Part shown: in pieces, positions 1 to 64,000 of the stretch | How positions within the stretch are numbered: position 1 is the stretch's first letter | How the letters are laid out: every line of letters starts with the position of its first letter | Assembly (NCBI GenBank): GCA_902500715.1 | Contig: CABVRO010000003.1 | Span: 20,463-84,462, forward strand | Direction: 5' to 3' | Source of the DNA: an uncultured Nitrospira sp. | Lineage (GTDB): Bacteria; Nitrospirota; Nitrospiria; Nitrospirales; Nitrospiraceae | DNA length: 64,000 nt | Made by a program: the position numbers and the translations under genes | Notes under the pieces: model-generated | What the model was told of the DNA's origin: nothing | Seen by the model: only the letters and a program-made list of their open reading frames with translations | The model's database searches: none

Positions 1-45
1 GCTCACCGTACCGCACAACGATCGAGTCGCTCTGCAGCCTGCTAG
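1..45. repeat. Partial copy of CTAG-ended hairpin repeat (family B)
   Basis: The first 45 bases match the right end of the complete element at 61076-61225: both carry CGCACAA/CGCCACAA, then ATCGAG, a short tract, and end in GCAGCCTGCTAG. The terminal CTAG at 42-45 contains the TAG stop codon of the neighbouring minus-strand gene. The left part of the element lies outside the window. Confidence 0.6.
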
Positions 46-350
46 ACCTTCAGCTTTCGCTTCAGCTGCGATTCGACACTCGACACTTTGCTCGACAAGC
101 GCCCCTTCGGCCCCTTCCGGTAGTCGATCTTGATGCTGCAGGACACGCGATTACAATCCTTCCGCATCCGCAGGTAGCACTTCTTGACCACCGCCATGAC
201 CTCGTCCCATTCCCCTTCCAGCACCGTGCCCATGGGATTCAGACGATAATCCACACCGCTCTTGTCGATGATATCCAAGGAGCGTGACACGTATTTGCTC
301 ACACTCTCCCCCTTGCCCAGCGGCGACATACTGAATTCCAGCAACACCAT
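42..350 (-). CDS. MTH1187/YkoF-type thiamine-binding family protein
   Basis: This 102-residue protein matches the MTH1187 family (DUF77), small ferredoxin-like proteins that bind thiamine or related ligands in the cytoplasm. Seen: an early LLEFSMSPLGKGES segment, the SGVDYRLNPMGTVLEGE stretch, and a basic C-terminus. The reading frame stays open well upstream, but the ATG at 350 is preceded by AGGAG at good spacing and gives the normal family length. The stop codon TAG lies inside the end of a hairpin repeat. Its biological ligand here is not known. Confidence 0.85.
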   Translation of the reverse strand: MVLLEFSMSPLGKGESVSKYVSRSLDIIDKSGVDYRLNPMGTVLEGEWDEVMAVVKKCYLRMRKDCNRVSCSIKIDYRKGPKGRLSSKVSSVESQLKRKLKV

Positions 351-399
351 GATCGAGATCTCCTGCTGATAACTGTCGGCCGATAAGAAACGATCGGTC

Positions 400-1053
400 C
401 TACGATCCGCGCTTTTCCCCTGCCCCGACGGCCGCCCGTTGATCCAGCCACACCTTTGGATACTGCACTTTTCCCAGGAGTCGGAATCCATCCAGCGCCT
501 CACGCAGAAGCGCGCGACGTTTCTCCGCGTCCGGTTCGTTGGCCTTGGCCTGTTCCCGAAGCTGCCCGAGCCAATCGACGAACGCGACAAACTCGTTGTC
601 CAAAATCCGCTCGAGATCTTCCTTCATGAATCCGGAGAGGGCCGGCGCCTGCCCGCTCGAGCTGATCGCCACACGAACATGACCGGAGCTGACGACGGCC
701 GGCATCACCACATTCGACACGTCGGGCTGATCGACCGACCAGATCAAAAACTTCTGTTCGCGAGCCAATCGCATGAGCGAGTGGGAAAGTTCACGGTCGT
801 CGCGAATCGTGTTCAAGACCAGAATAACCGCTTCCAGGTCGTTCGCACGGAAGTGCCGGCCACGATGGATGATTTTGGCCGAGGCCGCCAGCTTACGAAG
901 CACCTCCTGCAGGGTGGGACTGATGACCGTCACCTTCGCGCCGGCCTCCAGGAGCCGCTGCACTTTATCTGCCGCTTCTTCATCGCCACCGATCACCAGG
1001 ACCGGCCACCCACGCACATCGAGTGAAATTTGAAACCCGGGATTTGCAGCCAT
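400..1053 (-). CDS. Precorrin-2 dehydrogenase / sirohydrochlorin ferrochelatase (CysG N-terminal type)
   Basis: A 217-residue protein resembling the Met8p/CysG N-terminal module, which oxidises precorrin-2 to sirohydrochlorin with NAD+ and may insert iron in siroheme synthesis. Seen: an N-terminal Rossmann segment (VLVIGGDEEAADKV, then AGAKVTVISP), a mid-protein SVDQPDVSNVVMPAV segment, and the family's SSGQAPALSGFMKEDLE region. No methyltransferase domain follows, so this is the stand-alone form. The ATG at 1053 was chosen because GGAGG lies nine bases upstream; an in-frame ATG at 1062 directly abuts that site. Confidence 0.88.
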   Translation of the reverse strand: MAANPGFQISLDVRGWPVLVIGGDEEAADKVQRLLEAGAKVTVISPTLQEVLRKLAASAKIIHRGRHFRANDLEAVILVLNTIRDDRELSHSLMRLAREQKFLIWSVDQPDVSNVVMPAVVSSGHVRVAISSSGQAPALSGFMKEDLERILDNEFVAFVDWLGQLREQAKANEPDAEKRRALLREALDGFRLLGKVQYPKVWLDQRAAVGAGEKRGS

Positions 1054-1227
1054 TGAGTTCATCCTCCAACAAATCGACAACGACGTGAACGCGTATCATA
1101 CAACAGCCGATTTGACAGGGTAAACCCGCTCCGCCATTCCCCTTTCTGGCAGGAGCTGGGTATAATGCGCCCGCTGGATGACGGGCGAGCCCGTCGCGCG
1201 CACCGCGAGTCAACAAAGGAGTCTATT

Positions 1228-1680
1228 GTGGCTGGATATACAGGACGATCCCTGGCGATGGCCGGAGGGATCATCGGCATTGCGGCCGTCGCAACCTATT
1301 TCGGCGTCGCCCACATCGGGGAGCCGGATCAAGGCGGCGGATCGATTGCCGGGCACGTGCAGATCGCACCCAACCTGGCCGATCAGGTCAAACCGACCGA
1401 TGTGTTGTTCGTCATCGTGCGGCGTCCGACCGGGCCACCGAGACCCATCGCGGCCAAACGAATCGATGCGCCCAAATTTCCGGTGCAATTTGAGATTACG
1501 AGTGCCGATGTGATGGTCCAGGGTACCGAATTGAAGGGCATGGTGGATGTGATTGCACGTCTGGATCGAGATGGCCAGGCCGGCCAGGCCCAACCGGGCG
1601 ACATGGAGGGACGCTACCCGAAGAATCCGACGTTACCGGGCGGGAAGGATGTGAACATTACGATCGACAAGGTGTACTGA
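1228..1680 (+). CDS. Membrane-anchored protein with CcmI/CycH C-terminal-like domain
   Basis: The protein has about 150 residues, with one N-terminal membrane segment (AMAGGIIGIAAVATYFGVA) and a periplasmic domain. That domain resembles the C-terminal beta domain of cytochrome c biogenesis factors CcmI/CycH: DVLFVIVRRPTGPPRPIAAK, then a D/E-rich strand, then DGQAGQAQPGDMEG. The TPR part of CcmI is absent, so a role in cytochrome c assembly is only a guess. GTG at 1228 was preferred over the upstream ATG at 1165 because AAGGAG precedes it and the membrane segment then starts near the N-terminus. Confidence 0.65.
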   Translation: MAGYTGRSLAMAGGIIGIAAVATYFGVAHIGEPDQGGGSIAGHVQIAPNLADQVKPTDVLFVIVRRPTGPPRPIAAKRIDAPKFPVQFEITSADVMVQGTELKGMVDVIARLDRDGQAGQAQPGDMEGRYPKNPTLPGGKDVNITIDKVY

Positions 1681-1709
1681 CTCAGAAAGGTTTGAGTTGT
1701 GCATTCTGA

Positions 1710-1736
1710 GTGCTGAGTTGCAGTTTGACTCAACAC
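1710..1736. terminator. Hairpin between convergent genes
   Basis: GTGCTGAGT (1710-1718) pairs with ACTCAACAC (1728-1736), allowing one G-U pair. It sits between a plus-strand gene ending at 1680 and a minus-strand gene ending at 1759, so it could end transcription from either side. There is no T tract, so this is a weak call. Confidence 0.35.
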
Positions 1737-1758
1737 CCATCACGTAACACTACACACT

Positions 1759-2304
1759 CTACGGATCGGAAGGATCGGCGTCCAACTCGAGGTTCCAGTA
1801 GAGGTAGTCCCGCCAGCTTTCCGGCGTATTCCGGATCCCGATCGTGATCGTGACGGTGGGACTCCAGCGCGGCTTCACGGGTTTCTTGACGAGACGCATG
1901 TTGGCTTCTTCCGGCGTCCGTCCGCTCTTCCGGTTGTTGCAACGCCAACAGGCCGTCACGATGTTCTCCCAGGTCTTCCGCCCGCCTTTCGCGATCGGCA
2001 CGACATGGTCGAACGTCAGTTCCTCGGTGCGAAACTTGTGTTTGCAGTACTGGCAGCAGTAGCCGTCGCGCGTAAAAATGTTGATACGGGAAAACTTCAC
2101 GGCGCGGTGGCTATCCTTGAGCTTCACCAGCTTCAGCAGGCGCATCACTGAGGGAAGCTTGATCGAGATCGAAATACCATGGATTTGGCGGTCGTAGACT
2201 TCGAGGACTTCGACCTTCCCCTGCCAGAGCAGAGTAATGGCCTTTTGCCAATGCAGGACACGAAGCGGTTCATAGGTGGAGTTGAGCAACAAGGTCATTT
2301 CCAT
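1759..2304 (-). CDS. HNH endonuclease family protein
   Basis: A 181-residue protein with a recognisable HNH nuclease core in its second half: a zinc-binding CQYC pair near residue 90, LTFDHVVPIAKGG carrying the DH and the catalytic region, then NIVTACWRCNNRKSGRTP with the second cysteine pair and the N/K of the motif. The N-terminal half (LLNSTYEPLRVLHWQKA) is typical of the stand-alone bacterial HNH proteins seen in many genomes, whose cellular role is unclear. It is not adjacent to a methylase or phage genes, so there is no sign of a restriction system. Confidence 0.9.
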   Translation of the reverse strand: MEMTLLLNSTYEPLRVLHWQKAITLLWQGKVEVLEVYDRQIHGISISIKLPSVMRLLKLVKLKDSHRAVKFSRINIFTRDGYCCQYCKHKFRTEELTFDHVVPIAKGGRKTWENIVTACWRCNNRKSGRTPEEANMRLVKKPVKPRWSPTVTITIGIRNTPESWRDYLYWNLELDADPSDP

Positions 2305-2502
2305 AGTGGCTCCGGCGATCTCCTAATGAGTGCACTATTTACAGAATAGCAAATGACGTCGCGGTTGTGGCCCTTCTCTGAAGATACTTGCTCAATCTAT
2401 GCCATATGCAGCCAATGAAATCAAGCGCTTAGGCACTACTGCTCACGATGTCACGCAATATTAAGACGACCTGTACTCCGCTGTAACCCATAGAGGACCC
2501 TT

Positions 2503-2829
2503 ATGGATTCGCAACCCGACTATGTCACCGTCGCCAAGGTAGACCAGGTTCCCCCGGGAACCTGCCGCACCGTCGAAGTCGAGGGAATGTTTCTCGCCCT
2601 CTGCAACGTCGAGGGAACCTTTCGCGTCGTCGACAACACTTGCCCGCACGCAGGCGGACCGCTGGGCGAAGGCTGCCTGGATGGCGAGCTGATTGAATGC
2701 CCCTGGCACGGATGGCGATTCAACGTCCGTACCGGTGAGCGGCCTGAAAATCCTGAAATCCGCGTGGTCTGCGTGGAGGTGCGGGTGCAAGGCGCGAACG
2801 TGCAGGTGAAAACTCCGCTTACATTGTAG
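2503..2829 (+). CDS. Rieske [2Fe-2S] domain protein
   Basis: A 108-residue protein consisting of one Rieske domain. The cluster ligands are visible as CPHAGG (Cys47, His49) and CPWHGW (Cys66, His69). It lacks a membrane anchor and resembles ferredoxin components of dioxygenases or the NirD-like small subunit rather than the cytochrome bc Rieske protein. It likely transfers electrons in the cytoplasm; the partner is not evident. The ATG at 2503 has GAGG six bases upstream. Its last 11 bases overlap the end of the convergent gene. Confidence 0.9.
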   Translation: MDSQPDYVTVAKVDQVPPGTCRTVEVEGMFLALCNVEGTFRVVDNTCPHAGGPLGEGCLDGELIECPWHGWRFNVRTGERPENPEIRVVCVEVRVQGANVQVKTPLTL

Positions 2830-3274
2830 GCGGAAACGGCGGTATCTCACCGCCAGGCGCGCGAGGGCGTCCGCTCTCCGGGCCTTCCGGCATCAACCCG
2901 TCGGCCGGCAAGGAGGCCGCATTGACGCGCTTCGTCGCTAGATCCACGTGCCAGATAAAATCCCGTTCGAACCACTGCGTTGTCCCCTGCTCGCGCATGT
3001 AGACCCGAACCTCATACCGCTCACCATCCTGCTTGATCACCTTCCACTCTCCCAAGCGTAATCCCAGCTTGCGGGCTTCCTGAATACGGGCCCGCTCGTT
3101 GAATGCCTGCAGAATCGTCGGGTAACCGGCGGCCCGGTGGGTCTGCACCAACGCGAGTGCCTCGGCCGCCTGCGGGTCGAGGATCGGATTCAGGCCCGGC
3201 GGTTTCATCCACCAGTAGGCCAGCCCTCCGGCCAGCAGCAGCGCCAGCACCGTATAATGGATCGCTTTGCTCAT
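2819..3274 (-). CDS. Membrane-anchored hypothetical protein
   Basis: A 151-residue protein of unknown function. Residues 5-23 form a hydrophobic anchor or signal (IHYTVLALLLAGGLAYWWM), followed by a soluble charged domain and a proline-rich tail ending PGGEIPPFPPTM. The middle contains a likely beta-rich segment (WKVIKQDGERYEVRVYMREQ). It converges with the Rieske gene, and the two overlap at their 3' ends by 11 bases. No catalytic motif is visible. Confidence 0.7.
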   Translation of the reverse strand: MSKAIHYTVLALLLAGGLAYWWMKPPGLNPILDPQAAEALALVQTHRAAGYPTILQAFNERARIQEARKLGLRLGEWKVIKQDGERYEVRVYMREQGTTQWFERDFIWHVDLATKRVNAASLPADGLMPEGPESGRPRAPGGEIPPFPPTM

Positions 3275-3473
3275 AGGTCGTCACAATAACTGCGGTGGAT
3301 GGTTGATCAACTCGTCATCATAGGTGGCTACGAATTCACTGTCAATCGTCGGACCGCCGCAGGAGGCCGCGAAACCGGCGCCGCAACGAGGCTGCTGTGC
3401 TTGACAAGGTTGCGCAACGCTATGGTACAAGTACCGGTCAACCTTCGCGACATAATCGGAGTCTCACTGTTCA

Positions 3474-3917
3474 ATGAAGTTCTTCTTTTACGCGGACAAT
3501 TTGAACCTGTCTCAACTCAAGCGTCGCGCCCCGGAACACAAGTTTCTTTTCACGGCGTACCTTCCCGACCATAGCATTCAGTTCTGCCGCTGGTCGACGC
3601 AATGGCGATGCGGCCTGGCGAGCGTGATTCCGTCGCCCGGGGAAAAAGTCTGGGGAGCCGTCTTCGAAATCACCGACGAAGATCTCAAGATCCTCGACGA
3701 ATTCGAAGGCGATGTGCCGCAGGGCGCCTACCGACACCTGCCGGTTACCGTGATCACGGAAGACGGTGAAAAGTTATTGGTCACCACCCATGCGGCCAAT
3801 CCCATCGGCAAGTTCAAGCCGAAAGCGCATTACATCGATTGGGTACTCAAGGGCATCAAGCAGTGGAAGTTGCCTGAGGAATGCACCGAGCAGTGGAACG
3901 CATATAAACCGGCCTGA
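3474..3917 (+). CDS. Gamma-glutamylcyclotransferase (AIG2-like) family protein
   Basis: A 147-residue protein of the GGCT/AIG2 fold. The N-terminal signature, usually FxYGSNL, is here FFYADNL, a departure in the substrate-binding loop. The region holding the proposed catalytic glutamate is present as LDEFEG (Glu78), preceded by WGAVFEITDEDL. Members cyclise gamma-glutamyl amines, but the altered loop means the exact substrate cannot be named. GGAG about a dozen bases upstream is the only RBS candidate. The next gene (ferredoxin) follows after 43 bases and may be cotranscribed. Confidence 0.8.
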   Translation: MKFFFYADNLNLSQLKRRAPEHKFLFTAYLPDHSIQFCRWSTQWRCGLASVIPSPGEKVWGAVFEITDEDLKILDEFEGDVPQGAYRHLPVTVITEDGEKLLVTTHAANPIGKFKPKAHYIDWVLKGIKQWKLPEECTEQWNAYKPA

Positions 3918-3960
3918 CGAACTCACACAGTCGTCGCTCACCCCATACATTGAGGTCATG

Positions 3961-4287
3961 ATGCCAAAACCGAAATATCATATCCTTGTCTGCACGAATG
4001 CCCGTCCGCCGGGCCACCCGAAACCGTCCTGCGGCGGCCAGGGCTCTGCGCAACTGCTGATGTCCTTCAACATGGGGCTCATGCAGCGCGGCATCATGCC
4101 GGGCGAAGTCCTCGTCACGGGCTCCTCCTGCCTCGGCCCCTGCGAGCAGGGGCCAACCGTCGTGGTATACCCGGACAACACCTGGTATTCGAAAGTCACG
4201 GAAGCCGATGTCGCCACCATCCTTGATGAGCACATCAAGAGCGGCAAGCCGGCGGCGAAGCTGAACCCGGATTCGGTCTGGAAGTAG
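3961..4287 (+). CDS. (2Fe-2S) thioredoxin-like ferredoxin
   Basis: A 108-residue thioredoxin-fold [2Fe-2S] ferredoxin (Shethna type). The four cluster cysteines are Cys11 (LVCTNARPPGHP), Cys24 (SCGG), and Cys57 and Cys61 (SSCLGPCEQGP). Such proteins carry electrons in the cytoplasm. Two adjacent ATG codons occur at 3958 and 3961; the second is five bases from a GAGG site and gives the usual family start (PKPKYHILVC). A strong hairpin with a T tract follows the gene. Confidence 0.92.
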   Translation: MPKPKYHILVCTNARPPGHPKPSCGGQGSAQLLMSFNMGLMQRGIMPGEVLVTGSSCLGPCEQGPTVVVYPDNTWYSKVTEADVATILDEHIKSGKPAAKLNPDSVWK

Positions 4288-4297
4288 GGATGGCAAG

Positions 4298-4366
4298 CAG
4301 CCGTCAGCTCTCAGCAGTCAGCGTCAAAAAATGCTGGTGGCTGAGAGCTGATCGCTGAGGTTTTTT
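4298..4366 (+). terminator. Rho-independent terminator after the ferredoxin gene
   Basis: TCAGCTCTCAGC (4304-4315) is perfectly complementary to GCTGAGAGCTGA (4340-4351), and the stem is extended by CAGC/GCTG across a two-base internal loop. TTTTTT follows at 4361-4366. It separates the ferredoxin gene from moaB. Confidence 0.7.
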
Positions 4367-4374
4367 GAACCGCA

Positions 4375-4890
4375 ATGAGTACCGCCCCTAGTCATAAAGA
4401 GCATAAGTCCCATACGCCGAAAACCATCGGTTGTATGGTCGTCACCTGCAGCGACACCCGCACGCCCGACACCGACACCAGCGGCCAGTTGATCCAGAAA
4501 TTGCTCAAGGACAAGGGCCACCACATCGCCGCCTACTACCTCGTCAAAGACGAACCGTCGGAGATCAGAGCGCGGATCGCCGAGGGCATCACCAATGAGT
4601 CCGTTCAAGCCATCATCATCAACGGCGGAACAGGGATCTCCCGGCGGGACTCGACGTTTGAAGCAGTGGATGCAATGCTGGAAAAGCGGCTGGATGGATT
4701 CGGCGAAGTCTTTCGGTATCTGACCTTTCAGGACATCGGCTCACCGGCCATCATGAGTCGGGCCACCGCCGGCATCATCAAGGGCCGCATCCTCTTCTCG
4801 ACTCCCGGATCAGAAAACGCCGTCCGCCTGGCGATGGAAAAACTGATCCTCCCCGAACTCGGTCACCTGGTCAACGAACTCACGAAGTAA
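4375..4890 (+). CDS. moaB: Molybdenum cofactor biosynthesis protein MoaB/Mog family
   Basis: A 171-residue MoaB/MogA-type protein, which adenylylates molybdopterin or helps insert molybdenum during cofactor synthesis. Seen: the N-terminal VVTCSDTRTPDTDTSG strand-loop, the central nucleotide/substrate loop IIINGGTGISRRDSTFEA, and the C-terminal GRILFSTPGSENAV segment. Length fits the family. The gene is bounded by a terminator upstream and by a small GTGAAACG/CGTTTCAC hairpin downstream (4914-4935), so it is probably monocistronic. Confidence 0.92.
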   Translation: MSTAPSHKEHKSHTPKTIGCMVVTCSDTRTPDTDTSGQLIQKLLKDKGHHIAAYYLVKDEPSEIRARIAEGITNESVQAIIINGGTGISRRDSTFEAVDAMLEKRLDGFGEVFRYLTFQDIGSPAIMSRATAGIIKGRILFSTPGSENAVRLAMEKLILPELGHLVNELTK

Positions 4891-4913
4891 GCGTGAAACG
4901 TGAGAGGTGAAAG

Positions 4914-4935
4914 GTGAAACGAATCACCGTTTCAC
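4914..4935 (+). terminator. Hairpin after moaB
   Basis: GTGAAACG (4914-4921) and CGTTTCAC (4928-4935) form a perfect 8-bp stem with a 6-base loop, flanked by GCGTG (4891-4895) and CACGC. There is no strong T run, so termination is only plausible. Confidence 0.4.
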
Positions 4936-4977
4936 ACCCCACGCTTGACTTTTGACGTTCAACCCCGCCTCGTCACG

Positions 4978-5230
4978 GAGGTTCAAGGCGAATCCCCCAG
5001 CAAGGCCGCAGGCACCGCAGTACCGGAGGCATACCCTCAGGGGCGCGTTGAGGATTGTGAGGAGCCGAGAACGCTGCTGGAAAGCCGTTTTCAATATCCG
5101 CCGTATCAAGGCTGCTCAAAATGGCCATCCAACAAGGCCGCAGGAAGCGCGGCGACTGAGGCGTACCCTTGCGGTACGTCGCAGGGAGTCGTGCGACCGA
5201 GAACGCAGTTGGTGGCCGTTTTCAGCAGCC
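4978..5230. repeat. Two tandem copies of the 120-bp hairpin repeat (family A)
   Basis: The complete copy spans 5110-5230. Its arms are GGCTGCTCAAAATGGCC on the left and GGCCGTTTTCAGCAGCC on the right, which are nearly perfect inverted repeats. The centre holds AAGGCCGCAGG, GAGGCGTACCCTTGCGGTAC (a small palindrome) and GAGAACGC. A more degenerate copy precedes it (about 4978-5108). The right arm ends one base before the TGA of the minus-strand CBS gene. There is no protein gene in 4891-5231. Confidence 0.8.
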
Positions 5231-5231
5231 G

Positions 5232-5666
5232 TCAGTCTTGGGAGATCTTCGGCTCGGAATACACCTGCCTATCAGCCAACTTCGATTGCGCATACCGCTT
5301 GTAATGCATCAACAGATCGCGCACCGACACCACACCGACAATCGCCCCACCCCTGGTCACCGCGAGATGCCGCACGCCGAGATCGCCCATCATATCTTGG
5401 GCGTCATCGACATCCTGATTGCTCTCGATGGTGCAGAGCGGCGAGGTCATCACCTGTTCGAGCGTGAGCTTGCCCACATCCTGATTGGTGGCCAATCCCT
5501 TCCGGACGAGATCCGTATCGGTCACGATCCCGACATGATTCTTCCCCTTCTTGATTAGGAGGGAGCTGAGCCGTAGGGTGCGCATTTTCTTCGCCGCACC
5601 GCGGATGGACATCGTCGGACCGACGCTTTGAGGTTTCTTGTTCATGATTTGCGCAACAGTTGCCAT
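5232..5666 (-). CDS. CBS domain pair protein
   Basis: A protein of about 144 residues made of two CBS motifs, together forming one Bateman module that senses adenine nucleotides or similar ligands. Seen: VAQIMNKKPQSVGPTMSI opening the first CBS, VGIVTDTDLVRKGLA closing it, then LEQVMTSPLCTIESNQDV and VGVVSVRDLLMHY. There is no fused enzyme domain. The ATG at 5666 was preferred to one at 5687 because AAAGG stands at proper spacing and the family normally begins just before the first CBS. The gene ends against a hairpin repeat. Confidence 0.88.
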   Translation of the reverse strand: MATVAQIMNKKPQSVGPTMSIRGAAKKMRTLRLSSLLIKKGKNHVGIVTDTDLVRKGLATNQDVGKLTLEQVMTSPLCTIESNQDVDDAQDMMGDLGVRHLAVTRGGAIVGVVSVRDLLMHYKRYAQSKLADRQVYSEPKISQD

Positions 5667-5716
5667 ACCACATACCTTTCTGCCCATTGGGACATGAGAG
5701 CCGATACCGAGGCTGA

Positions 5717-6748
5717 TTACGACACGGTCAGCACGATTTTACCAAAAAATTTCCGATTCAGAAGATATTCTTGCGCCGCCTTCGCTTCGGATAGGGGGAA
5801 CGTCCGGTCGATCACGGACTGCAACCTGCCTTGGCCGATCAACTGAGCAGCCTTGAGCAATTCGCTTTGCGACCCCATGTACGAGCCTCGAATCGTGAGC
5901 TGCCGGGAATAGACATACCGGAGATCCAGCTTCACCTCCGCGCCCGTCGTCGCGCCGCAGGTAACCAACCGGCCGCCTTTGGCCAATGCATCGATACACT
6001 GCGTCCACACCTCCGGGCCGATGTGCTCGACCACTACATCCACACCGCGGCGGTGCGTTAAATCGCGCACTCGCTGGTTCACCTGCTCGCGGCTGTGATT
6101 GATCACCTCGTCGGCGCCGAGCGCCTTCGCCTTCGCAACCTTGTCGTCGTTCCCGACCGTGGTCAGCACACGAGCACCGGCGAGCTTGGCCATTTGAATC
6201 GCCATGTGCCCCACCCCGCTGCCCGCCCCCATGATCAACACGTCTTCGCCCGGCTGCACAGCAGCCAACCCGAACAGCATATGCCAGGCCGTGACCGACA
6301 CCAGCGGAAACGCCGCAGCCTGCTCGAAACTCAACGCGCCTGGAATCGGGAACACGTTCCGCGCCGGCACCTTCACGTACTCGGCATATCCGCCATGGCA
6401 CATCGCCCCGATCAAGCCGTAGGACCGGCACATGTTGTCGCGACCGGCCCAACAATGCTCGCAGCGCCCGCAGCCGACTCCGGGAGACACATACACACGC
6501 TCGCCCTCGGCAACCCCTTCGACATGCGCGCCGATCTGGTGCACCACGCCGGAGATGTCGGAGCCGAGGATATGCGGGAGCGGCATCGGATAGGCGGGAC
6601 TGCCCTGCCGGATCCAGATGTCGAGATGATTCAACGCGCAGGCTTTGACCCGCACGAGCACTTCATCCACGCCGATCGTCGGCATCGGCATCTCCTGATA
6701 CTGCAGCTTCCCCGGCCCGCCATGTTCGTGAAAGACAACCGCGTTCAT
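5717..6748 (-). CDS. Zinc-binding MDR-family alcohol dehydrogenase / quinone oxidoreductase
   Basis: A 343-residue medium-chain dehydrogenase. Seen: the N-terminal GroES-like domain (ALNHLDIWIRQG, HILGSDISGVV), a structural-zinc cysteine cluster (CGRCEHCWAGRDNMC), the NAD(P)-binding loop GAGSGVGHMAIQMAK, and the C-terminal KFFGKIVLTV motif common in MDR proteins. It probably oxidises an alcohol or reduces an enone or quinone with NAD(P)H; the substrate cannot be told. GAGG precedes the ATG at 6748. It stands alone between a CBS gene and a hairpin-rich spacer. Confidence 0.88.
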   Translation of the reverse strand: MNAVVFHEHGGPGKLQYQEMPMPTIGVDEVLVRVKACALNHLDIWIRQGSPAYPMPLPHILGSDISGVVHQIGAHVEGVAEGERVYVSPGVGCGRCEHCWAGRDNMCRSYGLIGAMCHGGYAEYVKVPARNVFPIPGALSFEQAAAFPLVSVTAWHMLFGLAAVQPGEDVLIMGAGSGVGHMAIQMAKLAGARVLTTVGNDDKVAKAKALGADEVINHSREQVNQRVRDLTHRRGVDVVVEHIGPEVWTQCIDALAKGGRLVTCGATTGAEVKLDLRYVYSRQLTIRGSYMGSQSELLKAAQLIGQGRLQSVIDRTFPLSEAKAAQEYLLNRKFFGKIVLTVS

Positions 6749-6779
6749 AGATCCTCAGTCTGACAAGACAGTGTTGCGT

Positions 6780-6845
6780 GTTACGTTGTGAGTCCTGAGT
6801 TCCGAAAGTCGGAGCACATAGGCCATTCGTGACTCAACACTTAAC
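6780..6845. repeat. Imperfect intergenic hairpin
   Basis: GTTACGTTGTGAGTC (6780-6794) pairs at 12 of 15 positions with GACTCAACACTTAAC (6831-6845). It lies between the start of the MDR gene and the end of the PhzF gene on the same strand, so it could terminate PhzF transcription. The vocabulary (GAGTTG, GACTCAACAC) resembles the hairpin at 1710-1736. Confidence 0.4.
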
Positions 6846-6865
6846 ATTCACCACTCACAACTGGA

Positions 6866-7795
6866 TTAGAAAGTGAGCACCCCCTCCACGACCATCATGG
6901 CCTGCCCCCCGACCGTCACGGCTTGAATCACATCGTCATCGGAGTCCACCTGAATCAGAATGCGGGACGGGCGATCGATCTCGTACCCCTGCTCGGCCGT
7001 AATCTCGGTCGATGGCCGGATGTCCACCACGCCATGCTGGACCAGATAGGCACCCAACGCCCCGCTCGCACTTCCGGTCGCGGGATCTTCCACGATGCCG
7101 ATCAACGGGGCGAACATCCGCGTATGCACGCTGGAGGACTGTTCGACGGTCATCGTGCTGAACACCATGATGCCGTTGGCGCCATACTGCTGTGACAATT
7201 CCGCGATGGCCGCAACGTCGGGAATGATCTGCCGCACGGCCGTGAGCGTCCGGGCCGGCACAATGATAACCGGCAACCCGGTAGACACAACCTGTACGGG
7301 GAAACGGGTCTCTGAAATGACCGCCTTGGTAATGCCTAAGGCGCGGGCAATCGCGAAGAGCGCTTCCGGCTCGTCGATGACATCCAGAAACTGCGGGCTC
7401 GGCTGCGCCATGACTACGCGTTCGATCACGCCGTTGCAGGTGTGGATGTCCACAGGAAACAGACCGAGGTTACATTCCTGCAGCACCCGCGTGACCGGCT
7501 CGCGAAGTGCGAGGCGGTCCAAGGTGGCCAGCACAAAGAACGTCCCGATCACCGGATGCCCGGCAAAGGGAATTTCCTGCGTCGGGGTAAAGATACGCAT
7601 CTTCACGACGGCGGCCTTGTCCGTCGGGGGAAACACGAACACAGTTTCGGAGAGATTCATCTCGCGAGCGATCTGTTGCAATTCCACATCGGTGAGGCCA
7701 TCCGCATCGGGAAATACGGCCACGGGATTCCCGCCGAACGGCTGATCGGTGAACACGTCGGCTTGATAGAACTGCAATCGCCTCGCGCCAGGCAT
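6866..7795 (-). CDS. PhzF family phenazine-biosynthesis-like protein
   Basis: A 309-residue PhzF-fold protein (diaminopimelate epimerase-like isomerase). Seen: the opening FYQADVFTDQPFGGNPVAVF, the catalytic-glutamate segment MNLSETVFVF, FAGHPVIGTFFVL, and the C-terminal EDPATGSASGALGAYL loop that forms the second half of the active site. True PhzF isomerises DHHA in phenazine synthesis, but no other phz gene is nearby, so this is probably an isomerase of unknown substrate, as for most family members. The gene is monocistronic. Confidence 0.88.
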   Translation of the reverse strand: MPGARRLQFYQADVFTDQPFGGNPVAVFPDADGLTDVELQQIAREMNLSETVFVFPPTDKAAVVKMRIFTPTQEIPFAGHPVIGTFFVLATLDRLALREPVTRVLQECNLGLFPVDIHTCNGVIERVVMAQPSPQFLDVIDEPEALFAIARALGITKAVISETRFPVQVVSTGLPVIIVPARTLTAVRQIIPDVAAIAELSQQYGANGIMVFSTMTVEQSSSVHTRMFAPLIGIVEDPATGSASGALGAYLVQHGVVDIRPSTEITAEQGYEIDRPSRILIQVDSDDDVIQAVTVGGQAMMVVEGVLTF

Positions 7796-7898
7796 GGATT
7801 CCTCACCAAAGATGTTGGCGGCATGTTGCCCCGAGTCGGCATTTTTTGCAAGGGGGCGATTCAGCGAAGCAGGTGAGCGAGTAGGAATTGGGACGGCC

Positions 7899-8231
7899 GG
7901 TCAAAACGCTATGTGCCTAGGTCGCAGGGAGATGTGCGACCGAGAACGCCGCCGTATCCAGGCATGTCTCAGCCCGTCGGGGAGGACGAGTAAGGATGAT
8001 GGCGTTTTATCGGCCGATCCGATCGGCCTCCCGCAGGGTGGTCAAAACGACGTCCCACTAGGCCGCAGGTGAGCCAACACCGGAGGCCTACCCTCAGGGG
8101 TACGTTGAGGGTTTTGACCAGCCAGGGTGTTCAAGCGAATCGGTGCCACAGACTGGTCAAAACGGCATGTCCCAAGGCCGCAGGGAGAAACCAGACCGAG
8201 AACGCCGGGAGATGCCGTTTTCACCAGCCTG
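7899..8231. repeat. Cluster of three family A hairpin repeats
   Basis: Three related copies occur at about 7899-8016, 8039-8123 and 8153-8231. All share GGTCAAAACG near the left end and variants of AGGCCGCAGG; two keep CCGAGAACGCC. In the last copy the left arm CTGGTCAAAACGGCATG faces the right arm CATGCCGTTTTCACCAG-like sequence. The cluster ends directly at the TAA stop of the radical SAM gene. The 7796-8231 spacer holds no protein gene. Confidence 0.75.
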
Positions 8232-9482
8232 TTAGATCGGCCGGGGAATGGCCTCATACGCAGGCCGTAACGGACTGTTGAGATATTGCTCCACATAGTT
8301 CTGGAGCGAGCCGTGCCGATAGAGCTGCTGGTTGGCGAAGCGGGTATCGATCTTGTGCAACACCTTCACCCGCACACCGGTCTTCTTGCTGAACTGCTCC
8401 AGTGTCACGCCGGTGATGTCGGTATAGGGCCCCCGCCCCGACTGCATGATACACTTGGGCACATGCACCACCTTCTCCTTAGTCAGACGTCGTGCGATGT
8501 CGTCGAAGGTCAGGAGCACCGTGCAGTCGGAGTCCCCGCTCAACAGCGCGTTGGGGACATAGAGAAATTTGGCACGGTTCTTCCGGAACATGGTGAGGAT
8601 TTTGTGCACGCTCCCCGCCATCACCACCGTATCCTTCTTCTCCAATTCCAACGAATCGAACAGACTCACGATGCGGCGGCGGCTCAAGAACGCCGTGGTA
8701 TACGATTCGGTGTGAATGGTCTGCAGATTCGGCAAGCCCAACTGATAGATCCGCGTCGCTTCCTCCGGTAGAAACTTGCGTCCCTGCCGCATGAGCGAGG
8801 CCGTCTCCTCCTTAAGCCCCCGCACCGGGGTGAGCGTTCCCATCCAAAGCACGCATTGTGTATTGATCGCGGAGATCGTCGCCGCATCCTTCGACATTGT
8901 GTGCTGATCGAACGCATAGAAATTGGCGGAAGACACGGCGGGTCCATCCAACACCTTCATCAGATGCTTGACGGACGGCGCATGCGGCATCAGCCGCTGC
9001 CGATAGTCGCTCAGTGTGATGACCGACAATTCGAAGTTGATCCGGCCGGGATACCGCGCCACCAGCTGATGGATCTTGGGCACATGCACAAAGCCGACGG
9101 TAAAAAACTGAATGCTCTTGTCGGTGTATTTGAGAAAGTCTTCGACCCACTCCATCGCCTTGGGATGGAGGAACAGATCGGTCCATTCCATGAACTCGTT
9201 GCCGCCGAGGCACCAGAACTGCGTAGGATCGGTGGGCTTCCGGCTGATGTAGTCGAGGATAAACTTCCAATCCTCATCGCTGGTCTTGGGTGGATCGAGT
9301 GTTTCGCGGTAGGAGTGGTCGAGTTCGTAACAGAACTCGCATTTGACCGGACAGTCCCGACCGAGGCTCAGCGGGATCTTACCCGCGTCCATTTCCCGGA
9401 TGAGCACTTGGCGATAGTCGGTGCGATCTTTGAAGATCGGGGTCGGCTGAAAAATCGGAAGAGTGGTGGCCACAGGTGGCAT
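8232..9482 (-). CDS. Radical SAM protein of unknown substrate
   Basis: A 416-residue radical SAM enzyme. The iron-sulfur motif is CPVKCEFCYE (CX3CX2C) near residue 44, followed by WCLGGNEFMEWTD in place of the usual GGEP SAM-binding strand. The rest matches no enzyme I can name; the C-terminal 150 residues contain NALLSGDSDCTVLLTFDDI, reminiscent of DUF512-type domains. It lies next to two B12-binding radical SAM genes on the same strand and diverges from a small J-like gene, so the four may form one pathway. There is no clear RBS at 9482, and its stop abuts a hairpin repeat. Confidence 0.75.
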   Translation of the reverse strand: MPPVATTLPIFQPTPIFKDRTDYRQVLIREMDAGKIPLSLGRDCPVKCEFCYELDHSYRETLDPPKTSDEDWKFILDYISRKPTDPTQFWCLGGNEFMEWTDLFLHPKAMEWVEDFLKYTDKSIQFFTVGFVHVPKIHQLVARYPGRINFELSVITLSDYRQRLMPHAPSVKHLMKVLDGPAVSSANFYAFDQHTMSKDAATISAINTQCVLWMGTLTPVRGLKEETASLMRQGRKFLPEEATRIYQLGLPNLQTIHTESYTTAFLSRRRIVSLFDSLELEKKDTVVMAGSVHKILTMFRKNRAKFLYVPNALLSGDSDCTVLLTFDDIARRLTKEKVVHVPKCIMQSGRGPYTDITGVTLEQFSKKTGVRVKVLHKIDTRFANQQLYRHGSLQNYVEQYLNSPLRPAYEAIPRPI

Positions 9483-9554
9483 CCCTTGCCTGTCGCCGCT
9501 CGGACGACGAAGACTCTATTGACAACGTCAGGATCGAACCGGGAAACTTCCGCT

Positions 9555-9803
9555 ATGACCGACGACCGGCTGGCCCAGGCTCTCGCGCTTTTCGCACTCT
9601 CGCAGCCCTATACCCTCGACCAACTCAATCGGCAGCGCGACGCCCTGCTCCACACCTGGGCCCCTCAGCGGTACGCCAACCTTACCAACAACCCCAAGAA
9701 ATACATGCAGGCCTATACAAAAGCCGAGGAGATGACCCGCCTCGTGGAAGCCTCGTACGCCCTGCTCGCTGCGCTAGTGGTCCCCGACGACGCCCACAGT
9801 TGA
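9555..9803 (+). CDS. Small J-domain-like protein lacking HPD
   Basis: An 82-residue protein. Helix 2/3-like segments fit a J-domain: YTLDQLNRQRDALLHTWAPQ, then KKYMQAYTKAEEMTRLVEAS and YALLAAL. The HPD motif that would stimulate Hsp70 is replaced by WAPQ, so it should not act as an Hsp70 co-chaperone. It starts 72 bases from the radical SAM gene, transcribed the opposite way, implying a shared control region. The J-domain relation is my reading of the helix pattern and is not proven. Confidence 0.6.
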   Translation: MTDDRLAQALALFALSQPYTLDQLNRQRDALLHTWAPQRYANLTNNPKKYMQAYTKAEEMTRLVEASYALLAALVVPDDAHS

Positions 9804-9889
9804 CTGTGAATCGCCACTGAGAGCACCGCCGCTCGTCTTTCGTCGCTCGCGAGATACCCTTCACGTTACAGGCGCCGAGTTTTCCCACC

Positions 9890-10010
9890 GGATGATCAAA
9901 ACGTCATGTCACAAGGCCGCAGGGAGGGTGACGACTGAGGCGTACCCTTGCAGTACGTCGCAGGGAGACGACCGACCGAGAACGCCGTGAGATGGCGTTT
10001 TCATCATCCG
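9890..10010. repeat. Family A 120-bp hairpin repeat
   Basis: A complete copy of 121 bp. The left arm begins CGGATGATCAAAACGTCAT and the right arm ends ATGGCGTTTTCATCATCCG; the arms pair with three mismatches over 24 bases. The centre has AAGGCCGCAGGG, GAGGCGTACCCTTGCAGTAC and GAGAACGCC. A further short ATCATCCGG repeat leads into the TAG stop at 10041 of the B12 radical SAM gene. Confidence 0.85.
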
Positions 10011-10040
10011 ACCTCTCGGAGGTCGTTTGCATCATCCGGA

Positions 10041-12008
10041 CTACTCGACGCCATGGGAGACCACCCGTGAGAGCGACGTCTCCCCTTCCTTCTCACCAGC
10101 CCCTTCGGCGACGGCCATCGGCCAGGTCACCAGACCCGACACCCCTTCGGTCGTCGCGCCGTCCTTCGTCGCCGCATAAATCTGCGGCAGCTTGTTGGTG
10201 CCGAACTTGGAGATATAGAGGAACACATGCTCCCGGCTGTTCACCCGCACCGCCCAGGGCTGAAAGTCGTTCTTATAAAACTCTTCGCACAGCTGCATCG
10301 CGTCGAGGCAGGAAATCCCCACCGGCTCGTTCAGCGTATAGTAGTAATCCAGCGGCAGGTCGTACTCTTCCTGCTTATGAATCGTGATGCCGAACTTGTC
10401 CGGATTGCGCACCATCGGCGTGTGACGGTACGCCACGAAATAAAACAGCTCGACTGAATGAATCACCGGCTGATTGTCGATGACGAACTGCCGCGTCTCC
10501 AGCGCCTCATCGCGCGTTTCGCCCGGGAACCCGTAAAACGCCATCACGTGGTTCCAGATCCCCGCCTTGGCCGCCTGATGGAGATTGTTCTGGATGACGC
10601 TCTTCCGCGCATGTTTGTCCATGAGATTCAGGACGCGTTCGTTCGCCGACTCCATCCCGTAGTAGAGCGTGCAGCAACCGGCCTTCGCCGCCAGATCCCA
10701 AATCGCCTGGTCCTGCAACGTCTCCTCGAAGCGGATCAAGGTCGTCCACTTGATGCCGACATTTCGCTCGACGAGCAGTTGCGACACCTTCTTAAACAGC
10801 GCGGGTGGATACGATTCGTCGGAAAACAGGAAGTGCCGGCAGTTGTATTTATCCCGCAACGCGGTCACCTGATCCACCACATGCTGCGCGCTCATGCCGC
10901 GATACTGATCGAAATAGCCCTGCCCGTGATCGCAGAAGGTGCACCGGCCCCAGTAGCAGCCGCGCGTAGCCAGATACGGAATGATCCGCTCGGGAACGAA
11001 ATAGCGATCCAGAGGAAAGCCGTCGAAATCCGGAAGCGGCAGCGCGGTGGTTTTCTCCGTGTAGACTTCCTTGCTCTGCTTCACGCCCTCCGCGTCGCGA
11101 TACATGAGATTGGGCACCTGCTCCATCGGCCGCTGGCCGTTCACGGCTTCCAGATACCAGAGCAGCGCATGTTCGCCCTCGTACAAAATCGCCGCGTCGA
11201 ATACCTCGGTGAAGAAGCGCTCGTGGTGGGCCCATTCTTCCTGCAACCTGGTCACCACGTTCCCGCCAATGACCACGTTGATGTGAGGAAAACTCTCCTT
11301 GATCATTCTGCAGAACGTCAGGCCGGCCATCAGCTGCATTTGCGTGCCGATGGAGATGCCGATCACCGCCGGTTTTTCTTTGCTCACGCTGGGCAGCACG
11401 AGTTGATTGCAGATGTCGCGATACACATTCACGCGCTCATCATCGAGGCAGGCGAACACTTCCTGCGAGACGCCGGGCCGGTAGCCGAGGTTACTTTCCA
11501 TCGGATAGAACACGAGCGAGGCCGGGTAGTAGGCGGCGGAGATGTACTGCATCGCTTCGCGAAAGGTATTCAGCGCCCGCTCCAACTTCTCCGCTTCGTA
11601 GAAGCGCTCGCCACGCACGACCAGCTTGGCATCTTCGGCCCGCTCCGCAAGATCGAACACGTCCACCGCATAGGCGTCTTCCAGCACCGCTTTCTGGCTG
11701 GCTTCCTGGTCGGTCAGGGTCCCGGCCTTCGCCTTGTCCTGGAGCGGCTTGAGATGCATGCCCAACCGGCCCTTCACCCAGATCAGGAACTCCATGCCGA
11801 AGAAGTGGTCGTACATTTCGATGTTGATGTCGCGCTGCACGACGGTATGCCCGGCTTCGCGCAGCACCGCTGTCAACATCGGCAAGGCAAGATACGGCGC
11901 CGTCGGCACCCATTCGGGCGGGAACAGCAACATGACCTTGGACTGCTTCCGATCTTCTTTCTTGATCGGCGTCAGACCGTCGATTTGAACTAAGCCGCTA
12001 CTACTCAT
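10041..12008 (-). CDS. B12-binding domain radical SAM protein
   Basis: A 655-residue protein with an N-terminal cobalamin-binding-like Rossmann domain (KVMLLFPPEWVPTAPYLALP to VVIGGNVVTRL) and a central radical SAM domain. The cluster motif is RGCYWGRCTFCDHG, i.e. CX4CX2C, a spacing seen in some B12-dependent members. Later, YYGMESANERVLNLMDK fits the radical SAM barrel. Such enzymes often methylate or rearrange unactivated carbons. The gene is a clear paralogue of its upstream neighbour, with many shared segments. AAGGAA precedes the ATG at 12008. The product is unknown. Confidence 0.85.
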   Translation of the reverse strand: MSSSGLVQIDGLTPIKKEDRKQSKVMLLFPPEWVPTAPYLALPMLTAVLREAGHTVVQRDINIEMYDHFFGMEFLIWVKGRLGMHLKPLQDKAKAGTLTDQEASQKAVLEDAYAVDVFDLAERAEDAKLVVRGERFYEAEKLERALNTFREAMQYISAAYYPASLVFYPMESNLGYRPGVSQEVFACLDDERVNVYRDICNQLVLPSVSKEKPAVIGISIGTQMQLMAGLTFCRMIKESFPHINVVIGGNVVTRLQEEWAHHERFFTEVFDAAILYEGEHALLWYLEAVNGQRPMEQVPNLMYRDAEGVKQSKEVYTEKTTALPLPDFDGFPLDRYFVPERIIPYLATRGCYWGRCTFCDHGQGYFDQYRGMSAQHVVDQVTALRDKYNCRHFLFSDESYPPALFKKVSQLLVERNVGIKWTTLIRFEETLQDQAIWDLAAKAGCCTLYYGMESANERVLNLMDKHARKSVIQNNLHQAAKAGIWNHVMAFYGFPGETRDEALETRQFVIDNQPVIHSVELFYFVAYRHTPMVRNPDKFGITIHKQEEYDLPLDYYYTLNEPVGISCLDAMQLCEEFYKNDFQPWAVRVNSREHVFLYISKFGTNKLPQIYAATKDGATTEGVSGLVTWPMAVAEGAGEKEGETSLSRVVSHGVE

Positions 12009-12063
12009 GTGTTCCTTCGATGTATCGACTCGCCCTCTGGCCTATCATTCACACACCGCATCT

Positions 12064-12155
12064 CGTCGTTCGTGAAGCGTATCTCGCGACAGACACCAGA
12101 CGTGAAGTGGCTGTTATCCTTCGTGCGCTTCACGATTCACGAGAGACGAACGACG
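12064..12155. repeat. Hairpin repeat (family D) between paralogous genes
   Basis: CGTCGTTCGT (12064-12073) is perfectly complementary to ACGAACGACG (12146-12155). Inside the loop GAAGCG and CGCTTC also pair. A sequence with the same arms lies in the eCIS operon at 40841-40888, and a remnant at about 54863. Confidence 0.6.
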
Positions 12156-12172
12156 GGGCTACCCCCGGCGCC

Positions 12173-14071
12173 TCACATCTTACCTGCCAGCGTCGGCGTC
12201 GCCCCGGCAATCTTCGCCGAGCGATACTGCAGATCCGGCAACTTCTGCAACCCGAACCGCGCGATATAGAGAAAGATATATTCGCGGATGAACAGCCGCA
12301 GGTCCCAGCCGGGATTGTGGTTCCGCTCGAACTCCTCGAACACCCGCTCCGCCTCTTCGATGCTCAGCCCCTGCTTCACCGTGAAGTAATAATCGAGCGC
12401 CAGGTCCCACTCGGGATTCTTATACGCCGTCACGCCGAACTTCTCCGGATGTTTCGCCACCGGGTTGTGCCGGCCCAGGTCGAACGTGCCGAAGCCCAGC
12501 GAATGGACATAGTCCTTGTTCTGTTCCAGGAACTCCACGGACGACCAGGCTTCCTCGCGCGTCTCGCCGGGAAAACCGAAGAAGCCCATGCAATGGTTCC
12601 AAATGCCGGCCTCGGCGGTATACTTCAAGTGTTGCGTCATGATGTCGGTCGTCGTCGCCTTGTCCATCAGCTTGAGCACGCGCTCATTCCCCGACTCGTA
12701 GCCGAAGTGGAGATACTTGCAGCCCGAGTCCTTCGCATCCTGCCAGACTTGATCCTCAAGCAGGCTCTTCTCGAACCGCATGTGCGTCGTCCAGGCGATG
12801 CCCATCTTGCTGTCGATCAACCCGCGCGTCAGCTTGCGAAACAGCGCCGGCGGATAGGACTCGTCGGTGAAATGAAAATGCTTCGCGCCGTACTTGTCGC
12901 GCAGATACGTGATCTCGCCCAGAATGTCCTGGATTTTTTTGCTCCGGTAGCCAGCCGTGTAGCCTTCTCCATGATCGCAAAACTCGCAGCGCCCCCAATA
13001 ACAGCCTCGCGTCGCCAGGTACGGCAGAATTTTGGTCGGCACGAAATACTTGTCGAGCGGCAAACCGTCGAAGTCCGGCGGCGGCAGCGCATGCATGTCT
13101 TCGGCGAAACTGCTCGCGGACACATGCACCCCGGTCGCATCCTTATAGATGGTGTTGGGCACATCGGCCAGGCTCTGCTTCGCGCCGACCGCCGACACGA
13201 GCTGCACGAACGCCGTCTCCCCTTCATAGACCACGGCACTGTCGAAGTATTGAAACAGCGGCGACTGCGGGAGCACATCGCGCAGACGCGTGACCGTGTT
13301 GCCGCCGATCGTCACATGGATGTGGGGAAAATGCTGTTTGATGAGGGCGCAGAAGGTCATGGAGGAAAACATCTGCTGCTGCAAGACGATCGAGATGCCG
13401 ACTACGTCCGGCTGCTCCGCCTCGATCGCCGGCCTCACCAGATGCTCGAACACGTCGCGGTAGATGTTCACCTGAGTGTCGTTCACCGCCTCGATGACTT
13501 CGCTGGAGACGAACACCTTATAGGAGAGGTTGGTCTCCATCGGCGGCATGCAGATCCGCGCCGGCGCATACACCAGCGAGATCACCGCCGTGACTTCACG
13601 AAAGACTTGAATCGCCCACTCTAACTGATCGATTTCGTAGAAAATTTTCCCACGAATGATTGCCTTGGCCTTCTCCGCCTTCTTGATCAGATCGTCGATC
13701 CGCTGGCGCGTCAGATCGCAGAGGGTGAGCTGGAGATCCTGCTCCGATTCTTCGAGTTCGCGTTTCTTCGCCAGCTTGCGGAGCCGGTCGAGCTGCTGCG
13801 GCACCCGGCGCAGGACCTTCTTCAGAAAGTCTTCGCTGAAGTACCAATCCCACATCTCAAGGTTGATGTCTTTTTGAATGACCTGATGGCCGGCCTGGCG
13901 AAGCACGGCGGTGAGGGACGGGAGACTGAGATAGGGTTCGGAAGGAAACCAATCGGGCGGGAAGATCAACATGACCTTCATCTTCCGGCCGCTGGTCGCT
14001 TCGAAACTTTGACGATTGAGGAGGATCAGCTCTTTGGAAGCCCGTTCGCCCTTCGTATACTCGATGCGCAT
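12173..14071 (-). CDS. B12-binding domain radical SAM protein (paralogue)
   Basis: A 632-residue paralogue of the gene downstream. It has the same order: cobalamin-binding-like domain (KVMLIFPPDWFPSEPYLSLP to VTIGGNTVTRL) and radical SAM motif RGCYWGRCEFCDHG (CX4CX2C), then HFGYESGNERVLKLMDK. AGGAG lies upstream of the ATG at 14071. The pair probably arose by tandem duplication and may act in sequence on one substrate. No precursor peptide, polyketide or hopanoid gene is adjacent, so the pathway cannot be named. Confidence 0.85.
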   Translation of the reverse strand: MRIEYTKGERASKELILLNRQSFEATSGRKMKVMLIFPPDWFPSEPYLSLPSLTAVLRQAGHQVIQKDINLEMWDWYFSEDFLKKVLRRVPQQLDRLRKLAKKRELEESEQDLQLTLCDLTRQRIDDLIKKAEKAKAIIRGKIFYEIDQLEWAIQVFREVTAVISLVYAPARICMPPMETNLSYKVFVSSEVIEAVNDTQVNIYRDVFEHLVRPAIEAEQPDVVGISIVLQQQMFSSMTFCALIKQHFPHIHVTIGGNTVTRLRDVLPQSPLFQYFDSAVVYEGETAFVQLVSAVGAKQSLADVPNTIYKDATGVHVSASSFAEDMHALPPPDFDGLPLDKYFVPTKILPYLATRGCYWGRCEFCDHGEGYTAGYRSKKIQDILGEITYLRDKYGAKHFHFTDESYPPALFRKLTRGLIDSKMGIAWTTHMRFEKSLLEDQVWQDAKDSGCKYLHFGYESGNERVLKLMDKATTTDIMTQHLKYTAEAGIWNHCMGFFGFPGETREEAWSSVEFLEQNKDYVHSLGFGTFDLGRHNPVAKHPEKFGVTAYKNPEWDLALDYYFTVKQGLSIEEAERVFEEFERNHNPGWDLRLFIREYIFLYIARFGLQKLPDLQYRSAKIAGATPTLAGKM

Positions 14072-14190
14072 GAAGGCGGCTCCTGTATCGGTCCGGCACT
14101 CCGAAACAGTCAGAATGCCAAGGGGTTGGCTTGGAGTTCGTCATTGTACGAGGGGAAAAGACGGAGATGCAAGAGCGGGAGGATGGGGTT

Positions 14191-14274
14191 GGCCTGATGG
14201 TCTCCTGTGCTCGCGCAACGCGCGGTCGCAGACTCCCCTCGTTGGACGCGCGCAGTTAGGAGACCACACAGGCC
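14191..14274. repeat. Family C hairpin repeat, copy 1
   Basis: GGCCTGATGGTCTCCT (14191-14206) pairs with AGGAGACCACACAGGCC (14258-14274). The loop contains GCTCGCGCAACGCGCGG and CGTTGGACGCGC, nearly shared with copy 2 at 14749-14826. The 14072-14395 spacer holds no gene besides this element. Confidence 0.65.
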
Positions 14275-14395
14275 GCCCCCTGGGAATGGGAGAGTGAAGT
14301 ATATGACGTAAGCGTCAGGCAGTGCGGCTGCATTTGTCTCCTTCGCTCCACCGTGCTATGTGAGCACGAGTCGATCCCCTTTATTGGAGAATCGC

Positions 14396-14722
14396 ATGCT
14401 CATCACACAATCGATCGCCTTATTCGTGCTGGCAGGTCTGTTCGAAATCGGCGGCGGGTATTTAATCTGGCAATGGTGGCGGAACGGCAGCCACTGGAGC
14501 ATCGGCCTCCTGGGCGCCGTCATCTTGATTCTGTACGGCATCGTGCCGACCTATCAGCCGTCGCACTTCGGCCGGGTCTATGCCGCCTACGGCGGCTGGT
14601 TCATCATCCTGTCGATTCTATGGGGGTGGCTCGTCGATCACGTGGAGCCGGATCGATTCGATGTGATCGGGGCGATGGTGTGCCTGATGGGCGTGGCAGT
14701 GATGATGTATTGGCCGAGGTAG
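14396..14722 (+). CDS. YnfA (UPF0060) family inner membrane protein
   Basis: A 108-residue, four-helix membrane protein equal in length to E. coli YnfA. Seen: [19 protein letters not shown] as helix 1 with the conserved E near its end, the family hallmark [34 protein letters not shown], and a C-terminal helix. YnfA-like proteins resemble small multidrug resistance transporters, though function is little studied. The ATG at 14396 is preceded by GGAGA. The gene is flanked on both sides by family C hairpins. Confidence 0.92.
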
Positions 14723-14748
14723 AAAGACGGAAAGGTGAAGAAAGCTGG

Positions 14749-14826
14749 CCTGGCAGTTCCGCATGCTCGCCCAACGCGCGGCCTCAGCAGGCCCTCGCTG
14801 GACGCGCATGTAGGGAACCGGCCAGG
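14749..14826. repeat. Family C hairpin repeat, copy 2
   Basis: CCTGGCAGTTCC (14749-14760) pairs imperfectly with GGGAACCGGCCAGG (14813-14826). The inner segment GCTCGCCCAACGCGCGG and GCTGGACGCGC is nearly identical to copy 1, while the outer arms differ in sequence yet still pair. Confidence 0.6.
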
Positions 14827-14956
14827 TCGTCCGCGAACATGTGGGCTGAACAGCGGGAGCACATGGATAGATGAAGGAATTTTGCAGTAGACTCGGCCGA
14901 CACAGAAGTTGCTTGTTTCGTGAAACCACCTGCTGAACCAGAACTCCGGAGGATAA

Positions 14957-15877
14957 ATGGCAATCCCCGACTTTCAAACTCTCATGCTGCCCGTTCTTCG
15001 CCAGTTGGCTTCAGGTGGTGAGCAGGCGCCTTCGTTGGTGCGGGCAGCGGTCGCCTCTATCTTCAAGCTATCGGAGGAAGAACTTGCTGCACTTTTACCC
15101 AGCGGTAGGCAGGCCATTTTCTCAAATCGCGTTGCCTGGGCATTAGGCTATCTCAAACAAGCAGGCTTAGCAGAGAGTCCGAGACGCGGCTCGTATCGTA
15201 TCACCGAACGTGGCGCCGCCACTTTGCACGAGCCTATCGAACGTATCGATATCCAGTACTTGATGCGATTTCCCGAGTTCGTCGCCTTCCGTACAGCTTC
15301 GAATGATGATTCTGAACAAACGCCTTCTCTTGCGAAAGTAGCAGCTGAAAGCACGGCTCTTACTCCAGACGAGCAAATACGGCAAGGATACACCCGTCTG
15401 CAAGCCAACCTCGCCACACAACTTCTCGAACGCGTGCGCCAGGCCTCTCCAAAATTCTTCGAGGAATTGGTCGTCGAGCTGCTCGTTGCCATGGGGTACG
15501 GAGGGTCTCACGAGGATGCGTCTTCGGTTGTAGGACAGAGTGGCGACGAAGGGATCGACGGCATCATCAAGGAAGATCGGCTGGGCCTGGATACGATCTA
15601 TATTCAAGCCAAGCGTTGGAAGGACAGCATAGGTCGCCCCGAGATTCAACGATTTGCCGGAGCCCTCCAGGGGCAGCGTGCAAGGAAAGGGGTCTTCTTA
15701 ACCACATCAGCGTTCACGACAGACGCCCGCTCGTATGCAGGAAACCTTCAAACAACCATTGTCCTCATTGATGGCGCACAGCTCGCCCAGCTCATGTTGG
15801 AATTCGGCATTGGCGTCTCCCAGGCCGGCCTTGTGAAACTCTGGAAGCTTGACGAAGACTACTTCGTCGAGGAATGA
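14957..15877 (+). CDS. mrr: Mrr-type restriction endonuclease
   Basis: A 306-residue Mrr family nuclease. Residues 5-95 form an N-terminal winged-helix (Mrr_N), ending SYRITERGAATL. Residues 165-290 are the PD-(D/E)XK catalytic domain: GDEGIDG (Asp201) and IYIQAKRW (Gln218, Lys220) supply the active-site D-QxK residues, followed by FLTTSAFTTDAR. Mrr cuts methylated DNA in E. coli. There is no methylase partner nearby, which fits a modification-dependent nuclease. GGAGG lies upstream of the ATG. Composition is less GC-biased than the neighbours, hinting at transfer. Confidence 0.92.
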   Translation: MAIPDFQTLMLPVLRQLASGGEQAPSLVRAAVASIFKLSEEELAALLPSGRQAIFSNRVAWALGYLKQAGLAESPRRGSYRITERGAATLHEPIERIDIQYLMRFPEFVAFRTASNDDSEQTPSLAKVAAESTALTPDEQIRQGYTRLQANLATQLLERVRQASPKFFEELVVELLVAMGYGGSHEDASSVVGQSGDEGIDGIIKEDRLGLDTIYIQAKRWKDSIGRPEIQRFAGALQGQRARKGVFLTTSAFTTDARSYAGNLQTTIVLIDGAQLAQLMLEFGIGVSQAGLVKLWKLDEDYFVEE

Positions 15878-16152
15878 ACCATAGCACAGCCAAGACCAAG
15901 TCACTGGTCGAAGGGGCAGCTTCCCTTCACGAGGAAATGAAACTGAATCGATAAATTTTGTATCCCATGCTCTCGAAGCGTGACAATCCGGAACATAAGT
16001 CTCTGCGCCCTCCCTCTCGCGTCAGAATCTTGACTCGCAGTGTCGCTCCATGCGGACAGCAGAGCATATGAATTGGCTCCTGTGACCAGCAGAGCGACTT
16101 CGCGGATTTTCGTTTGCAAGACCGCCCTTTTTCCAAACGCTTGGGTGTTCGC
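15878..16152. other. Spacer without recognisable gene
   Basis: Between the Mrr gene and the end of the RES toxin gene I see no supported reading frame, hairpin or repeat. Short open frames here lack an RBS and any family resemblance. Confidence 0.4.
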
Positions 16153-16608
16153 CTACTGCAGAAACCGGGGGTCGAGCGAAAAGGGCACCGGATCGGCCCA
16201 GACGATGCGCCTGAACTCCGAATGGGCAGGATTGAGCAGGTAATTAAATTCGACAGGAATCAGCGCCGACGGCACTCGCAGGACCGCACTCCTTTGCGCC
16301 CGAACCCATTCGCTTCCGAGCTGTTGGAGCGATTCCTGGTCAGACGGAGCCTGCCAGCCTTTCGGCAATTGCCCGAACCCCACCGTCTCGACCAGAAGAC
16401 TGTTTGGAATTGTCGCAGCGACGGAGACGAGATCGGATGGAGCGAGGTCGCGATCCACATGCACAAGGTATTCAAGCACGGCTAACGACAATGAAGCTGA
16501 GGCATAGACCACCGGCGTGTTCGGCAGGTTCCAGCGGCCGCCATAGAGGCGAGCGCCTTCGCCGTCCGGCGCGACATGCGCGCGGCGAGTGACGCGCCAC
16601 ACCCGCAT
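16153..16608 (-). CDS. RES domain toxin
   Basis: A 151-residue RES toxin. Family members degrade NAD+ and arrest growth. Seen: MRVWRVTR at the start, the conserved RLYGGRWN (Arg20-Asn27), VVYASASLSLAVLEYL with Tyr35 and Glu46, and a C-terminal FNYLLNPAHSEFRRI region. The start ATG overlaps the antitoxin stop in TGATG, so the two are translationally coupled. The same frame is open upstream but runs through the antitoxin gene, so the coupled ATG is the right start. Confidence 0.92.
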   Translation of the reverse strand: MRVWRVTRRAHVAPDGEGARLYGGRWNLPNTPVVYASASLSLAVLEYLVHVDRDLAPSDLVSVAATIPNSLLVETVGFGQLPKGWQAPSDQESLQQLGSEWVRAQRSAVLRVPSALIPVEFNYLLNPAHSEFRRIVWADPVPFSLDPRFLQ

Positions 16609-17042
16609 CAACTGATGACGCCGTGGTCCATCCGGCCGAGCACCTTCGCCACCGCTTGGGTCCCCACATCCGTGTCCAACACATCGAGCGGCGCGGCATT
16701 CCCGAGCGCCCGATTGGCCCGCTGCAACCACTGAGCGGCTTTCCCCTCTTCCCCCAACACTTCCACGGCCAGTGCAAAAATTCGAGCCAGGCGCACCAAG
16801 CGATCCGATTCGTCCGCCGTCAGCCGTCGAGCCTTCCGCCGTCTCGCCAACGTCCGCTTGGTAATCATGAGGATCTCGCCCAGCCGAGGAATGTCGACCT
16901 GAGCATGGCTCGCCATGGCCGAAAGCGCCGCGAAGGGCATGCCTTCACGAATGCGAGAGGTCATGTCCTCTGTGGAACGAACCTGTTTTTTCAGAACCGT
17001 CGGCCCGCCCAGCACGTTGATCAGCGCCTCATGTGTCGGCAT
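16608..17042 (-). CDS. Xre/MbcA/ParS-type antitoxin
   Basis: A 144-residue antitoxin of the Xre-ParS-MbcA group that partners RES toxins. The N-terminal half is a helix-turn-helix-like region (ALSAMASHAQVDIPRLGEIL, then ITKRTLARRRKARRLTADES). The C-terminal half is the DUF2384 toxin-binding domain (ARIFALAVEVLGEEGKAAQW, LDTDVGTQAVAKVLGRM). It should bind its own promoter, where two GTGCCAnATGGC-type sites are visible. The ATG at 17042 has no strong RBS but gives the normal family N-terminus. Confidence 0.9.
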   Translation of the reverse strand: MPTHEALINVLGGPTVLKKQVRSTEDMTSRIREGMPFAALSAMASHAQVDIPRLGEILMITKRTLARRRKARRLTADESDRLVRLARIFALAVEVLGEEGKAAQWLQRANRALGNAAPLDVLDTDVGTQAVAKVLGRMDHGVIS

Positions 17043-17058
17043 GTCGATCTCCCCGGAT

Positions 17059-17102
17059 GTGCCACATGGCTGCAGTATAGTGCCATATGGCACAGGCGTC
17101 AA
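17059..17102 (-). promoter_or_regulatory. Promoter and operator of the antitoxin-toxin operon
   Basis: On the minus strand TTGACG (17102-17097) and TATACT (17079-17074) are separated by exactly 17 bases. The spacer contains the perfect palindrome GTGCCATATGGCAC (17080-17093), and a second related site GTGCCACATGGC lies at 17059-17070 around the start of transcription. Antitoxin binding to both would block RNA polymerase, the usual autoregulation of such pairs. The remaining 17103-17384 holds nothing recognisable. Confidence 0.75.
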
Positions 17103-17384
17103 GCAACGGTGGAAGCCTGGTGCGGGACCGCGAAGCCGGGAAGAACCTCACGAAGCGGAACAGAAGGCAGGAACCAATTAGCCTGGCAGAAGGTAGCAGT
17201 CTGCGTCGCGACTTCCCCGTCTGCCTATCGCGGGTCGGGCGCCCCGAACGATTCAATCCAAGCAGAATAGCAGTAGCTCGACGGCACGCCGCGTCCGTCA
17301 GATCGACTCAGCGCCGCAGGGCTCGGATACTGCACCACGGTCAAGGGCAGGCGGCAGGGGGAGAGAAAAGGGATCGGCATTTTC

Positions 17385-17413
17385 TTGACAGCCCCCACAG
17401 CGCGCTCGATAAA
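17385..17413 (+). promoter_or_regulatory. Candidate promoter of the RAYT gene
   Basis: TTGACA (17385-17390) and GATAAA (17408-17413) are 17 bases apart. The ATG at 17422 lies only about 9 bases after the -10 element and no RBS is visible, so the message may be leaderless or nearly so. Confidence 0.45.
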
Positions 17414-17421
17414 ACTCCGTC

Positions 17422-18129
17422 ATGCCACGTCGCCCACGCCTTCCTGTTGGAGACCTCACCTCTCACGAGCTGAACCGTCGTGTGGGACGCCTCCCGCTCG
17501 TTGAGAAGCCCGTGGACCACGCCGCCTTTGAGAAAGTTCTCGCCGAAGCCCAGGCCCAGACCAGAATCCGCATCGCCGCCTACTGTCTGATGCCCAATCA
17601 CTGGCATCTTCTGCTTTCGCCTCGACATGATGGCGACCTCTCCGAGGTCCTGCGCTGGATCACCGTCGCGCATACGCAACGGTGGCATGCGCATCATCAC
17701 ACCGCCGGGACCGGCCTCCTGTATCAAGGCCGCTTCAAATCGTTCCCGGTGCAGACCGATGAGCATTTCCTGACCGTCGCGCGCTATATAGAGCGCAATG
17801 CCTTGCGAGCGAAGCTGGTGACTCGTGCGGGTGACTGGCAATGGTCGAGTCTCTGGCGGTGGGAACAACGAGACGATAAATTGACGACGTGGCTTAGTGA
17901 CTGGCGTATAGAACGCCCGCGCGATTGGGTGGCGCATGTGAATCGTCCACAGACCGCATCCGAGCTGGAATCACTCCCAACGAGTGTACAAGGGGCCGCC
18001 CGTTCGGTGAAGAAGGCTAGCCCGTTATTTACGAAGGCTTCTACTGTAACCGGCGACAAGCCAGCAGGCGGTCCATGCCACCTTCTGCGGGGGATCAGGG
18101 AGATTAAGCCCCACGCTCGACATCCCTGA
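17422..18129 (+). CDS. REP-associated tyrosine transposase (RAYT, Y1_Tnp/TnpA-like)
   Basis: A 235-residue single-strand HUH-type transposase. The opening MPRRPRLPVGDLTSHELNRR is family-typical. The metal-binding pair is in YCLMPNHWHLLLSPR, GTGLLYQGRFKSFPVQ follows, and the catalytic tyrosine lies in VARYIERNALRAKLV. Relatives mobilise REP-type hairpins rather than full insertion sequences. No flanking inverted repeats of its own are visible. The last 45 residues (after NRPQTASELESL) diverge from the usual ending and may reflect a frameshift or deletion. It is a candidate mover of the hairpin repeats in this window. Confidence 0.88.
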   Translation: MPRRPRLPVGDLTSHELNRRVGRLPLVEKPVDHAAFEKVLAEAQAQTRIRIAAYCLMPNHWHLLLSPRHDGDLSEVLRWITVAHTQRWHAHHHTAGTGLLYQGRFKSFPVQTDEHFLTVARYIERNALRAKLVTRAGDWQWSSLWRWEQRDDKLTTWLSDWRIERPRDWVAHVNRPQTASELESLPTSVQGAARSVKKASPLFTKASTVTGDKPAGGPCHLLRGIREIKPHARHP

Positions 18130-18133
18130 TCCC
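18091..18133 (+). terminator. Perfect hairpin over the RAYT stop codon
   Basis: GGGATCAGGGA (18091-18101) and TCCCTGATCCC (18123-18133) form a perfect 11-bp stem with a 21-base loop. The stop codon TGA (18127-18129) lies in the right arm. There is no T tract. It may be a terminator or a RAYT-linked palindrome. Confidence 0.55.
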
Positions 18134-18164
18134 GTCACAGGAAACGCAGGTCTCAATCATTCAG

Positions 18165-18926
18165 TTACTTTACGGGGAGCTTCACGCTGATCGCTCCGCC
18201 AAGATCCCCTTCGTTTGCACCCTCTTTCTTATAGCCAGAGACATCCATCTCGCCCTTTGGTGCTCCATGACAACCCAAACAGCCTTTTCCGTAATAGAGG
18301 GGCAACAGCACCCGTACGGCCTTCCCACCGTCGACCGCCTCGCTCATTGCCTTGTCGCCCTGCCGGGGGTAGGACGCATCGGCAAGTTTCTTCAGGAGGC
18401 CGGCTTCAAACTCGTCTGCTTTATTCTTGGGGTTCCGCAACAGTCCGTCTTGCGTCGTTTGCTTGAGATAGATCCCGGTCTTGCTGCTGAACTCTGCGGC
18501 TGCCTGCGTGCCGAAGTGTGCCGGGGTGAAGCCTTTATATGCGACGCCTTTCTGATTGATATGCGCCTGATTCGCCGCCACAGTTTTCTTTGAGGCCGCC
18601 ACGAGCTCCGGCAACAGGCTCTTCGCGGTTGCTGGCACAGCAGCTGCCTTTAAATTACCCAGATCGACACCGGCTCGTCCTTTGAATTTCTCGATCAACT
18701 CTTTTTCGAACACCTCTGGTGTAAATCCCTTGTCCCCCTTGCCGGCATCATTAATGACGGACTGATTGGCAGCAACAGTTCCTCGACCGGCATCCAGCAA
18801 CACCGCCAACAGACGTCCAGTTTCCACCAAATCGGGATTGGCCCATGCGGCAATCGGTGCAAGACCGTTGACTATCGCGAACAGGCCGAACGCGAACAGG
18901 ACACCGCATTTTTGGAGAACACTCAT
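18165..18926 (-). CDS. Periplasmic c-type haem protein, DUF3365 (Tll0287-like)
   Basis: A 253-residue exported protein. Residues 1-29 are a signal peptide (LFAFGLFAIVNGLAPIAAWA). The body is a DUF3365 domain, a PAS-like fold found in redox sensors and in Tll0287. A single haem c site, CLGCH, lies near residue 222, after RVLLPLYYGKG. It probably binds haem in the periplasm and may sense redox state or ligands; there is no attached kinase domain. GAGGAGG precedes the ATG. It is transcribed alone. Confidence 0.85.
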   Translation of the reverse strand: MSVLQKCGVLFAFGLFAIVNGLAPIAAWANPDLVETGRLLAVLLDAGRGTVAANQSVINDAGKGDKGFTPEVFEKELIEKFKGRAGVDLGNLKAAAVPATAKSLLPELVAASKKTVAANQAHINQKGVAYKGFTPAHFGTQAAAEFSSKTGIYLKQTTQDGLLRNPKNKADEFEAGLLKKLADASYPRQGDKAMSEAVDGGKAVRVLLPLYYGKGCLGCHGAPKGEMDVSGYKKEGANEGDLGGAISVKLPVK

Positions 18927-18960
18927 ATGACCTCCTCGGTTATGACGGGCCGATCAAGAA

Positions 18961-19004
18961 TCCTTCCCAGGAACATCCTTCCCAGGAACATCCTTCCTGG
19001 AGAA
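18961..19004. repeat. Short tandem direct repeat
   Basis: TCCTTCCCAGGAACA occurs twice in succession (18961-18975, 18976-18990) and is followed by a degenerate third unit TCCTTCCTGGAGAA. It lies in the leader of the haem protein gene. The rest of 18927-19399 shows no gene. Confidence 0.7.
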
Positions 19005-19399
19005 TCCACTTCCCGCGCGAGTATGGACTCTTTTCACTACTTACACTAGTTATTAATTTCCCGTTCCTCTATAGGTCATGGACAAGAAAAACACACGAAA
19101 AGATACACCTACTTTGCGAGCGGCTTTCTCAACCTCCCGCGCCTCCGCATCGTGGATTCCGGACCTAGCGTCGCAGGCGGGATAGAGAGTCATGTGTTCC
19201 GATCACACATTGCCCTGCTCTCCCCTCCACCAGCCGCATTACTCCCTCCCGCGGTTCAAGAAACCTGCTCACTCGGAAACCCGCGTGTTCACCTGCTCAA
19301 CCAACCCGATCGAGTCGTGCCCCTGTTACGGGGCACGAACCGGAGGTTGATTCAAACGCAGAAGTCGGTTTTCGGCTCCGCACCGGGAAACCACTCGGT

Positions 19400-19720
19400 G
19401 TGTTGATCCCCTTGCCTGCCGAGATATGGCACACACTTGCCCTGCAGAAGCGCGAAGTAGCCATGCACTCCAGCGCGCACGGCATGTCCCGAGAACTCAC
19501 GATACGTTTGCCCCTTCTCCTGAGATCGGCTCTCTCTCCCGATGGCGGCTGCACCTCGCCGCGCAGCTGCCCACCTCCACTTCCAAGAGCGTGGCCGAAG
19601 TCGCCGGCGACATCGGCTATGAGTCCGAATCTTCCTTCAACCGCGCCTTCAAACGCATGTTCGGCCGCTCCCAGCCCGCTTCAACAGCCAGGCCACGTCG
19701 TCCGTGCGCCCGCTGATCGG
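19400..19720 (+). pseudogene. Remnant of an AraC-family regulator
   Basis: Two frames carry pieces of the AraC C-terminal helix-turn-helix domain. The first frame has TLALQKREVAMHSSAHGMSR, resembling the first HTH. After a frame change, LSRWRLHLAAQL and SVAEVAGDIGYESESSFNRA plus FKRMFGRS match the linker and second HTH closely. No intact start or ligand domain remains and the end runs into unrelated sequence. It is a decayed gene of AraC/cupin type. Between it and 19932 nothing else is recognisable. Confidence 0.65.
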
Positions 19721-19932
19721 TCGTGCGCGCCAGCCTGCGCCGTTGAGATCCGCACAGAACGCCTGCCACGTCGTCCTCGGCCGACGTAGTACGTGAATAT
19801 CATCGACGAGCGGAGAAGCATGGAACAGGCCTGTCCGGTCTGCTAAAGTAGCCATGGATCCGCCGGCGCCGGAGGAACTTGTTCTTCCGTCCTGTCGACC
19901 GGCCGCATCAACCCTCAGACAAGGATGGCACC

Positions 19933-20622
19933 ATGCACGTTCAGCTCCCTCACCGCTTTCACAGACTCTTGCCGCTCGCTCTGACCTGCGGACTTGTCCT
20001 GATCACGCTCACCGGGTCCGGCTGCCAGACCGCCTACTATCAAACGATGGAAAAACTCGGGTATCACAAGCGCGACCTGATGGTGAGCGACGTCAAGAAA
20101 GCCCGGGATGCGCAACAGGAGGCGAAGGAACAATTCAAATCCGCGCTCGATCGGTTCACCAAGACTCTCAATATCCAGGGCGGCGAATTACAGGAGAAGT
20201 ACGAGGCCTTGAACGGCGAATACGAACGCAGCGAAAAGCGTGCGCAGGCGGTCCGGGATCGCATTACGTCGGTAGAAAACGTCTCCGATGCGCTCTTCGA
20301 TGAATGGACGGCCGAGCTGAAACAGTATTCCAACGCCGCGCTCCGCCAGAAGAGCCAGAAACAACTCACCCAGACGCGCAGCCAGTACGCCCAATTGATC
20401 AAGGCCATGAAACGGGCGGAAGCGAAAATGGATCCGGTCCTGGCAAAGCTGAAAGATCAGGTCCTTTTTTTGAAGCACAACCTCAACGCGCAGGCCATCG
20501 CCTCGCTCAAGAGCGAATTGGTCACGGTCGAAGGGAACATCGATTCCTTGATCAAAGATCTCAACGCCTCGATTCAGGAAGCAGATTCCTTCATTGCCTC
20601 TATGGAAAAAGAGAACGCCTGA
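19933..20622 (+). CDS. DUF2959 family lipoprotein
   Basis: A 229-residue protein with a lipoprotein signal peptide (LPLALTCGLVLITLTGSGCQ, lipid-modified Cys in SGC) followed by a long, almost wholly helical, charged region predicted as coiled coil (KKARDAQQEAKEQFKSALDR, LKSELVTVEGNIDSLIKDLN). This matches DUF2959, envelope proteins of unknown function. AAGGA precedes the ATG at 19933; an upstream in-frame ATG at 19879 would spoil the signal peptide. It stands alone. Confidence 0.85.
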   Translation: MHVQLPHRFHRLLPLALTCGLVLITLTGSGCQTAYYQTMEKLGYHKRDLMVSDVKKARDAQQEAKEQFKSALDRFTKTLNIQGGELQEKYEALNGEYERSEKRAQAVRDRITSVENVSDALFDEWTAELKQYSNAALRQKSQKQLTQTRSQYAQLIKAMKRAEAKMDPVLAKLKDQVLFLKHNLNAQAIASLKSELVTVEGNIDSLIKDLNASIQEADSFIASMEKENA

Positions 20623-20706
20623 TCGCCGACCGTCACCCGGCTGCAGATGTTCCTTACATCGCAGCAGCCGAATAGTATCAGGGGCCGACGGTTCAGCGAT
20701 GAACGG

Positions 20707-21133
20707 CTAGGCGAGGGCAGAATCTGACTGGGTTGGCTTACGACGCCGCCTGGCAGCCGCCAGCCACGCACCAAGCAGACTCATTCCAACCGTCGCACCG
20801 GTGAAAGCCGGCAAGACGCACGACTCGAGCCACCCGGAGCTCGAAGTGGTCGCCGGCCACAACCAGGCCACCCAGGGTACTGCCGACATTACAAGGGGAC
20901 AAGGCTGCGTGAATCGGGGGAAGCCGAAAGAGCCACACGAGAAACGCTCCCGAGAGGGCATACGCAGGGAGCAATAGAAGCAGAAGGAAAAAGGCCCCGT
21001 TGAACAGGGCCGCGAACGACAGGAACAACCGGAGCAGCCCCGCCAGAAATCCGACGGAGATACCTACGCTGGCCCGCCTGCCTGTCTGGCGCTCTAACTC
21101 CACGCCCTCCGTGTAGCCCACTGCTACGGACAC
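20707..21133 (-). pseudogene. Frameshifted small membrane protein gene
   Basis: The N-terminal frame (start 21133) encodes SVGFLAGLLRLFLSFAALFN and LLLLLLPAYALSGAFLVWLF, two membrane helices. After a five-G run at 20916-20920 the sense continues in another frame as PLVMSAVPWVAWLW and LPAFTGATVGMSLLGAWLAA, ending KPTQSDSALA at 20707. Removing one base from the run joins the frames into about 141 residues with three to four helices. This is either a real frameshift or a homopolymer sequencing error. The family is not recognised. Confidence 0.6.
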
Positions 21134-21157
21134 ACCGAGAAGTGTTACATTCGGCAG

Positions 21158-22063
21158 CTACTTGCCCGCTGTCTGAGCCTGTCCCGTACGCTCAGCACGT
21201 GCCTTCGACGCCTCAACGTCAGGAAGCGGCTGCCCGATCAGCCCTTGCAAGTAGGCCTTGTCCACGGCATCGAACAAGGCCTGCCGCGCAGCGCCCTCCG
21301 GCCCCTCGACGGCCAGCACGACATTATGCACGGCGAGGCCGCCGCTACGGCGGGCACTCGGCGCGCCGAATGTCGCCACCGTGGCGCCGGGCTCCGGGAA
21401 TCGCTCCATATTCATGGCCAGACGAACGGCGAACTCCTGAGGGTAGGATTCCAACCGCTTGGCTTGCGCGCGCAGCACGTCGGTCTGCGATTTCACCCCT
21501 GCGACATGGTCGCTGACGATCTTCTTGGCTGCATCTTCAAGTTTCTTCCCCTCGACCATCGCACGATCCACTTGAGCCTGCTGTTCGGGAGTAAAGGGAG
21601 GATCCTTACGACTGCGACGCGGTGCGGCGTCGTACGCCGCCTTCATCCGAGCGAGCATCTGCTTATACTCCGAGTCCCTTTCCGCCGGCAGTGTCTCGAT
21701 GCCTTCAATTTGCTTCTCGATGCCCTTGCGTTCGGCATAGAGCCGGTCGGCCGCGGCTTTGGGAAACTTGTACAGATATCCTCCACCCACATTCAGCGTG
21801 AACGCCCCCACCTGCTCGGCCTGACAAAACGAAAGGCGCGGTTGCCGTGAGAAATCATAGGATCCCCCGCGTCGCTCGCTGTTCGGAATGGGTTCCGGCA
21901 ACGCAGCAGCCAAGGCCGCCTCCGCCCGAGCCGCGAAGGCCAATTCCTCCCGCGTAGCATTCCGCACACCATCCACACAATCGGCTCGTGCCGCCTCCGG
22001 CATTCCACACATGACCATCGCGACCATCAACGCAGCAGCGAAACCACCGCAGGTCCTATGCAT
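21158..22063 (-). CDS. Secreted hypothetical protein
   Basis: A 301-residue exported protein. The signal peptide covers about residues 1-27 (AALMVAMVMCGMPEAARA). The mature part has two cysteines early (DCVDG, SFCQAEQ), a strand-rich segment (VGAFTLNVGGGYLYKFP), a long charged helical region, and a C-terminal domain containing GGLAVHNVVLAVEGPEG. The ATG at 22063 has GGAGG six bases upstream; a TTG lies one codon before it. I do not recognise the family. Its location fits the envelope-protein-rich accessory belt here. Confidence 0.75.
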   Translation of the reverse strand: MHRTCGGFAAALMVAMVMCGMPEAARADCVDGVRNATREELAFAARAEAALAAALPEPIPNSERRGGSYDFSRQPRLSFCQAEQVGAFTLNVGGGYLYKFPKAAADRLYAERKGIEKQIEGIETLPAERDSEYKQMLARMKAAYDAAPRRSRKDPPFTPEQQAQVDRAMVEGKKLEDAAKKIVSDHVAGVKSQTDVLRAQAKRLESYPQEFAVRLAMNMERFPEPGATVATFGAPSARRSGGLAVHNVVLAVEGPEGAARQALFDAVDKAYLQGLIGQPLPDVEASKARAERTGQAQTAGK

Positions 22064-22136
22064 CAACGTCCTCCACTGTGAAGGCTAACAGCAGTCGCCT
22101 GGACATGTCCGACCGGCGTGCCCGGAAGTATAGGAG

Positions 22137-23240
22137 ATGCTCACACGAAGTCAAGACGAGCGACAGGTCGCAGGAGCGGAGAAGTCTTCAACGACCGTAA
22201 CGGTTTTACGAAGGCCTGCCCATCATGCCCTTTTCCTCCCCTCACCACATGACAACCCCGAGGTGCAGTTGCTCCGTCGCGAGCTGAACAACGAACTGAT
22301 TGCACGTCGGCGAGCGGAAACGGGTATCGATCGCTTCTTCGACCTTTCGTCGGACATGCTCTGCATTGCCAACGCGGAGGGCAATTTCATCCGGCTGAGG
22401 CCGGCGTTCACCCGCACGTTGGAATGCCACCTCAACGAATCGATGAGTCGACCGTTCCTCGATTTGGTACATCCCAACGATCGAGCCAGCACGCTCCGCG
22501 AGGTCGAGCGCCGGATCGGCAGAGGCGAACCGGTACTGGAATTTCAGAACCGCCATCATCACCCGGACGGCTCCTGTCGCGGAAATCGTCGCCGCACCCG
22601 GACGGACGTAGGTATACAGTTGCGCGCGACATCACTGACCGTGAGCAGGCGCAGGCCTTATGCCGGTCCCATGAGGAGTTGGAGCATCGTGTTCAGGAGC
22701 GCACGGCAGAACTCCAGCAACGCAATCGCGGCTTGGAAACCCTGCTCTACGTCAGCTCGCACGATCTACGTGAGCCCCTGCGATCGATCACCAACTTCTC
22801 TCAATTGGTCCGCGAGCGGTATGGCAACCGCCTGGACGCGAAGGGCATCGATTACATCGACCGCGTCATCCGGGCTGCGCAGCGGATGGATCAGCTGATG
22901 GAGGATCTGCTCACGTTGTCGAGGGCGCAACGTGTGGAGAGGCCTTATGAAGAAGTCCGCGGCGACGACTTGGTCAGGGCGGCCCTGACTCAACTAGATG
23001 AGACGATTCGACGGACGGGCGCGCGCGTAAAGGTGGCCGACGGTTTCCCCTCGTTTCGTGTCAATAAAACCTGGGTGACGCAGGCGCTCTACAATCTGCT
23101 CGCCAACGCTCTGAAATTTCATCGGCCTGGGGAGGTCCCGGAGATTGATCTGGCCCCCTATAGGCTGATCGAGGAGGCGACCCCCAAGGTAGGTCTGGTG
23201 GTGCGCAACCATGGAACCGGGGTGGTGTCCGAGCAGTTGG
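22137..23240 (+). pseudogene. Broken PAS-histidine kinase gene
   Basis: The start (ATG 22137) encodes a PAS domain: DRFFDLSSDMLCIANAEGNF, and SRPFLDLVHPNDRASTLREV. Near 22575 the PAS sense moves to another frame, which continues KSSPHPDGRRYTVARDITDR, a HisKA domain with the phospho-histidine in LYVSSHDLREPLRSI, and part of the ATPase domain with the N-box ALYNLLANALKFH. The ATPase stops after LVVRNHGTGV and runs without a break into a radical SAM fragment. The kinase therefore has a frameshift and lacks its C-terminal G2 region; it cannot be functional as read. Confidence 0.8.
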
Positions 23241-24193
23241 AGATCGAGTCGCTGCAGGCGGCCGTGGCCGATGCGGCCTCCATCGGATACCGGGTTATGT
23301 CCGTATCGGGCGGGGAGCCGCTGCTGTATCCGGCGCTGGCGCAGCTCCTGCGCGCAGCCTATGCCGCGGGGCTCGTCTCGACCGTCACAACGAACGGCAT
23401 GCTCCTCGATCGACGTCAACTGGACGTTTTGGGGGCTGATTGCGACCTCGTCGCAATCAGCCTCGACGGCATCCCCGAATCCCACAACTTCATGCGCAAT
23501 TCGTCGCGCTCATTGGACGAGATGTGCGCCCGCCTCCCCGCCTTGCGCGCCTCGGGCATTCCCTTTGGGTTTATTTTCACACTGACATTTCATAACGTGC
23601 ACGAGCTGGACTGGGTCGCACGATTCGCGTTCGAGCGGGGGGCGTCGCTACTCCAACTCCATCCTCTGGAACCGATCGGCCGGGCAACCTGCAGGCTGGA
23701 TGAGTCCTATCCGGACGGCGAAGAAAACGCGGCGGCGCTCTGCGAAGCTGGGCGCATCCGCGAGCTGTACGAAGACAAGTAGGAGGTGCAAATCGATCTC
23801 GCGACGGTGCCGGTCATGCTGGAACATCCGACTCGCGTATTTGTGCGGGAGGCGACGTTGAGCAGTGCACAGACCATGGCCGATGTCATCGTACCATTGG
23901 TCATCGAGACCAGCGGGCTCGTCTCACCCATGCAGTATGGGTTCCCTCGCGCCTGGTCTTGAGGAAATATCAAAAACCGATCGTTGCTGGATCTGGCCGA
24001 AGAGTGGATCAGGCGGGATTATACCGCGTTCGTCACGCTCTGCCGCCTCGTCTATGAACAGGCGGTGCGCAAGGATCACGAGCCGGTGCGGAACTGGTAC
24101 GAACAGATCCATGCCGCGGCTTCGCAGTTCAGCCCCTCTCACGTAGGCGAGCAGCTCATGCAAGCCTGCTCAACCGAGCAGCACAGCGGTTAG
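23241..24193 (+). pseudogene. Radical SAM gene remnant with two in-frame stops
   Basis: The frame continues from the kinase remnant as AAVADAASIGYRVMSVSGGE and PLLYPALAQLLRAAYAAGL, the GGEP strand of a radical SAM protein, then DLVAISLDGIPESHNFMRNS. The cluster-binding cysteines that should precede are missing. A TAG (23780-23782) and a TGA (23960-23962) interrupt the same frame, yet homologous-looking sequence (EVQIDLATVPVMLEHPTRVF, LVSPMQYGFPRAW) runs on to 24193. It is a decayed gene truncated by the deletion that joined it to the kinase. Confidence 0.8.
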
Positions 24194-24280
24194 ACAGAGC
24201 GCCCCACGTCCCCTCAAAGCGCCTACCTCGGCAAGTGGCCACAGTGTGTCCTTCGGCACCTACGCTCGGGCCTTCTCCCA

Positions 24281-26785
24281 CTACTGATCGAATCTGAACT
24301 GACGCGCATACCAGCCGAGGTAAAACTCGATCCCATTCTGTTCGATCATCAGATCGATCCGCGCACGCTCCATCCCGGATTTCTCCAGTTCCCAATACCT
24401 GAGCGCGGCATCCCGCGGCAGGTCTTCCGGTGCGATCTCGTCGAAGAAGATCGGCTCGCCCCCTGTCGGTTGCACATAATATTGTCCACGATCCAGATCC
24501 AGTCCATATTCGACCTCTCGCCAGGTGCCATCCGGCGCCTGCGAATGGATCCATTTTTGGATTCGCCCCTCAGCCTGCCCCCACGTTCCACGCATGCTCA
24601 ATTGCATGTCCGTGCCTGACGGATTGGCATAACCAGGCTGTCGTGGTGCACCGGGATGGCTATGAGCGACCATGATCCACGGCTGGCTGGTATTCCCCGG
24701 ATAAACGAACTCATCTGCCCCACCCACAACGACCACGTAGGTCCCATCCGGATAGTCCGGGGTACCTCTGCTGCGAAGCAGCGCCACCTCAACATCGGCG
24801 CCCGCTCGGTTTTCCGCCCAACTGAAATAGACATCGCGCAGGCTGCTCTTCCGAGCCGCAAACGCCACCACGGTCCCAGGCGCCTGATGTCCCGGCTCTT
24901 GGATCAGCACGGTACAGTTGGTCGGCTTGCCTGAGAACCGACACCAGGTTCCGTTTGGCTGCTCTTTCCACCTGTGGCCATTACCCAGATCCACTTCATT
25001 GACATATTTGCCATCGCCTTCGCTGATGGGCACCTTCGTCGAACGGTTCACGATGGCGAGTTCTTGATCGGCCAAGTCTTGCGGGAGGACATCGGGGAAC
25101 TCAACCTGATTGCCGGTTCTGGCCAACAGCGCCTGTTCCTCTCGCGTGAGGTTGGGCAGCCCCTGCGGGAGCCGTCCTGCGACCGACGGACTTGGGTTGG
25201 TGGACGCATCCGGGACTACGAAACGGCCCGGTGTCTTGTCTGGAAGCCGCGTCGTCGAAGGTGTAGGTGTGTTGGGCACATCAGGGAAGACCAGCACGAG
25301 ATCACGAACCAGACCAGCCACACGAGGAACCTGCTTCATCGCAGCCAGCGATTTTTGGAGCATCGCCACTGGACCGATTTCAATACCGACCAGCGCAAGC
25401 AGGAGTTCCACAATCGTCGGACCGATTAACTTGCCGACCTCATAGGCAAAAATCGGCAGGCTCTCCTGGATCATGGCATTCAAGGTAGCCGCCTGGTTTC
25501 GTCCGAATTCTTCGCCCAGTGCAGCGGCCAGATCCTCCCCGTCCGGATCCTTCAACAGTAAGATCGTCTCGCGCGCCGCCGCTTCGATGGCCGCCCACTG
25601 CCGGGGATCCAGCAGCTGCACGAGATCGAACATTTCATCGACCAATCCACGAACGGCCCCGATCGCAAACGGCGTCGGGAAGACCGTATTGAGCGCTGCC
25701 ATGCGACGCAATTTCGCCGACAAGGCTTCGAAGTCCGCGGCCTCCAGTCCCACGAGCATGGCATCGAAGAAGGCCGACGCGTTTTGAAACTTCGACACCA
25801 GCGGATCCTCGAATTCCCCGCCGGTGTGGGAGAACAACCGGCCTGCTCCGGGAGGCGACAGCACCCCGCCGTCCTCCGTCACAAACGCCTCGACTTCCGG
25901 CCGACCTTGCACGTTGGAGACGGAATAGTGCCCCGGCTCGTTCGTGCCTGCGTGAAAAATCGTTTCGGCGTTGGTAAAGCGAGAGTAGCGGGCGGAGAGG
26001 CCTTCCCATTCCAGTCGATACAACCAGAGGCGGCCGTATTCATGCAGAATCACGATCGGTTCTCGCCGCGCAATGGCCTCCACAATCGCGTGGCTGCGCC
26101 GTGCCTCCGGCACACTCACATCCAGGCGCTCGCGCGCAATCAAGCTTGCCGGCCAGGAACTCCCCCAGGTCCCCACCTCCTGCCCCGTAAACAGCGGAGG
26201 CCGCTCCGCCAGAAACTCCTCTGAATCGAGGTCCTCCTCGTCGGTGTAAAACAAGGGGGCCAGAGCCGGGCGAGCGCGCAGTTGAAGGGGAGCGCCGGCC
26301 TCGAACTGCGCGGCCGCCTGAGCAGCTTCCTGCTCCGCCTCATGGAGGGAGGATGTCTCTGTGCGGCCATCGACCGACGGAGCGGCCGCATGGCGATATT
26401 GCAGGATGTGCGCGACCTCATGGACTACGACAGACGGAGGGGGATGCGGAGAGGCGAAGACCAGGGTTTCCGGCCAGGCCGCGGCACGGGCACCGGAGTC
26501 TGTCAGGAGAGTGGAGGCGCCACAATAAGTCCGCACACCGGACAAATCGGCGGCAAAGGCTCGTTCCATTCCGGCCCGGTAAGGAACCGGGCCGGACGCT
26601 CCGCTTGGATAAATGGTGAATCGGCTGGGGTGATGAGTAAACTGAGAGGAACCGGAGCCGAACTCTACCGTCCCTGCTTCCGAAGTTTCGTCGACCGCAC
26701 GCCCGGCCAGCGGTGCGTTCCGACGCAGCGTCGACGCGCCTGCCTGCTGCGCGGATGCTGCTCTGGTCTGATTGACCCGCTCCAT
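24281..26785 (-). CDS. DUF4157 protein with JAMM-like C-terminus; putative eCIS cargo
   Basis: An 834-residue protein, last gene of the eCIS cluster. Residues 75-130 are a DUF4157 metallopeptidase-like domain with HEVAH (122-126). The middle holds hydrophobic helices (LIGPTIVELLLALVGIEIGP). The C-terminus has VAHSHPGAPRQPGYANPSGTD, giving His708, His710, Ser723 and Asp726, which resembles a JAMM-type zinc site (HxH...SxxD) but with a longer insert than usual. DUF4157 is a known marker of eCIS-associated toxins. It lacks the cysteine leader of the two other cargo candidates. A toxin role is inference. Confidence 0.7.
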   Translation of the reverse strand: MERVNQTRAASAQQAGASTLRRNAPLAGRAVDETSEAGTVEFGSGSSQFTHHPSRFTIYPSGASGPVPYRAGMERAFAADLSGVRTYCGASTLLTDSGARAAAWPETLVFASPHPPPSVVVHEVAHILQYRHAAAPSVDGRTETSSLHEAEQEAAQAAAQFEAGAPLQLRARPALAPLFYTDEEDLDSEEFLAERPPLFTGQEVGTWGSSWPASLIARERLDVSVPEARRSHAIVEAIARREPIVILHEYGRLWLYRLEWEGLSARYSRFTNAETIFHAGTNEPGHYSVSNVQGRPEVEAFVTEDGGVLSPPGAGRLFSHTGGEFEDPLVSKFQNASAFFDAMLVGLEAADFEALSAKLRRMAALNTVFPTPFAIGAVRGLVDEMFDLVQLLDPRQWAAIEAAARETILLLKDPDGEDLAAALGEEFGRNQAATLNAMIQESLPIFAYEVGKLIGPTIVELLLALVGIEIGPVAMLQKSLAAMKQVPRVAGLVRDLVLVFPDVPNTPTPSTTRLPDKTPGRFVVPDASTNPSPSVAGRLPQGLPNLTREEQALLARTGNQVEFPDVLPQDLADQELAIVNRSTKVPISEGDGKYVNEVDLGNGHRWKEQPNGTWCRFSGKPTNCTVLIQEPGHQAPGTVVAFAARKSSLRDVYFSWAENRAGADVEVALLRSRGTPDYPDGTYVVVVGGADEFVYPGNTSQPWIMVAHSHPGAPRQPGYANPSGTDMQLSMRGTWGQAEGRIQKWIHSQAPDGTWREVEYGLDLDRGQYYVQPTGGEPIFFDEIAPEDLPRDAALRYWELEKSGMERARIDLMIEQNGIEFYLGWYARQFRFDQ

Positions 26786-26815
26786 TGAGGACTCATACGC
26801 AGACGACCACTGCCG

Positions 26816-27136
26816 TTACTTGCCCCGCCCCTTCCCCCGAGTCGGACGCGGAGGCGTCGGTTGTTCCCCGAAGCGCTTCTTGTCTTCCTCAATGAGTTTT
26901 TCCAACGCGATGATGTCCGTCTGATACACGGCGAGCTGTTGATCGATCTGACGCGTAAACGAGGCTTTCGCCTCCGCGAGATTGGACATCCTTGTCTTCA
27001 ATTCCGTTACCGTCGCCTCCCTGGCCGCAATCGTCGCGGTCTGGGTCGGCGGTTTCTTAAAAGCCGCCTCCAGGGACGCTCTCGCCTCACCGATCACTTT
27101 CGCTTGCTCCGCCACGATCTGATTCAAAGTCGCCAT
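26816..27136 (-). CDS. Small coiled-coil protein of the eCIS cluster
   Basis: A 106-residue helical protein, charged throughout, with heptad-like patterns (LKTRMSNLAEAKASFTRQID, VYQTDIIALEKLIEEDKKRF) and a basic, proline-rich tail ending TRGKGRGK. AAAGGAG precedes the ATG. It sits between the fibre gene and the last cargo candidate on the same strand. It might be a chaperone or structural accessory; no family is recognised. Confidence 0.65.
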   Translation of the reverse strand: MATLNQIVAEQAKVIGEARASLEAAFKKPPTQTATIAAREATVTELKTRMSNLAEAKASFTRQIDQQLAVYQTDIIALEKLIEEDKKRFGEQPTPPRPTRGKGRGK

Positions 27137-27162
27137 CGCAGTTCTCCTTTAGTCGCACATCA

Positions 27163-30100
27163 TTAGGGTCGATTGAAGCCGGAGATCGGGGATGGAATCC
27201 CTCCGAAGTTCACCGGATTGGCCTGAGCCAGGTTGCCCATGTAGACCGCATCCTTCATGCCGTGGAAATCCACGGACGGAATGGGCACATTCGTCTTGAT
27301 GTGATTACCCATCACAATGGCACTTCTTGCCGAGAGGGATACGGTTGCGATCCCCTGGGCGGCCACGCTGGCGTGCCAACAAAAATTGTTGCTGAAGAAG
27401 AGCCGCTCGAAGCGGCGGAACAACGTGTCGCTCAGACTCTGTTGGGCGACTTCGACCAGCGCCGTTCGACCAGGTCCTAGGAATTTGTTGTCGAGAATCT
27501 GTGCGCTGAATCCGAACACCACCTGGCCGGCCCCGAACGTGATGACCTGCTCCAGCCAACCACGCATCCACAACGCGCGGTGCTCCTGATTCGCATCCAA
27601 TAGGGCCGCATTGGCATACGTCACCAGGTTGCTCTGCACTCGCGCCTCCAGAATCAAGTCGGCGATAATGCCCCAGGACAGCCCACTGATGGTCGTATTG
27701 TCCGGCGAGACTCCGGTATTCATCACCTCACAGGATTCCACGCACAACTCCCCGAGCTGCAGGGAGGCGCCGATGCCGATGGACGGGGCCTGCTGATAAC
27801 CACAGTTCAACACCCGGTTCTCAGTCAGGGCGCATTTGGCAAACCCGACCAGGCTCAGAATCCCCCAATGCCGCATATCTTCGACGCGATTCTGGCTGCA
27901 CGTGAACGACGTATGAACGACTGCGGTAATCCCCCCGCCACCCTGTACCAGACTGTTGTCGGTCAGCACGTTCGCCGTCCCGCCGCTGGCCGCGACCGGC
28001 CAAGTGGTGTTTGTCACGCGATTGCCCTGCACCCGGACCCGACTCGAAAATGCCAGCAGAATACCGAACCGAACCTCCTGCCCCTCGCTGTTTACCTTGT
28101 TGTCGAGGATCTCGGCTCCCTCATTGCCGATCACCACGATGGCATCCTGCACCCCGAGGATCGTGTTCGCAGCAATCCGTCCACCGACGGACCCGAGGCT
28201 GCCGTTGGGGCCGAGTCTGGCCAGCAGCAACGCGATCGGCCGAACCGATCCCGCCTCTTTCAACAGGGACCCAAGTTGATTGCGTTCGACGACCGCATGC
28301 CGGCCGCTGACGGAAATGCCGCCATACTCCGGCGAACTGTAGAGCAGAATGTTGTCGCTGATGACGCATCCATCGGCAGCCACATCGATGCCGAACGCCT
28401 TCAACGTCCCGGGGTCCAACGCTCCCAGCCGCACAATATAGTTTCCGGCAATGGTGGAACCGGCAGCCAGCGAAAACGGCGTGCCGGTCAGACCTCCATT
28501 GTTCAAGACAATGCCGAAGACGAACCCCAGCAGGCGATTGTCTTCGATGCGCGCCGGGAAGGACACATCCTGGAGGAGAAGCCCCACCAGGCCTCCGTCG
28601 CTCTTCTGCTTGTTTGCGGCATCGAAGCTGTTGCCGATGATGACGAGACCCGTCGTATCGGCGAGCGTCCAGAGTCCGTAGTGCACATTGTCGACGAGAC
28701 AGCCCGTCACGCGCACATCGGTGCTGCGGCTGATGACGACACCGGCGATCTGCGTCGGCACCTGCGCCCTTAACAGACACCGCTCGAGCGTGGCCTCGCG
28801 GCAACGGTCCATCGTCACCATGGCCTGCAGGCCCTGCCCCTGTTGCCCCTTGTTCTCCAGCAGCCACGACAACCCGGAGACGGTCACATGTTCCAACAAC
28901 AGCCCGTCTGGATGACCGAGGTGTAGCAGCTCCGTCCCATTCCTCCGGACGACGCGCGCGCCCAAAGTTTCCCCGTGCAACGACACATTGGATTGTTCGA
29001 TGCGAATCGGCGCCGCAATTTCGTGCTCGCCGACTTTGAGACACACACAGCCGCCTTCCTCGGGCAAGGAATCGATTGCGGCTTGAATATCCTCACCGGG
29101 CCGCACCACGACCGTACAACAGCCGGGAGTCAACTCCGTGAGCGGGGGAAAGACGGTCCGGCAATCGTGGATGTCACCGTCGGCCTCGATGATCGCGAGA
29201 TGGCAGTAATGATGGTAGAGTCCGAGCGGCGGCGAGAGATTCAGTCGCTCGATATCGGCATCCGCAGTCCTGGCCGCAAAACACCAATAGTCCCCGCTCC
29301 TTGCCGTCCCACCAGCCTGCACCGTCAACGTGGCTTGCACCCCGTGCTCCAACACAAAGCTGGGATTCGCCGCGGACAGCTCGATCAATCCGTCAGTCGT
29401 AAGGTCCAGGTTCACCAGTTGCGAGCCGTCCGGCTTGCGCACAATCCCGGCTTGATCCCATCGGATCACGCGCAGATGTTTGGTCGCATCCGCGATCCCT
29501 TCGGGGAACTCGGCGATCGGAAGGGCCGGGCTGAAAGTCAACGTCTTGTTGGTGTCATCCACCGTGACCTTGCGCATCTCGCCGGGTAGACCGGCGAACT
29601 CCCGCCCATCACTCGTGAACTCCACCCAGTCCCCGGTCTTGAAGCGCAACACGTTGTCACGCCCCAGGCTGTCCACACGCACGGTCGTCCGGCCCGCCAG
29701 GATTTCAACGGTGGTGGTGGAGACATGCGCATTTTCCCGAGACCATTTCACCTTCGCAGTGGTGTTCGTGGCGCTGTGGACCTCGACACGATAGAGATGG
29801 TTCTCCAGGCCGCGATAGCCGCCGGTCGGCGGGACGAGACAGGGATCGGGCTCCGTGGTGACGGCCACCGTGGTCGTGGTCAGCCGCGCGGTAGACGGAC
29901 GGTTTCCCGCCGGCCAGCCGGGAATGTCCTCCAAGGGGGTTTTGCAATGCACCTCCGCCGGAATGCCGCCGAGAACCCTCACCTGCCAGGCCGTCTGGTT
30001 CCTCGTGGTCGAATCCACATTGACAGCCGGCTCGATGAGGTCCGGCGCTTGCAAATGCGTGACTTCCCTTCGCCACACGTCCAGATAGACCAGCGAGCGC

Positions 30101-30477
30101 ACCTGAGGAGGAATCGTCACAGGGCCGCCGAAGGGCTGATCTTTTACGAACAGTGCCGCCGTGCCGTACTGTTCTTCGATCGTCGCATTGAGTGCTGGTG
30201 CGGTTCCGTGGTTTTCGGCCACGTACCCATCGACGTACATCCGCCCCTGCCCGACGGTCAGTTCCCCTCCGCTGACGCCGATTGTGAATCCATCCGGTGT
30301 CTCCGCCGGCACGCCGCAGCGCCCCACCACATCGATGGTCTCCGCGCGCCAACGGCGGTCCTGGAGATCGACGTACTCATTCCAGTCGGCATCGAGGTCC
30401 ACACGCCCCTGTTGCCGCAGTACGCCCTGGTAATGTTTCTCAGGGTTGAATCGTTTCCGGCTGTAATCGCCACTCAT
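27163..30477 (-). CDS. eCIS tail fibre-like protein, DUF6519 plus parallel beta-helix
   Basis: An 1104-residue protein. The N-terminal 350 residues match a conserved eCIS baseplate-associated domain (DUF6519-like), beginning YSRKRFNPEKHYQGVLRQQG and RVDLDADWNEYVDLQDRRWR. Residues of about 460-1000 form a right-handed parallel beta-helix with repeated short strands and asparagine turns, such as GNSFDAANK and EDNRLLGFVFG. Beta-helices are typical of carbohydrate-binding spikes. It likely attaches to the baseplate and recognises the target surface. AGGAG precedes the ATG. Size is large for the family. Confidence 0.8.
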   Translation of the reverse strand: MSGDYSRKRFNPEKHYQGVLRQQGRVDLDADWNEYVDLQDRRWRAETIDVVGRCGVPAETPDGFTIGVSGGELTVGQGRMYVDGYVAENHGTAPALNATIEEQYGTAALFVKDQPFGGPVTIPPQVRSLVYLDVWRREVTHLQAPDLIEPAVNVDSTTRNQTAWQVRVLGGIPAEVHCKTPLEDIPGWPAGNRPSTARLTTTTVAVTTEPDPCLVPPTGGYRGLENHLYRVEVHSATNTTAKVKWSRENAHVSTTTVEILAGRTTVRVDSLGRDNVLRFKTGDWVEFTSDGREFAGLPGEMRKVTVDDTNKTLTFSPALPIAEFPEGIADATKHLRVIRWDQAGIVRKPDGSQLVNLDLTTDGLIELSAANPSFVLEHGVQATLTVQAGGTARSGDYWCFAARTADADIERLNLSPPLGLYHHYCHLAIIEADGDIHDCRTVFPPLTELTPGCCTVVVRPGEDIQAAIDSLPEEGGCVCLKVGEHEIAAPIRIEQSNVSLHGETLGARVVRRNGTELLHLGHPDGLLLEHVTVSGLSWLLENKGQQGQGLQAMVTMDRCREATLERCLLRAQVPTQIAGVVISRSTDVRVTGCLVDNVHYGLWTLADTTGLVIIGNSFDAANKQKSDGGLVGLLLQDVSFPARIEDNRLLGFVFGIVLNNGGLTGTPFSLAAGSTIAGNYIVRLGALDPGTLKAFGIDVAADGCVISDNILLYSSPEYGGISVSGRHAVVERNQLGSLLKEAGSVRPIALLLARLGPNGSLGSVGGRIAANTILGVQDAIVVIGNEGAEILDNKVNSEGQEVRFGILLAFSSRVRVQGNRVTNTTWPVAASGGTANVLTDNSLVQGGGGITAVVHTSFTCSQNRVEDMRHWGILSLVGFAKCALTENRVLNCGYQQAPSIGIGASLQLGELCVESCEVMNTGVSPDNTTISGLSWGIIADLILEARVQSNLVTYANAALLDANQEHRALWMRGWLEQVITFGAGQVVFGFSAQILDNKFLGPGRTALVEVAQQSLSDTLFRRFERLFFSNNFCWHASVAAQGIATVSLSARSAIVMGNHIKTNVPIPSVDFHGMKDAVYMGNLAQANPVNFGGIPSPISGFNRP

Positions 30478-30531
30478 GTGCGCTCTCCTGATAAATAGTG
30501 CGTTGTGCTTCCATGGCCGCGACAGGGCGCG

Positions 30532-32637
30532 TCACGTTGAGTAGAACACCCCCGCCTCCAGCCCGAACCTCAGATACTCCTGCAGTCGGATCTTGAGATT
30601 GTCTTCTCGCTGCGGCGCAAACGCATCGTGGAAGACCCCCATTTCCGATTCATCGTCGGCTCCGCGCCCGATGTCCTCCGGGCAATGACCCGCGAGCTGC
30701 CCATAGGCCGCCTGCCCATACCGGCGGGCCGTGAAGGCCGGCCTGACACGGGCTTGCGTTGCGAGCGTGAGGGCTTGCGTCTCCGGACCGGTGAGGCTGC
30801 CCTTCGGTTGATCCGCTTCCAACAAGGCCGCCTCTACAGCCAGATCCGGGTGGCACCGGAACCGGCGTGGCACAATCGAATTCAGCGGCACGAAGGAGAA
30901 GCGGCAGCAGCCTTGCTGGTTCTGCTCGGACCAGACCGGATGGTTCCAGCTGTCGCCCCCGGTAAGGGCGGACGCGAAGATCGTGTTCGAGGCGAGGTCC
31001 AAGCGTTTCGTATGAACCTTGCCCATCACCGTGCAACTCACGATGCTCAATACTCCCCCGGCGCCCAGACCATCGAGGGCTGAATAGGCCACCCCGGTCG
31101 GGGCCGTCGCATCGACTAGTGAATGGGCGATCGAGAGCTCCGTACTGTCCACGGCGCGGATGCCTCCCACCACACAGTGGTCGATCTCGACAGTCGTACC
31201 CTCTCGCTCAATCACCAACGAGGGAGCGGATGGCGACACCGGCTCGCCTTCGCGCGTCAGGCTCAGTCCCGGAACCAGCGTGCAATGGCGTAGGCGCAGG
31301 AGACGAGTGCCATCCCCGCCCACCGCGTTAATACGTACCCGCCCACCGGTGATGAGGAGTCCGTTCAAGGTCAATTCCGCCCCTGGTGCCAGGGTGATCG
31401 TCCAGTCGCCGTTCAGCACCAACGTCGGGCGTTGTTCGTTGGCGGCGCGCACCTCTACCTTCGCGGCAGCAGGAAGATTCAGACTCAACGTCTCCGCATA
31501 ACGCCCGCTGTCGTCGATCTGGACGATGCCGCCCGCCTGAGCCGCGGTCAGCTCCGCCTGCAGACTCTGTCCCTGCGTGACGGAGGCAAACCCGCCGCCC
31601 GGCGCAAAGGTCTTGCCGCGCTCGTACGATCCGCCGCCGGTCGGCATGCTGAATCCATAGTGGTACGTAACGCGCACATTGACCGGCAGGGTTCCCGGTG
31701 GGACGGCAATGCGCCCCAACACCGGATCGATCGAGACTTTGCTCACCGGAAGGTGCGCCCAGCTCAGCCCGTCATCGGAGAGGTTACAGACATGAATGTG
31801 CTTCCAGGTCAGCTCAACACCATCGATCTCGATCGAAATACTTTTTCCCTCGCCGAAATAGAGACTGGGGGTCTCGTCACTCGACTGAACAATGTCGCGA
31901 TCCAACACTCTGCGGCTGATCGGCTCCGGTACATTGATCGGTTCGGTCAGATGGGTGATATCCGTCTCCGACTGTGGCCTCGTGAAGAGTTGTTGGTTAT
32001 TTCCCAACGGACTGAACAGGAATCGTTCATCATCGACGCGAAACGCCGGGGATCGGCGCACCGCGTACGCGTCTAACCGCCAGAGGAAGAGCCCGATGTT
32101 GGGGATGTTGTACCGCCCCTGCTGAGTGTCGATGCGCCGCATGTCGACGGAATGCGCGATCTGATTGAAAGCTGTGTCCCGCCGCTCTAAGGCTTCCCAA
32201 TTCCGCAGATCGACCGTGGTGAGATTGGTCGGACGGAGGTGGTTCATGTACTGGCTGGTTTCCAGCGACTGGAAGAACTCCACAACCCGCGCATTCCACC
32301 CCGTGACATCCCGCGCCAGCTGTTCGAGAACGGTCGCGGTGCCCTTCCGGCGTCGATAGGCAATGGTATTGGCCACCTCCGCCCTGGCACTGCGCGTCCG
32401 TTCGGTGACGGCATGTAAGGTCCTGTACCCGATCACGTCACCGATGTAGGGCGCTACCCAGTCGGCGCAGGTCTCGATGAACTGATCGTCGTAGAGTTGA
32501 TCGAGATTTTCTCGTAACACGGCGATGTCTTCGGCCAGCACCTCGCATAAGGCCCGCAGCACGCCCCTCTGTTCGGCATCACGAATGCGATAGACCGCCG
32601 GGAGGAGTTGATAGAGCTTATCCGCTTCCGGATTCAT
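30532..32637 (-). CDS. eCIS baseplate protein, phage tail protein I (gpI)-like with beta-helix extension
   Basis: A 701-residue protein. The first 150 residues are gpI-like: KLYQLLPAVYRIRDAEQRGV, YDDQFIETCADWVAPYIGDV, and RRRKGTATVLEQLARDVTGW. In P2-type tails gpI links baseplate wedge and fibre. The rest is beta-rich with a helix-like stretch (VRINAVGGDGTRLLRLRHCT). The ATG overlaps the stop of the upstream gene in ATGA, so it is translationally coupled. It precedes the fibre gene, as expected for a wedge-fibre connector. Confidence 0.8.
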   Translation of the reverse strand: MNPEADKLYQLLPAVYRIRDAEQRGVLRALCEVLAEDIAVLRENLDQLYDDQFIETCADWVAPYIGDVIGYRTLHAVTERTRSARAEVANTIAYRRRKGTATVLEQLARDVTGWNARVVEFFQSLETSQYMNHLRPTNLTTVDLRNWEALERRDTAFNQIAHSVDMRRIDTQQGRYNIPNIGLFLWRLDAYAVRRSPAFRVDDERFLFSPLGNNQQLFTRPQSETDITHLTEPINVPEPISRRVLDRDIVQSSDETPSLYFGEGKSISIEIDGVELTWKHIHVCNLSDDGLSWAHLPVSKVSIDPVLGRIAVPPGTLPVNVRVTYHYGFSMPTGGGSYERGKTFAPGGGFASVTQGQSLQAELTAAQAGGIVQIDDSGRYAETLSLNLPAAAKVEVRAANEQRPTLVLNGDWTITLAPGAELTLNGLLITGGRVRINAVGGDGTRLLRLRHCTLVPGLSLTREGEPVSPSAPSLVIEREGTTVEIDHCVVGGIRAVDSTELSIAHSLVDATAPTGVAYSALDGLGAGGVLSIVSCTVMGKVHTKRLDLASNTIFASALTGGDSWNHPVWSEQNQQGCCRFSFVPLNSIVPRRFRCHPDLAVEAALLEADQPKGSLTGPETQALTLATQARVRPAFTARRYGQAAYGQLAGHCPEDIGRGADDESEMGVFHDAFAPQREDNLKIRLQEYLRFGLEAGVFYST

Positions 32638-35480
32638 TGGATCGCCTTCAGTTGAGTGAATGACGCAGGATCGAGCAACAACAGTTCCGCCGCCGGCACG
32701 ACCCCGTCCGCACCCATCGCCGGACGATCGGCGATCAGACGCGGCTGAATCACCGGCAGGGATTGGTCTGTGCGCGCGAACCGGTCAAGATCCACCGCAA
32801 CCACACCGGGAACGGCCTGGATCGCGGCGATCACCTCGCTCAGCGCAACGGGTTGCCCGAACGCCCTCGCTTCGAAGGAATACCGTTGTCCAAGATCGAC
32901 CGAGACCGCGTCCATCACCACGTCGCTCACATGATTCGGATCGATCGTGACCGTCCCAGCGGCCTCAAACCAGGCCTGCCGATAGGGCTTCACCGTGAAC
33001 GCCACAAAAGGATCGCCGTACGTGCGCAGGGACTCCTTCAACTTCGTGATGACGGAACCGTCCTCCGCCAATATCTCTCCATCCGGACCGGCGACTGTGA
33101 GGAAGATACTCCGCTTGCGGCCATCCCACACCCAGACGGCCTGGGCCTTGGCGACACCGGAAAACGTTCGGGCGAAGTCTTCATAATCTTGCAGCGACAC
33201 GGCACGCTCCAGCGTCAGGACCGTCAGCGGTGCGTTCGTACGGGCATCGTCCCTCGATTCCGGATCGTCAGCCCCCTGCGCAGCCTCCGGATTCACCACG
33301 CCCTTCAACCCGAGCGGTCGGCTCATCAGCAGGTTCAATTGTCCGGCTCGCACGAGTCCTCCAAGGCCGGTTCCCTTACGGTACTCAGCGCGCACGTTGT
33401 TCTGGCCGGTCGGCAACCGCGCCCCCGTGATACCGTCGCCGAACCGGATCGTGGTCCGCCCCTCGTCGTCCCGCCTGGTGGTGTAAATACGCTCGGTAGG
33501 GCCATGCCCGTAGAAGAACGGGACTTCCTCCCACAAGACCTCGTTGACGTAGACCTTCAACGTCGAGACCGATCCACTTGACGTGTCCGCCCCCACGTAG
33601 GTCAACGGCGGTTGCCGCAGCGTAAAGAGTTGATAGGGCACGGCCGCATCGCCGCTGCCCAGCGGTTCTTTCACAGTTTCACCATGCGTGGCGGCGGCGA
33701 CGTTGGCGTTGATGCGAACTGTTGCACGCTCATAGACATTGGCCAGCGCCGTCGCGAGTTGAACGGTCGTGTGGTCGCGATCCTGGACGATGCTGGTCCC
33801 GATCGCCTCGTCGATGAACACGATCTCGCTGATCGTGTCATCCTCCTCGGAGGGAGCCACCATCTCAATGGCTCCGGCGCTGATCGTGACGTACCCGATG
33901 CTTCCATCCCGGTCCATGACCTGCAGACGCATCAGAGGTGGAACCGAATCGCTCAGCGCCGCGCCGAACTCCGACGGGGCAAGCGCCGTGAGGACGGAAC
34001 CGGCAACGGTCATGGGAGGCGCGACCAGGGAAAGCGTGTCTCCGACCGTCAGAAAGACAAACTCCCCGGAGTCGAGAATGAGGATAGGTGGCAGCTCGAT
34101 ATCGGGCACATCCGGCAGATCCGGCGGACTCGGAACATCGCCGGGAAGATCCACCGCCAGGCGTCTTCGGTTCGACGTGCGAGGAACGGCGGTCACACGG
34201 ATGCGCTGACGTGTTCCGGTGACCGCCAGCGGACGTCCCGGCATGAGGCCATCTACCAGTTGATCGAAAGACAGCTCCGCGCCATACACCGGATAGGATA
34301 AGGGTGTCTTGGTCAACGGGAGTTCTTCACTTTGCGCTGCAACGGTAATTTGTCGAAGTGCGGCAAGATCCGCACTTTCCGTCACCCACACCTCTTCATC
34401 GAACGAGAGCTTGGTAACACTGCCTGCCATGCCGTACTTCGCCATCGACTGATGGGTCACGTCGGTGACTTTCGCAAAAGTCCAGACCCGGCTTCCCGGA
34501 ACAAAATTGTTCTCACGCTCGACGGCGGCCCAGCTATCGACAAAAATCTTGTCTTGACGGGAACTAAGCGCAAGGACTCCTTCGGTCTCACCATCGAGAG
34601 CCCATTCGTCATAGCTATACGCGTTGTTCGCATAGGTGGCTTCCAACGGCGCATTGTGCCCGAACGGCGATGCGATCGTTCGCATGACGTAGACGCCCGG
34701 CCTGGTCGCATCAATGCTTCCCGCACTGGTCGAGATGTCTGCCAACCAGACTCGGGTGCTCCGCAGGTCGGTGTTCGCCTGAATACGCGTCACACGCCGG
34801 AGCGACGCGTCGAACGTGAGGCCGTTGGCGGCGACGATGAGCATCGTATCGCCGACCGCCAAGGTCAACGAGGTTCCCTCGAGCCATATCGACGGCATGT
34901 TCCATGCTAGGGCCTGAGTCTCCGTCAATTGCGCCCGCAGCGCGTTCCATTCCGCCCGCGCTGCAATCGCCTCAACCGTCTCGAAGGTCTGCGGTTGTTC
35001 ATCCGGTCCCGGAATGCTTTGCACCTTGGTCCCGATGGCCAACGTGATCGGCTGGGCGGCCTGCTGCGGAAGGCCGGGATTCTCTTCCAACGTGAAGGCC
35101 AAGTGCGTGGCGGCAGCCAGGCCCGGGCCGAGTTGATACCCGAGCAGGCGCGACTGCTCCAGAATCGAGAGCCGCTCTGTGGCAGTCCGCAAATAGGATT
35201 CGTTGGCGATGCGCTCCTGATAGAAGGTAAGGATGTCACCGGCGACGGCCCAGGCGTCGAGCAGCGCAATAGTGAAGTCATCGTCATCGCGTGTCCTCAA
35301 CCCGCGCAGCACCGGCCAACGGCCGTCGGAAAGTCTGGCTTGCAGGCTCTGCCTGAAGCTCTGGTAGGTTCCGACCCGATAGACGATCGCCGAGAGGCCC
35401 GGTCGGTTGAAGAGCGGGCCGGGAGTGGCAGCCTCGATGCCGGCGCAGCAGCCGCATTCGTTCCGAGCGTCCTGACTCAT
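32634..35480 (-). CDS. eCIS putative baseplate assembly protein (gp6/J-like, second)
   Basis: A 948-residue baseplate wedge protein, related to the Afp11/Afp12 group and to phage gpJ/gp6. Seen: the N-terminal YRVGTYQSFRQSLQARLSDG, FTIALLDAWAVAGDILTFYQ and ERIANESYLRTATERLSILE, which are hallmarks of these proteins, and the later FGDGITGARLPTGQNNVRAE and TGLGGLVRAGQLNLLMSRPL. It overlaps both neighbours by four bases. It should form the wedge ring around the hub with the preceding 827-residue protein. Confidence 0.85.
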   Translation of the reverse strand: MSQDARNECGCCAGIEAATPGPLFNRPGLSAIVYRVGTYQSFRQSLQARLSDGRWPVLRGLRTRDDDDFTIALLDAWAVAGDILTFYQERIANESYLRTATERLSILEQSRLLGYQLGPGLAAATHLAFTLEENPGLPQQAAQPITLAIGTKVQSIPGPDEQPQTFETVEAIAARAEWNALRAQLTETQALAWNMPSIWLEGTSLTLAVGDTMLIVAANGLTFDASLRRVTRIQANTDLRSTRVWLADISTSAGSIDATRPGVYVMRTIASPFGHNAPLEATYANNAYSYDEWALDGETEGVLALSSRQDKIFVDSWAAVERENNFVPGSRVWTFAKVTDVTHQSMAKYGMAGSVTKLSFDEEVWVTESADLAALRQITVAAQSEELPLTKTPLSYPVYGAELSFDQLVDGLMPGRPLAVTGTRQRIRVTAVPRTSNRRRLAVDLPGDVPSPPDLPDVPDIELPPILILDSGEFVFLTVGDTLSLVAPPMTVAGSVLTALAPSEFGAALSDSVPPLMRLQVMDRDGSIGYVTISAGAIEMVAPSEEDDTISEIVFIDEAIGTSIVQDRDHTTVQLATALANVYERATVRINANVAAATHGETVKEPLGSGDAAVPYQLFTLRQPPLTYVGADTSSGSVSTLKVYVNEVLWEEVPFFYGHGPTERIYTTRRDDEGRTTIRFGDGITGARLPTGQNNVRAEYRKGTGLGGLVRAGQLNLLMSRPLGLKGVVNPEAAQGADDPESRDDARTNAPLTVLTLERAVSLQDYEDFARTFSGVAKAQAVWVWDGRKRSIFLTVAGPDGEILAEDGSVITKLKESLRTYGDPFVAFTVKPYRQAWFEAAGTVTIDPNHVSDVVMDAVSVDLGQRYSFEARAFGQPVALSEVIAAIQAVPGVVAVDLDRFARTDQSLPVIQPRLIADRPAMGADGVVPAAELLLLDPASFTQLKAIQ

Positions 35481-37960
35481 TTCCCCCCTCCCAACGTGAT
35501 GGTCAACCGGCCGTGCTCCGGAAAATTGCGGTCATTGTCCAAGCGGGGAATCTCCAGCGCAGCCATGTCCAGCCGTCCGCTATCCAGCCCGCTCGTCTCC
35601 GGAACCCCCTGCCGCTGAAACGTCCGCACGTCCACCGATTCGACCCCGGTCACCTGATGCGCGGCCCTATAGAGCGCACTCACGTACACCGGCTGCCCGA
35701 AGGTCCAGAGATCGGGATGGAAGAGCCCCCGGCGGCCGTCCGGCAGATTGCGATTACTCAGAACATCGAGCAACTCGCGTTCGACATCGCTCCGGAAATG
35801 GGCGAGCGCAACACAGACGTGCAGATCGATTTCCAGCGAGACGAACTGCGGGCCGTCGACCTCCAGATCGTGGCCGGCCATGCGATATCGATCGATATGC
35901 GCGCGGACATCCGTCTCGAACTCATCTGATAGACCGGCGCCCCCCTCACGATCGACCGTCACGAACACCGTGTGCCAACTCCCCGTCCAGCGAAAGGTGG
36001 CAGCAGCCCGTTGCACGTCGGCGCGACGTTCAGTCACTTCTGCGTAATCGGCCTCTGTCACGGCGCGCTCCTGCACGCGATAGGCCACCGGCGCGCGCTG
36101 CCGAACATCCTGTGACGATTCGGGATCCTGCCCGCCGACGGCCGGCAAGGGATTACGCACCAGAGTGATTTCGGGAATGGCGAACGCAAGATGAACCAGC
36201 GAATCGGCTCCGATGTTTCCTGCGCGTCCGTTCCCCACCCGATACCGAGCCACAAATGCGGTGCCGGATTCGGGCCGCCGGCCATGGACGTCGTCGCCGA
36301 AACGAATCGTACCGATGCCGTCGTTGTCGACCTCCACCACATACTCATCCGTCGCTGCACCGCTGTTCAGGAGGTCGCGTCGCGCCGTCCAGGTCCGCGT
36401 CTCCGTACCGTTGATTCCGGTCAAGCTAATGGACGGCTGCACTTCGCGTAAGTCCCACCGCAGCGCGGCCCTGGCCGAGTGTGCATGGTCGTAAGCAGAC
36501 GCCGCATGCGTGAGCGGTCCCTTGGAGAGACCGGGTCTGAAGCGCGGCAAAACCGGTTCCCGGGTGAGCGACGCACAACGATCAGCATCCTTGGACCGGG
36601 GCATGAACAGGAATGGCTCGGGCACGGATCCCAATTCCTCCCCCTCCAACGTCACCCCATGATCCGCCAAGACCAGATTGCCTCGCGCCACGCTGACGCC
36701 GTCGCGGTACCCCTGCTCCGTGGCGGCCGAGAGGCAGAAAGGAAATGGGAGCGCATCCTCCTCATGCCACGTAATCTCAGTAATCGATTGGTTCGTAACC
36801 GGATCAGTCAGCGGGGTACCATCCGCAGCCGTCGCCACGACGTGATCGAGACGAACGACATGCCGTCTGGTGGGATCTGCATCCGAAGGCGAGCCGGTTT
36901 CCGGACCGATGACTTCTTCTAACAGAAGAAGCATCCCCTGCGTGAGCTCGGAATGCTGCCCAACCAGGGTGGCCGAGATTGCCCCTTTGGGAAGACAACA
37001 GCGTTCGTCGCTCCAACTGTAGAACCGCAGTGTATTATGGGCGGCAAAGAGGGACTGCAGCGGCTCCATCGTTTCGAAGATGATCTCTGCATGCTCATAG
37101 ACGCGCGGATCGTCGGCGATGGCGGTAGGTTGTCCCGGGATGCGCGTCGCGAGCTTGGTGCCGATGGGAATCGCCGGATCGGCAGGATCGACACGGACCA
37201 CGTCTGCTGAAACCTGAATCTGCACCCAGGTCCTCGCGTTACACCCCTCGCTGACGTAGTAGTCCATGAGGCGGGCGTGGCGTCGCACCGAGATTCGCCG
37301 CCGCGCCGTGCCCAGATACGCCTCCGTCGCCACGGCATCCTGCTGGTAACTTAACTGGTCGGCCGTGTAGCCCAGCGCCTCCACCAACATGACGCCCAGA
37401 TCCGCGGGACTCCGTTCCTTCCATTGCGGCATCAGCGCCGACATCCGGTCAAGCATGACACGCCGGAAGCTCGCATAGTCCTTGGCCAGGTAATCGATCA
37501 CCGGCGCCGGTTCCGGCGCCTCCGGGCAGAGATGTTGCGGCGCACAGTCGAAGGGACTTGGGCATTCGACCTTGAATGAAAACTCGATCGCCGCCAGCTG
37601 CGGGTCGATGTCAGGAGGCACCGCATCGTTCAAGACATCAGTCACCAAACGCAGGGTGTAGGTCGAAAAGTCGCCGTATTGATCCAGCTCGACGGTCAGG
37701 ACGTTGGCGGACGATCCGCTGCCGGCGACCACTGACAGCACATGGAACGTCGTGATGCGCTCACCGCCTTCGATCCTGATGTTGCTTGCCGCCAGCGTCA
37801 ACGTTCCCAACGGCTTCACAAAATACAGTTCGAGTTTCCGTTGGCGCTCGGCCTCGGTCGGCGCGGCCTGATCGATGACTTCAAGAAAGTCGATGCCGTT
37901 CAGGGTCGCATGATTCCGGACCGCCTCACGACGCCGCTCGTCGCAACAGGAATACCTCAC
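35477..37960 (-). CDS. eCIS putative baseplate assembly protein (gp6/J-like, first)
   Basis: An 827-residue wedge protein. Seen: the start RYSCCDERRREAVRNHATLN, ELYFVKPLGTLTLAASNIRI, then VIDYLAKDYASFRRVMLDRM and MLVEALGYTADQLSYQQDAV, and the conserved FGDDVHGRRPESGTAFVARY. Start: GTG at 37960 forms a GTGA overlap with the gp25 gene; the open frame upstream of it (to 38083) has no family resemblance. Two large gp6-type genes in tandem are usual for eCIS. Confidence 0.85.
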   Translation of the reverse strand: MRYSCCDERRREAVRNHATLNGIDFLEVIDQAAPTEAERQRKLELYFVKPLGTLTLAASNIRIEGGERITTFHVLSVVAGSGSSANVLTVELDQYGDFSTYTLRLVTDVLNDAVPPDIDPQLAAIEFSFKVECPSPFDCAPQHLCPEAPEPAPVIDYLAKDYASFRRVMLDRMSALMPQWKERSPADLGVMLVEALGYTADQLSYQQDAVATEAYLGTARRRISVRRHARLMDYYVSEGCNARTWVQIQVSADVVRVDPADPAIPIGTKLATRIPGQPTAIADDPRVYEHAEIIFETMEPLQSLFAAHNTLRFYSWSDERCCLPKGAISATLVGQHSELTQGMLLLLEEVIGPETGSPSDADPTRRHVVRLDHVVATAADGTPLTDPVTNQSITEITWHEEDALPFPFCLSAATEQGYRDGVSVARGNLVLADHGVTLEGEELGSVPEPFLFMPRSKDADRCASLTREPVLPRFRPGLSKGPLTHAASAYDHAHSARAALRWDLREVQPSISLTGINGTETRTWTARRDLLNSGAATDEYVVEVDNDGIGTIRFGDDVHGRRPESGTAFVARYRVGNGRAGNIGADSLVHLAFAIPEITLVRNPLPAVGGQDPESSQDVRQRAPVAYRVQERAVTEADYAEVTERRADVQRAAATFRWTGSWHTVFVTVDREGGAGLSDEFETDVRAHIDRYRMAGHDLEVDGPQFVSLEIDLHVCVALAHFRSDVERELLDVLSNRNLPDGRRGLFHPDLWTFGQPVYVSALYRAAHQVTGVESVDVRTFQRQGVPETSGLDSGRLDMAALEIPRLDNDRNFPEHGRLTITLGGGK

Positions 37961-38322
37961 GCTCCGCCTCCTTGCACGAAGGTTCCGACAACGCGGGTGC
38001 CTGTCCGCCTGATCACATACTGCACCGTCACCTGCAACGTCGCATCCACCGCCTCCACCTGTACCGACTCCACCACAATCCATTCGCCGAGCCAGCGCTG
38101 CAGCGAGCTCTGCACCAATACCTGCGTGGTGGCGGCCATCACGACGCTGTTGGGCGAAAAGACCAACTGCAGAAGCCCGCTGCCGAAATCCAGCCGCATC
38201 ACTCGTTCACCGGGATGGGTAAACAACACCTGCTCGATCAGGTCGCGAATGTGGCCGGCCTCGTCCGTGTCCGCAGTGCGGCCGCGTGCATCGAGCCGAT
38301 ACGGAAAATCCACCTGCATCAT
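37957..38322 (-). CDS. eCIS baseplate wedge protein, GPW/gp25 family
   Basis: A 121-residue gp25 protein. Seen: FPYRLDARGRTADTDEAGHI, RDLIEQVLFTHPGERVMRLD and FGSGLLQLVFSPN, the canonical gp25 core (R-P/G-E-R-x-M-x-x-x-F-G). In T4-like tails gp25 primes sheath attachment to the baseplate. It overlaps the downstream wedge gene by four bases and follows the PAAR-like gene by two bases. Two successive ATG codons occur at the start; the first is used here. Confidence 0.9.
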   Translation of the reverse strand: MMQVDFPYRLDARGRTADTDEAGHIRDLIEQVLFTHPGERVMRLDFGSGLLQLVFSPNSVVMAATTQVLVQSSLQRWLGEWIVVESVQVEAVDATLQVTVQYVIRRTGTRVVGTFVQGGGA

Positions 38323-38324
38323 CG

Positions 38325-38648
38325 TTAGACTCCCGTAACCCTGGTTTGAGTGACCGAGGCCAGCAGCGGCGTCCCGGATGGCGTGCAGATCGCCTGACTA
38401 TCGATCAACAACAGCGGTAACCCATTACTCGTCACCCTTGTCGCCGCCGTGATGTATTGGGCGGTAACGCAGGGTCCGTTCGCGGCCGTCGGTGGGGGCA
38501 GTGTGCAGCCGGCCACGACGTAGCGGCTATTCATGGGCACCGTCGGTTGCCCGCTGACGAGCACGCGCGGATTCGGCGCAACCGGTGTCGCCTGCCCCGC
38601 ATGCGCACACATGACCGTCGCCCCAAGGTGGAGTAAAAATCCAGGCAT
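38325..38648 (-). CDS. eCIS PAAR-like tip protein
   Basis: A 107-residue protein. It begins MPGFLLHLGATVMCAHAGQA, which has the His and Cys spacing of PAAR-like tip proteins, and contains RYVVAGCTLPPPTAANGPCV. In contractile systems such proteins cap the spike and sharpen the tip. The ATG at 38648 was chosen because GGAGG lies eight bases upstream; an upstream frame extension would enter a hairpin repeat. It is the first gene after the in-operon repeat. Confidence 0.8.
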   Translation of the reverse strand: MPGFLLHLGATVMCAHAGQATPVAPNPRVLVSGQPTVPMNSRYVVAGCTLPPPTAANGPCVTAQYITAATRVTSNGLPLLLIDSQAICTPSGTPLLASVTQTRVTGV

Positions 38649-38685
38649 CACCGTATCCTCCATTTGCTGGTCATTACGCCGCAAA

Positions 38686-38804
38686 GGATGCTCAAAATGG
38701 CCACCCAGCAAGGCCGCAGTCAGTGAAGGTCCGAGGCGTACCCTTGCGGTACGTTGAGGGCCTGAACGCAACGAGAACGCCGCTGGTGGTCATTTTCAGC
38801 ATCC
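38686..38804. repeat. Family A hairpin repeat inside the eCIS operon
   Basis: A 119-bp complete copy. The left arm GGATGCTCAAAATGGCCAC and right arm GGTCATTTTCAGCATCC pair almost fully. The centre has AAGGCCGCAG, GAGGCGTACCCTTGCGGTAC and GAGAACGCC. It begins two bases after the TAG stop of the spike gene (38807-38809) and ends before the PAAR-like gene RBS, so the transcript must carry it between the two reading frames. Confidence 0.88.
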
Positions 38805-38806
38805 TG

Positions 38807-39322
38807 CTAAATGATGGTGAGCGCGCCGTTGTTGATGGTGACCGCCGGCCCCACCAACGTCACCATCGCTCCTTTGCCGTTTTGAATGTAAATGCCCGTG
38901 TCGTTCACGATGAGCGTGGCCCCCGTGGCACTCTTCAGCATGATCCCTCCAGTCGGACCAGGCACATCGCTGATCACGATGGCATTCTGAGCCGCCGTCT
39001 GCAGCACCATGTTCGGGCTGACCGGAATACCCGCCAACCCCAGGACCGGCACCTCAGCGACACTCCCGTACCAACAGCCGCTCCAGATCGGGTAGTCCAT
39101 ATTGCCCTGCTCGAACTCCACCCACACGCCCGATCCGATCTGGGGCAGCATGTACACACCCATTTGTTTACCGCTGGCCGGAAAACAGGGCATCGCCCAA
39201 GACGTGGGAATCAATCCGGCGACATCGGGCACTTGGACTTGCAACCGCCCCATCTGCATGGGATCGATATTGTTCAAGACCGTGCCGCGATACTTCCCGT
39301 AATACTTCTGCGCGTCGCTCAT
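38807..39322 (-). CDS. eCIS spike, phage baseplate assembly protein V / gp5 OB-fold
   Basis: A 171-residue spike protein. The OB-fold is recognisable from KYRGTVLNNIDPMQMGRLQV, VPDVAGLIPTSWAMPCFPAS and SGVWVEFEQGNMDYPIWSGC. The C-terminal part (LKSATGATLIVNDTGIYIQN) starts a short beta-helix, as in VgrG/gp5. It should sit under the hub and carry the PAAR-like tip. It overlaps the hub gene by ATGA. Its TAG stop immediately precedes a hairpin repeat. Confidence 0.9.
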   Translation of the reverse strand: MSDAQKYYGKYRGTVLNNIDPMQMGRLQVQVPDVAGLIPTSWAMPCFPASGKQMGVYMLPQIGSGVWVEFEQGNMDYPIWSGCWYGSVAEVPVLGLAGIPVSPNMVLQTAAQNAIVISDVPGPTGGIMLKSATGATLIVNDTGIYIQNGKGAMVTLVGPAVTINNGALTII

Positions 39323-40443
39323 ACCGGCACCAGCGGGGTGAGGGAGACCAATCCGTTTCGCGTGAGACGGAAGCTTTGCTTGCAGCTCCCGCGCTTGATC
39401 GTCGTGGTCACACTGTCCACATAATACAAACCGTCAAAGGCCAACCCGACGCCGCGCACCCCGACCAGGCCGCGGGCCGTCAACAGGCGGCCATACCGAG
39501 CGACATCCAGAGAGCCGCTCCCCGTCACCGCATCCATCGATTCGCTTGAGGCCTTCAGTCCTTCATTGAGTGCCGCCGGGACCGACAGTTTTCCCGTCGC
39601 CTTCAAGAATGACACTTTCGTCACCGGCGGCCCGACCAGGCCCAACGGTGGTTGCAAGGGATTGATGTCGGGAATCGGAATGGGTATGGGCACCTTGGTC
39701 AACGCGTTGTGAATCATCACGATGGGCAGATCCTTCTTCGTCGAGTTGAACTGAAAATTGAGCGACTCCACATTGCGATCAGCATCCATATCGACGTTGA
39801 GCGCCGGTTGTGGAATGCCCAGCTTGAGTTGCGGCCCCCAATAGGCCGTGTTGGTTCCGGGGACCGGGCCCGGGTCGATATAGAACACGTACCCGGCGTT
39901 CTCCGCCAACTGAAGGATGTAATTGAGATCGGTGCCCTGCTGCGAAGGAATCCGCATGGTCGGGATCGGCACATCGAAGCCGATCGGCGGAATCGCCAGC
40001 GGGATCACGCCGAAGACGGCATACTTCGCCAGAATTGCGGTGACGCGCAGGTTCGCCGGCATGGCGGGAAACGGCAGTCCGTCGAACGCCTGCAGATCCA
40101 TGACTTTGGTCAGGTCCTCGCCGGTGATCGTCAGCGTCGACTCTCCCGGTTTGTCGCCGGAGCTGATTTCCTGGTTGGTGATGACCCCGTCCATCAGTAC
40201 ATGCGGAATGAAGTTGATGGTCGCCACCAGGATCACGCGCATCAACGGCGTTTGCGTTGCCGCCACCAGGAACGCCTGCTGCAGGGGCGACTTGTTCTGA
40301 ATCGTAAATCGTAACTGAAACCCGCCGGCTGTACCGGTGGCGCTGGTCACTTCGACCTCGGTCAACGCCTCCAGGACCGGCTGAGGCACCGGAAAGGGCA
40401 GCACCGGCCCGGCAAGCAATGTGAGATGGATGCCTTTAAGCAC
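39319..40443 (-). CDS. eCIS hub protein, phage late control D / gp27-like
   Basis: A protein of about 374 residues, similar to the gpD/VgrG N-terminal hub. Seen: TLTITGEDLTKVMDLQAFDG, MRIPSQQGTDLNYILQLAEN with AGYVFYIDPGPV, and the ending GLYYVDSVTTTIKRGSCKQS and FRLTRNGLVS. These are typical of the trimeric hub that accepts the tube. GTG at 40443 was chosen because GGGGG precedes it and upstream codons lie within the LysM gene; it overlaps that gene by eight bases. Confidence 0.85.
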   Translation of the reverse strand: MLKGIHLTLLAGPVLPFPVPQPVLEALTEVEVTSATGTAGGFQLRFTIQNKSPLQQAFLVAATQTPLMRVILVATINFIPHVLMDGVITNQEISSGDKPGESTLTITGEDLTKVMDLQAFDGLPFPAMPANLRVTAILAKYAVFGVIPLAIPPIGFDVPIPTMRIPSQQGTDLNYILQLAENAGYVFYIDPGPVPGTNTAYWGPQLKLGIPQPALNVDMDADRNVESLNFQFNSTKKDLPIVMIHNALTKVPIPIPIPDINPLQPPLGLVGPPVTKVSFLKATGKLSVPAALNEGLKASSESMDAVTGSGSLDVARYGRLLTARGLVGVRGVGLAFDGLYYVDSVTTTIKRGSCKQSFRLTRNGLVSLTPLVPV

Positions 40444-40795
40444 CGGGAACCCCCGTGACACCTTCCGGCAACGCAATGTGCACCACAGTGTCCAGACGTT
40501 CGACGAGCGCATCCGGCCGAATCGTATCGTTCGCATCGCACAGGCGCCAATATTGTTCAGGGTCGCCAAGATACGTATTGGCCAGATGATCGAGCCGCTC
40601 GCCCGCCGTTACCCGATGCTCCTGCACGACGGTAAACCGGTCGCTCGCCGGGACGAAACGCCGCCGCAAATGGACCACCATGGTCCCGTCGCTTCCGACG
40701 ATCGAGGTGGTTTTGACCCCGTAATACCGGCTCGTCGGTGGAAAGGGATTCGGCTTCAGTGCACTGTCCAACAACGCCTGTAATGGATCGGTCAT
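40436..40795 (-). CDS. eCIS LysM-domain baseplate adaptor (gp53-like)
   Basis: A 119-residue protein. The C-terminal half is a LysM-type domain: VVQEHRVTAGERLDHLANTY, LGDPEQYWRLCDANDTIRPD. The N-terminal half (SRYYGVKTTSIVGSDGTMVV) resembles tail proteins that bridge the tube and hub. The ATG at 40795 has GGAG just upstream; the frame is open further but enters a hairpin-containing spacer. In phage the related gp53 clamps wedge to hub. Confidence 0.85.
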   Translation of the reverse strand: MTDPLQALLDSALKPNPFPPTSRYYGVKTTSIVGSDGTMVVHLRRRFVPASDRFTVVQEHRVTAGERLDHLANTYLGDPEQYWRLCDANDTIRPDALVERLDTVVHIALPEGVTGVPGA

Positions 40796-40840
40796 GGTGA
40801 ACTCCAGGTAGCCATCAATTCCGAACCGTATTTCGTATCT

Positions 40841-40888
40841 CGTCGTTCGTATTTCGCGAAGAAAGCTTTCCAGCTTTTGCGAACGACG
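40841..40888. repeat. Family D hairpin inside the eCIS operon
   Basis: CGTCGTTCGT (40841-40850) pairs with GCGAACGACG (40879-40888), with one T-G pair. The arms match those of the hairpin at 12064-12155. It lies in the 155-base spacer between two eCIS genes (40796-40950), which otherwise holds no reading frame. Confidence 0.6.
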
Positions 40889-40950
40889 CTTCACGCTTCA
40901 CGAACGATGATCTCATCCAACCATCAGATCTGCTCAACGTTGATACCTAT

Positions 40951-41601
40951 TCACGGAATGCCTGTGAGGCCCAACGCTCCTAAGGTTCCTGCCTGGGCCT
41001 TCGCGCGCAAGCCTTCCTTCTGCTGGAGATAACTCATGAACAAACTGCCCGCCTTGTGCGTAAAGCCCACGTCATCGATGGATAACACCCTCATCCCCAG
41101 ACTGACTTTCGCGCGAATCGGATTCAAACTAGGGTCGAACGCCTCTTCGGTCACGCTGAACTCGGTGACCCGGACCGGAATCACGCGATTCTGTCCGAAC
41201 ACAAACAGCGGCAACGAAGCCTCCATTGGAAGAATCTCCAGCGTCCCCAGACTGGACAGGGTATGGTTCGTGGTCAATTGTCCTGTACTGGGGTACAGTA
41301 GCGTCTCGAGTGCCGCCAGCTGCGGAGAAATACCGGCTTCTCCAACCGTGCGATCTCCGGCTTCCATGTCGTCGGTCGCGTCGATTTCCGCATCCAACTT
41401 GATCGTCTCCACCGCCGGTCCTTTCAATCGAAGCGCCTCGGATCGATCCCCTCCCTCACTGGCACCCTGCACTTGCAACGTACGGCTCAATGACTCCGGG
41501 TTGTATTGGAGCGGAATAATACGCTGCACCTGCGCCGTGGCCGGATCGATCAGCACGATGCCGCCTTTGAGCAATTTGGGAGAACCGGGAAAGCTGGTCA
41601 T
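40951..41601 (-). CDS. eCIS tube-initiation/adaptor protein (CIS_tube N-terminal domain, Afp7-like)
   Basis: A 216-residue protein with the CIS_tube N-terminal domain: KGGIVLIDPATAQVQRIIPL, QYNPESLSRTLQVQ, and KGPAVETIKLDAEIDATDDM. These proteins couple the first tube ring to the hub; in Afp/PVC the matching protein also carries LysM, here encoded by the separate next gene. The gene lies between cargo candidate 2 and the LysM gene. It ends ALGLTGIP. Confidence 0.85.
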   Translation of the reverse strand: MTSFPGSPKLLKGGIVLIDPATAQVQRIIPLQYNPESLSRTLQVQGASEGGDRSEALRLKGPAVETIKLDAEIDATDDMEAGDRTVGEAGISPQLAALETLLYPSTGQLTTNHTLSSLGTLEILPMEASLPLFVFGQNRVIPVRVTEFSVTEEAFDPSLNPIRAKVSLGMRVLSIDDVGFTHKAGSLFMSYLQQKEGLRAKAQAGTLGALGLTGIP

Positions 41602-41639
41602 GCCTGGCCGATTCTTTCTCGTCTGTCGTCCATTGTCGC

Positions 41640-43709
41640 TCAGTCGTTTCCAAGAGGGGGAGGACTCTGCTCCGGTTCAGCAAGTGTCTGTCCCGAGGCG
41701 CGGCCTGGAACCGAAAATGGCAGTAACGCCATGGCCGGCGCGTCGAATTCGACGACAAAGGGCACATCCCCCGTCAGTGCTGTGGCCTCGAAGCGCGAGA
41801 GCGGAACTGTGGCGACTTGCTCGGGGGTCCCCCCGCAATGACCGGGGCAGAGGTCGATCGTATCCATCACCGTGAATCGGACGGAAGGAGTCACCGTGAT
41901 CGTCCCGTCGGGATTGGTTGACAGATCGGCACGGATTGTTGCATCCCGTGAATCGTTCTGCAGCGACGCCATGGCTCCGATTAGGTTCGAGAGTTGGTCT
42001 TGTCCGACCCCGCCCGCCAGGTTGCCCGGTATACCTGACAGAAAGATCATCTCCCTCGGTCCCTTGGGCCGGTCGAGGTCATGTCGTTCGGATGACAACT
42101 GCGTGGTGAAATCGACTGCCCGAGATGCCCCGGGGGGTATTGAATCAGGGTTCTGTTCGAGATGGCGGCGGAGCGCGCCGACGAGGTATTGCGCCGAGGA
42201 GGACGTCACGCCTGCTGCCTGGAAATCTGCTCCAAAGGATGCCGTGATATCATCCCGCCGGGGTGAACCGCCGTTGAGATAGGTTTCCCACAACGGGACC
42301 ACTCGTGCATCGACTTTTCGTTTGATTCCTTCCAGCAATACCGGGCGAGCCCACAGCAGCTCTGCCCTGGCAATGTTGACGTTTGCAAAGGGCTGACAAA
42401 ACGTCGGCGGACAGCCCGGCTCGGACCATCGTGCAGACTGGGTGCTGGGTGAATTAGCAAGCCGATCTAATTGATTGAGCGCACCCTGCTCTGCGTGCTT
42501 GCTCAACTCTTCGGTGGGATTATCCCAGATGGCTTTGGCCGCATCAGTCCAGCTCGACGAATCCTCGTCCTCCGGGTCACGTTGGAGCGCCTGAGTGGTG
42601 CCGCCCTGCTGGATCACATGCGTGAGCTCATGGGCAAGGAGATGGCGGCCCGCTTCGGTACCCGGCGAATACTGGCCTGCACCGAAGACCACGTCCTGGC
42701 CGACAGTGTAGGCTATGGCGTGCACTCCGCGAGCCGATGCCGCCGCTGTCGCATCGTCATGTATCCGCACCTCACCGAAATCGTGGCCGAAGCGGTTGCC
42801 GAAGAACTTGCGTACCGATGAGTCCAACGGACGACCCGGCGAGGCCAGGACATGCTGAACCGACGACAGGGAATCGGCGGATCGTGTCGTCTGTGGAGCA
42901 ACTTGACGCTGCGCGACTGCCGGAGGCGCCACCGGCGCGCCAGGCGGGGGCTGCTTCGACGACTTTGCACTCTTGCACTCCCGCTTGGTCAGGACCAGGA
43001 ACCCATCCGGGCAATGGTAGTCGTAAAAGCAGAGCGGCGTCGCGGCGGGCGGCGTTTCGGTGACGAACGGCCCAGGCCCCATGCCGACCACGATATCGGT
43101 GGCCCGCACGATGACTCGCACCACCAACCCGTCGCTGAAATAGACGAAGCAGCCGTAGTTCCCGTTCGACGCTGGCGGCTCGCACCTGATTTTTTCCACT
43201 GTTGCCTGGGAAGTCGGTGTGATGTCGTGCTGCACGTATGTTTCAGCAGCCCGCTTGCTGATGCTCTCCGGATCCTTACGCCAACTCGGACAGCGACTGC
43301 CGCCCTCGTCGGTCACTTCCTCCTTCGGCGCAGCCGCATCGGAGGTCGCTTGCTCTCCGACCGGCAGCGATTCTTCTCTCGAGGCGCGGCTCAACAGGCC
43401 GCCTGCCCCGGCTAGACGGCGCTGAACAAGGTGACCCGGCGACGGCTGAGGAAACGCAGCCCGATCGGTCGGCATTCGCATGACCAGGTCTGCCACCCGA
43501 TCCGCCTCTTGCTCGTACGCATCACCGGGCTCGTTGATGCGCAACTTGGCCTGCATTGACATGTCGGCCATTTTCTTCTTCTCGCATTCCTCGCAGGTGC
43601 CCGACAGTCCGCCGGATCGGCCGCAGGCGCAGGCCCGCTGCAACATGCCGCGGATGGACGGGGCGGCGGAGTCAGGGACGGGCATCACCTGTCGTTTCGA
43701 CGATGTCAT
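41640..43709 (-). CDS. DUF4157 protein, putative eCIS cargo with cysteine leader
   Basis: A 689-residue protein. Residues 20-80 form a leader with CACG and CEEC (Cys27, Cys29, Cys40, Cys43) followed by GDAYEQEADRVADLVMRM. Residues 285-370 are DUF4157 with HELTH (360-364) and LAHELTHVIQQGG. In between, residues 135-250 hold a cysteine-rich insert (SRCPSWRKDPESI, NYGCFVYF). The C-terminal 300 residues (FTTQLSSERHDLDRPKGPRE, CPGHCGG) match nothing I know and would be the payload. It overlaps the previous gene by ATGA. A cargo role is inferred from DUF4157 and location. Confidence 0.72.
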   Translation of the reverse strand: MTSSKRQVMPVPDSAAPSIRGMLQRACACGRSGGLSGTCEECEKKKMADMSMQAKLRINEPGDAYEQEADRVADLVMRMPTDRAAFPQPSPGHLVQRRLAGAGGLLSRASREESLPVGEQATSDAAAPKEEVTDEGGSRCPSWRKDPESISKRAAETYVQHDITPTSQATVEKIRCEPPASNGNYGCFVYFSDGLVVRVIVRATDIVVGMGPGPFVTETPPAATPLCFYDYHCPDGFLVLTKRECKSAKSSKQPPPGAPVAPPAVAQRQVAPQTTRSADSLSSVQHVLASPGRPLDSSVRKFFGNRFGHDFGEVRIHDDATAAASARGVHAIAYTVGQDVVFGAGQYSPGTEAGRHLLAHELTHVIQQGGTTQALQRDPEDEDSSSWTDAAKAIWDNPTEELSKHAEQGALNQLDRLANSPSTQSARWSEPGCPPTFCQPFANVNIARAELLWARPVLLEGIKRKVDARVVPLWETYLNGGSPRRDDITASFGADFQAAGVTSSSAQYLVGALRRHLEQNPDSIPPGASRAVDFTTQLSSERHDLDRPKGPREMIFLSGIPGNLAGGVGQDQLSNLIGAMASLQNDSRDATIRADLSTNPDGTITVTPSVRFTVMDTIDLCPGHCGGTPEQVATVPLSRFEATALTGDVPFVVEFDAPAMALLPFSVPGRASGQTLAEPEQSPPPLGND

Positions 43710-45073
43710 GGTTGCCGGCCCGCCTTTGGCCTAAGGACGATATGAGAGAGCGGTCCTCCTGCCCTCTGATACAATCGGATGATGTTTCCCATCTGCTCGC
43801 CCGCCATCTGATCGGCTTGCGCATGGAGCACAGGCTTCGACACATCACTCGGCTTCGACAGCCAGAATGATCCGCCAGGTAGTTTGAAGGCGATGTGGCT
43901 GGGCCCTTCCGAAGGATTCTGGAAACCGCGTCCATACAACGCGAGATGAGCAGCCGACTCCGAGTCTGTGGGCGTGGCCTCGAATTGCGCGTTCATAAAA
44001 AAGTCCCAGAGCGCCGGTGGCGGAAAGCTGCCCTGGGCGGCCTGCCGGCTATAGACCGTATCAGGGTGTTGCCCCTCGGCAATGGCAACACCCGACGAAA
44101 CCAGAAATGCCTCACGTCGGTCCCACACGGCGGACACCGGATCGTGGAAAGCGAACGTTCCAAGCGCCCAGCCGAGGCAATTCCCCGGTGCTCCGCACAG
44201 GACAAGGGAGTTGGGTTCCAGCACGAACGCGTGCACGCCGGTATTCAATTGAGGATACCGATCATAGTGGTCGCGGAGTTCGATAAAGAACGAATTATCC
44301 TGTGCCTGGATACGCGCAAGATCGGGATTGACCAGCAGATCGTACGGCCTGCCCGCAACGACCAGCTCATGAGTGCTCCCCAGTTCCGCGGTGAGATCGA
44401 ATGGTTCCGCTTTCGGCTGCTCCGATTCGGTTCCGCTTGCACGCTGCAGCAGCCCCTGCTTATGTCCCTGCCCCTGTTGAAGGACATGAGCGAGCTCGTG
44501 GGCGAGCAACCGCCGGCCACTGGCAGTACTTGGGGTATACGCTCCGTCCCCAAACACCAGGTCTGTGCCGACTGTGTATGCCCTGGCCTGAACAACGCGG
44601 GCAGACTGAGCGTCATGAGGGTCAGCATGCACCCGCACGGCTCCGAAATCATGGCCGAAGTGGCGTTCGAAGAAGGAGCGCGTAGCGGAATCGAGCGGTT
44701 GCCCCGGCGAATTCAGGACGTCATGCACGATCTGCGGGGCGGTGCCGATCCCTACCGCACCACTGCGATTCACGCGACGCTGCACGAGAGGCACGGCGGG
44801 TGAGTCGGCAACACTTGGCCTTCGTCGCGGTTCCGACATCTCCATGACTTGCTCGGCCACGCGATCGGCTTCTTCCTCGTACTCATCACCTGGACTTCCG
44901 ATGGCAAGCTTGTTCTGGATCGGTCTTCCCAGTAACTTACGGCTCTTGCAGGATTCGCATACCCCGCTCAGTCCCGCCGAACCGCCGCACGCGCATTGTC
45001 GCTGGACGAGCAGACCAGACGGCGGGTTCGTGGACGCCTTCGCAACGGTTTGAACAGCGGCAGTCGTACTCAC
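43706..45073 (-). CDS. DUF4157 protein with Cys/His C-terminal domain; putative eCIS cargo
   Basis: A 455-residue protein. Residues 22-80 are the same kind of leader as in the next gene: QRQCACGGSAGLSGVCESC then GDEYEEEADRVAEQVMEM. DUF4157 spans 115-200 with HELAH (192-196). The C-terminal domain contains GNCLGWALGTF (Cys299) and PSHIAFKLPGG (His393), an arrangement like papain/NlpC-type or DUF7689-like cysteine hydrolases. GTG at 45073 overlaps the upstream stop (GTGA); the open frame before it has no leader similarity. The enzyme activity is inferred. Confidence 0.72.
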   Translation of the reverse strand: MSTTAAVQTVAKASTNPPSGLLVQRQCACGGSAGLSGVCESCKSRKLLGRPIQNKLAIGSPGDEYEEEADRVAEQVMEMSEPRRRPSVADSPAVPLVQRRVNRSGAVGIGTAPQIVHDVLNSPGQPLDSATRSFFERHFGHDFGAVRVHADPHDAQSARVVQARAYTVGTDLVFGDGAYTPSTASGRRLLAHELAHVLQQGQGHKQGLLQRASGTESEQPKAEPFDLTAELGSTHELVVAGRPYDLLVNPDLARIQAQDNSFFIELRDHYDRYPQLNTGVHAFVLEPNSLVLCGAPGNCLGWALGTFAFHDPVSAVWDRREAFLVSSGVAIAEGQHPDTVYSRQAAQGSFPPPALWDFFMNAQFEATPTDSESAAHLALYGRGFQNPSEGPSHIAFKLPGGSFWLSKPSDVSKPVLHAQADQMAGEQMGNIIRLYQRAGGPLSHIVLRPKAGRQP

Positions 45074-45324
45074 GGGCCTACTCCCTCTCCGATCCCATTT
45101 GCGGTGTCCTGACCAACCTGGCGTGGGTTCGCCTCCCCGGGAATCGAAATCGCTTTCGTCCGAAGTCGTGGCACATCGCCCAGGCTCGTGAGTCGCCCCA
45201 CCATGCCGGGATCCGCAAGCAATCGTGTCAGCTGCTCCTGAAGCCCCTGCGCGATGGCGTGCCGATCCTCGAAGCGAAAGCCTTTCAGCACGAGGCGATC
45301 GATATTCACGACGACCCTCCTCAT
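45070..45324 (-). CDS. Small eCIS-associated protein
   Basis: An 84-residue protein starting MRRVVVNIDRLVLKGFRFED, with a helical middle (HAIAQGLQEQLTRLLADPGM) and a glycine-rich tail. Similar small proteins lie beside the AAA+ gene in other eCIS loci, with no known role. The ATG at 45324 overlaps the ATPase stop in ATGA; its own stop overlaps the next start. This tight coupling supports it as a real gene. Confidence 0.75.
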   Translation of the reverse strand: MRRVVVNIDRLVLKGFRFEDRHAIAQGLQEQLTRLLADPGMVGRLTSLGDVPRLRTKAISIPGEANPRQVGQDTANGIGEGVGP

Positions 45325-47258
45325 ACCCACCCCCTGGTCTCGGCGTCGGAGAGCGGACGTTCGCGTTTCGCCGCTTCGGTATGCGCCGCATGCAGAAGGT
45401 GCCTCATGCCGACCGCCGTCCCTTCATCCGCCGCCAGAAACGCGGCATTGAGCGCGATACAGCGGATATTCCCGCCGGACATGCTGAGCCTGGCGAGTTT
45501 GGCGTAATCGAGCGGCTCCACCGGTGTAGCGGCTGGGAAGATGCGGCGCCAGATCAATTCCCGCTGTTGCTGATCCGGAAAAGGAAATTGCACCACAAAA
45601 CTGAGGCGTCGCGAGAACGCGACATCGAGCGCCGCCTTCATGTTGGTCGTCAAAATCGCCAACCCACGGTAGGCCTCCATCCGCTGCAACAGATAACTCA
45701 CCTCGATATTCGCGTACCGATCATGGCTGTCGCGCACTTCGCTGCGTTTCCCAAACAGGGCGTCGGCTTCGTCGAACAGCAGCGTGGCGCCGCTCGTCTC
45801 CGCCGCATCGAACAGGCGCCGCAGGTTGCGCTCCGTCTCGCCGATGTACTTACTGACGACCCCGGAGAGGTCGATACGATACAGATCGAGATGGAGCTCG
45901 TTGGCCAGAACTTCCGCCGCCATGGTCTTACCCGTGCCGCTTTCGCCCGCGAACAGGGCGCTGATTCCCAAGCCGCGCACCCCTTTCCCGGCAAAGCCCC
46001 ACTGTTGATAGACCATCAGCCGGTGCTTCGCATGGGCCGCAATCTGCCGCAACGTTCGCTGTTGCGCCTCCGGCAACACCAGATCGTTCCACCCCGCAAC
46101 CGGGTCCAGGTGCTGCGCCAGATCGTCCAGCCGGGAACGGCTCACGCTGCGGCACGCATTCCACAACGCACTGTCCGCCCCATCGCCCGATTCGGCCACG
46201 TCACGCAATCCGGCACCGGCCGTCAGGATCGCTCTGGCGCTCAAGGAAAACTGGGAGGAGACCCCGTCGAGGGTCCCGTTCATGCGCATGGTGGCCGGGC
46301 CCAGCACCTGCTCCCACAATTGTTTCTGCTCGGCGCCGTCCGGCTTATTCACCGAATACCTGATGGTCGCCCGTTTACATGAAGGCACGTCGCGACCGGC
46401 GATGAACAACGGACTGCTGCCTCGCTCGGCGAGATGCACCACGGCTTTCGACGGCCCTCCGTCATGGCACTGGATCAGGAGAACCGCGCCGAGCAAGGCC
46501 GCTTCTCGCTGCCACAGAATGGCGAAGGCATCCGCCTCCGTGGCATGACTGGGCAGATCCTCGGACTGCACACAATACAACTTCACTTGAAGGTGGGTGG
46601 CGACCGCCGCCGCCACATCGGCCTGTCCGTCGACATCGTCGCCCGACAACAGCACGACCGGGTAGGACGAAACGCGCTCCCGCAATCGCTCCAATACCGA
46701 CTGACAAATATGCCGATGTTTTTCGGCCATGACCTGCGGGGCGAGTACCGGGCTGAGCAGCGGTTGCACACGCGGATCGAGATAATTGACGCCGGCCAGA
46801 TAGTGCAGCACCCGTTCGTCGATGCGCAGCCGTCCGTTCACCAGCCCGGCGCTGTCGTCGACTTCCAGCAAACGCCACCGGCGCAACGGCCCCGTCGCTG
46901 CCAACGCACTCCAGTGCGACTGGTCCAACGCCGCCAATGCCAGACCGAACGTCGCTTGCGGGCGCGGCGCTTGGGATTGACCCAACGCCGCCGCGCACAC
47001 ACGCCCGAGTTCGGCATCCATTTCCACCCCGGCCACCAGGAGCAGGAGATCGCGTTCGAAGGCGCTCAGACCGAACAGCTCGGTCAGGGTATCGATGGCG
47101 GCCGGCGCAGGGAGCGATGCATGGGCCGCCTCTACCCGTGTAGCCACCACCCGTTCATCGTGTTCGGCGCCCAGTCGGAGTTTCAGACGCGAAAACTCGG
47201 CCACCAGACAGGCTTGATTCGCATCACACCATGCGGCGGAGGTCGCGGCGGTCTTCAT
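45321..47258 (-). CDS. eCIS AAA+ ATPase (Afp15/Pvc15-like)
   Basis: A 645-residue ATPase. The C-terminal AAA+ domain shows Walker A GESGTGKTMAAEVLANELHL, Walker B GATLLFDEADALFGKRSEVR, sensor-1 LAILTTNMKAALDVAFSRRL and the second region FPFPDQQQRELIWRR. The N-terminal half is the eCIS-type extension (ELFGLSAFERDLLLLVAGVE). In Afp and PVC this ATPase is needed for particle assembly, probably by handling cargo or a baseplate part. It overlaps both neighbours by four bases. Confidence 0.93.
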   Translation of the reverse strand: MKTAATSAAWCDANQACLVAEFSRLKLRLGAEHDERVVATRVEAAHASLPAPAAIDTLTELFGLSAFERDLLLLVAGVEMDAELGRVCAAALGQSQAPRPQATFGLALAALDQSHWSALAATGPLRRWRLLEVDDSAGLVNGRLRIDERVLHYLAGVNYLDPRVQPLLSPVLAPQVMAEKHRHICQSVLERLRERVSSYPVVLLSGDDVDGQADVAAAVATHLQVKLYCVQSEDLPSHATEADAFAILWQREAALLGAVLLIQCHDGGPSKAVVHLAERGSSPLFIAGRDVPSCKRATIRYSVNKPDGAEQKQLWEQVLGPATMRMNGTLDGVSSQFSLSARAILTAGAGLRDVAESGDGADSALWNACRSVSRSRLDDLAQHLDPVAGWNDLVLPEAQQRTLRQIAAHAKHRLMVYQQWGFAGKGVRGLGISALFAGESGTGKTMAAEVLANELHLDLYRIDLSGVVSKYIGETERNLRRLFDAAETSGATLLFDEADALFGKRSEVRDSHDRYANIEVSYLLQRMEAYRGLAILTTNMKAALDVAFSRRLSFVVQFPFPDQQQRELIWRRIFPAATPVEPLDYAKLARLSMSGGNIRCIALNAAFLAADEGTAVGMRHLLHAAHTEAAKRERPLSDAETRGWV

Positions 47259-48553
47259 GTGATCGTCACCCGATAATTGTAAAAAGCCGGTGGCACGGCC
47301 GCCCGGTCGATGATCGGACTGTCGATACCATCCACTCGTATCCGAAGCAAAAACTCTCCTGTCGGAGCATCCGGCACCTGGACGTTCAGCGTCCCCGTTG
47401 CCACGGCGATCGGCGCGACCGGGACCTCCCGGGTTCCTAGCAGGAGTGAGACCGACTGCCCCGGCTGAATCTGCGGCTGCACCGAAAGCACGATGGTGGC
47501 CACTCCGGTCCCGTCCCGAACAACGGCCATCGGCATCGGGGTCGTGATCTCCGGCCCGATCACGAGTGCCACAGCATTACTGAGGCGTGGATCGGATTCG
47601 CTCGGACGAATGACTTGCATCGCCAGTTGATACAATCCAGCCGGAACCGCCGGCACCGTAAATGAAGCGGCGAGGCTGCTTCCTCCCCCTGCGGCCGGCA
47701 CGGCCTGATTGATCGCAAAGCGGCTGTTCGAGAGAAGAATCGTCGGATTCGTACCATCGAGATGATGGCCCGAGAGTTCGACGATCGCGCCGACCGTGGC
47801 GGCCGGCTGTCCGCCCGCTGGGGCCACAGTTTGGATGGTGGGAAACGGCGGGAGCAGATCCGCCTGCACCGCCACACCCAGGTCCCGTTTCGTAACCGGG
47901 TCGACAGGGCCTCGACTCAGGACCGGCAACGTCGATCGTGTCAGCTTGGTGGACTCGATCAGCACGACCGTCGCCACATAGGCCGCAGAAGGCCGGTAAT
48001 GGGACTGTACCGCGGTCCAGAGTTTCGACATTTCCTCGCTGCTGAGAGGATCCGGCACCAGTTTGATCTGTTCGACCTGGTCCGCCAGCCCGCACTCAGC
48101 CAAGGCCCTGAGTGCCGGTGGCAAGGTGGTATCGACCGACGGTGACGGGGTCAATGCCGTCGTAATGGCCTGGCGGTCCAACACCGGCACCTCGTGGAGC
48201 AACTGCATGGCGTACCCGAGCAGAATTTCGCTGCCCAACTCTTCCGCGCTGTAGGCACTCAGGAGATAGTGAAGATCCAGGGCCAGCGGCGGATTGCTGA
48301 GGCGCTGCATACCCGATCCATCCCGGGAGGGCAACGCATGGTTGCGCCAGCCGGTGTTGAACGTCACTTGATGGAGAAAGAGATTCAGCTGAGTGCTTTC
48401 AGTGCCGTTGACCGGCACCACACGATCCGGAGGCAAGGCACTCACGGTGACAGTACTGCCAAGCAGCCCGCTGACGTTGTGATTGATCAACCCGTCATTC
48501 AGCAGATCCCGAAGCACGGCCGTCACGCCGGCAATGGCCAATGCCGTACTCAC
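47255..48553 (-). CDS. eCIS DUF4255 / Pvc16-like tube-terminator protein
   Basis: A 432-residue protein. The N-terminal 190 residues are DUF4255 (Pvc16_N): ALAIAGVTAVLRDLLNDGLI, NLFLHQVTFNTGWRNHALPS, and LALDLHYLLSAYSAEELGSE with ILLGYAMQLLHEVPVL. In Afp the equivalent (Afp16) ends tube growth and fixes length. The C-terminal half has Ig-like beta segments (GAIVELSGHHLDGTNPTILL), an extension found in several eCIS homologues. It is coupled to the ATPase gene by ATGA. Confidence 0.9.
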   Translation of the reverse strand: MSTALAIAGVTAVLRDLLNDGLINHNVSGLLGSTVTVSALPPDRVVPVNGTESTQLNLFLHQVTFNTGWRNHALPSRDGSGMQRLSNPPLALDLHYLLSAYSAEELGSEILLGYAMQLLHEVPVLDRQAITTALTPSPSVDTTLPPALRALAECGLADQVEQIKLVPDPLSSEEMSKLWTAVQSHYRPSAAYVATVVLIESTKLTRSTLPVLSRGPVDPVTKRDLGVAVQADLLPPFPTIQTVAPAGGQPAATVGAIVELSGHHLDGTNPTILLSNSRFAINQAVPAAGGGSSLAASFTVPAVPAGLYQLAMQVIRPSESDPRLSNAVALVIGPEITTPMPMAVVRDGTGVATIVLSVQPQIQPGQSVSLLLGTREVPVAPIAVATGTLNVQVPDAPTGEFLLRIRVDGIDSPIIDRAAVPPAFYNYRVTIT

Positions 48554-49302
48554 GGTCTTCCTCCCTGACGACGAGTCAAATAGTCCTCCAACGACATCGC
48601 CGGCCGGCGGGCGCTTGGTTTCCGCTTCTGGTCCGGCGCGGCAGACACCGCCGTCACTTCAATGCGTCCGATGGTCACTTCCACAGGAGGTTCGGGCGGA
48701 GCCGCATTGATGTGCGGCGTCTTCCGACCCGTCACCGCTCCCGATGCCAGCGAAGGCGGAGCCGCAGCGGATGAACGAGTCATCGCGTGCTCAGTCTCTA
48801 CCAATCGCGGCGGCGGCTCGATCCGTACCACAGGGGATAGAGGCAAAGAGCCTACGCGGTAGTTGTTGTGCTGTTCGGTCGGCTCCATCTCATGGCTCGA
48901 GGCCGGTGTGGGAATCGTCAAAACGCGTACAGGCGGCGATGCGAGCGACTCATGATCCGGTTGAGGAACGACTGTCGAGGCGTGCCTCACCAACGGCGCG
49001 GGCGACGATGCGGCGTGACGCGGCCTCGACTCAGCACGCGGGATCGGCCGGGGACCGGGAGCCGGCGGCGGTTCCTCTTGGTGATCAGGCTGCGCCGGCA
49101 GCTCATCACTGTGATGGCCCCGGCGTATGGCGGCCGGAGGTGTGTCGCTTGCGTCAGCCTGTAGCACCAGCGAATCGCTCACCGGGAGATCGGACGGCTC
49201 TGTCCGACTCGCCGGCGGAGCAAACATGGAAGGGATACGCGGCTGAACCATCGCCACCGTCCCGGCCTGTCGCTCCACCAGCCTGGTCAGAAAATCACTC
49301 AT
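48550..49302 (-). CDS. Proline-rich eCIS-associated protein
   Basis: A 250-residue protein, mostly disordered and proline-rich (EEPPPAPGPRPIPRAESRPR), with two conserved ends: MSDFLTRLVERQAGTVAMVQ and PRIPSMFAP at the N-terminus, and VEVTIGRIEVTAVSAA and MSLEDYLTRRQGG at the C-terminus. This end-to-end layout recurs beside the tube genes of eCIS loci; its role is unknown but could be scaffold or inner-tube related. The ATG at 49302 overlaps the upstream stop in ATGA. An in-frame start further upstream lies in the previous gene and is rejected. Confidence 0.75.
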   Translation of the reverse strand: MSDFLTRLVERQAGTVAMVQPRIPSMFAPPASRTEPSDLPVSDSLVLQADASDTPPAAIRRGHHSDELPAQPDHQEEPPPAPGPRPIPRAESRPRHAASSPAPLVRHASTVVPQPDHESLASPPVRVLTIPTPASSHEMEPTEQHNNYRVGSLPLSPVVRIEPPPRLVETEHAMTRSSAAAPPSLASGAVTGRKTPHINAAPPEPPVEVTIGRIEVTAVSAAPDQKRKPSARRPAMSLEDYLTRRQGGRP

Positions 49303-50039
49303 GACAGAACCATCTCCACATACAGCCCACGACGTTGTTCGCTCATCCCGAGGACCTCTCCCTCCGTCCAACCGTAGGTCCGTGCCAGAAGATCGACTTC
49401 CTGCAACAGTCGTCGGCTCTTCGCCTGAAGTTCACTCCAGAAGAACGTTACGATATCGAACAGCGCCTGCCACTGCTGTCCGCACAGCTCGCATCGCAGA
49501 TCGATGAGCACTTCAGCTAGAGGATCGACTTCACCGAGTCGTCCAGCCAGGGCAGCCTGGTCCACCTCAGTCCACACCGGCCTCTCGGCGTGCCCAGCCA
49601 CCCCGCGCACACAGCGCGACAGAATGATCCGCCGCGCCTGCTCTGGATCGGCCGCCGTGATCGCCAGGGCCAGATCCCGGCTGTTCGGCCCCCGTAACTC
49701 CCAGGGGCGGCCGTCTTGTTCCACCCTCGTCCAGGTATCCTCCGACGGCGCTGCAGATGCCAAGAGCACGCTACACGACAGTTCAAGTTCGAGCCCGTTG
49801 CGACAGGTCGGACATTCTGCGTAGCTCTCGATACGATCACCGATGATGTGCCGACGAAGTTCGAGCAGATGCGCATCGCGTCGCCCAACCGTCCATTCGC
49901 AAAGCGCATCAAACGACTCCTCAGGGTGGGCGTACTGCAACAACAGCAAGGCCTGGTCGATGGGATGCCGACCGATACCCTGCTCCCAGATGTCGATGAC
50001 CGTCGCTGCGGAGAGTCCCGGCTGAGATCTGTGCGCCAT
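49299..50039 (-). CDS. eCIS baseplate-type protein with two CxxC pairs
   Basis: A 246-residue protein. Residues 20-60 are helical (HPIDQALLLLQYAHPEESFD, ALCEWTVGRRDAHLLELR). Zinc-binding-like pairs are CPTC in ESYAECPTCRNGLELELSCS and CELC in IDLRCELCGQQW. It resembles the T4 base-plate/gp28-like family found beside the tube gene in many eCIS loci. It starts two bases after the tube stop. The start at 50039 excludes a long unrelated N-terminal extension that overlaps the tube gene. Confidence 0.75.
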   Translation of the reverse strand: MAHRSQPGLSAATVIDIWEQGIGRHPIDQALLLLQYAHPEESFDALCEWTVGRRDAHLLELRRHIIGDRIESYAECPTCRNGLELELSCSVLLASAAPSEDTWTRVEQDGRPWELRGPNSRDLALAITAADPEQARRIILSRCVRGVAGHAERPVWTEVDQAALAGRLGEVDPLAEVLIDLRCELCGQQWQALFDIVTFFWSELQAKSRRLLQEVDLLARTYGWTEGEVLGMSEQRRGLYVEMVLS

Positions 50040-50041
50040 CG

Positions 50042-50563
50042 TCACGGCTCCGTAAAGGTGGGCTCGGACGGTTCCGTGACCTCGTAGTCCCGTTCCCAGC
50101 CTTCGTTTTCGAGTTTGAGCGTCTGAATGGCCACGGCATTGGCATTGGCATCCAGGTCCGGCTGAGCTTGGTATTCGGAGACCCAACAGCGGAACACCTT
50201 GTAGGCAATCGCCAGCTGTCCAGCCTCGTTGTACAATTCGATGATGATGTCCTTCCGGAAATCCTTCAGCGACACTTCCGCGCCCAACCCGGAGCCGAAA
50301 TTCCAGACCTTGTTCGCCCACTGCTCGAACGCCGTATCGTGCGTGACGCCCCGTTCGAGCGTGATGGCTTCGAACTTGGTGCGGCCGGGCGACTTACGGC
50401 TGGTGCTAGGATCGCCGCCCTCGCGATGCTCCACCACTTCGGTCGAACGCTTCAAGGACCCAACCTTGCTGACGCCGGCCACATAGCGCCCGTCCCATTT
50501 GACGCGAAACTTAAAATTCTTGTAGGGATCGAATCGAGTCGTGTTCACAGTAAATTGCGCCAT
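50042..50563 (-). CDS. eCIS inner tube protein (phage tail tube, Afp1/5-like)
   Basis: A 173-residue tube protein. Seen: FDPYKNFKFRVKWDGRYVAG, VSKVGSLKRSTEVVEHREGG, and ITLERGVTHDTAFEQWANKV, the conserved tube core, then KDFRKDIIIELYNEAGQLAI and the W/S-rich C-terminal region. GGAGGAG precedes the ATG. Only one tube gene is visible, whereas Afp and PVC carry two; the split adaptor gene at 40951-41601 probably plays the second role. Confidence 0.93.
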   Translation of the reverse strand: MAQFTVNTTRFDPYKNFKFRVKWDGRYVAGVSKVGSLKRSTEVVEHREGGDPSTSRKSPGRTKFEAITLERGVTHDTAFEQWANKVWNFGSGLGAEVSLKDFRKDIIIELYNEAGQLAIAYKVFRCWVSEYQAQPDLDANANAVAIQTLKLENEGWERDYEVTEPSEPTFTEP

Positions 50564-50652
50564 TGGTCTCTCCTCCGATTAGCAGGATCCAAAAAGCCCA
50601 CCACCACCCACACACCCCTCTTGTTCCCAATGTTCGACGACTTCACACAGCT

Positions 50653-52254
50653 CTAGGTCGCAATCTGGCCGGCCATCTGCTGCAGCTTGATGATCACGAA
50701 CTCCGCAGGCTTGAGCGGGGCGAACCCGACGACGATATTGACAATGCCGAGGTTGATATCATTCTGCGTCGTGGTTTCTTTGTCGCACTTCACGAAGTAG
50801 GCATCCTTCGGGGTTGTCCCCTGAAAGGCCCCCTGCCGAAACAGATTGTGCATGAAGGCGCCGAGGTTCAGCCGGATCTGCGCCCACAGCGGTTCGTCGT
50901 TCGGCTCAAAGACCACCCACTGTGTACCGCGGTAGAGACTTTCTTCGAGAAAGAGCGCCAGGCGTCGCACCGGTACGTATTTGTATTCATCACCCGCCGC
51001 ATCGGCACCCCGCATGGTCCGCGAGCCCCATACGACTCGCCCGTGCACCGGGAACGTGCGCAGGCAATTGATCCCCAAGGGGTTGAGCAGCCCGTTTTCT
51101 GCATCCGTCATGTCGAGTTGCAGACCGGCCACACCGTTCAAGGCGGCGTCCAAGCCGGCGGGGGCTTTCCACACGCCGCGCAGGGTGTCGGTGCGCGCCA
51201 TGATCCCGGCAATCACGCCGCACGGCACGAAGGTTTCCACCTGGCCGCCCAGCTGGGGGTCCGCCTGCTTGATGCGAGGAAAGTACACTGCCGCATTCCG
51301 CGCCATATCTCCATTCAAGTTCATGCCCGCAACCCCGGCTGCGGCCGTGCTCACCGACCACCCAACCTTAGGATCGACCAACAACATGGCGCGTCGTTTC
51401 ACGCAGTAGCTGAGCGCTTCCTGATAGACGGCGTCGGGCACGTCGCCCCCTCGGGCATCGGACAGGACACAAAGAAGATTGAAGAGGTCGACCTTCTCCA
51501 GTTGATAGAGCCCGGTTTTGCTCGCGAGACTGCCGTTGTACGCCGTGGCATCGAGCACCGCACTATCGACCGCCACATCCGCCGGCGCTGTATTTTTCGC
51601 TGGCGTAGACTTGGTGCCGGCCGTCCAGACATCGGCATCGGCCAGTGTCCCGCCATGAGCAGCGGGTGATGTATTCGATGGAAGGCTCGCCGTCACACGC
51701 ACGAGGCTGGACTCGGAAGCCAACACACGATCGGCACGTCGCGCGCTCTCCTTCGTGGTGAGGTTCAAGAACGTTTCCGTGACGCCTGTGCCTCCGTCGC
51801 GCACAGTCAGGTCGAAGAGGTCGGCCGGCAGTACGCCGAGCCGTGTGGCGACCGCGATCACATTCGGGTCCGTCGCCGCCTTCTTGTCTACGCGGGCCCT
51901 CACCAGCATTCCCCAGGCGCCTTCAGACGCGGCCTGCATGGTCAGGTTGGGAACTTCATAGGTCGCTTTTCCGGCGCTTCCCGCAGTGGCTTTGTAGAGC
52001 CGCACGATGACGGCCTGACTGCCGCCGTTGAGGAAGAAGTCGCGAACGGCGTAGCTCAACGTCATATCGCGATGCAGCCCGCCGAAGATCCGCTCGAAGT
52101 CCGCGAAGCTCGTGGTCGTCACGGGACGGTCGACCGGACCCCGGACGGCCTTCCCCACGAACGCCGTGATCGACGTGGCGACTCCGGTGATGGTGCGCAC
52201 CCCGCTCGGCAACTCCTCGATGTACACACCCGGATAGGTTGGTTGCACTGGCAT
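50653..52254 (-). CDS. eCIS sheath protein (phage tail sheath family)
   Basis: A 533-residue sheath protein. The N-terminus PVQPTYPGVYIEELPSGVRT and the adjacent ITAFVGKAVRGPVDRPVTTT are canonical, as is the C-terminal GRVVWGSRTMRGADAAGDEY, PVRRLALFLEESLYRGTQWV, VFEPNDEPLWAQIR. Contraction drives injection. GAGGAGG lies directly next to an ATG at 52260 and six bases from the ATG at 52254; the latter is the better start. Only one sheath gene is present, unlike Afp (three). Confidence 0.95.
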   Translation of the reverse strand: MPVQPTYPGVYIEELPSGVRTITGVATSITAFVGKAVRGPVDRPVTTTSFADFERIFGGLHRDMTLSYAVRDFFLNGGSQAVIVRLYKATAGSAGKATYEVPNLTMQAASEGAWGMLVRARVDKKAATDPNVIAVATRLGVLPADLFDLTVRDGGTGVTETFLNLTTKESARRADRVLASESSLVRVTASLPSNTSPAAHGGTLADADVWTAGTKSTPAKNTAPADVAVDSAVLDATAYNGSLASKTGLYQLEKVDLFNLLCVLSDARGGDVPDAVYQEALSYCVKRRAMLLVDPKVGWSVSTAAAGVAGMNLNGDMARNAAVYFPRIKQADPQLGGQVETFVPCGVIAGIMARTDTLRGVWKAPAGLDAALNGVAGLQLDMTDAENGLLNPLGINCLRTFPVHGRVVWGSRTMRGADAAGDEYKYVPVRRLALFLEESLYRGTQWVVFEPNDEPLWAQIRLNLGAFMHNLFRQGAFQGTTPKDAYFVKCDKETTTQNDINLGIVNIVVGFAPLKPAEFVIIKLQQMAGQIAT

Positions 52255-52279
52255 ACTCATCCTCCTCGGCTTAAGTAAT

Positions 52280-52549
52280 TCACTTTTCCTGTCGATCGTT
52301 CGCTAAAAATGCCTCAATCTCAGGGACACGCGCATGGTTTAAGCTGTAGATCGCCCGACTCGCGGTATCCCGCTTCACGATCCATCCCTGTGCCACCAAT
52401 GCCTCCAAGGCCTGATCCGCGAGTCGCTCGTCCGGACATGGTTTCGCAATCCACCAATTGATAACGCCCTCCCGAGTGTCTTTCGCCCCGGGATGGCGGA
52501 CCAGGTAGTCGAGAATACTGTGTCTGACCCCCGCATCCTGCGATTCCAT
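52280..52549 (-). CDS. Small winged-helix-like protein, first gene of the eCIS operon
   Basis: An 89-residue protein with a winged-helix pattern: VRHSILDYLVRHPGAKDTRE, LADQALEALVAQGWIVKRDT, and ASRAIYSLNHARVPEIEAFL. It is the first reading frame downstream of the sigma-54 promoter and ends 20 bases before the sheath gene. It may regulate the operon or serve as a structural accessory. No catalytic motif is visible and the family is not recognised beyond the fold guess. Confidence 0.65.
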   Translation of the reverse strand: MESQDAGVRHSILDYLVRHPGAKDTREGVINWWIAKPCPDERLADQALEALVAQGWIVKRDTASRAIYSLNHARVPEIEAFLANDRQEK

Positions 52550-52599
52550 CCGGCCCGACCCCAGGAGAGTCTCTGCCTCACAATGTTGCCGTGAAGCAA

Positions 52600-52615
52600 A
52601 GCAAGAGGAATGCCA
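52600..52615 (-). promoter_or_regulatory. Sigma-54 promoter of the eCIS operon
   Basis: On the minus strand TGGCATTCCTCTTGCT matches the sigma-54 consensus (TGGCACGN4TTGCW) at 10 of 12 fixed positions, with GG and GC separated by exactly 10 bases. Transcription should begin near 52588, about 40 bases before the first gene. A GCGGCG/CGCCGC hairpin lies further upstream (52677-52692) in the otherwise empty spacer before the activator gene. Confidence 0.75.
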
Positions 52616-52777
52616 TTAGGGAGATACCCGTTTCGTTGGTGTTACTCAGGGGCAGTTGCAATGGGGAGGCACCAGCGCGGCGTTTCCGCCGCAGCGCATC
52701 GGCGTGGACTCGGCTCAGACTCTGTGGAATTTCGGGACGATGGATGGTGCGGCAAAACCACCGCGGCACTGAGGCAC

Positions 52778-54229
52778 TCAGGCGTGCCCATCGAGTGGAT
52801 GAAGAGGCGTCGGATAGTCTCCCGGTGGGCCCGACTCATCACGTTGAAAGGATTCCCGATCGATGCCGTACTTCCGGAGCAACCGTTGGAAGCTCCGCCG
52901 CTCTTTCCCCGCTGCCTTGGCCGCATGCGTGACATTTCCCCGGAAGGTCACCAGCGTTTTCACCAGATACGCTCGTTCCACATCCATAGTCGCGGAGGTC
53001 TTGACGGCGCGGAGCGAACCATCGAGCGGTTGACTCCTGAGACTGTCCACGGAACATTCAATATCCTGCGCCTGAATGACCGAGGCCCCGCACAAGACGA
53101 CGGCTCGCTGGAGCGTACTTTCCAATTCCCGCACATTTCCCGGCCAACTGTGCGCCAACAGTTTTTCGATAGCCTGGTCCGACAGTTCGCGGGGGCCCTG
53201 GCCGTCGGGGCGTCGAAAGCGCTGCAGAAACCGATGGGCCAGCAACGGAATATCTTCGGCACGCTCGCGCAACGGCGGCACCAGCAGCGAGAGGACGTTG
53301 AGCCGGTGGAACAGGTCCTCGCGGAATCGACGCTCGGCCACGGCCTGTCGAAGGTCATGATTGGATGCCGCGACGATCCGTACATTCGCCAATCTGGTAC
53401 GCGAACAGCCCAATGGCCGATACTCACGATGCTGCACGAACCGGAGCAATTTCGCCTGTACATATGGATTCAGCGCATCGACCTCATCGAGAAACAACGT
53501 GCCGCCTTCCGCTTCAAGCACCAAACCGCCTTGCTCCTGCGCCGCACTCGTGTAGGCGCCTTTGGCATGGCCGAACAATTCGTTCTCGAACAACTGATCA
53601 GGCAGGGCTGCGCAATTGATCGGGATAAACGCCCGATCCTTGCGCGGGCTCGAATAATGAATCGCGCGGGCAAACACTTCCTTGCCCGTGCCCGTTTCGC
53701 CTTGCAGCAACACGGTCGCATCCACCCCGGCGAAGAGCGGCACCTTCTCGACCTGGGCAAGAAAGATCGCACTCTCGCCGAGCAGTGAATCCACCCATAC
53801 CGGCCGCGTCAGGTCAACTTCCCGCCTCGTGAACTGAGGCTCCTGTGCCAAAATGCGACGCACACGGAGGGCCAACTCCCGGTGACGAAACGGACTCACG
53901 ACAAAGTCGCGCAGGATCGGGAGAATGTTTTCCAGTACTCCGTCGTCATGCCCAGGTTGTTCACCCAGTATCCCCAGGATAGGCACAGTCGGCCAACGCC
54001 GGCTCAGATCGGTGACGCAGGATTCGAGCGACAGAAGGGGGAACGTCTGTTGGAGCAACACGAGATGTGGGGGCTGAGAAGACGCGAAGGAAGTCTGTGT
54101 CGTACGATCGAGGACAAACTGCTCTACCGGCAGCCCGAGCTCCAACTGTTCAAGGATTTGAGCGTGGGACGCAACGGAAAGACCCGGCTCGTCCGGTGAT
54201 ATCAAGAGGATTCTGATGAGTTCCTTCAT
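52778..54229 (-). CDS. Sigma-54-dependent activator (NtrC type) with pseudo-receiver
   Basis: A 483-residue enhancer-binding protein. Residues 1-128 are receiver-like but lack the phospho-acceptor: PHLVLLQQTF has Gln60/Gln61 where Asp is expected, and DFVVSPF has Ser where the conserved Lys should be. The AAA+ domain shows Walker A GETGTGK (177-183), the sigma-54 loop as GAYTSA (224-229, normally GAFTGA), and GGTLFLDEVDAL. The C-terminus is a Fis-type helix-turn-helix (VTHAAKAAGKERRSFQRLLR). Start 54229 has GAGGTGAT upstream. It directly precedes the eCIS operon and its sigma-54 promoter, so it is the likely controller. Confidence 0.92.
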   Translation of the reverse strand: MKELIRILLISPDEPGLSVASHAQILEQLELGLPVEQFVLDRTTQTSFASSQPPHLVLLQQTFPLLSLESCVTDLSRRWPTVPILGILGEQPGHDDGVLENILPILRDFVVSPFRHRELALRVRRILAQEPQFTRREVDLTRPVWVDSLLGESAIFLAQVEKVPLFAGVDATVLLQGETGTGKEVFARAIHYSSPRKDRAFIPINCAALPDQLFENELFGHAKGAYTSAAQEQGGLVLEAEGGTLFLDEVDALNPYVQAKLLRFVQHREYRPLGCSRTRLANVRIVAASNHDLRQAVAERRFREDLFHRLNVLSLLVPPLRERAEDIPLLAHRFLQRFRRPDGQGPRELSDQAIEKLLAHSWPGNVRELESTLQRAVVLCGASVIQAQDIECSVDSLRSQPLDGSLRAVKTSATMDVERAYLVKTLVTFRGNVTHAAKAAGKERRSFQRLLRKYGIDRESFQRDESGPPGDYPTPLHPLDGHA

Positions 54230-54310
54230 CCGGATCACCTCTCCACGCTGGGGCTTGTGTCTGATCAATCAAAAGACGCTCGGCGAGATCGATGTACCTT
54301 TCCAGGCAAG

Positions 54311-54326
54311 TGCAGCATTCGTACCA
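54311..54326 (-). promoter_or_regulatory. Sigma-54-type promoter of the activator gene
   Basis: On the minus strand TGGTACGAATGCTGCA matches the sigma-54 consensus at 10 of 12 fixed positions, with GG and GC ten bases apart. It would give a leader of about 70 bases before the activator ATG. Upstream, GATACAGTC is repeated 22 bp apart (54480-54488, 54502-54510), a possible activator-binding pair. Nothing else is recognised in 54327-54580. Confidence 0.6.
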
Positions 54327-54580
54327 TCACGTTGATCGTCATCGTTCCGAATCTGCATCACCTGTGATGCGGGGAGACCATCCCCTTTCGGAAATCGGAT
54401 GCACGCAAATCCTTCACCGGACTGACCGACGATCACAACAGCAGATGAAAGTTCGGACTGCACTTCCTGTGCATGATTCGATACAGTCCGCGAGACAATT
54501 GGATACAGTCGATGTGATGTGACTCTTGCCTGACGGCACTTATACCACAGAGCCCGTGCCTCGACTACCGCTCATCCTCC

Positions 54581-54694
54581 TAGTGGCCTGAGTCTGAAGT
54601 TAACAGCATAATTTATGGGGGGGGGGTGAACCCTTTGATTTCTCAGATATTGAGGTAACGAATTTTGTCATTGGACTTCAGACTCAGGGCACTA
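54581..54694. mobile_element. MITE with TA-flanked inverted ends
   Basis: A 114-bp element bounded by TAGTGGCCTGAGTCTGAAGT on the left and ACTTCAGACTCAGGGCACTA on the right, which are nearly perfect inverted repeats. TA at both ends suits an IS630/Tc1-type target duplication. The interior carries a run of ten G (54617-54626) and no gene. Removing it would restore a CTAGCAGC end of the adjacent family B repeat. Confidence 0.75.
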
Positions 54695-55002
54695 GCAGCA
54701 TGCGCAAAAAGTCCGACAGCGTCGCCCTCGACACCCGTGAAGCGCGAAGTGCATCTCGTCGGGAGCAGCGCCTATGACTGGTGGTGTATGGCTGAGCGTA
54801 GAGACACCCACTCTCGACTTCTGGCCTAGGCTATGAGCTATAGACCATACGCTCTTTTTTGCGGACGAGACGAACGACGTTTCACGGACGACGGACGAGG
54901 GGGCGAGCTATATTGCGCATCCGTGGGGGATTCTAAACCGACACGGCGCACGAATTGTTCATAACGTCTTGCGCAACAATCGAGTTTTTCCCGGCCTGCT
55001 AA
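54692..55002. repeat. Long family B hairpin repeat
   Basis: The left end reads CTAGCAGCATGCGCAAAAAG and the right end CGAGTTTTTCCCGGCCTGCT plus AA, which pair like the ends of the complete element at 61076-61225. CGACACGGCGCACGA is shared internally. The roughly 160 extra bases in the middle include a family D remnant (GAGACGAACGACG near 54863). The TAG at 55001-54999 closes the last frame of the glycoside-hydrolase remnant. Confidence 0.65.
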
Positions 55003-56482
55003 AGACAATCGGCTACGACCGTGTTTTGAGATGGAGCAGTGTGGCGCCTGGAAACGGCACGGTGAACAGTCTTTCTCCCCCCTCCTTGAATAGGTTCAAC
55101 CAGGATTGCTCTTCGTGTCTCCGCATCGATCCATTCCACCGAGAACGAGCCCCCCGCACCGTTGAGGTTGAGCGTCACGGGGCGAGCCCCGTTGTAGTCG
55201 GTTGATGAGGAAGAAGCGCCACCGGCAGGGATATAGACAAGATGCCCCCGGCCCGGCTCTGCAAGACAATAACCGGTCGAAGCCAAATCTCCGCGTGGAA
55301 AGGCGTGCGCAGATCCAGTGTTGTAGCCCAACGACGGGCCTCACCCATCGCGACCCGCGCACGCTCGTCCTGAGGTTCATTCCGCACCCGCTCCCCGATG
55401 GTCAACGCGTGCGGAGCATCAAAGGGATCCATGTAGATGAGGTTATGTCCTCGAAAGAAGCTTTCCCACATAAAGTCTTGATCGCCCCCGATCCCGTGAA
55501 TATGATCGGTATCGAGCAGGATGACCTTACGGCCGTCGGCTGTTGGAGGATTGCGGGCATACTTCGTATAGCCGCCCGGAGAAATCCAATCGGCCGGGCT
55601 GTCGAACAGGGCCGTATTGTCGCCGCCGCCAAACTCACCGAGTTGAAAAAACGTCATCCCGGCAGGGTGCGCTACATACTGATGTTCACGCTCATACTGT
55701 TGAATGAAACGAATGAAATGGTATTGCCACGACACGGACTCCGGAACGGCCTCGTTCACCACCTCATACAACACATTATCCATATCGTGCAGTGTATCCA
55801 GCACCCGCCCCACATAGGCCTCTTGCGCGCCCTACACCCACGACGACGACGACCGATGCACTTCTTTCCCGACCCCGTCCCGATCCTCGTCCCCCTCGAT
55901 GCCGTTCACATTGTTGTTGCCGTTGAACGGGTGCGCCTTCCACGCGTGCGGTTCCACCACACTGAAACCCTGAAACAGCATGACGGAGACGTAATACCCA
56001 CGCTGCCCGGCTTGCTGCACTCTCGCCTTGAGTCGCTCAAAATAGACTGGATTGAATCTGGTAAGATCCAGAAGCGGCCCACCATCCGACGCCGCACCCG
56101 GACCGGTTCGGAGATACGCAAGCGGGGTCACCGGATTGTCCTGAGCGGGAGGCTGCTGGAGCCACCCTGCATCGGATCGGGTCGATTCACCGACCCACAT
56201 ACGAATGAAGTTGTGGTGCCGTGCCGTCAATCGATCGAGATAGGCCTGATAATTGAACGTGGCCGTGATGTCCTGAAAATTTTCCCATGAGTGGGAATCA
56301 GTCAGATACACGGTCCGATTTTCAGAGTCTGCACAGTATCGGGGGTTGTCGCTCGACACCCGGAGTAGCCCGCGCGTCGGATACCGCGCACGGTCATCCC
56401 CGGCCCGGGCCTCGGTTTCTCCGACTATCCAAGCCGACATGATGGCCATGAGAGCAGTCGGCAGGCACAACCGGTTCACCAT
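54999..56482 (-). pseudogene. Glycoside hydrolase (apiosidase-like, DUF4038 type) with stop and frameshift
   Basis: The first part (ATG 56482) has a signal peptide and DUF4038-like sequence: PRYCADSENRTVYLTDSHSW, RHHNFIRMWVGES, and GNNNVNGIEGDEDRDGVGKE. An in-frame TAG at 55832-55834 falls inside an otherwise aligned stretch and is followed by QEAYVGRVLDTLHDMDNVLY and EVVNEAVPESVSWQYHFIRF. Near 55290-55305 the sense passes to another frame (RGDLASTGYCLAEPGRGHLV, YIPAGG), the collagen-binding-like C-terminal domain, ending at 54999. Two lesions make the gene non-functional as read. Confidence 0.8.
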
Positions 56483-56651
56483 GTTCCTCCGCCCTTTTAC
56501 CCATCGGCACATCGCCGGAATCGATCTAACCCGGATTATTCATGGAGGCCGAACGAGAACAGCCTCGCCGGGCGAGAGGATCTGACGCCGGAGCAGGTAT
56601 TCATGGATAGTCCGGGTAGGGCATCGCTCATGCAAAGAATGGTGACGGGAA

Positions 56652-57548
56652 TCAGTAATACGTAATACTGCGCGCTCTGACGAAAGATTGTTCGAGCGCC
56701 TCGCGACCATCGGTCACCGTCCACCACTGAAGTGTTTCCTTCGTCCAGTTTCCCACGGCATCATATTCGTAGCGGTAGATTTTGCGGGCCGTGACCTGCC
56801 CCTTGGCATTGAAGATGAGTTCTTCGTTCTGATTGCCCCGTTCGTCGTACCGAAACTCCGAGCGACCCTGTGGACGGCTCCGGAGATCGGACACCACTTT
56901 CTCGCGAACATAGCCCTGCGCATCATAGACGATGGCGACTTCGTAGCCCGCATCAAATCGATCGGTCATGACAACCTGAGCCCCGGCTGCATTGTAATGG
57001 TAGTTTCGTTCGAACCGCTCACGCACCAGCCGTCCGGCAGGGTCGAAGGCATAGAGATTTCGATTGATCACCTGCACACCATTAAAGTGAAGCCCTCTGA
57101 TCCGCCGGTGCGCGTCGTCGTATTCATACAGGGAGACATTCTCAAATGTGCCGTCCCCCCAGGCTGCCACCTCGGCAGAACAATTCCCGCGGCCATCGTA
57201 GGCCGAGCGCGTCTCTTTCACGACATCGCCTCGCGCATCCTGCACCACCTCTGCGATCCGCCTTCCGGCCTGGTCGTAGCGATAACTGAACTGCAGCGGC
57301 CACAAGCCCTGAACTGTCTCCAGGCCGCTTTGAATCCGCTCGATGAGGCGCCCGCGTGGATCGTATCGATCGGTTTGTACCAGCAGGCTTTCTTTGGTTT
57401 CAACGGACTGGACAGGCCCCAGCAATCCGTCCTCCTCCCGACCGGAGAGATCGGCAGAGAAGGAGGGTATGGCCAGGCCCAGCGTGAGAAGAAGAAGGAA
57501 AAGGATTGGGAAGAACGAGCCGAGAGAACCCAGCCTAGGCCACATCAT
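56652..57548 (-). CDS. Secreted YD-repeat (RHS-like) protein
   Basis: A 298-residue exported protein. The signal peptide includes FFPILFLLLLTLGLAIPSFS. The mature region has YD-type repeats: VQTDRYDPRGRLIERIQ, FSYRYDQAGRRIAEVVQDAR, YEYDDAHRRIRGLHFNG, FRYDERGNQNEELIFNAKGQ and YEYDAVGNWTKETLQ. It lacks the RHS core and any toxin domain, so it is probably a small surface or periplasmic beta-protein. Two adjacent ATG codons (57548, 57545) start the signal peptide; an upstream frame overlaps spacer and fabI. Confidence 0.8.
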   Translation of the reverse strand: MMWPRLGSLGSFFPILFLLLLTLGLAIPSFSADLSGREEDGLLGPVQSVETKESLLVQTDRYDPRGRLIERIQSGLETVQGLWPLQFSYRYDQAGRRIAEVVQDARGDVVKETRSAYDGRGNCSAEVAAWGDGTFENVSLYEYDDAHRRIRGLHFNGVQVINRNLYAFDPAGRLVRERFERNYHYNAAGAQVVMTDRFDAGYEVAIVYDAQGYVREKVVSDLRSRPQGRSEFRYDERGNQNEELIFNAKGQVTARKIYRYEYDAVGNWTKETLQWWTVTDGREALEQSFVRARSITYY

Positions 57549-57609
57549 GATATCGGCTCGATCAGGCAGGGCGGGCGACAAGAACTGTGCGGACAGCCCC
57601 CCGGACCTC

Positions 57610-58389
57610 TTAATCGACAGAGGCCAATGACCCCAGAATATGATAACCCCCATCGACGTAGATCACCTCTCCGGTGATACCGCGCCCCAACGGACTCACG
57701 AGGAACAAGGCCGTATCGCCGACCTCGCCCTGCTCCGTCGCCCGCCGTAGCGGAGCGAACGCGCGATGGTGATCGACCATCTTACTGATACCGGACACGC
57801 CACGCGCCGCCAATGTCTTGATCGGCCCGGCGGAGACGGCATTGACCCGGATATTCTTCGGCCCCAGATCGTGAGCCAGATACCGGACCGTCGCTTCAAG
57901 CGCCGCCTTGGCCACCCCCATGACATTATAATGCGGCACTACCCGCTCGCTGCCGAGATAGGTCAGCGTCACGATCGATCCACCTTCCGTCATCAGCGGC
58001 ATCGCCGCCCGCGTGACAGCGACGAGGGAGTAGGCGCTGACATCGAGGGCCGTCGCAAATCCCTGACGGGTGGTATTCACGAATTCTCCGGTGAGCTCTT
58101 CCCGCGGAGCAAAGGCCAGGGAATGCACCAGGAAGTCCAACCGCCCCAGCTTCTCAGCGGCCTGTTTCATCATCGCCTCGATCTGACTGTCGTCTCCGAC
58201 ATCGCACACGCAAGCCGACGCGCCGGGCAGGGTCTGCACCAACTCCTCGACGTTTTCGCGCAACCGTTCGTTCTGATAACTGAACAGCATCTGCGCGCCT
58301 TCTCGCGCCGCAGCCTGCGCGATAGCCCAGGCGATGCTGTGCTTGTTGGCGACACCGATGATCAGACCCTTTTTCCCTTCTAACAACAT
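57610..58389 (-). CDS. fabI: Enoyl-[acyl-carrier-protein] reductase (NADH) FabI
   Basis: A 259-residue SDR-family FabI, which reduces enoyl-ACP in the last step of each fatty-acid elongation cycle. Seen: the FabI-type cofactor loop IIGVANKHSIAWAIAQAAAR, VHSLAFAPREELTGEF, and the active site with Tyr144 (TYLGSE), Tyr154 and Lys161 (YNVMGVAK, Y-x6-K). RVNAVSAGPIKTLAARGV and GEVIYVDGGYHILG close the fold. AGGAG precedes the ATG at 58389. This is the triclosan-target class. Confidence 0.95.
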   Translation of the reverse strand: MLLEGKKGLIIGVANKHSIAWAIAQAAAREGAQMLFSYQNERLRENVEELVQTLPGASACVCDVGDDSQIEAMMKQAAEKLGRLDFLVHSLAFAPREELTGEFVNTTRQGFATALDVSAYSLVAVTRAAMPLMTEGGSIVTLTYLGSERVVPHYNVMGVAKAALEATVRYLAHDLGPKNIRVNAVSAGPIKTLAARGVSGISKMVDHHRAFAPLRRATEQGEVGDTALFLVSPLGRGITGEVIYVDGGYHILGSLASVD

Positions 58390-58572
58390 ACCGGCTCCTG
58401 CTCCTTCAATGAAAGGACACTGTGTCGGGGCTGAACATACCATGATTCGCCCCGGGAGTGAATCGCCCTCGCGCCATGATTACCGGCAATACCCTCTTGC
58501 TCATACTCACAGGCCGCCGGCAAACCAAACGCCCCTGCGACGTTCGCGCGTGTGCACGTTTTCCGACACCCC

Positions 58573-59421
58573 TCACAACTTCTTTCTGACGTCCTTCCAC
58601 TCGTGTGCCGCCTTGGCCTTTCGCGGCATCTCGCCTTTGGGCAGCTCCGGGATCACCACCACCTCGAATCGATGCTGCAAGAGCATTTCTGCAGACGACC
58701 GCGTGCGGACGATGCCGGTTTTCAGGGTCGCCCAGCCGCCCTGTTGGAAGGTGTCCAGCGTGGCGTTCAGTCCTTCCGACGGCGGCGTCACAAAGCCGGG
58801 CGGAAACTTGTGAGACTTCAACCATCGACGCACATTTCCAATCGCGGCAATCGCCGGCGGCGACGGTTCGCCGCCCGTCACATAAACCACGTTGTAGTAA
58901 TACTGGGTCAGCCGCGACAATTCGTCGGCGGCATCGGACAGGGGCTGCAGAGATGATTCAGCCGCCGTTCCCGTCGAGGCGGAAGCTACCGGCTGGATAA
59001 GGGCGGCCAGTTCGACGAGGATGATCGGACGCCGGCGCTCCCACACACAGAGCGTCGCGTCACCGGCGTCCGCCGCAACGGACGCCGCGGCATCGACCGC
59101 AACTGCAATAGCGTACGTGCCCCGCATCTTCGCGAGGTACTCGAACGAGGCGTGCCCGCTCTCATTAGTCTTCGCCGTGGCCACGGGCTTGCCGTCGATA
59201 GACAGGTGCAACCCAACGCCGCCCCATGAAGAACCTCCCCCCGGAGTTTTCCCTCCGAGCTGAGCCTCGATGCGGACCGAGTGATTCGGCAACGTCAATG
59301 CATCATGCACGGTCAGGATACCCTGCACCTTCTCGGCAGCCTCGCCGGTGCCAGGCATGGACCAGCCGATGAGCAGCAGCAGGAGGAACGTGCGTGGCCC
59401 GAGACGAAGCCATTCTGCCAT
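58573..59421 (-). CDS. Secreted protein with Ig-like and degenerate HAD-like domains
   Basis: A 282-residue exported protein. Signal peptide: PRTFLLLLLIGWSMPGTGEA. Residues of about 30-120 are an Ig-like beta domain (DGKPVATAKTNESGHASFEY). The C-terminal part resembles APP1/LNS2-type HAD phosphatases: YYYNVVYVTGGEP then IGNVRRWLKSHKFPPG. The nucleophile motif expected as DxDxT appears only as RPIILVELAAL, so catalysis is doubtful. The ATG at 59421 fits the signal peptide. The HAD link is my inference. Confidence 0.6.
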   Translation of the reverse strand: MAEWLRLGPRTFLLLLLIGWSMPGTGEAAEKVQGILTVHDALTLPNHSVRIEAQLGGKTPGGGSSWGGVGLHLSIDGKPVATAKTNESGHASFEYLAKMRGTYAIAVAVDAAASVAADAGDATLCVWERRRPIILVELAALIQPVASASTGTAAESSLQPLSDAADELSRLTQYYYNVVYVTGGEPSPPAIAAIGNVRRWLKSHKFPPGFVTPPSEGLNATLDTFQQGGWATLKTGIVRTRSSAEMLLQHRFEVVVIPELPKGEMPRKAKAAHEWKDVRKKL

Positions 59422-59461
59422 GATACGGTCCACGCTCCCTTTCTGAGGACGATCGACTTGG

Positions 59462-59704
59462 TTAGGCGAGGAGACCGCGATCGCGGCTGACGATGAGATA
59501 GGCATCTCCCATACAAAACAGCACCAACCCGATCAACGGTACGAGGGCAAACGAGAACACTGCCATCCAGAGAACGATCAGCAGCACCCCGGCCAAAAAC
59601 AGAGGACCTCCGCGTTTTTCTCCGATGTAGAGATGTCCGAGCCCCGGCACGAGAGAAAGCGCGGCGGCACGGCAGGCATGAGAAGTTTTTTCCAGCGGAT
59701 CCAT
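59462..59704 (-). CDS. Small two-helix membrane protein
   Basis: An 80-residue protein. After a short N-terminus (CRAAALSLVPGLGHLYIGEK) two hydrophobic helices follow (GGPLFLAGVLLIVLWMAVFS, FALVPLIGLVLFCMGDAYLI), then a charged tail. The PGLGHLYIG motif is shared by many small membrane proteins of TM2-like type. ATG 59704 was chosen over an earlier TTG. No RBS is clear. Function unknown. Confidence 0.7.
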   Translation of the reverse strand: MDPLEKTSHACRAAALSLVPGLGHLYIGEKRGGPLFLAGVLLIVLWMAVFSFALVPLIGLVLFCMGDAYLIVSRDRGLLA

Positions 59705-59744
59705 GTCGTTCAACCCAAAATGCGACCCGTATGGTGGGCCGCGA

Positions 59745-60212
59745 CTAGGCCTTCAGCGCCGCCAGCACGTCATCGACATGGCCGGGCACCTTCACCTTCC
59801 GCCACAGGGCTTTGATTCGTCCCGTGGCATCGATCACAAACGTGCTCCGCTCGATGCCCAGGTACTTCCGGCCGTACATGCTCTTCTCTTTATAGACTCC
59901 GTAAGCCTTACAGACCTCGGCCTCTTCGTCGCTCAACAACGCGAAGGGCAAGCCGTACTTGGCGATAAATTTCTGATGCGAGGCTTTCCCGTCCTTACTG
60001 ACTCCAAGCACCACCGCCCCGGCCTTTTTGATCGGCGCGAGGGAATCCCGGAATTCGCAGGCCTCCTTCGTACAGCCCGAGGTATCGTCCTTCGGATAGA
60101 AATAGAGCACCACCTGCTTACCCTTGAGGCTCTTCAGCGTCACGGTGCTGCCGTCCTGGTCCGGCAAGGAAAAATCCGGCGCCTTCGCCTCCACCTGTAA
60201 TTCATCTGCCAT
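59745..60212 (-). CDS. bcp: Thioredoxin-dependent thiol peroxidase (Bcp/PrxQ)
   Basis: A 155-residue peroxiredoxin of the PrxQ/Bcp class, which reduces hydroperoxides using thioredoxin. The peroxidatic Cys47 and resolving Cys52 are in DTSGCTKEACEFRD. The fold is visible as APDFSLPDQDGSTVTLKSLK and VVLYFYPKDD, and the C-terminal RSTFVIDATGRIKALWRKVK. The gene is apparently single and begins with a good match to other Bcp proteins. Confidence 0.95.
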   Translation of the reverse strand: MADELQVEAKAPDFSLPDQDGSTVTLKSLKGKQVVLYFYPKDDTSGCTKEACEFRDSLAPIKKAGAVVLGVSKDGKASHQKFIAKYGLPFALLSDEEAEVCKAYGVYKEKSMYGRKYLGIERSTFVIDATGRIKALWRKVKVPGHVDDVLAALKA

Positions 60213-60251
60213 ATCTCAATCCTCTCCAGTACAACTCTTCGTGTCACCCGG

Positions 60252-60692
60252 TCAGCGCGGTCCGCTGCCGATCACCGGACGCTGTGTCCCGTAGGGATGT
60301 TCCCTGGGTGGCCCCTTTTGTGCCTGAGGGCTGCCGAAGGGGCGTAACGCGGGAGAATCCCAGATCACCTTATCCCCGGGAGCTAAATTCGCCGCCTCAA
60401 TAAACTCTAGGCGCGCCTGGTCTGTTTGCCCCAACGCGTTCAGGGCGAGTGCGTAATTGTAATGGGCCTGTCCGGAATCCGGCGCCGCCTTGATGGCCTG
60501 CCCGAAAAAATTCTTGGCTTCCGCTACCTGACCGGCCAGGTAGGCTTGCATCCCCTGATTGTTCAGAGCGATGGCGTCGGCCTTAGCCCCATAGGCCAAT
60601 TCCAACGGAACCAGCGGCTGCGGTTTGGAATGGGTACAGGCAGGCAACGACACCGCCATCACGCAAAACACTAACCATAGAGAAACTCTCAT
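60252..60692 (-). CDS. TPR-containing lipoprotein
   Basis: A 146-residue lipoprotein. Lipobox: LPAC at the end of the signal peptide (SLWLVFCVMAVSLPACTHSK). Two TPR units follow: ALNNQGMQAYLAGQVAEAKN and FFGQAIKAAPDSGQAHYNYA, plus LALNALGQTDQARLEFIEAA. The tail is proline-rich. It likely works in the envelope as a scaffold; no partner is seen. Confidence 0.8.
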   Translation of the reverse strand: MRVSLWLVFCVMAVSLPACTHSKPQPLVPLELAYGAKADAIALNNQGMQAYLAGQVAEAKNFFGQAIKAAPDSGQAHYNYALALNALGQTDQARLEFIEAANLAPGDKVIWDSPALRPFGSPQAQKGPPREHPYGTQRPVIGSGPR

Positions 60693-60727
60693 CGCACAAC
60701 CTCGTTGAAATCGTTCGCCATGCCGGA

Positions 60728-61003
60728 TCAGGGCTTGGCGCGCTTATTTTGTTCTTCTTCAGCTGTTTTCCGGTACATCACGTCCCATTCCGGACTCCCC
60801 TCCACGATCTGTCGTGAGTAGGACGCCAGTTTGGCCCGTACTTTCTTATCGATCTCGGCTTCCAACAACAACTCAGCAGCCACCACCCGCTTGATCTCGC
60901 GCAGCACCTTCCCATCATCCTCAGTAAACCGGCAATGCGGGCTCTTCTTCAAGGCGCCGAGCGCGAGGTGGGCAAGATGGCTGGCTTTATCGTCGCTGAT
61001 CAC
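60728..61003 (-). CDS. DUF507 family protein (first of two)
   Basis: A 91-residue DUF507 protein, a helical family of unknown function common in Nitrospirota and deltaproteobacteria. Seen: DKASHLAHLALGALKKSPHC, LREIKRVVAAELLLEAEIDK and EWDVMYRKTAEEEQ. It starts with GTG at 61003. A second paralogue lies 218 bases upstream, separated by a family B hairpin repeat. Confidence 0.85.
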   Translation of the reverse strand: MISDDKASHLAHLALGALKKSPHCRFTEDDGKVLREIKRVVAAELLLEAEIDKKVRAKLASYSRQIVEGSPEWDVMYRKTAEEEQNKRAKP

Positions 61004-61075
61004 GAATAGGATTCCAGTCCTGAGTGGGGTTACTCTACGCTCTTCTATGACGAAGATTCACACACCGGGCAGCAC

Positions 61076-61225
61076 CTAGCAGGATGCGGAACAAGTCCGC
61101 CGGCGGCGTTCTCGCATCGCTGGACGGCCTTTTTGCGCATCCTGCGGGTGATTCTGATACCGACACGGCGCACGAGTTGATCATAATGTATCGCGCCACA
61201 ATCGAGTTTTTCCGCAGCCTGCTAG
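61076..61225. repeat. Complete family B repeat (150 bp, CTAG-ended)
   Basis: Bounded by CTAG on both sides. The left end CTAGCAGGATGCGGAACAAG and the right end CTCGATTG...read inward as CTAGCAGGCTGCGGAAAAAC match at 18 of 20 bases. The interior includes CGGCGTTCTCGC and CGACACGGCGCACGAGTTG. The right CTAG (61222-61225) contains the TAG stop of the second DUF507 gene. Confidence 0.85.
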
Positions 61226-61503
61226 AGAATGATGTTCCGTTCACGGACCAGCTTCTGCTTGATCATCGTGAACATCTTCTGGTAATCGACCTGTCCCTGC
61301 TCGATCTGCCGCTCATAGGGTTGCATCATCCGGCGCACTTCGGCATTGAGGCGATCTTCGACTGCGAGCTCTTCCGTCATCGTCTGTTCCAACGAATCCC
61401 GAAGCGCCTTTTGATCCCCGGTGACCTCCAGGTAACTCAGCTCGTGGAGCCGCGCGATCACGGATTCCGCCATATGATGGACCCGCTCTTTTGCCAGCCT
61501 CAC
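61222..61503 (-). CDS. DUF507 family protein (second)
   Basis: A 93-residue DUF507 protein: RLAKERVHHMAESVIARLHE, LEQTMTEELAVEDRLNAEVR and MFTMIKQKLVRERNIIL. The natural C-terminus of the family is kept, ending exactly at the TAG in the repeat, so the element sits at the stop codon rather than truncating the protein. Start GTG at 61503 has GGAG nine bases upstream. Confidence 0.87.
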   Translation of the reverse strand: MRLAKERVHHMAESVIARLHELSYLEVTGDQKALRDSLEQTMTEELAVEDRLNAEVRRMMQPYERQIEQGQVDYQKMFTMIKQKLVRERNIIL

Positions 61504-61552
61504 CGCAGAAGACTCCCCATCGACACACCATGGTCGCTCACAGGACCCATCC

Positions 61553-61972
61553 TTACGAGCCTATCCGATCCGACGCCCCCTGTTCAATCCGTTCGACCCG
61601 GATTGTGCTGGCATTCATCGCCTGCCGCAGCGTCGCCGCGTCCCCCACGACACGACCTACCACATTGACCCGGTCGGCCGGAACGGGATCGGCCCCCATA
61701 CTCATCGGCGTACGGCCGAAGAAAATGGCCAACACCTGGCCGGGGCCCCAGAAGGCAACGTCACCGACTTTGACCTGCGTGGTCGCAGTTTCGCGATGGT
61801 CCTTCACACCGGGAATCTTAAAATAGAACTCTTCGCCCCAGACATTCAATGGTCCTTCAGCGGGCAGCGCCCGGTAGAGTTCTTCAGCCGTTCTCGTGCC
61901 TTTCAACTCCGCCTCCAACTGTATCCCGCCGACCTTGATTCGAATACGTTTCGCCGATCCGTTCGTGGTCAT
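61553..61972 (-). CDS. Cyclophilin-like fold protein (TM1367/DUF369)
   Basis: A 139-residue protein. Seen: IRIKVGGIQLEAELKGTRTA, ELYRALPAEGPLNVWGEEFY, DVAFWGPGQVLAIFFGRTPM, and VPADRVNVVGRVVGDAATLR. This matches the TM1367-type cyclophilin-like family, which shares the fold but lacks proven isomerase activity. GAGGG precedes the ATG. It sits 49 bases upstream of the DUF507 gene and may be cotranscribed. Confidence 0.85.
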   Translation of the reverse strand: MTTNGSAKRIRIKVGGIQLEAELKGTRTAEELYRALPAEGPLNVWGEEFYFKIPGVKDHRETATTQVKVGDVAFWGPGQVLAIFFGRTPMSMGADPVPADRVNVVGRVVGDAATLRQAMNASTIRVERIEQGASDRIGS

Positions 61973-62104
61973 GTTCCCTCATTTACACCGTGATACACTG
62001 CACAACTCAAGCGCACGAAACTCCGCACCAGTCGCGGACTCTAACTTGTTTATCCCTTGAAATCAAGGCTACAATCCCGGCGGAGGGAGATCGCGACCCG
62101 CATT

Positions 62105-62878
62105 ATGTTGACCTCGACATTCGTCCATCTGAACGGCATCGGCCCGTCCACGGAGCGGCGGCTCTGGGAAGGCGGCATCGCCGATTGGACGACCTTTCGC
62201 CGTGAGCCGAACCTCCCCGGCATCTCACCCTCGCGCAAAGTCCTGTACGATATCGATCTTGCCTCGGCGCAGGAGCAGCTCGACCGCCGCAATGCCCGGT
62301 ACTTTGCCGGCTGCCTGCATACCCGCGACCACTGGAGGCTGTTCCGCACCTTCGGCCCACGGGCACTCTATCTGGACATCGAAACGACCGGACTGTCCGC
62401 GCACGAGGGGCAGGTGACCATCGTCGGCCTCTACCGCCAGGGGCGACTGCGCACCCTGATCAGCGGTGACGACCTGACGCTTGGCGTGATTCAGGAGGAA
62501 CTCGACCAAGCCGACTTGCTGATCACGTTTTTCGGCAGCGTGTTCGATATTCCCTACCTCCAAACCTGTTTCAAGGGCCTGCGGGTGTCGATTCCTCACT
62601 TCGATCTCTGTTTTGCCGCGAGACGCGTGGGCCTGCAGGGAGGCCTCAAGCACATCGAGCGCGAGTTGGACCTCGCGCGGGACTCCGATCTGCTGACACT
62701 CGACGGCCTGGAAGCCGTTCGGCTCTGGCACCAGTACCGCGCAGGCGACGAGGCGGCACTGGATCAACTCGTCCGGTATAATGCCGCCGACACCAGAAAC
62801 CTCGAACCACTGGCGGAATGGCTGTATGACCGGCTCGCCCTGCGCTACGGTCCACCGTCATTGACGCCGGCCGGATAG
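62105..62878 (+). CDS. RNase H-like (YprB-type) exonuclease domain protein
   Basis: A 257-residue protein with an RNase H-like 3'-5' exonuclease domain. Seen: ALYLDIETTGLSAHEGQVTI (catalytic Asp/Glu pair), LLITFFGSVFDIPYLQTCFK, and the C-terminal YNAADTRNLEPLAEWLYDRL with the final Asp. The N-terminal TFVHLNGIGPSTERRLWEGG resembles a helix-hairpin-helix DNA-binding segment. The ATG at 62105 is preferred over an upstream one at 62057, as it begins the family alignment. The stop is one base before the next gene. Confidence 0.87.
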   Translation: MLTSTFVHLNGIGPSTERRLWEGGIADWTTFRREPNLPGISPSRKVLYDIDLASAQEQLDRRNARYFAGCLHTRDHWRLFRTFGPRALYLDIETTGLSAHEGQVTIVGLYRQGRLRTLISGDDLTLGVIQEELDQADLLITFFGSVFDIPYLQTCFKGLRVSIPHFDLCFAARRVGLQGGLKHIERELDLARDSDLLTLDGLEAVRLWHQYRAGDEAALDQLVRYNAADTRNLEPLAEWLYDRLALRYGPPSLTPAG

Positions 62879-62879
62879 C

Positions 62880-63686
62880 GTGAGCACCCAGCAGACCAGA
62901 TGGGCATGGACCGCGTTTGGGCAGACCGACCGCGGGTTGGTGCGCCTTACGAATCAAGACACCTTCCTCGTCGAGAATCGACATCGACTCTGGGCAGTGG
63001 CGGACGGAATGGGAGGGCACCCGGGGGGAGACGTGGCCAGTCGCCTCGCGATGGACTCCCTCGCCGAACTTGCGCCGACTCTCGAGGAAACTGCATCTGC
63101 CCCAGACCTTCAGGAAGCAGAGCGCGCAACCGACCGTCTCACAGCCATGGCCGAGCAGGCCCATGCCTCTATCCTCGCCCATGCGGCTCAGCACCCGCCG
63201 TTACGTGGCATGGGCACGACTCTCGTGATGGCCCATCTCCTCCCGCTACCCAAACCACGCTTACTTGTTGTGAACGTCGGCGATAGCCGGGCCTACCTGG
63301 TCAGAGCCGGCACCCTCACGCAACTGACTCGGGACCATACCCTGATTGAAGAGTATGTCCGCGAAGGACGCCTTACTCCTGCGCAGGCCGCCCGCCACCC
63401 GAACCGCCATGTGCTCACCCGCGCCATGGGCCTTGCCCCGCACCTGGAAAGCGACTTGTTCTTCTTCGATCTTCTTGATGGAGACCTTCTGCTGCTCTGC
63501 TCAGACGGCCTCACAAAAATGTTGACCGACGAACACATTCTGCAGACTGTCGGACCTCATCCGCATGTCCCTTCCCTTATCACCCAAACACTGATTCAGA
63601 CAGCGCTCGATGCGGGGGGGATCGACAACGTCACCGTGGTGGCTTGCACCATTACTGAGATACCCGATCAGACAAATATCCATTGA
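62880..63686 (+). CDS. PP2C-family serine/threonine phosphatase
   Basis: A 268-residue PP2C phosphatase (PrpC/Stp type). Metal-binding motifs are visible: TNQDTFLVENRHRLWAVADG with MGGHPGGDVAS, RGMGTTLVMAHL, VVNVGDSRAYLVRAGTLTQL, LLLLCSDGLTKMLTDEH and GGIDNVTVVACTI. It should reverse Ser/Thr phosphorylation in the cytoplasm; a matching kinase is not in the window. GTG start, separated from the previous stop by a single base, so it is coupled to the exonuclease gene. Confidence 0.93.
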   Translation: MSTQQTRWAWTAFGQTDRGLVRLTNQDTFLVENRHRLWAVADGMGGHPGGDVASRLAMDSLAELAPTLEETASAPDLQEAERATDRLTAMAEQAHASILAHAAQHPPLRGMGTTLVMAHLLPLPKPRLLVVNVGDSRAYLVRAGTLTQLTRDHTLIEEYVREGRLTPAQAARHPNRHVLTRAMGLAPHLESDLFFFDLLDGDLLLLCSDGLTKMLTDEHILQTVGPHPHVPSLITQTLIQTALDAGGIDNVTVVACTITEIPDQTNIH

Positions 63687-63771
63687 CACCAACTCAAGGC
63701 ACCAGGTAGCCTCGCAGAATCGTCGCCTCGTACAATTACGAGACTTTCGTCCACATATTTCCCTGTACCCT

Positions 63772-64000
63772 ATGCACTGTCAGCCCATTGAACATCGATC
63801 CATCCGCGTCTCGTGGCGGCAGTACCTCTTCATCTGTTCCCTTATCAGCATCCTGGTGAGCTCCCTTGCTGCGGCCAAGGAACCGCTCGATCCGGAAGCC
63901 ACCCTGCGCCTCATCGTGCAAGCAAACGCCGATCGTGATCTGCCGACCATGTCGAAGTATATGTCTCACGACGCCGACGCCGTCGGCTACACGATCGACG
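63772..64000 (+). CDS. Secreted SnoaL/DUF4440-like protein, cut by the window end
   Basis: The first 76 codons are present. A signal peptide (YLFICSLISILVSSLAAA) is followed by DPEATLRLIVQANADRDLPT and MSKYMSHDADAVGYTID, resembling the start of an NTF2-like (SnoaL or DUF4440) domain. No stop occurs before 64000. The ATG at 63772 is the only start that keeps the signal peptide. Confidence 0.55.
   Translation, partial: MHCQPIEHRSIRVSWRQYLFICSLISILVSSLAAAKEPLDPEATLRLIVQANADRDLPTMSKYMSHDADAVGYTID

Follow-up and report, generated by a model that had tools for sequence, protein, structure and literature searches.

Two conserved sigma-54 promoters and a pseudo-receiver activator suggest a two-step cascade upstream of an eCIS operon in Nitrospira

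The window analysed here is a stretch of 64,000 nucleotides from a Nitrospira genome (G000). It carries an eCIS operon, read on the minus strand from position 52549 downwards, and upstream of it, on the same strand, the gene of a sigma-54 enhancer-binding protein, hereafter the activator, whose likely start codon is the ATG at 54229. The coordinates are collected in Table 1. The operon opens with a small winged-helix gene, absent from an earlier, sequence-only reading of this DNA, and continues with the sheath, a tube gene, two genes without Pfam match, a Pvc16-like gene, an AAA ATPase, two eCIS_core genes, a tube-like gene, base-plate genes and others. Pfam matches of the sheath, tube, Pvc16-like, AAA, eCIS_core and base-plate genes support the eCIS identity. 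In fold comparison, the AlphaFold model of the 89-residue winged-helix protein resembles winged-helix DNA-binding proteins. No two-component kinase was found among the ten frames neighbouring the activator. Beyond the structural genes, an 834-residue protein with an N-terminal eCIS_core domain (24281-26785) is perhaps a cargo, and an RHS-repeat protein is encoded upstream of the activator (56652-57653).

Table 1. Genes and regulatory features of the eCIS locus, in coordinates of the window.
Feature	Position	Strand	Basis and remarks
Remaining eCIS operon	27163..50563	-	Pfam; tube, Pvc16-like, AAA ATPase, two eCIS_core, base-plate genes, others
Tail sheath protein, first structural gene of the eCIS operon	50653..52260	-	Pfam PF04984, PF17482
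Winged-helix protein, 89 aa, first gene behind P1	52280..52549	-	AlphaFold model, mean pLDDT 87.1
P1, sigma-54 promoter of the eCIS operon, TGGCATTCCTCTTGCT	52600..52615	-	Second-best score of 127,970; predicted transcription start ~52588
P1 proximal dyad, TGCGG-N8-CCGCG, likely activator binding site	52676..52693	-	+87 after activator stop, 22/22 orthologs
P1 distal dyad, CGCGG-N8-CCGCA, likely activator binding site	52748..52765	-	+15 after activator stop, 22/22 orthologs; 72 bp from proximal dyad
Activator, sigma-54 enhancer-binding protein, 483 aa	52778..54229	-	PF00158, 202.8 bits; pseudo-receiver, GAYTSA loop, Fis-type HTH
P2, sigma-54 promoter of the activator gene, TGGTACGAATGCTGCA	54311..54326	-	Top score of 127,970
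GTATC element of P2, with two CTGTATC half-sites (22 bp spacing) and, behind the second, a diverged inverted half, ATGCACAG	54467..54508	-	
TATAAG, extended -10-like	54539..54546	-	Upstream of GTATC element; 21/23 orthologs

Orthologs of the activator, 65-93% identical to it, were found in 22 other genomes when 29 genomes of the genus (the window's own included) were searched; Candidatus Nitrospira defluvii is among those named. The sheath gene adjoins the activator in 22 of these 23 orthologs; in G020 only the sheath's first 36 residues lie on the same contig, and the contig of G002 ends within the activator. A sheath of at least 65% identity is present in 22 genomes of the genus, all of which have an activator ortholog, and no such sheath was found in the six genomes without one (G009, G015, G017, G021, G022 and G025). 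Two of these six, G017 and G021, encode a receiver-less relative of about 50% identity, which forms a pair with a winged-helix gene and has no eCIS genes behind it. Four further proteins, 39-40% identical to the activator (L027-L030), were treated as paralogs.

The sequence-only reading had proposed sigma-54 promoters in front of the operon and of the activator gene, and both sites are as it described them: each has the GG-N10-GC spacing, and a direct count gives 10 of 12 consensus letters. When all 127,970 positions on the two strands of the window were scored with a sigma-54 weight matrix, P1 and P2 came out as the two highest scorers. This rank alone is not decisive, because 0.36 sites scoring like P1 or P2 are expected by chance per 64 kb of order-1 Markov sequence, with simulated windows holding up to two such sites (in 1 of 100 simulations), and because the loose consensus is not enriched: at up to two mismatches it gave 15 matches in the window for 29 expected, and was dropped as proof of the sites. 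Conservation is decisive. P1 scores at least 15.4 in 22/22 orthologous Nitrospira loci, at +156 to +166 from the activator stop codon; all P1 counts given here cover these 22 loci, that of G002 (L024) having a contig that stops inside the activator. P2 scores at least 12.8 in 21 of 23 orthologs, the exceptions being G020, whose site is damaged (GC reads CC), and G004, whose site is weak. Since both sites are kept across the orthologous loci, we judge them by their sequence to be genuine conserved sigma-54-type promoters. The window's genome has one match to rpoN (PF04552).

The AAA+ part of the activator is a typical sigma-54 interaction domain (Sigma54_activat), with ZraR, NifA, NtrX and FleQ among its solved relatives by sequence and fold matches. 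The Fis-type HTH is recognised slightly below the cut-off of 22 bits (PF02954, 20.9 bits, E 0.0003). Residues 1-130 were modelled, weakly (local pLDDT 50-86), as a degenerate five-stranded receiver with three helices. On this model the domain is an aspartate-less pseudo-receiver, with the (beta-alpha)5 fold and no phosphorylatable Asp: Gln60, followed by Gln61, stands at the Asp place and Ser112 at the Lys place, as had been reported from the sequence, and we add that Gly89 occupies the Thr/Ser place. With the key residues absent, phosphorylation of the usual kind would be impossible. The degeneracy extends to the wider family. Among the activator and its 120 best homologs (best 120 of 7,996 scored), the Lys is found in 0/121 (one gap) and the Asp in 3/121 (four gaps), in line with the earlier claim that the protein cannot be phosphorylated in the usual way. 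The Asp-Thr-Lys triad most often reads Arg-Cys-Cys (58 of 121), then His-Gly-Cys (17) and His-Ala-Cys (9), and the Lys place is a Cys in 103 of 121. Within the 23 Nitrospira orthologs the Asp is retained by G012 alone, without the Lys or the Thr/Ser; orthologs keeping the Asp would have told against the earlier reading, and this single case does so weakly. Phosphorylation is probably not needed by the activator. The Arg-Cys-Cys triad of the homologs (P0048-P0120) is a possible redox or metal site in its own right.

Related loci outside the genus ortholog set, 15 in number (L025, L026, L031, L097, L100, L101 and L213-L221), retain the layout of activator, sigma-54 site and winged-helix gene. 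A winged-helix relative follows the activator in 14 of the 15, the contig of L220 ending too early, and 13 have a sigma-54 site scoring at least 10 no more than 324 nt beyond the activator stop; the site of L100 comes after the winged-helix gene, and L219 has none. Inspected by eye, the receiver Asp is replaced by Ile in L213, L215 and L216, by Val in L218 and by a non-acidic residue in L101, and L097 keeps the Asp without the Thr/Ser and the Lys. The other nine (L025, L026, L031, L100, L214, L217, L219, L220 and L221) have an open frame with no receiver at all. The eCIS genes come right after the activator pair in L097, L100, L213, L214, L218 and L101, the last with no more than a Pvc16-like match; L216 has PF22977 alone, a domain shared with the window's AAA protein. 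No eCIS genes were seen behind the pair in L215, L217 and L219, and the contigs of L220 and L221 end too soon to show any. A receiver-less eCIS type, considered for L025, L026 and L031, was rejected because the first two have other genes nearby: L025 (L224, two frames scanned) has those of a secretin and a TPR protein, and L026 (L222) has glycosyltransferase and Tad-pilus genes. Sister activators that lack the receiver but share the winged-helix partner (L222, L224, L217, L219) are accompanied by glycosyltransferase, TPR, secretin or Tad-pilus genes and not by eCIS genes.

A receiver fold that is retained despite the loss of its phosphorylation residues could sense a ligand or a redox state directly, the amount of activator being secondary. 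FleQ responds to c-di-GMP and RitR to peroxide, and these two can serve as models. The structures of FleQ and VpsR are among the fold matches of the activator, and the frequent Arg-Cys-Cys triad and the Cys at the Lys place in the wider family point in the same direction, as does a review of pseudo-receivers that names both redox and ligand control (PMC12632262). However, the window protein itself reads Gln-Gly-Ser at the triad, with no Cys, and the residues of the pocket differ from one Nitrospira ortholog to another. The linker residue Arg144 of FleQ has no clear equivalent by ungapped numbering, the only comparison made, and the nine loci just mentioned do without the domain altogether. We therefore consider direct sensing unlikely, while giving it more credit than the other alternatives discussed below.

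The loop by which such proteins contact sigma-54, canonically GAFTGA, reads GAYTSA in the activator, a change to be added to the earlier description. In the same set of the activator and its 120 best homologs, the second Gly of the loop is changed in 119 of 121, the types being GAYTSA (41), GAFTDA (40), GAYTDA (14), GAFTNA (13), GAFTSA (9), GAYTNA (1) and GAFTHA (1). Escape variants of NorR are altered at the same two positions, F to Y and second G to S or N: F264Y and G266S are partly active without signal and G266N fully so, Asp or Asn at the second Gly makes the protein fully constitutive, and G266S, active without NO, is still partly regulated (PMC2941729). Those are laboratory mutants of an NO sensor, whereas here the altered loop is the natural state of a family; natural GAFTDA and GAYTDA proteins are also known from D. 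vulgaris (PMC4641369). In NorR both changes make the protein less dependent on its signal, and by analogy the activator may already be active when synthesised. The loop is nevertheless weakened as a hallmark of constitutive activity. G000 has 25 PF00158 matches, and among the 18 other enhancer-binding proteins that could be read, four carry D or N at this loop position while their receivers retain the Asp (by eye); the loop therefore does not prove constitutive activity. That the activator requires no signal whatever is a guess, made from the loop and the receiver-less relatives. A dedicated non-phosphorelay signal, as proposed by the earlier reading, may act on the receiver, but control through the amount of activator accounts for the evidence equally well or better, and in nine related loci the open frame contains no receiver.

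Between the activator stop and P1, the dyad TGCGG-N8-CCGCR occurs twice, 72 bp apart, in all 22 orthologs at up to one mismatch. The same spacing returns in two related loci, L097 (+16/+88) and L214 (+121/+193), and L100, from the Acidobacteriota, has two TGCGG-type dyads. In these three loci the recognition helix of the activator reads KERR[ST]FQRLL[RT]K. Where it reads KNRRAFWEL (L213, L215, L216, L218), the dyad is AGGAC-N6-GTCC instead, and L220 and L221, with other helices, have two copies each of GTCAY-N6-RTGAC. The TGCGG dyad (class A) was found in 25/25 loci against 1.3 in Markov-shuffled regions, the AGGAC dyad (class B) in 4/4 against 0.17 and the GTCAY dyad (class C) in 2/2 against 0.1, with three off-class matches in total; as the classes were set after the sequences had been viewed, these figures are a description with a control and not a blind test. 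The control covered the loci other than L101, which has no class motif, and other than a class A' made up of L025, L026, L031 and L219, with one A-type match each, and L217, with none. Over the whole G000 genome the dyad pattern (at most one mismatch) occurs 9 times forward and 9 times reverse, the reversed control pattern 4 and 5 times. Because the two dyads are kept in 22/22 orthologs and the type of dyad changes with the recognition helix, the activator likely binds the P1 dyads and drives the eCIS promoter directly. This part of the earlier proposal is thus probable.

Self-activation of the regulator, another part, is not supported. Conserved TGCGG dyads were not found at P2: matches occur in 3 of 22 P2 regions, at differing places. 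P2 has a different element, with at least two copies of TGTATC in 23/23 orthologs, while TGTATC or its complement GATACA occurs in only 1 of 22 P1 regions. The half-sites are 20-22 bp apart in the 18 orthologs measured; in the five others, the window's included, the last half-site has diverged from the strict pattern. In 16 of the 18 measured orthologs the distance from the half-sites to the sigma-54 site downstream is 149-161 bp; in the other two it is 180 bp (G002) and 81 bp (G004). The diverged inverted half, ATGCACAG in the window, is ATACAG in many orthologs. An imperfect 31-nt inverted repeat (54570-54705, 87%, arms 74 nt apart), next to the P2 region on its upstream side, looks like a small mobile element.

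The element at P2 resembles a palindrome, GTATCNNATNNGATAC, which is present in 29/29 genomes of the genus, the six without an activator ortholog included, in 2-10 copies each; a reversed control pattern gave 0 matches. Its copies are often 22-23 bp apart, the half-site spacing at P2. No P2 region of the 23 orthologs contains an exact match. The best match has one mismatch in 16/23, two in 3/23 and three in 4/23, the window being among the last, and in a few orthologs it falls outside the GTATC element; among 522 stretches taken at random from these loci, a match with at most one mismatch was never seen, two mismatches were reached in 2 and three in 22. Palindromes and sigma-54 sites tend to go together. 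We examined 44 palindrome places, 40 from nine genomes and four of G000, a subset of all places and from related genomes, hence not independent. A sigma-54 score of at least 13 was found 20-260 bp from 24/44 of them versus 6/220 random places, and a score of at least 12 beside 27/44 versus 10/220, leaving 17/44 without. The genes behind palindrome and sigma-54 site include those of a Tle1-like lipase domain protein, a tyrosinase and a PilZ protein. An M48 peptidase gene (L133) was dropped as a GTATC target, its sigma-54-like site pointing the other way.

Self-activation is common among regulators of this kind, and P2 immediately precedes the activator gene. The activator could then switch on both promoters, GTATC being a second site for it or P2 working without a bound enhancer; the imperfect likeness of the P2 element to the genus-wide palindrome would fit. 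Against this stand the scattered TGCGG matches at P2 and the lack of GTATC halves at 21/22 P1 regions, together with the presence of the palindrome in genomes that have no activator ortholog. Furthermore, L097 keeps P1 and the dyads at the same spacing, yet has no TGTATC half-site near the activator start. We give this alternative little credence. P2 is probably not the activator's own target, and we predict that it is driven by another, GTATC-binding, enhancer-binding protein. This protein could be a relative of the palindrome's binder or some other protein, since no P2 region matches the palindrome exactly and the window copy has three mismatches. Among the 21 listed of the 25 PF00158 loci of G000, no GTATC palindrome was found at an enhancer-binding-protein gene to suggest a candidate binder.

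The TATAAG sequence is a possible additional sigma-70 promoter. It stands 28-37 bp ahead of the first half-site in the 16 cases measured, and its presence in 21/23 orthologs raises another alternative, that the GTATC element serves a repressor or this upstream promoter, the sigma-54 site of P2 being driven from elsewhere. Exact GTATC palindromes, however, are placed about 80-180 bp from sigma-54 sites in front of several unrelated gene families, and such a distance is the usual place of an enhancer. A role in repression or at TATAAG is in our opinion quite improbable, and we retain a GTATC-binding enhancer-binding protein as the predicted driver of P2.

We therefore favour, as a fairly probable reading, a two-step sigma-54 cascade with the eCIS operon at its end, running from a genus-wide regulator through the activator to P1. 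The elements that can be read off the DNA (two conserved promoters, a receiver without its active-site residues, the dyads of P1 and a distinct GTATC element at P2) would be joined as follows. A GTATC-binding enhancer-binding protein present throughout the genus would open P2, so that the activator is made, a step rendered less certain by the inexact match of the GTATC element to the palindrome. The activator would then bind the two P1 dyads and fire sigma-54 RNA polymerase at P1. Its activity, independent of phosphorylation, would be set mainly by the amount made, and the winged-helix protein, first gene behind P1, would modulate the circuit and may feed back on it; these last two steps are the least certain. 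A broader proposition can be put forward tentatively, as a possibility we lean against: that these proteins form a natural family of sigma-54 activators that has come off phosphorylation, the receiver pocket being dead (often Arg-Cys-Cys) or deleted and the loop of the NorR escape type. Activity would equal synthesis alone, so that the machine would follow any upstream sigma-54 programme that happens to control the activator gene, and each lineage would keep its matched helix and dyad and rewire only the activator's own promoter.

The closest layout is that of the T6SS activators VasH and Sfa2: these sigma-54 activators, too, are encoded within or next to the cluster of a contractile injection machine, whose genes they drive (PMC10482370). 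The cluster here is an eCIS and not a T6SS, so that an identity as VasH/Sfa was rejected; the pseudo-receiver and the second sigma-54 promoter, with its different upstream element, at the activator gene are further differences. FleQ is likewise NtrC-like, with an AAA+ domain and a phosphorylation-incompetent receiver (PMC10723142), and so is VpsR as regards the AAA+ domain, a likeness seen by fold match only. Unlike these two, the activator has a GAYTSA loop, no clear counterpart of FleQ Arg144 by ungapped numbering and a local target operon, and other genes are concerned. Aspartate-less pseudo-receivers elsewhere have, as here, the receiver fold without the Asp, Thr/Ser and Lys; how bacterial pseudo-receivers are switched has been called a mystery, and the review that says so mentions synthesis control for other proteins, whereas our circuit points to synthesis control by a second sigma-54 regulon (PMC12632262). 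The activators described here provide a natural family in which that question can be tested.

Little is known of how eCIS are switched on. The regulators reported, RfaH, GerE/LuxR and BTAD, are encoded next to the eCIS operon, as is the activator; none is named as a sigma-54 activator in the main text of that report, where words beginning with "sigma" are absent (PMC8213781). No report of sigma-54 control of an eCIS was found among the listed papers and passages of an open-licence literature collection, which mostly leaves out subscription papers, and passages of a transcriptome paper on N. moscoviensis (PMC6606698) yielded nothing on eCIS. The present locus now offers a concrete and testable wiring for the eCIS of widespread nitrifiers. 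It also links the eCIS to a wider set of sigma-54 sites of the genus, beside the lipase, tyrosinase and PilZ genes among others. The PEP-CTERM regulon of PrsK/PrsR is comparable, its bipartite enhancers and sigma-54 sites being scattered over the genome like the GTATC places; its enhancer motif was found through TTTACA, unlike the GTATC element (PMC1569441), and the activator is not PrsR, scoring 292.8 bits with TIGR02915 against a cut-off of 502.6. The palindrome loci concerned are L073, L078, L080 and L131-L170, and sigma-54 sites often adjoin them.
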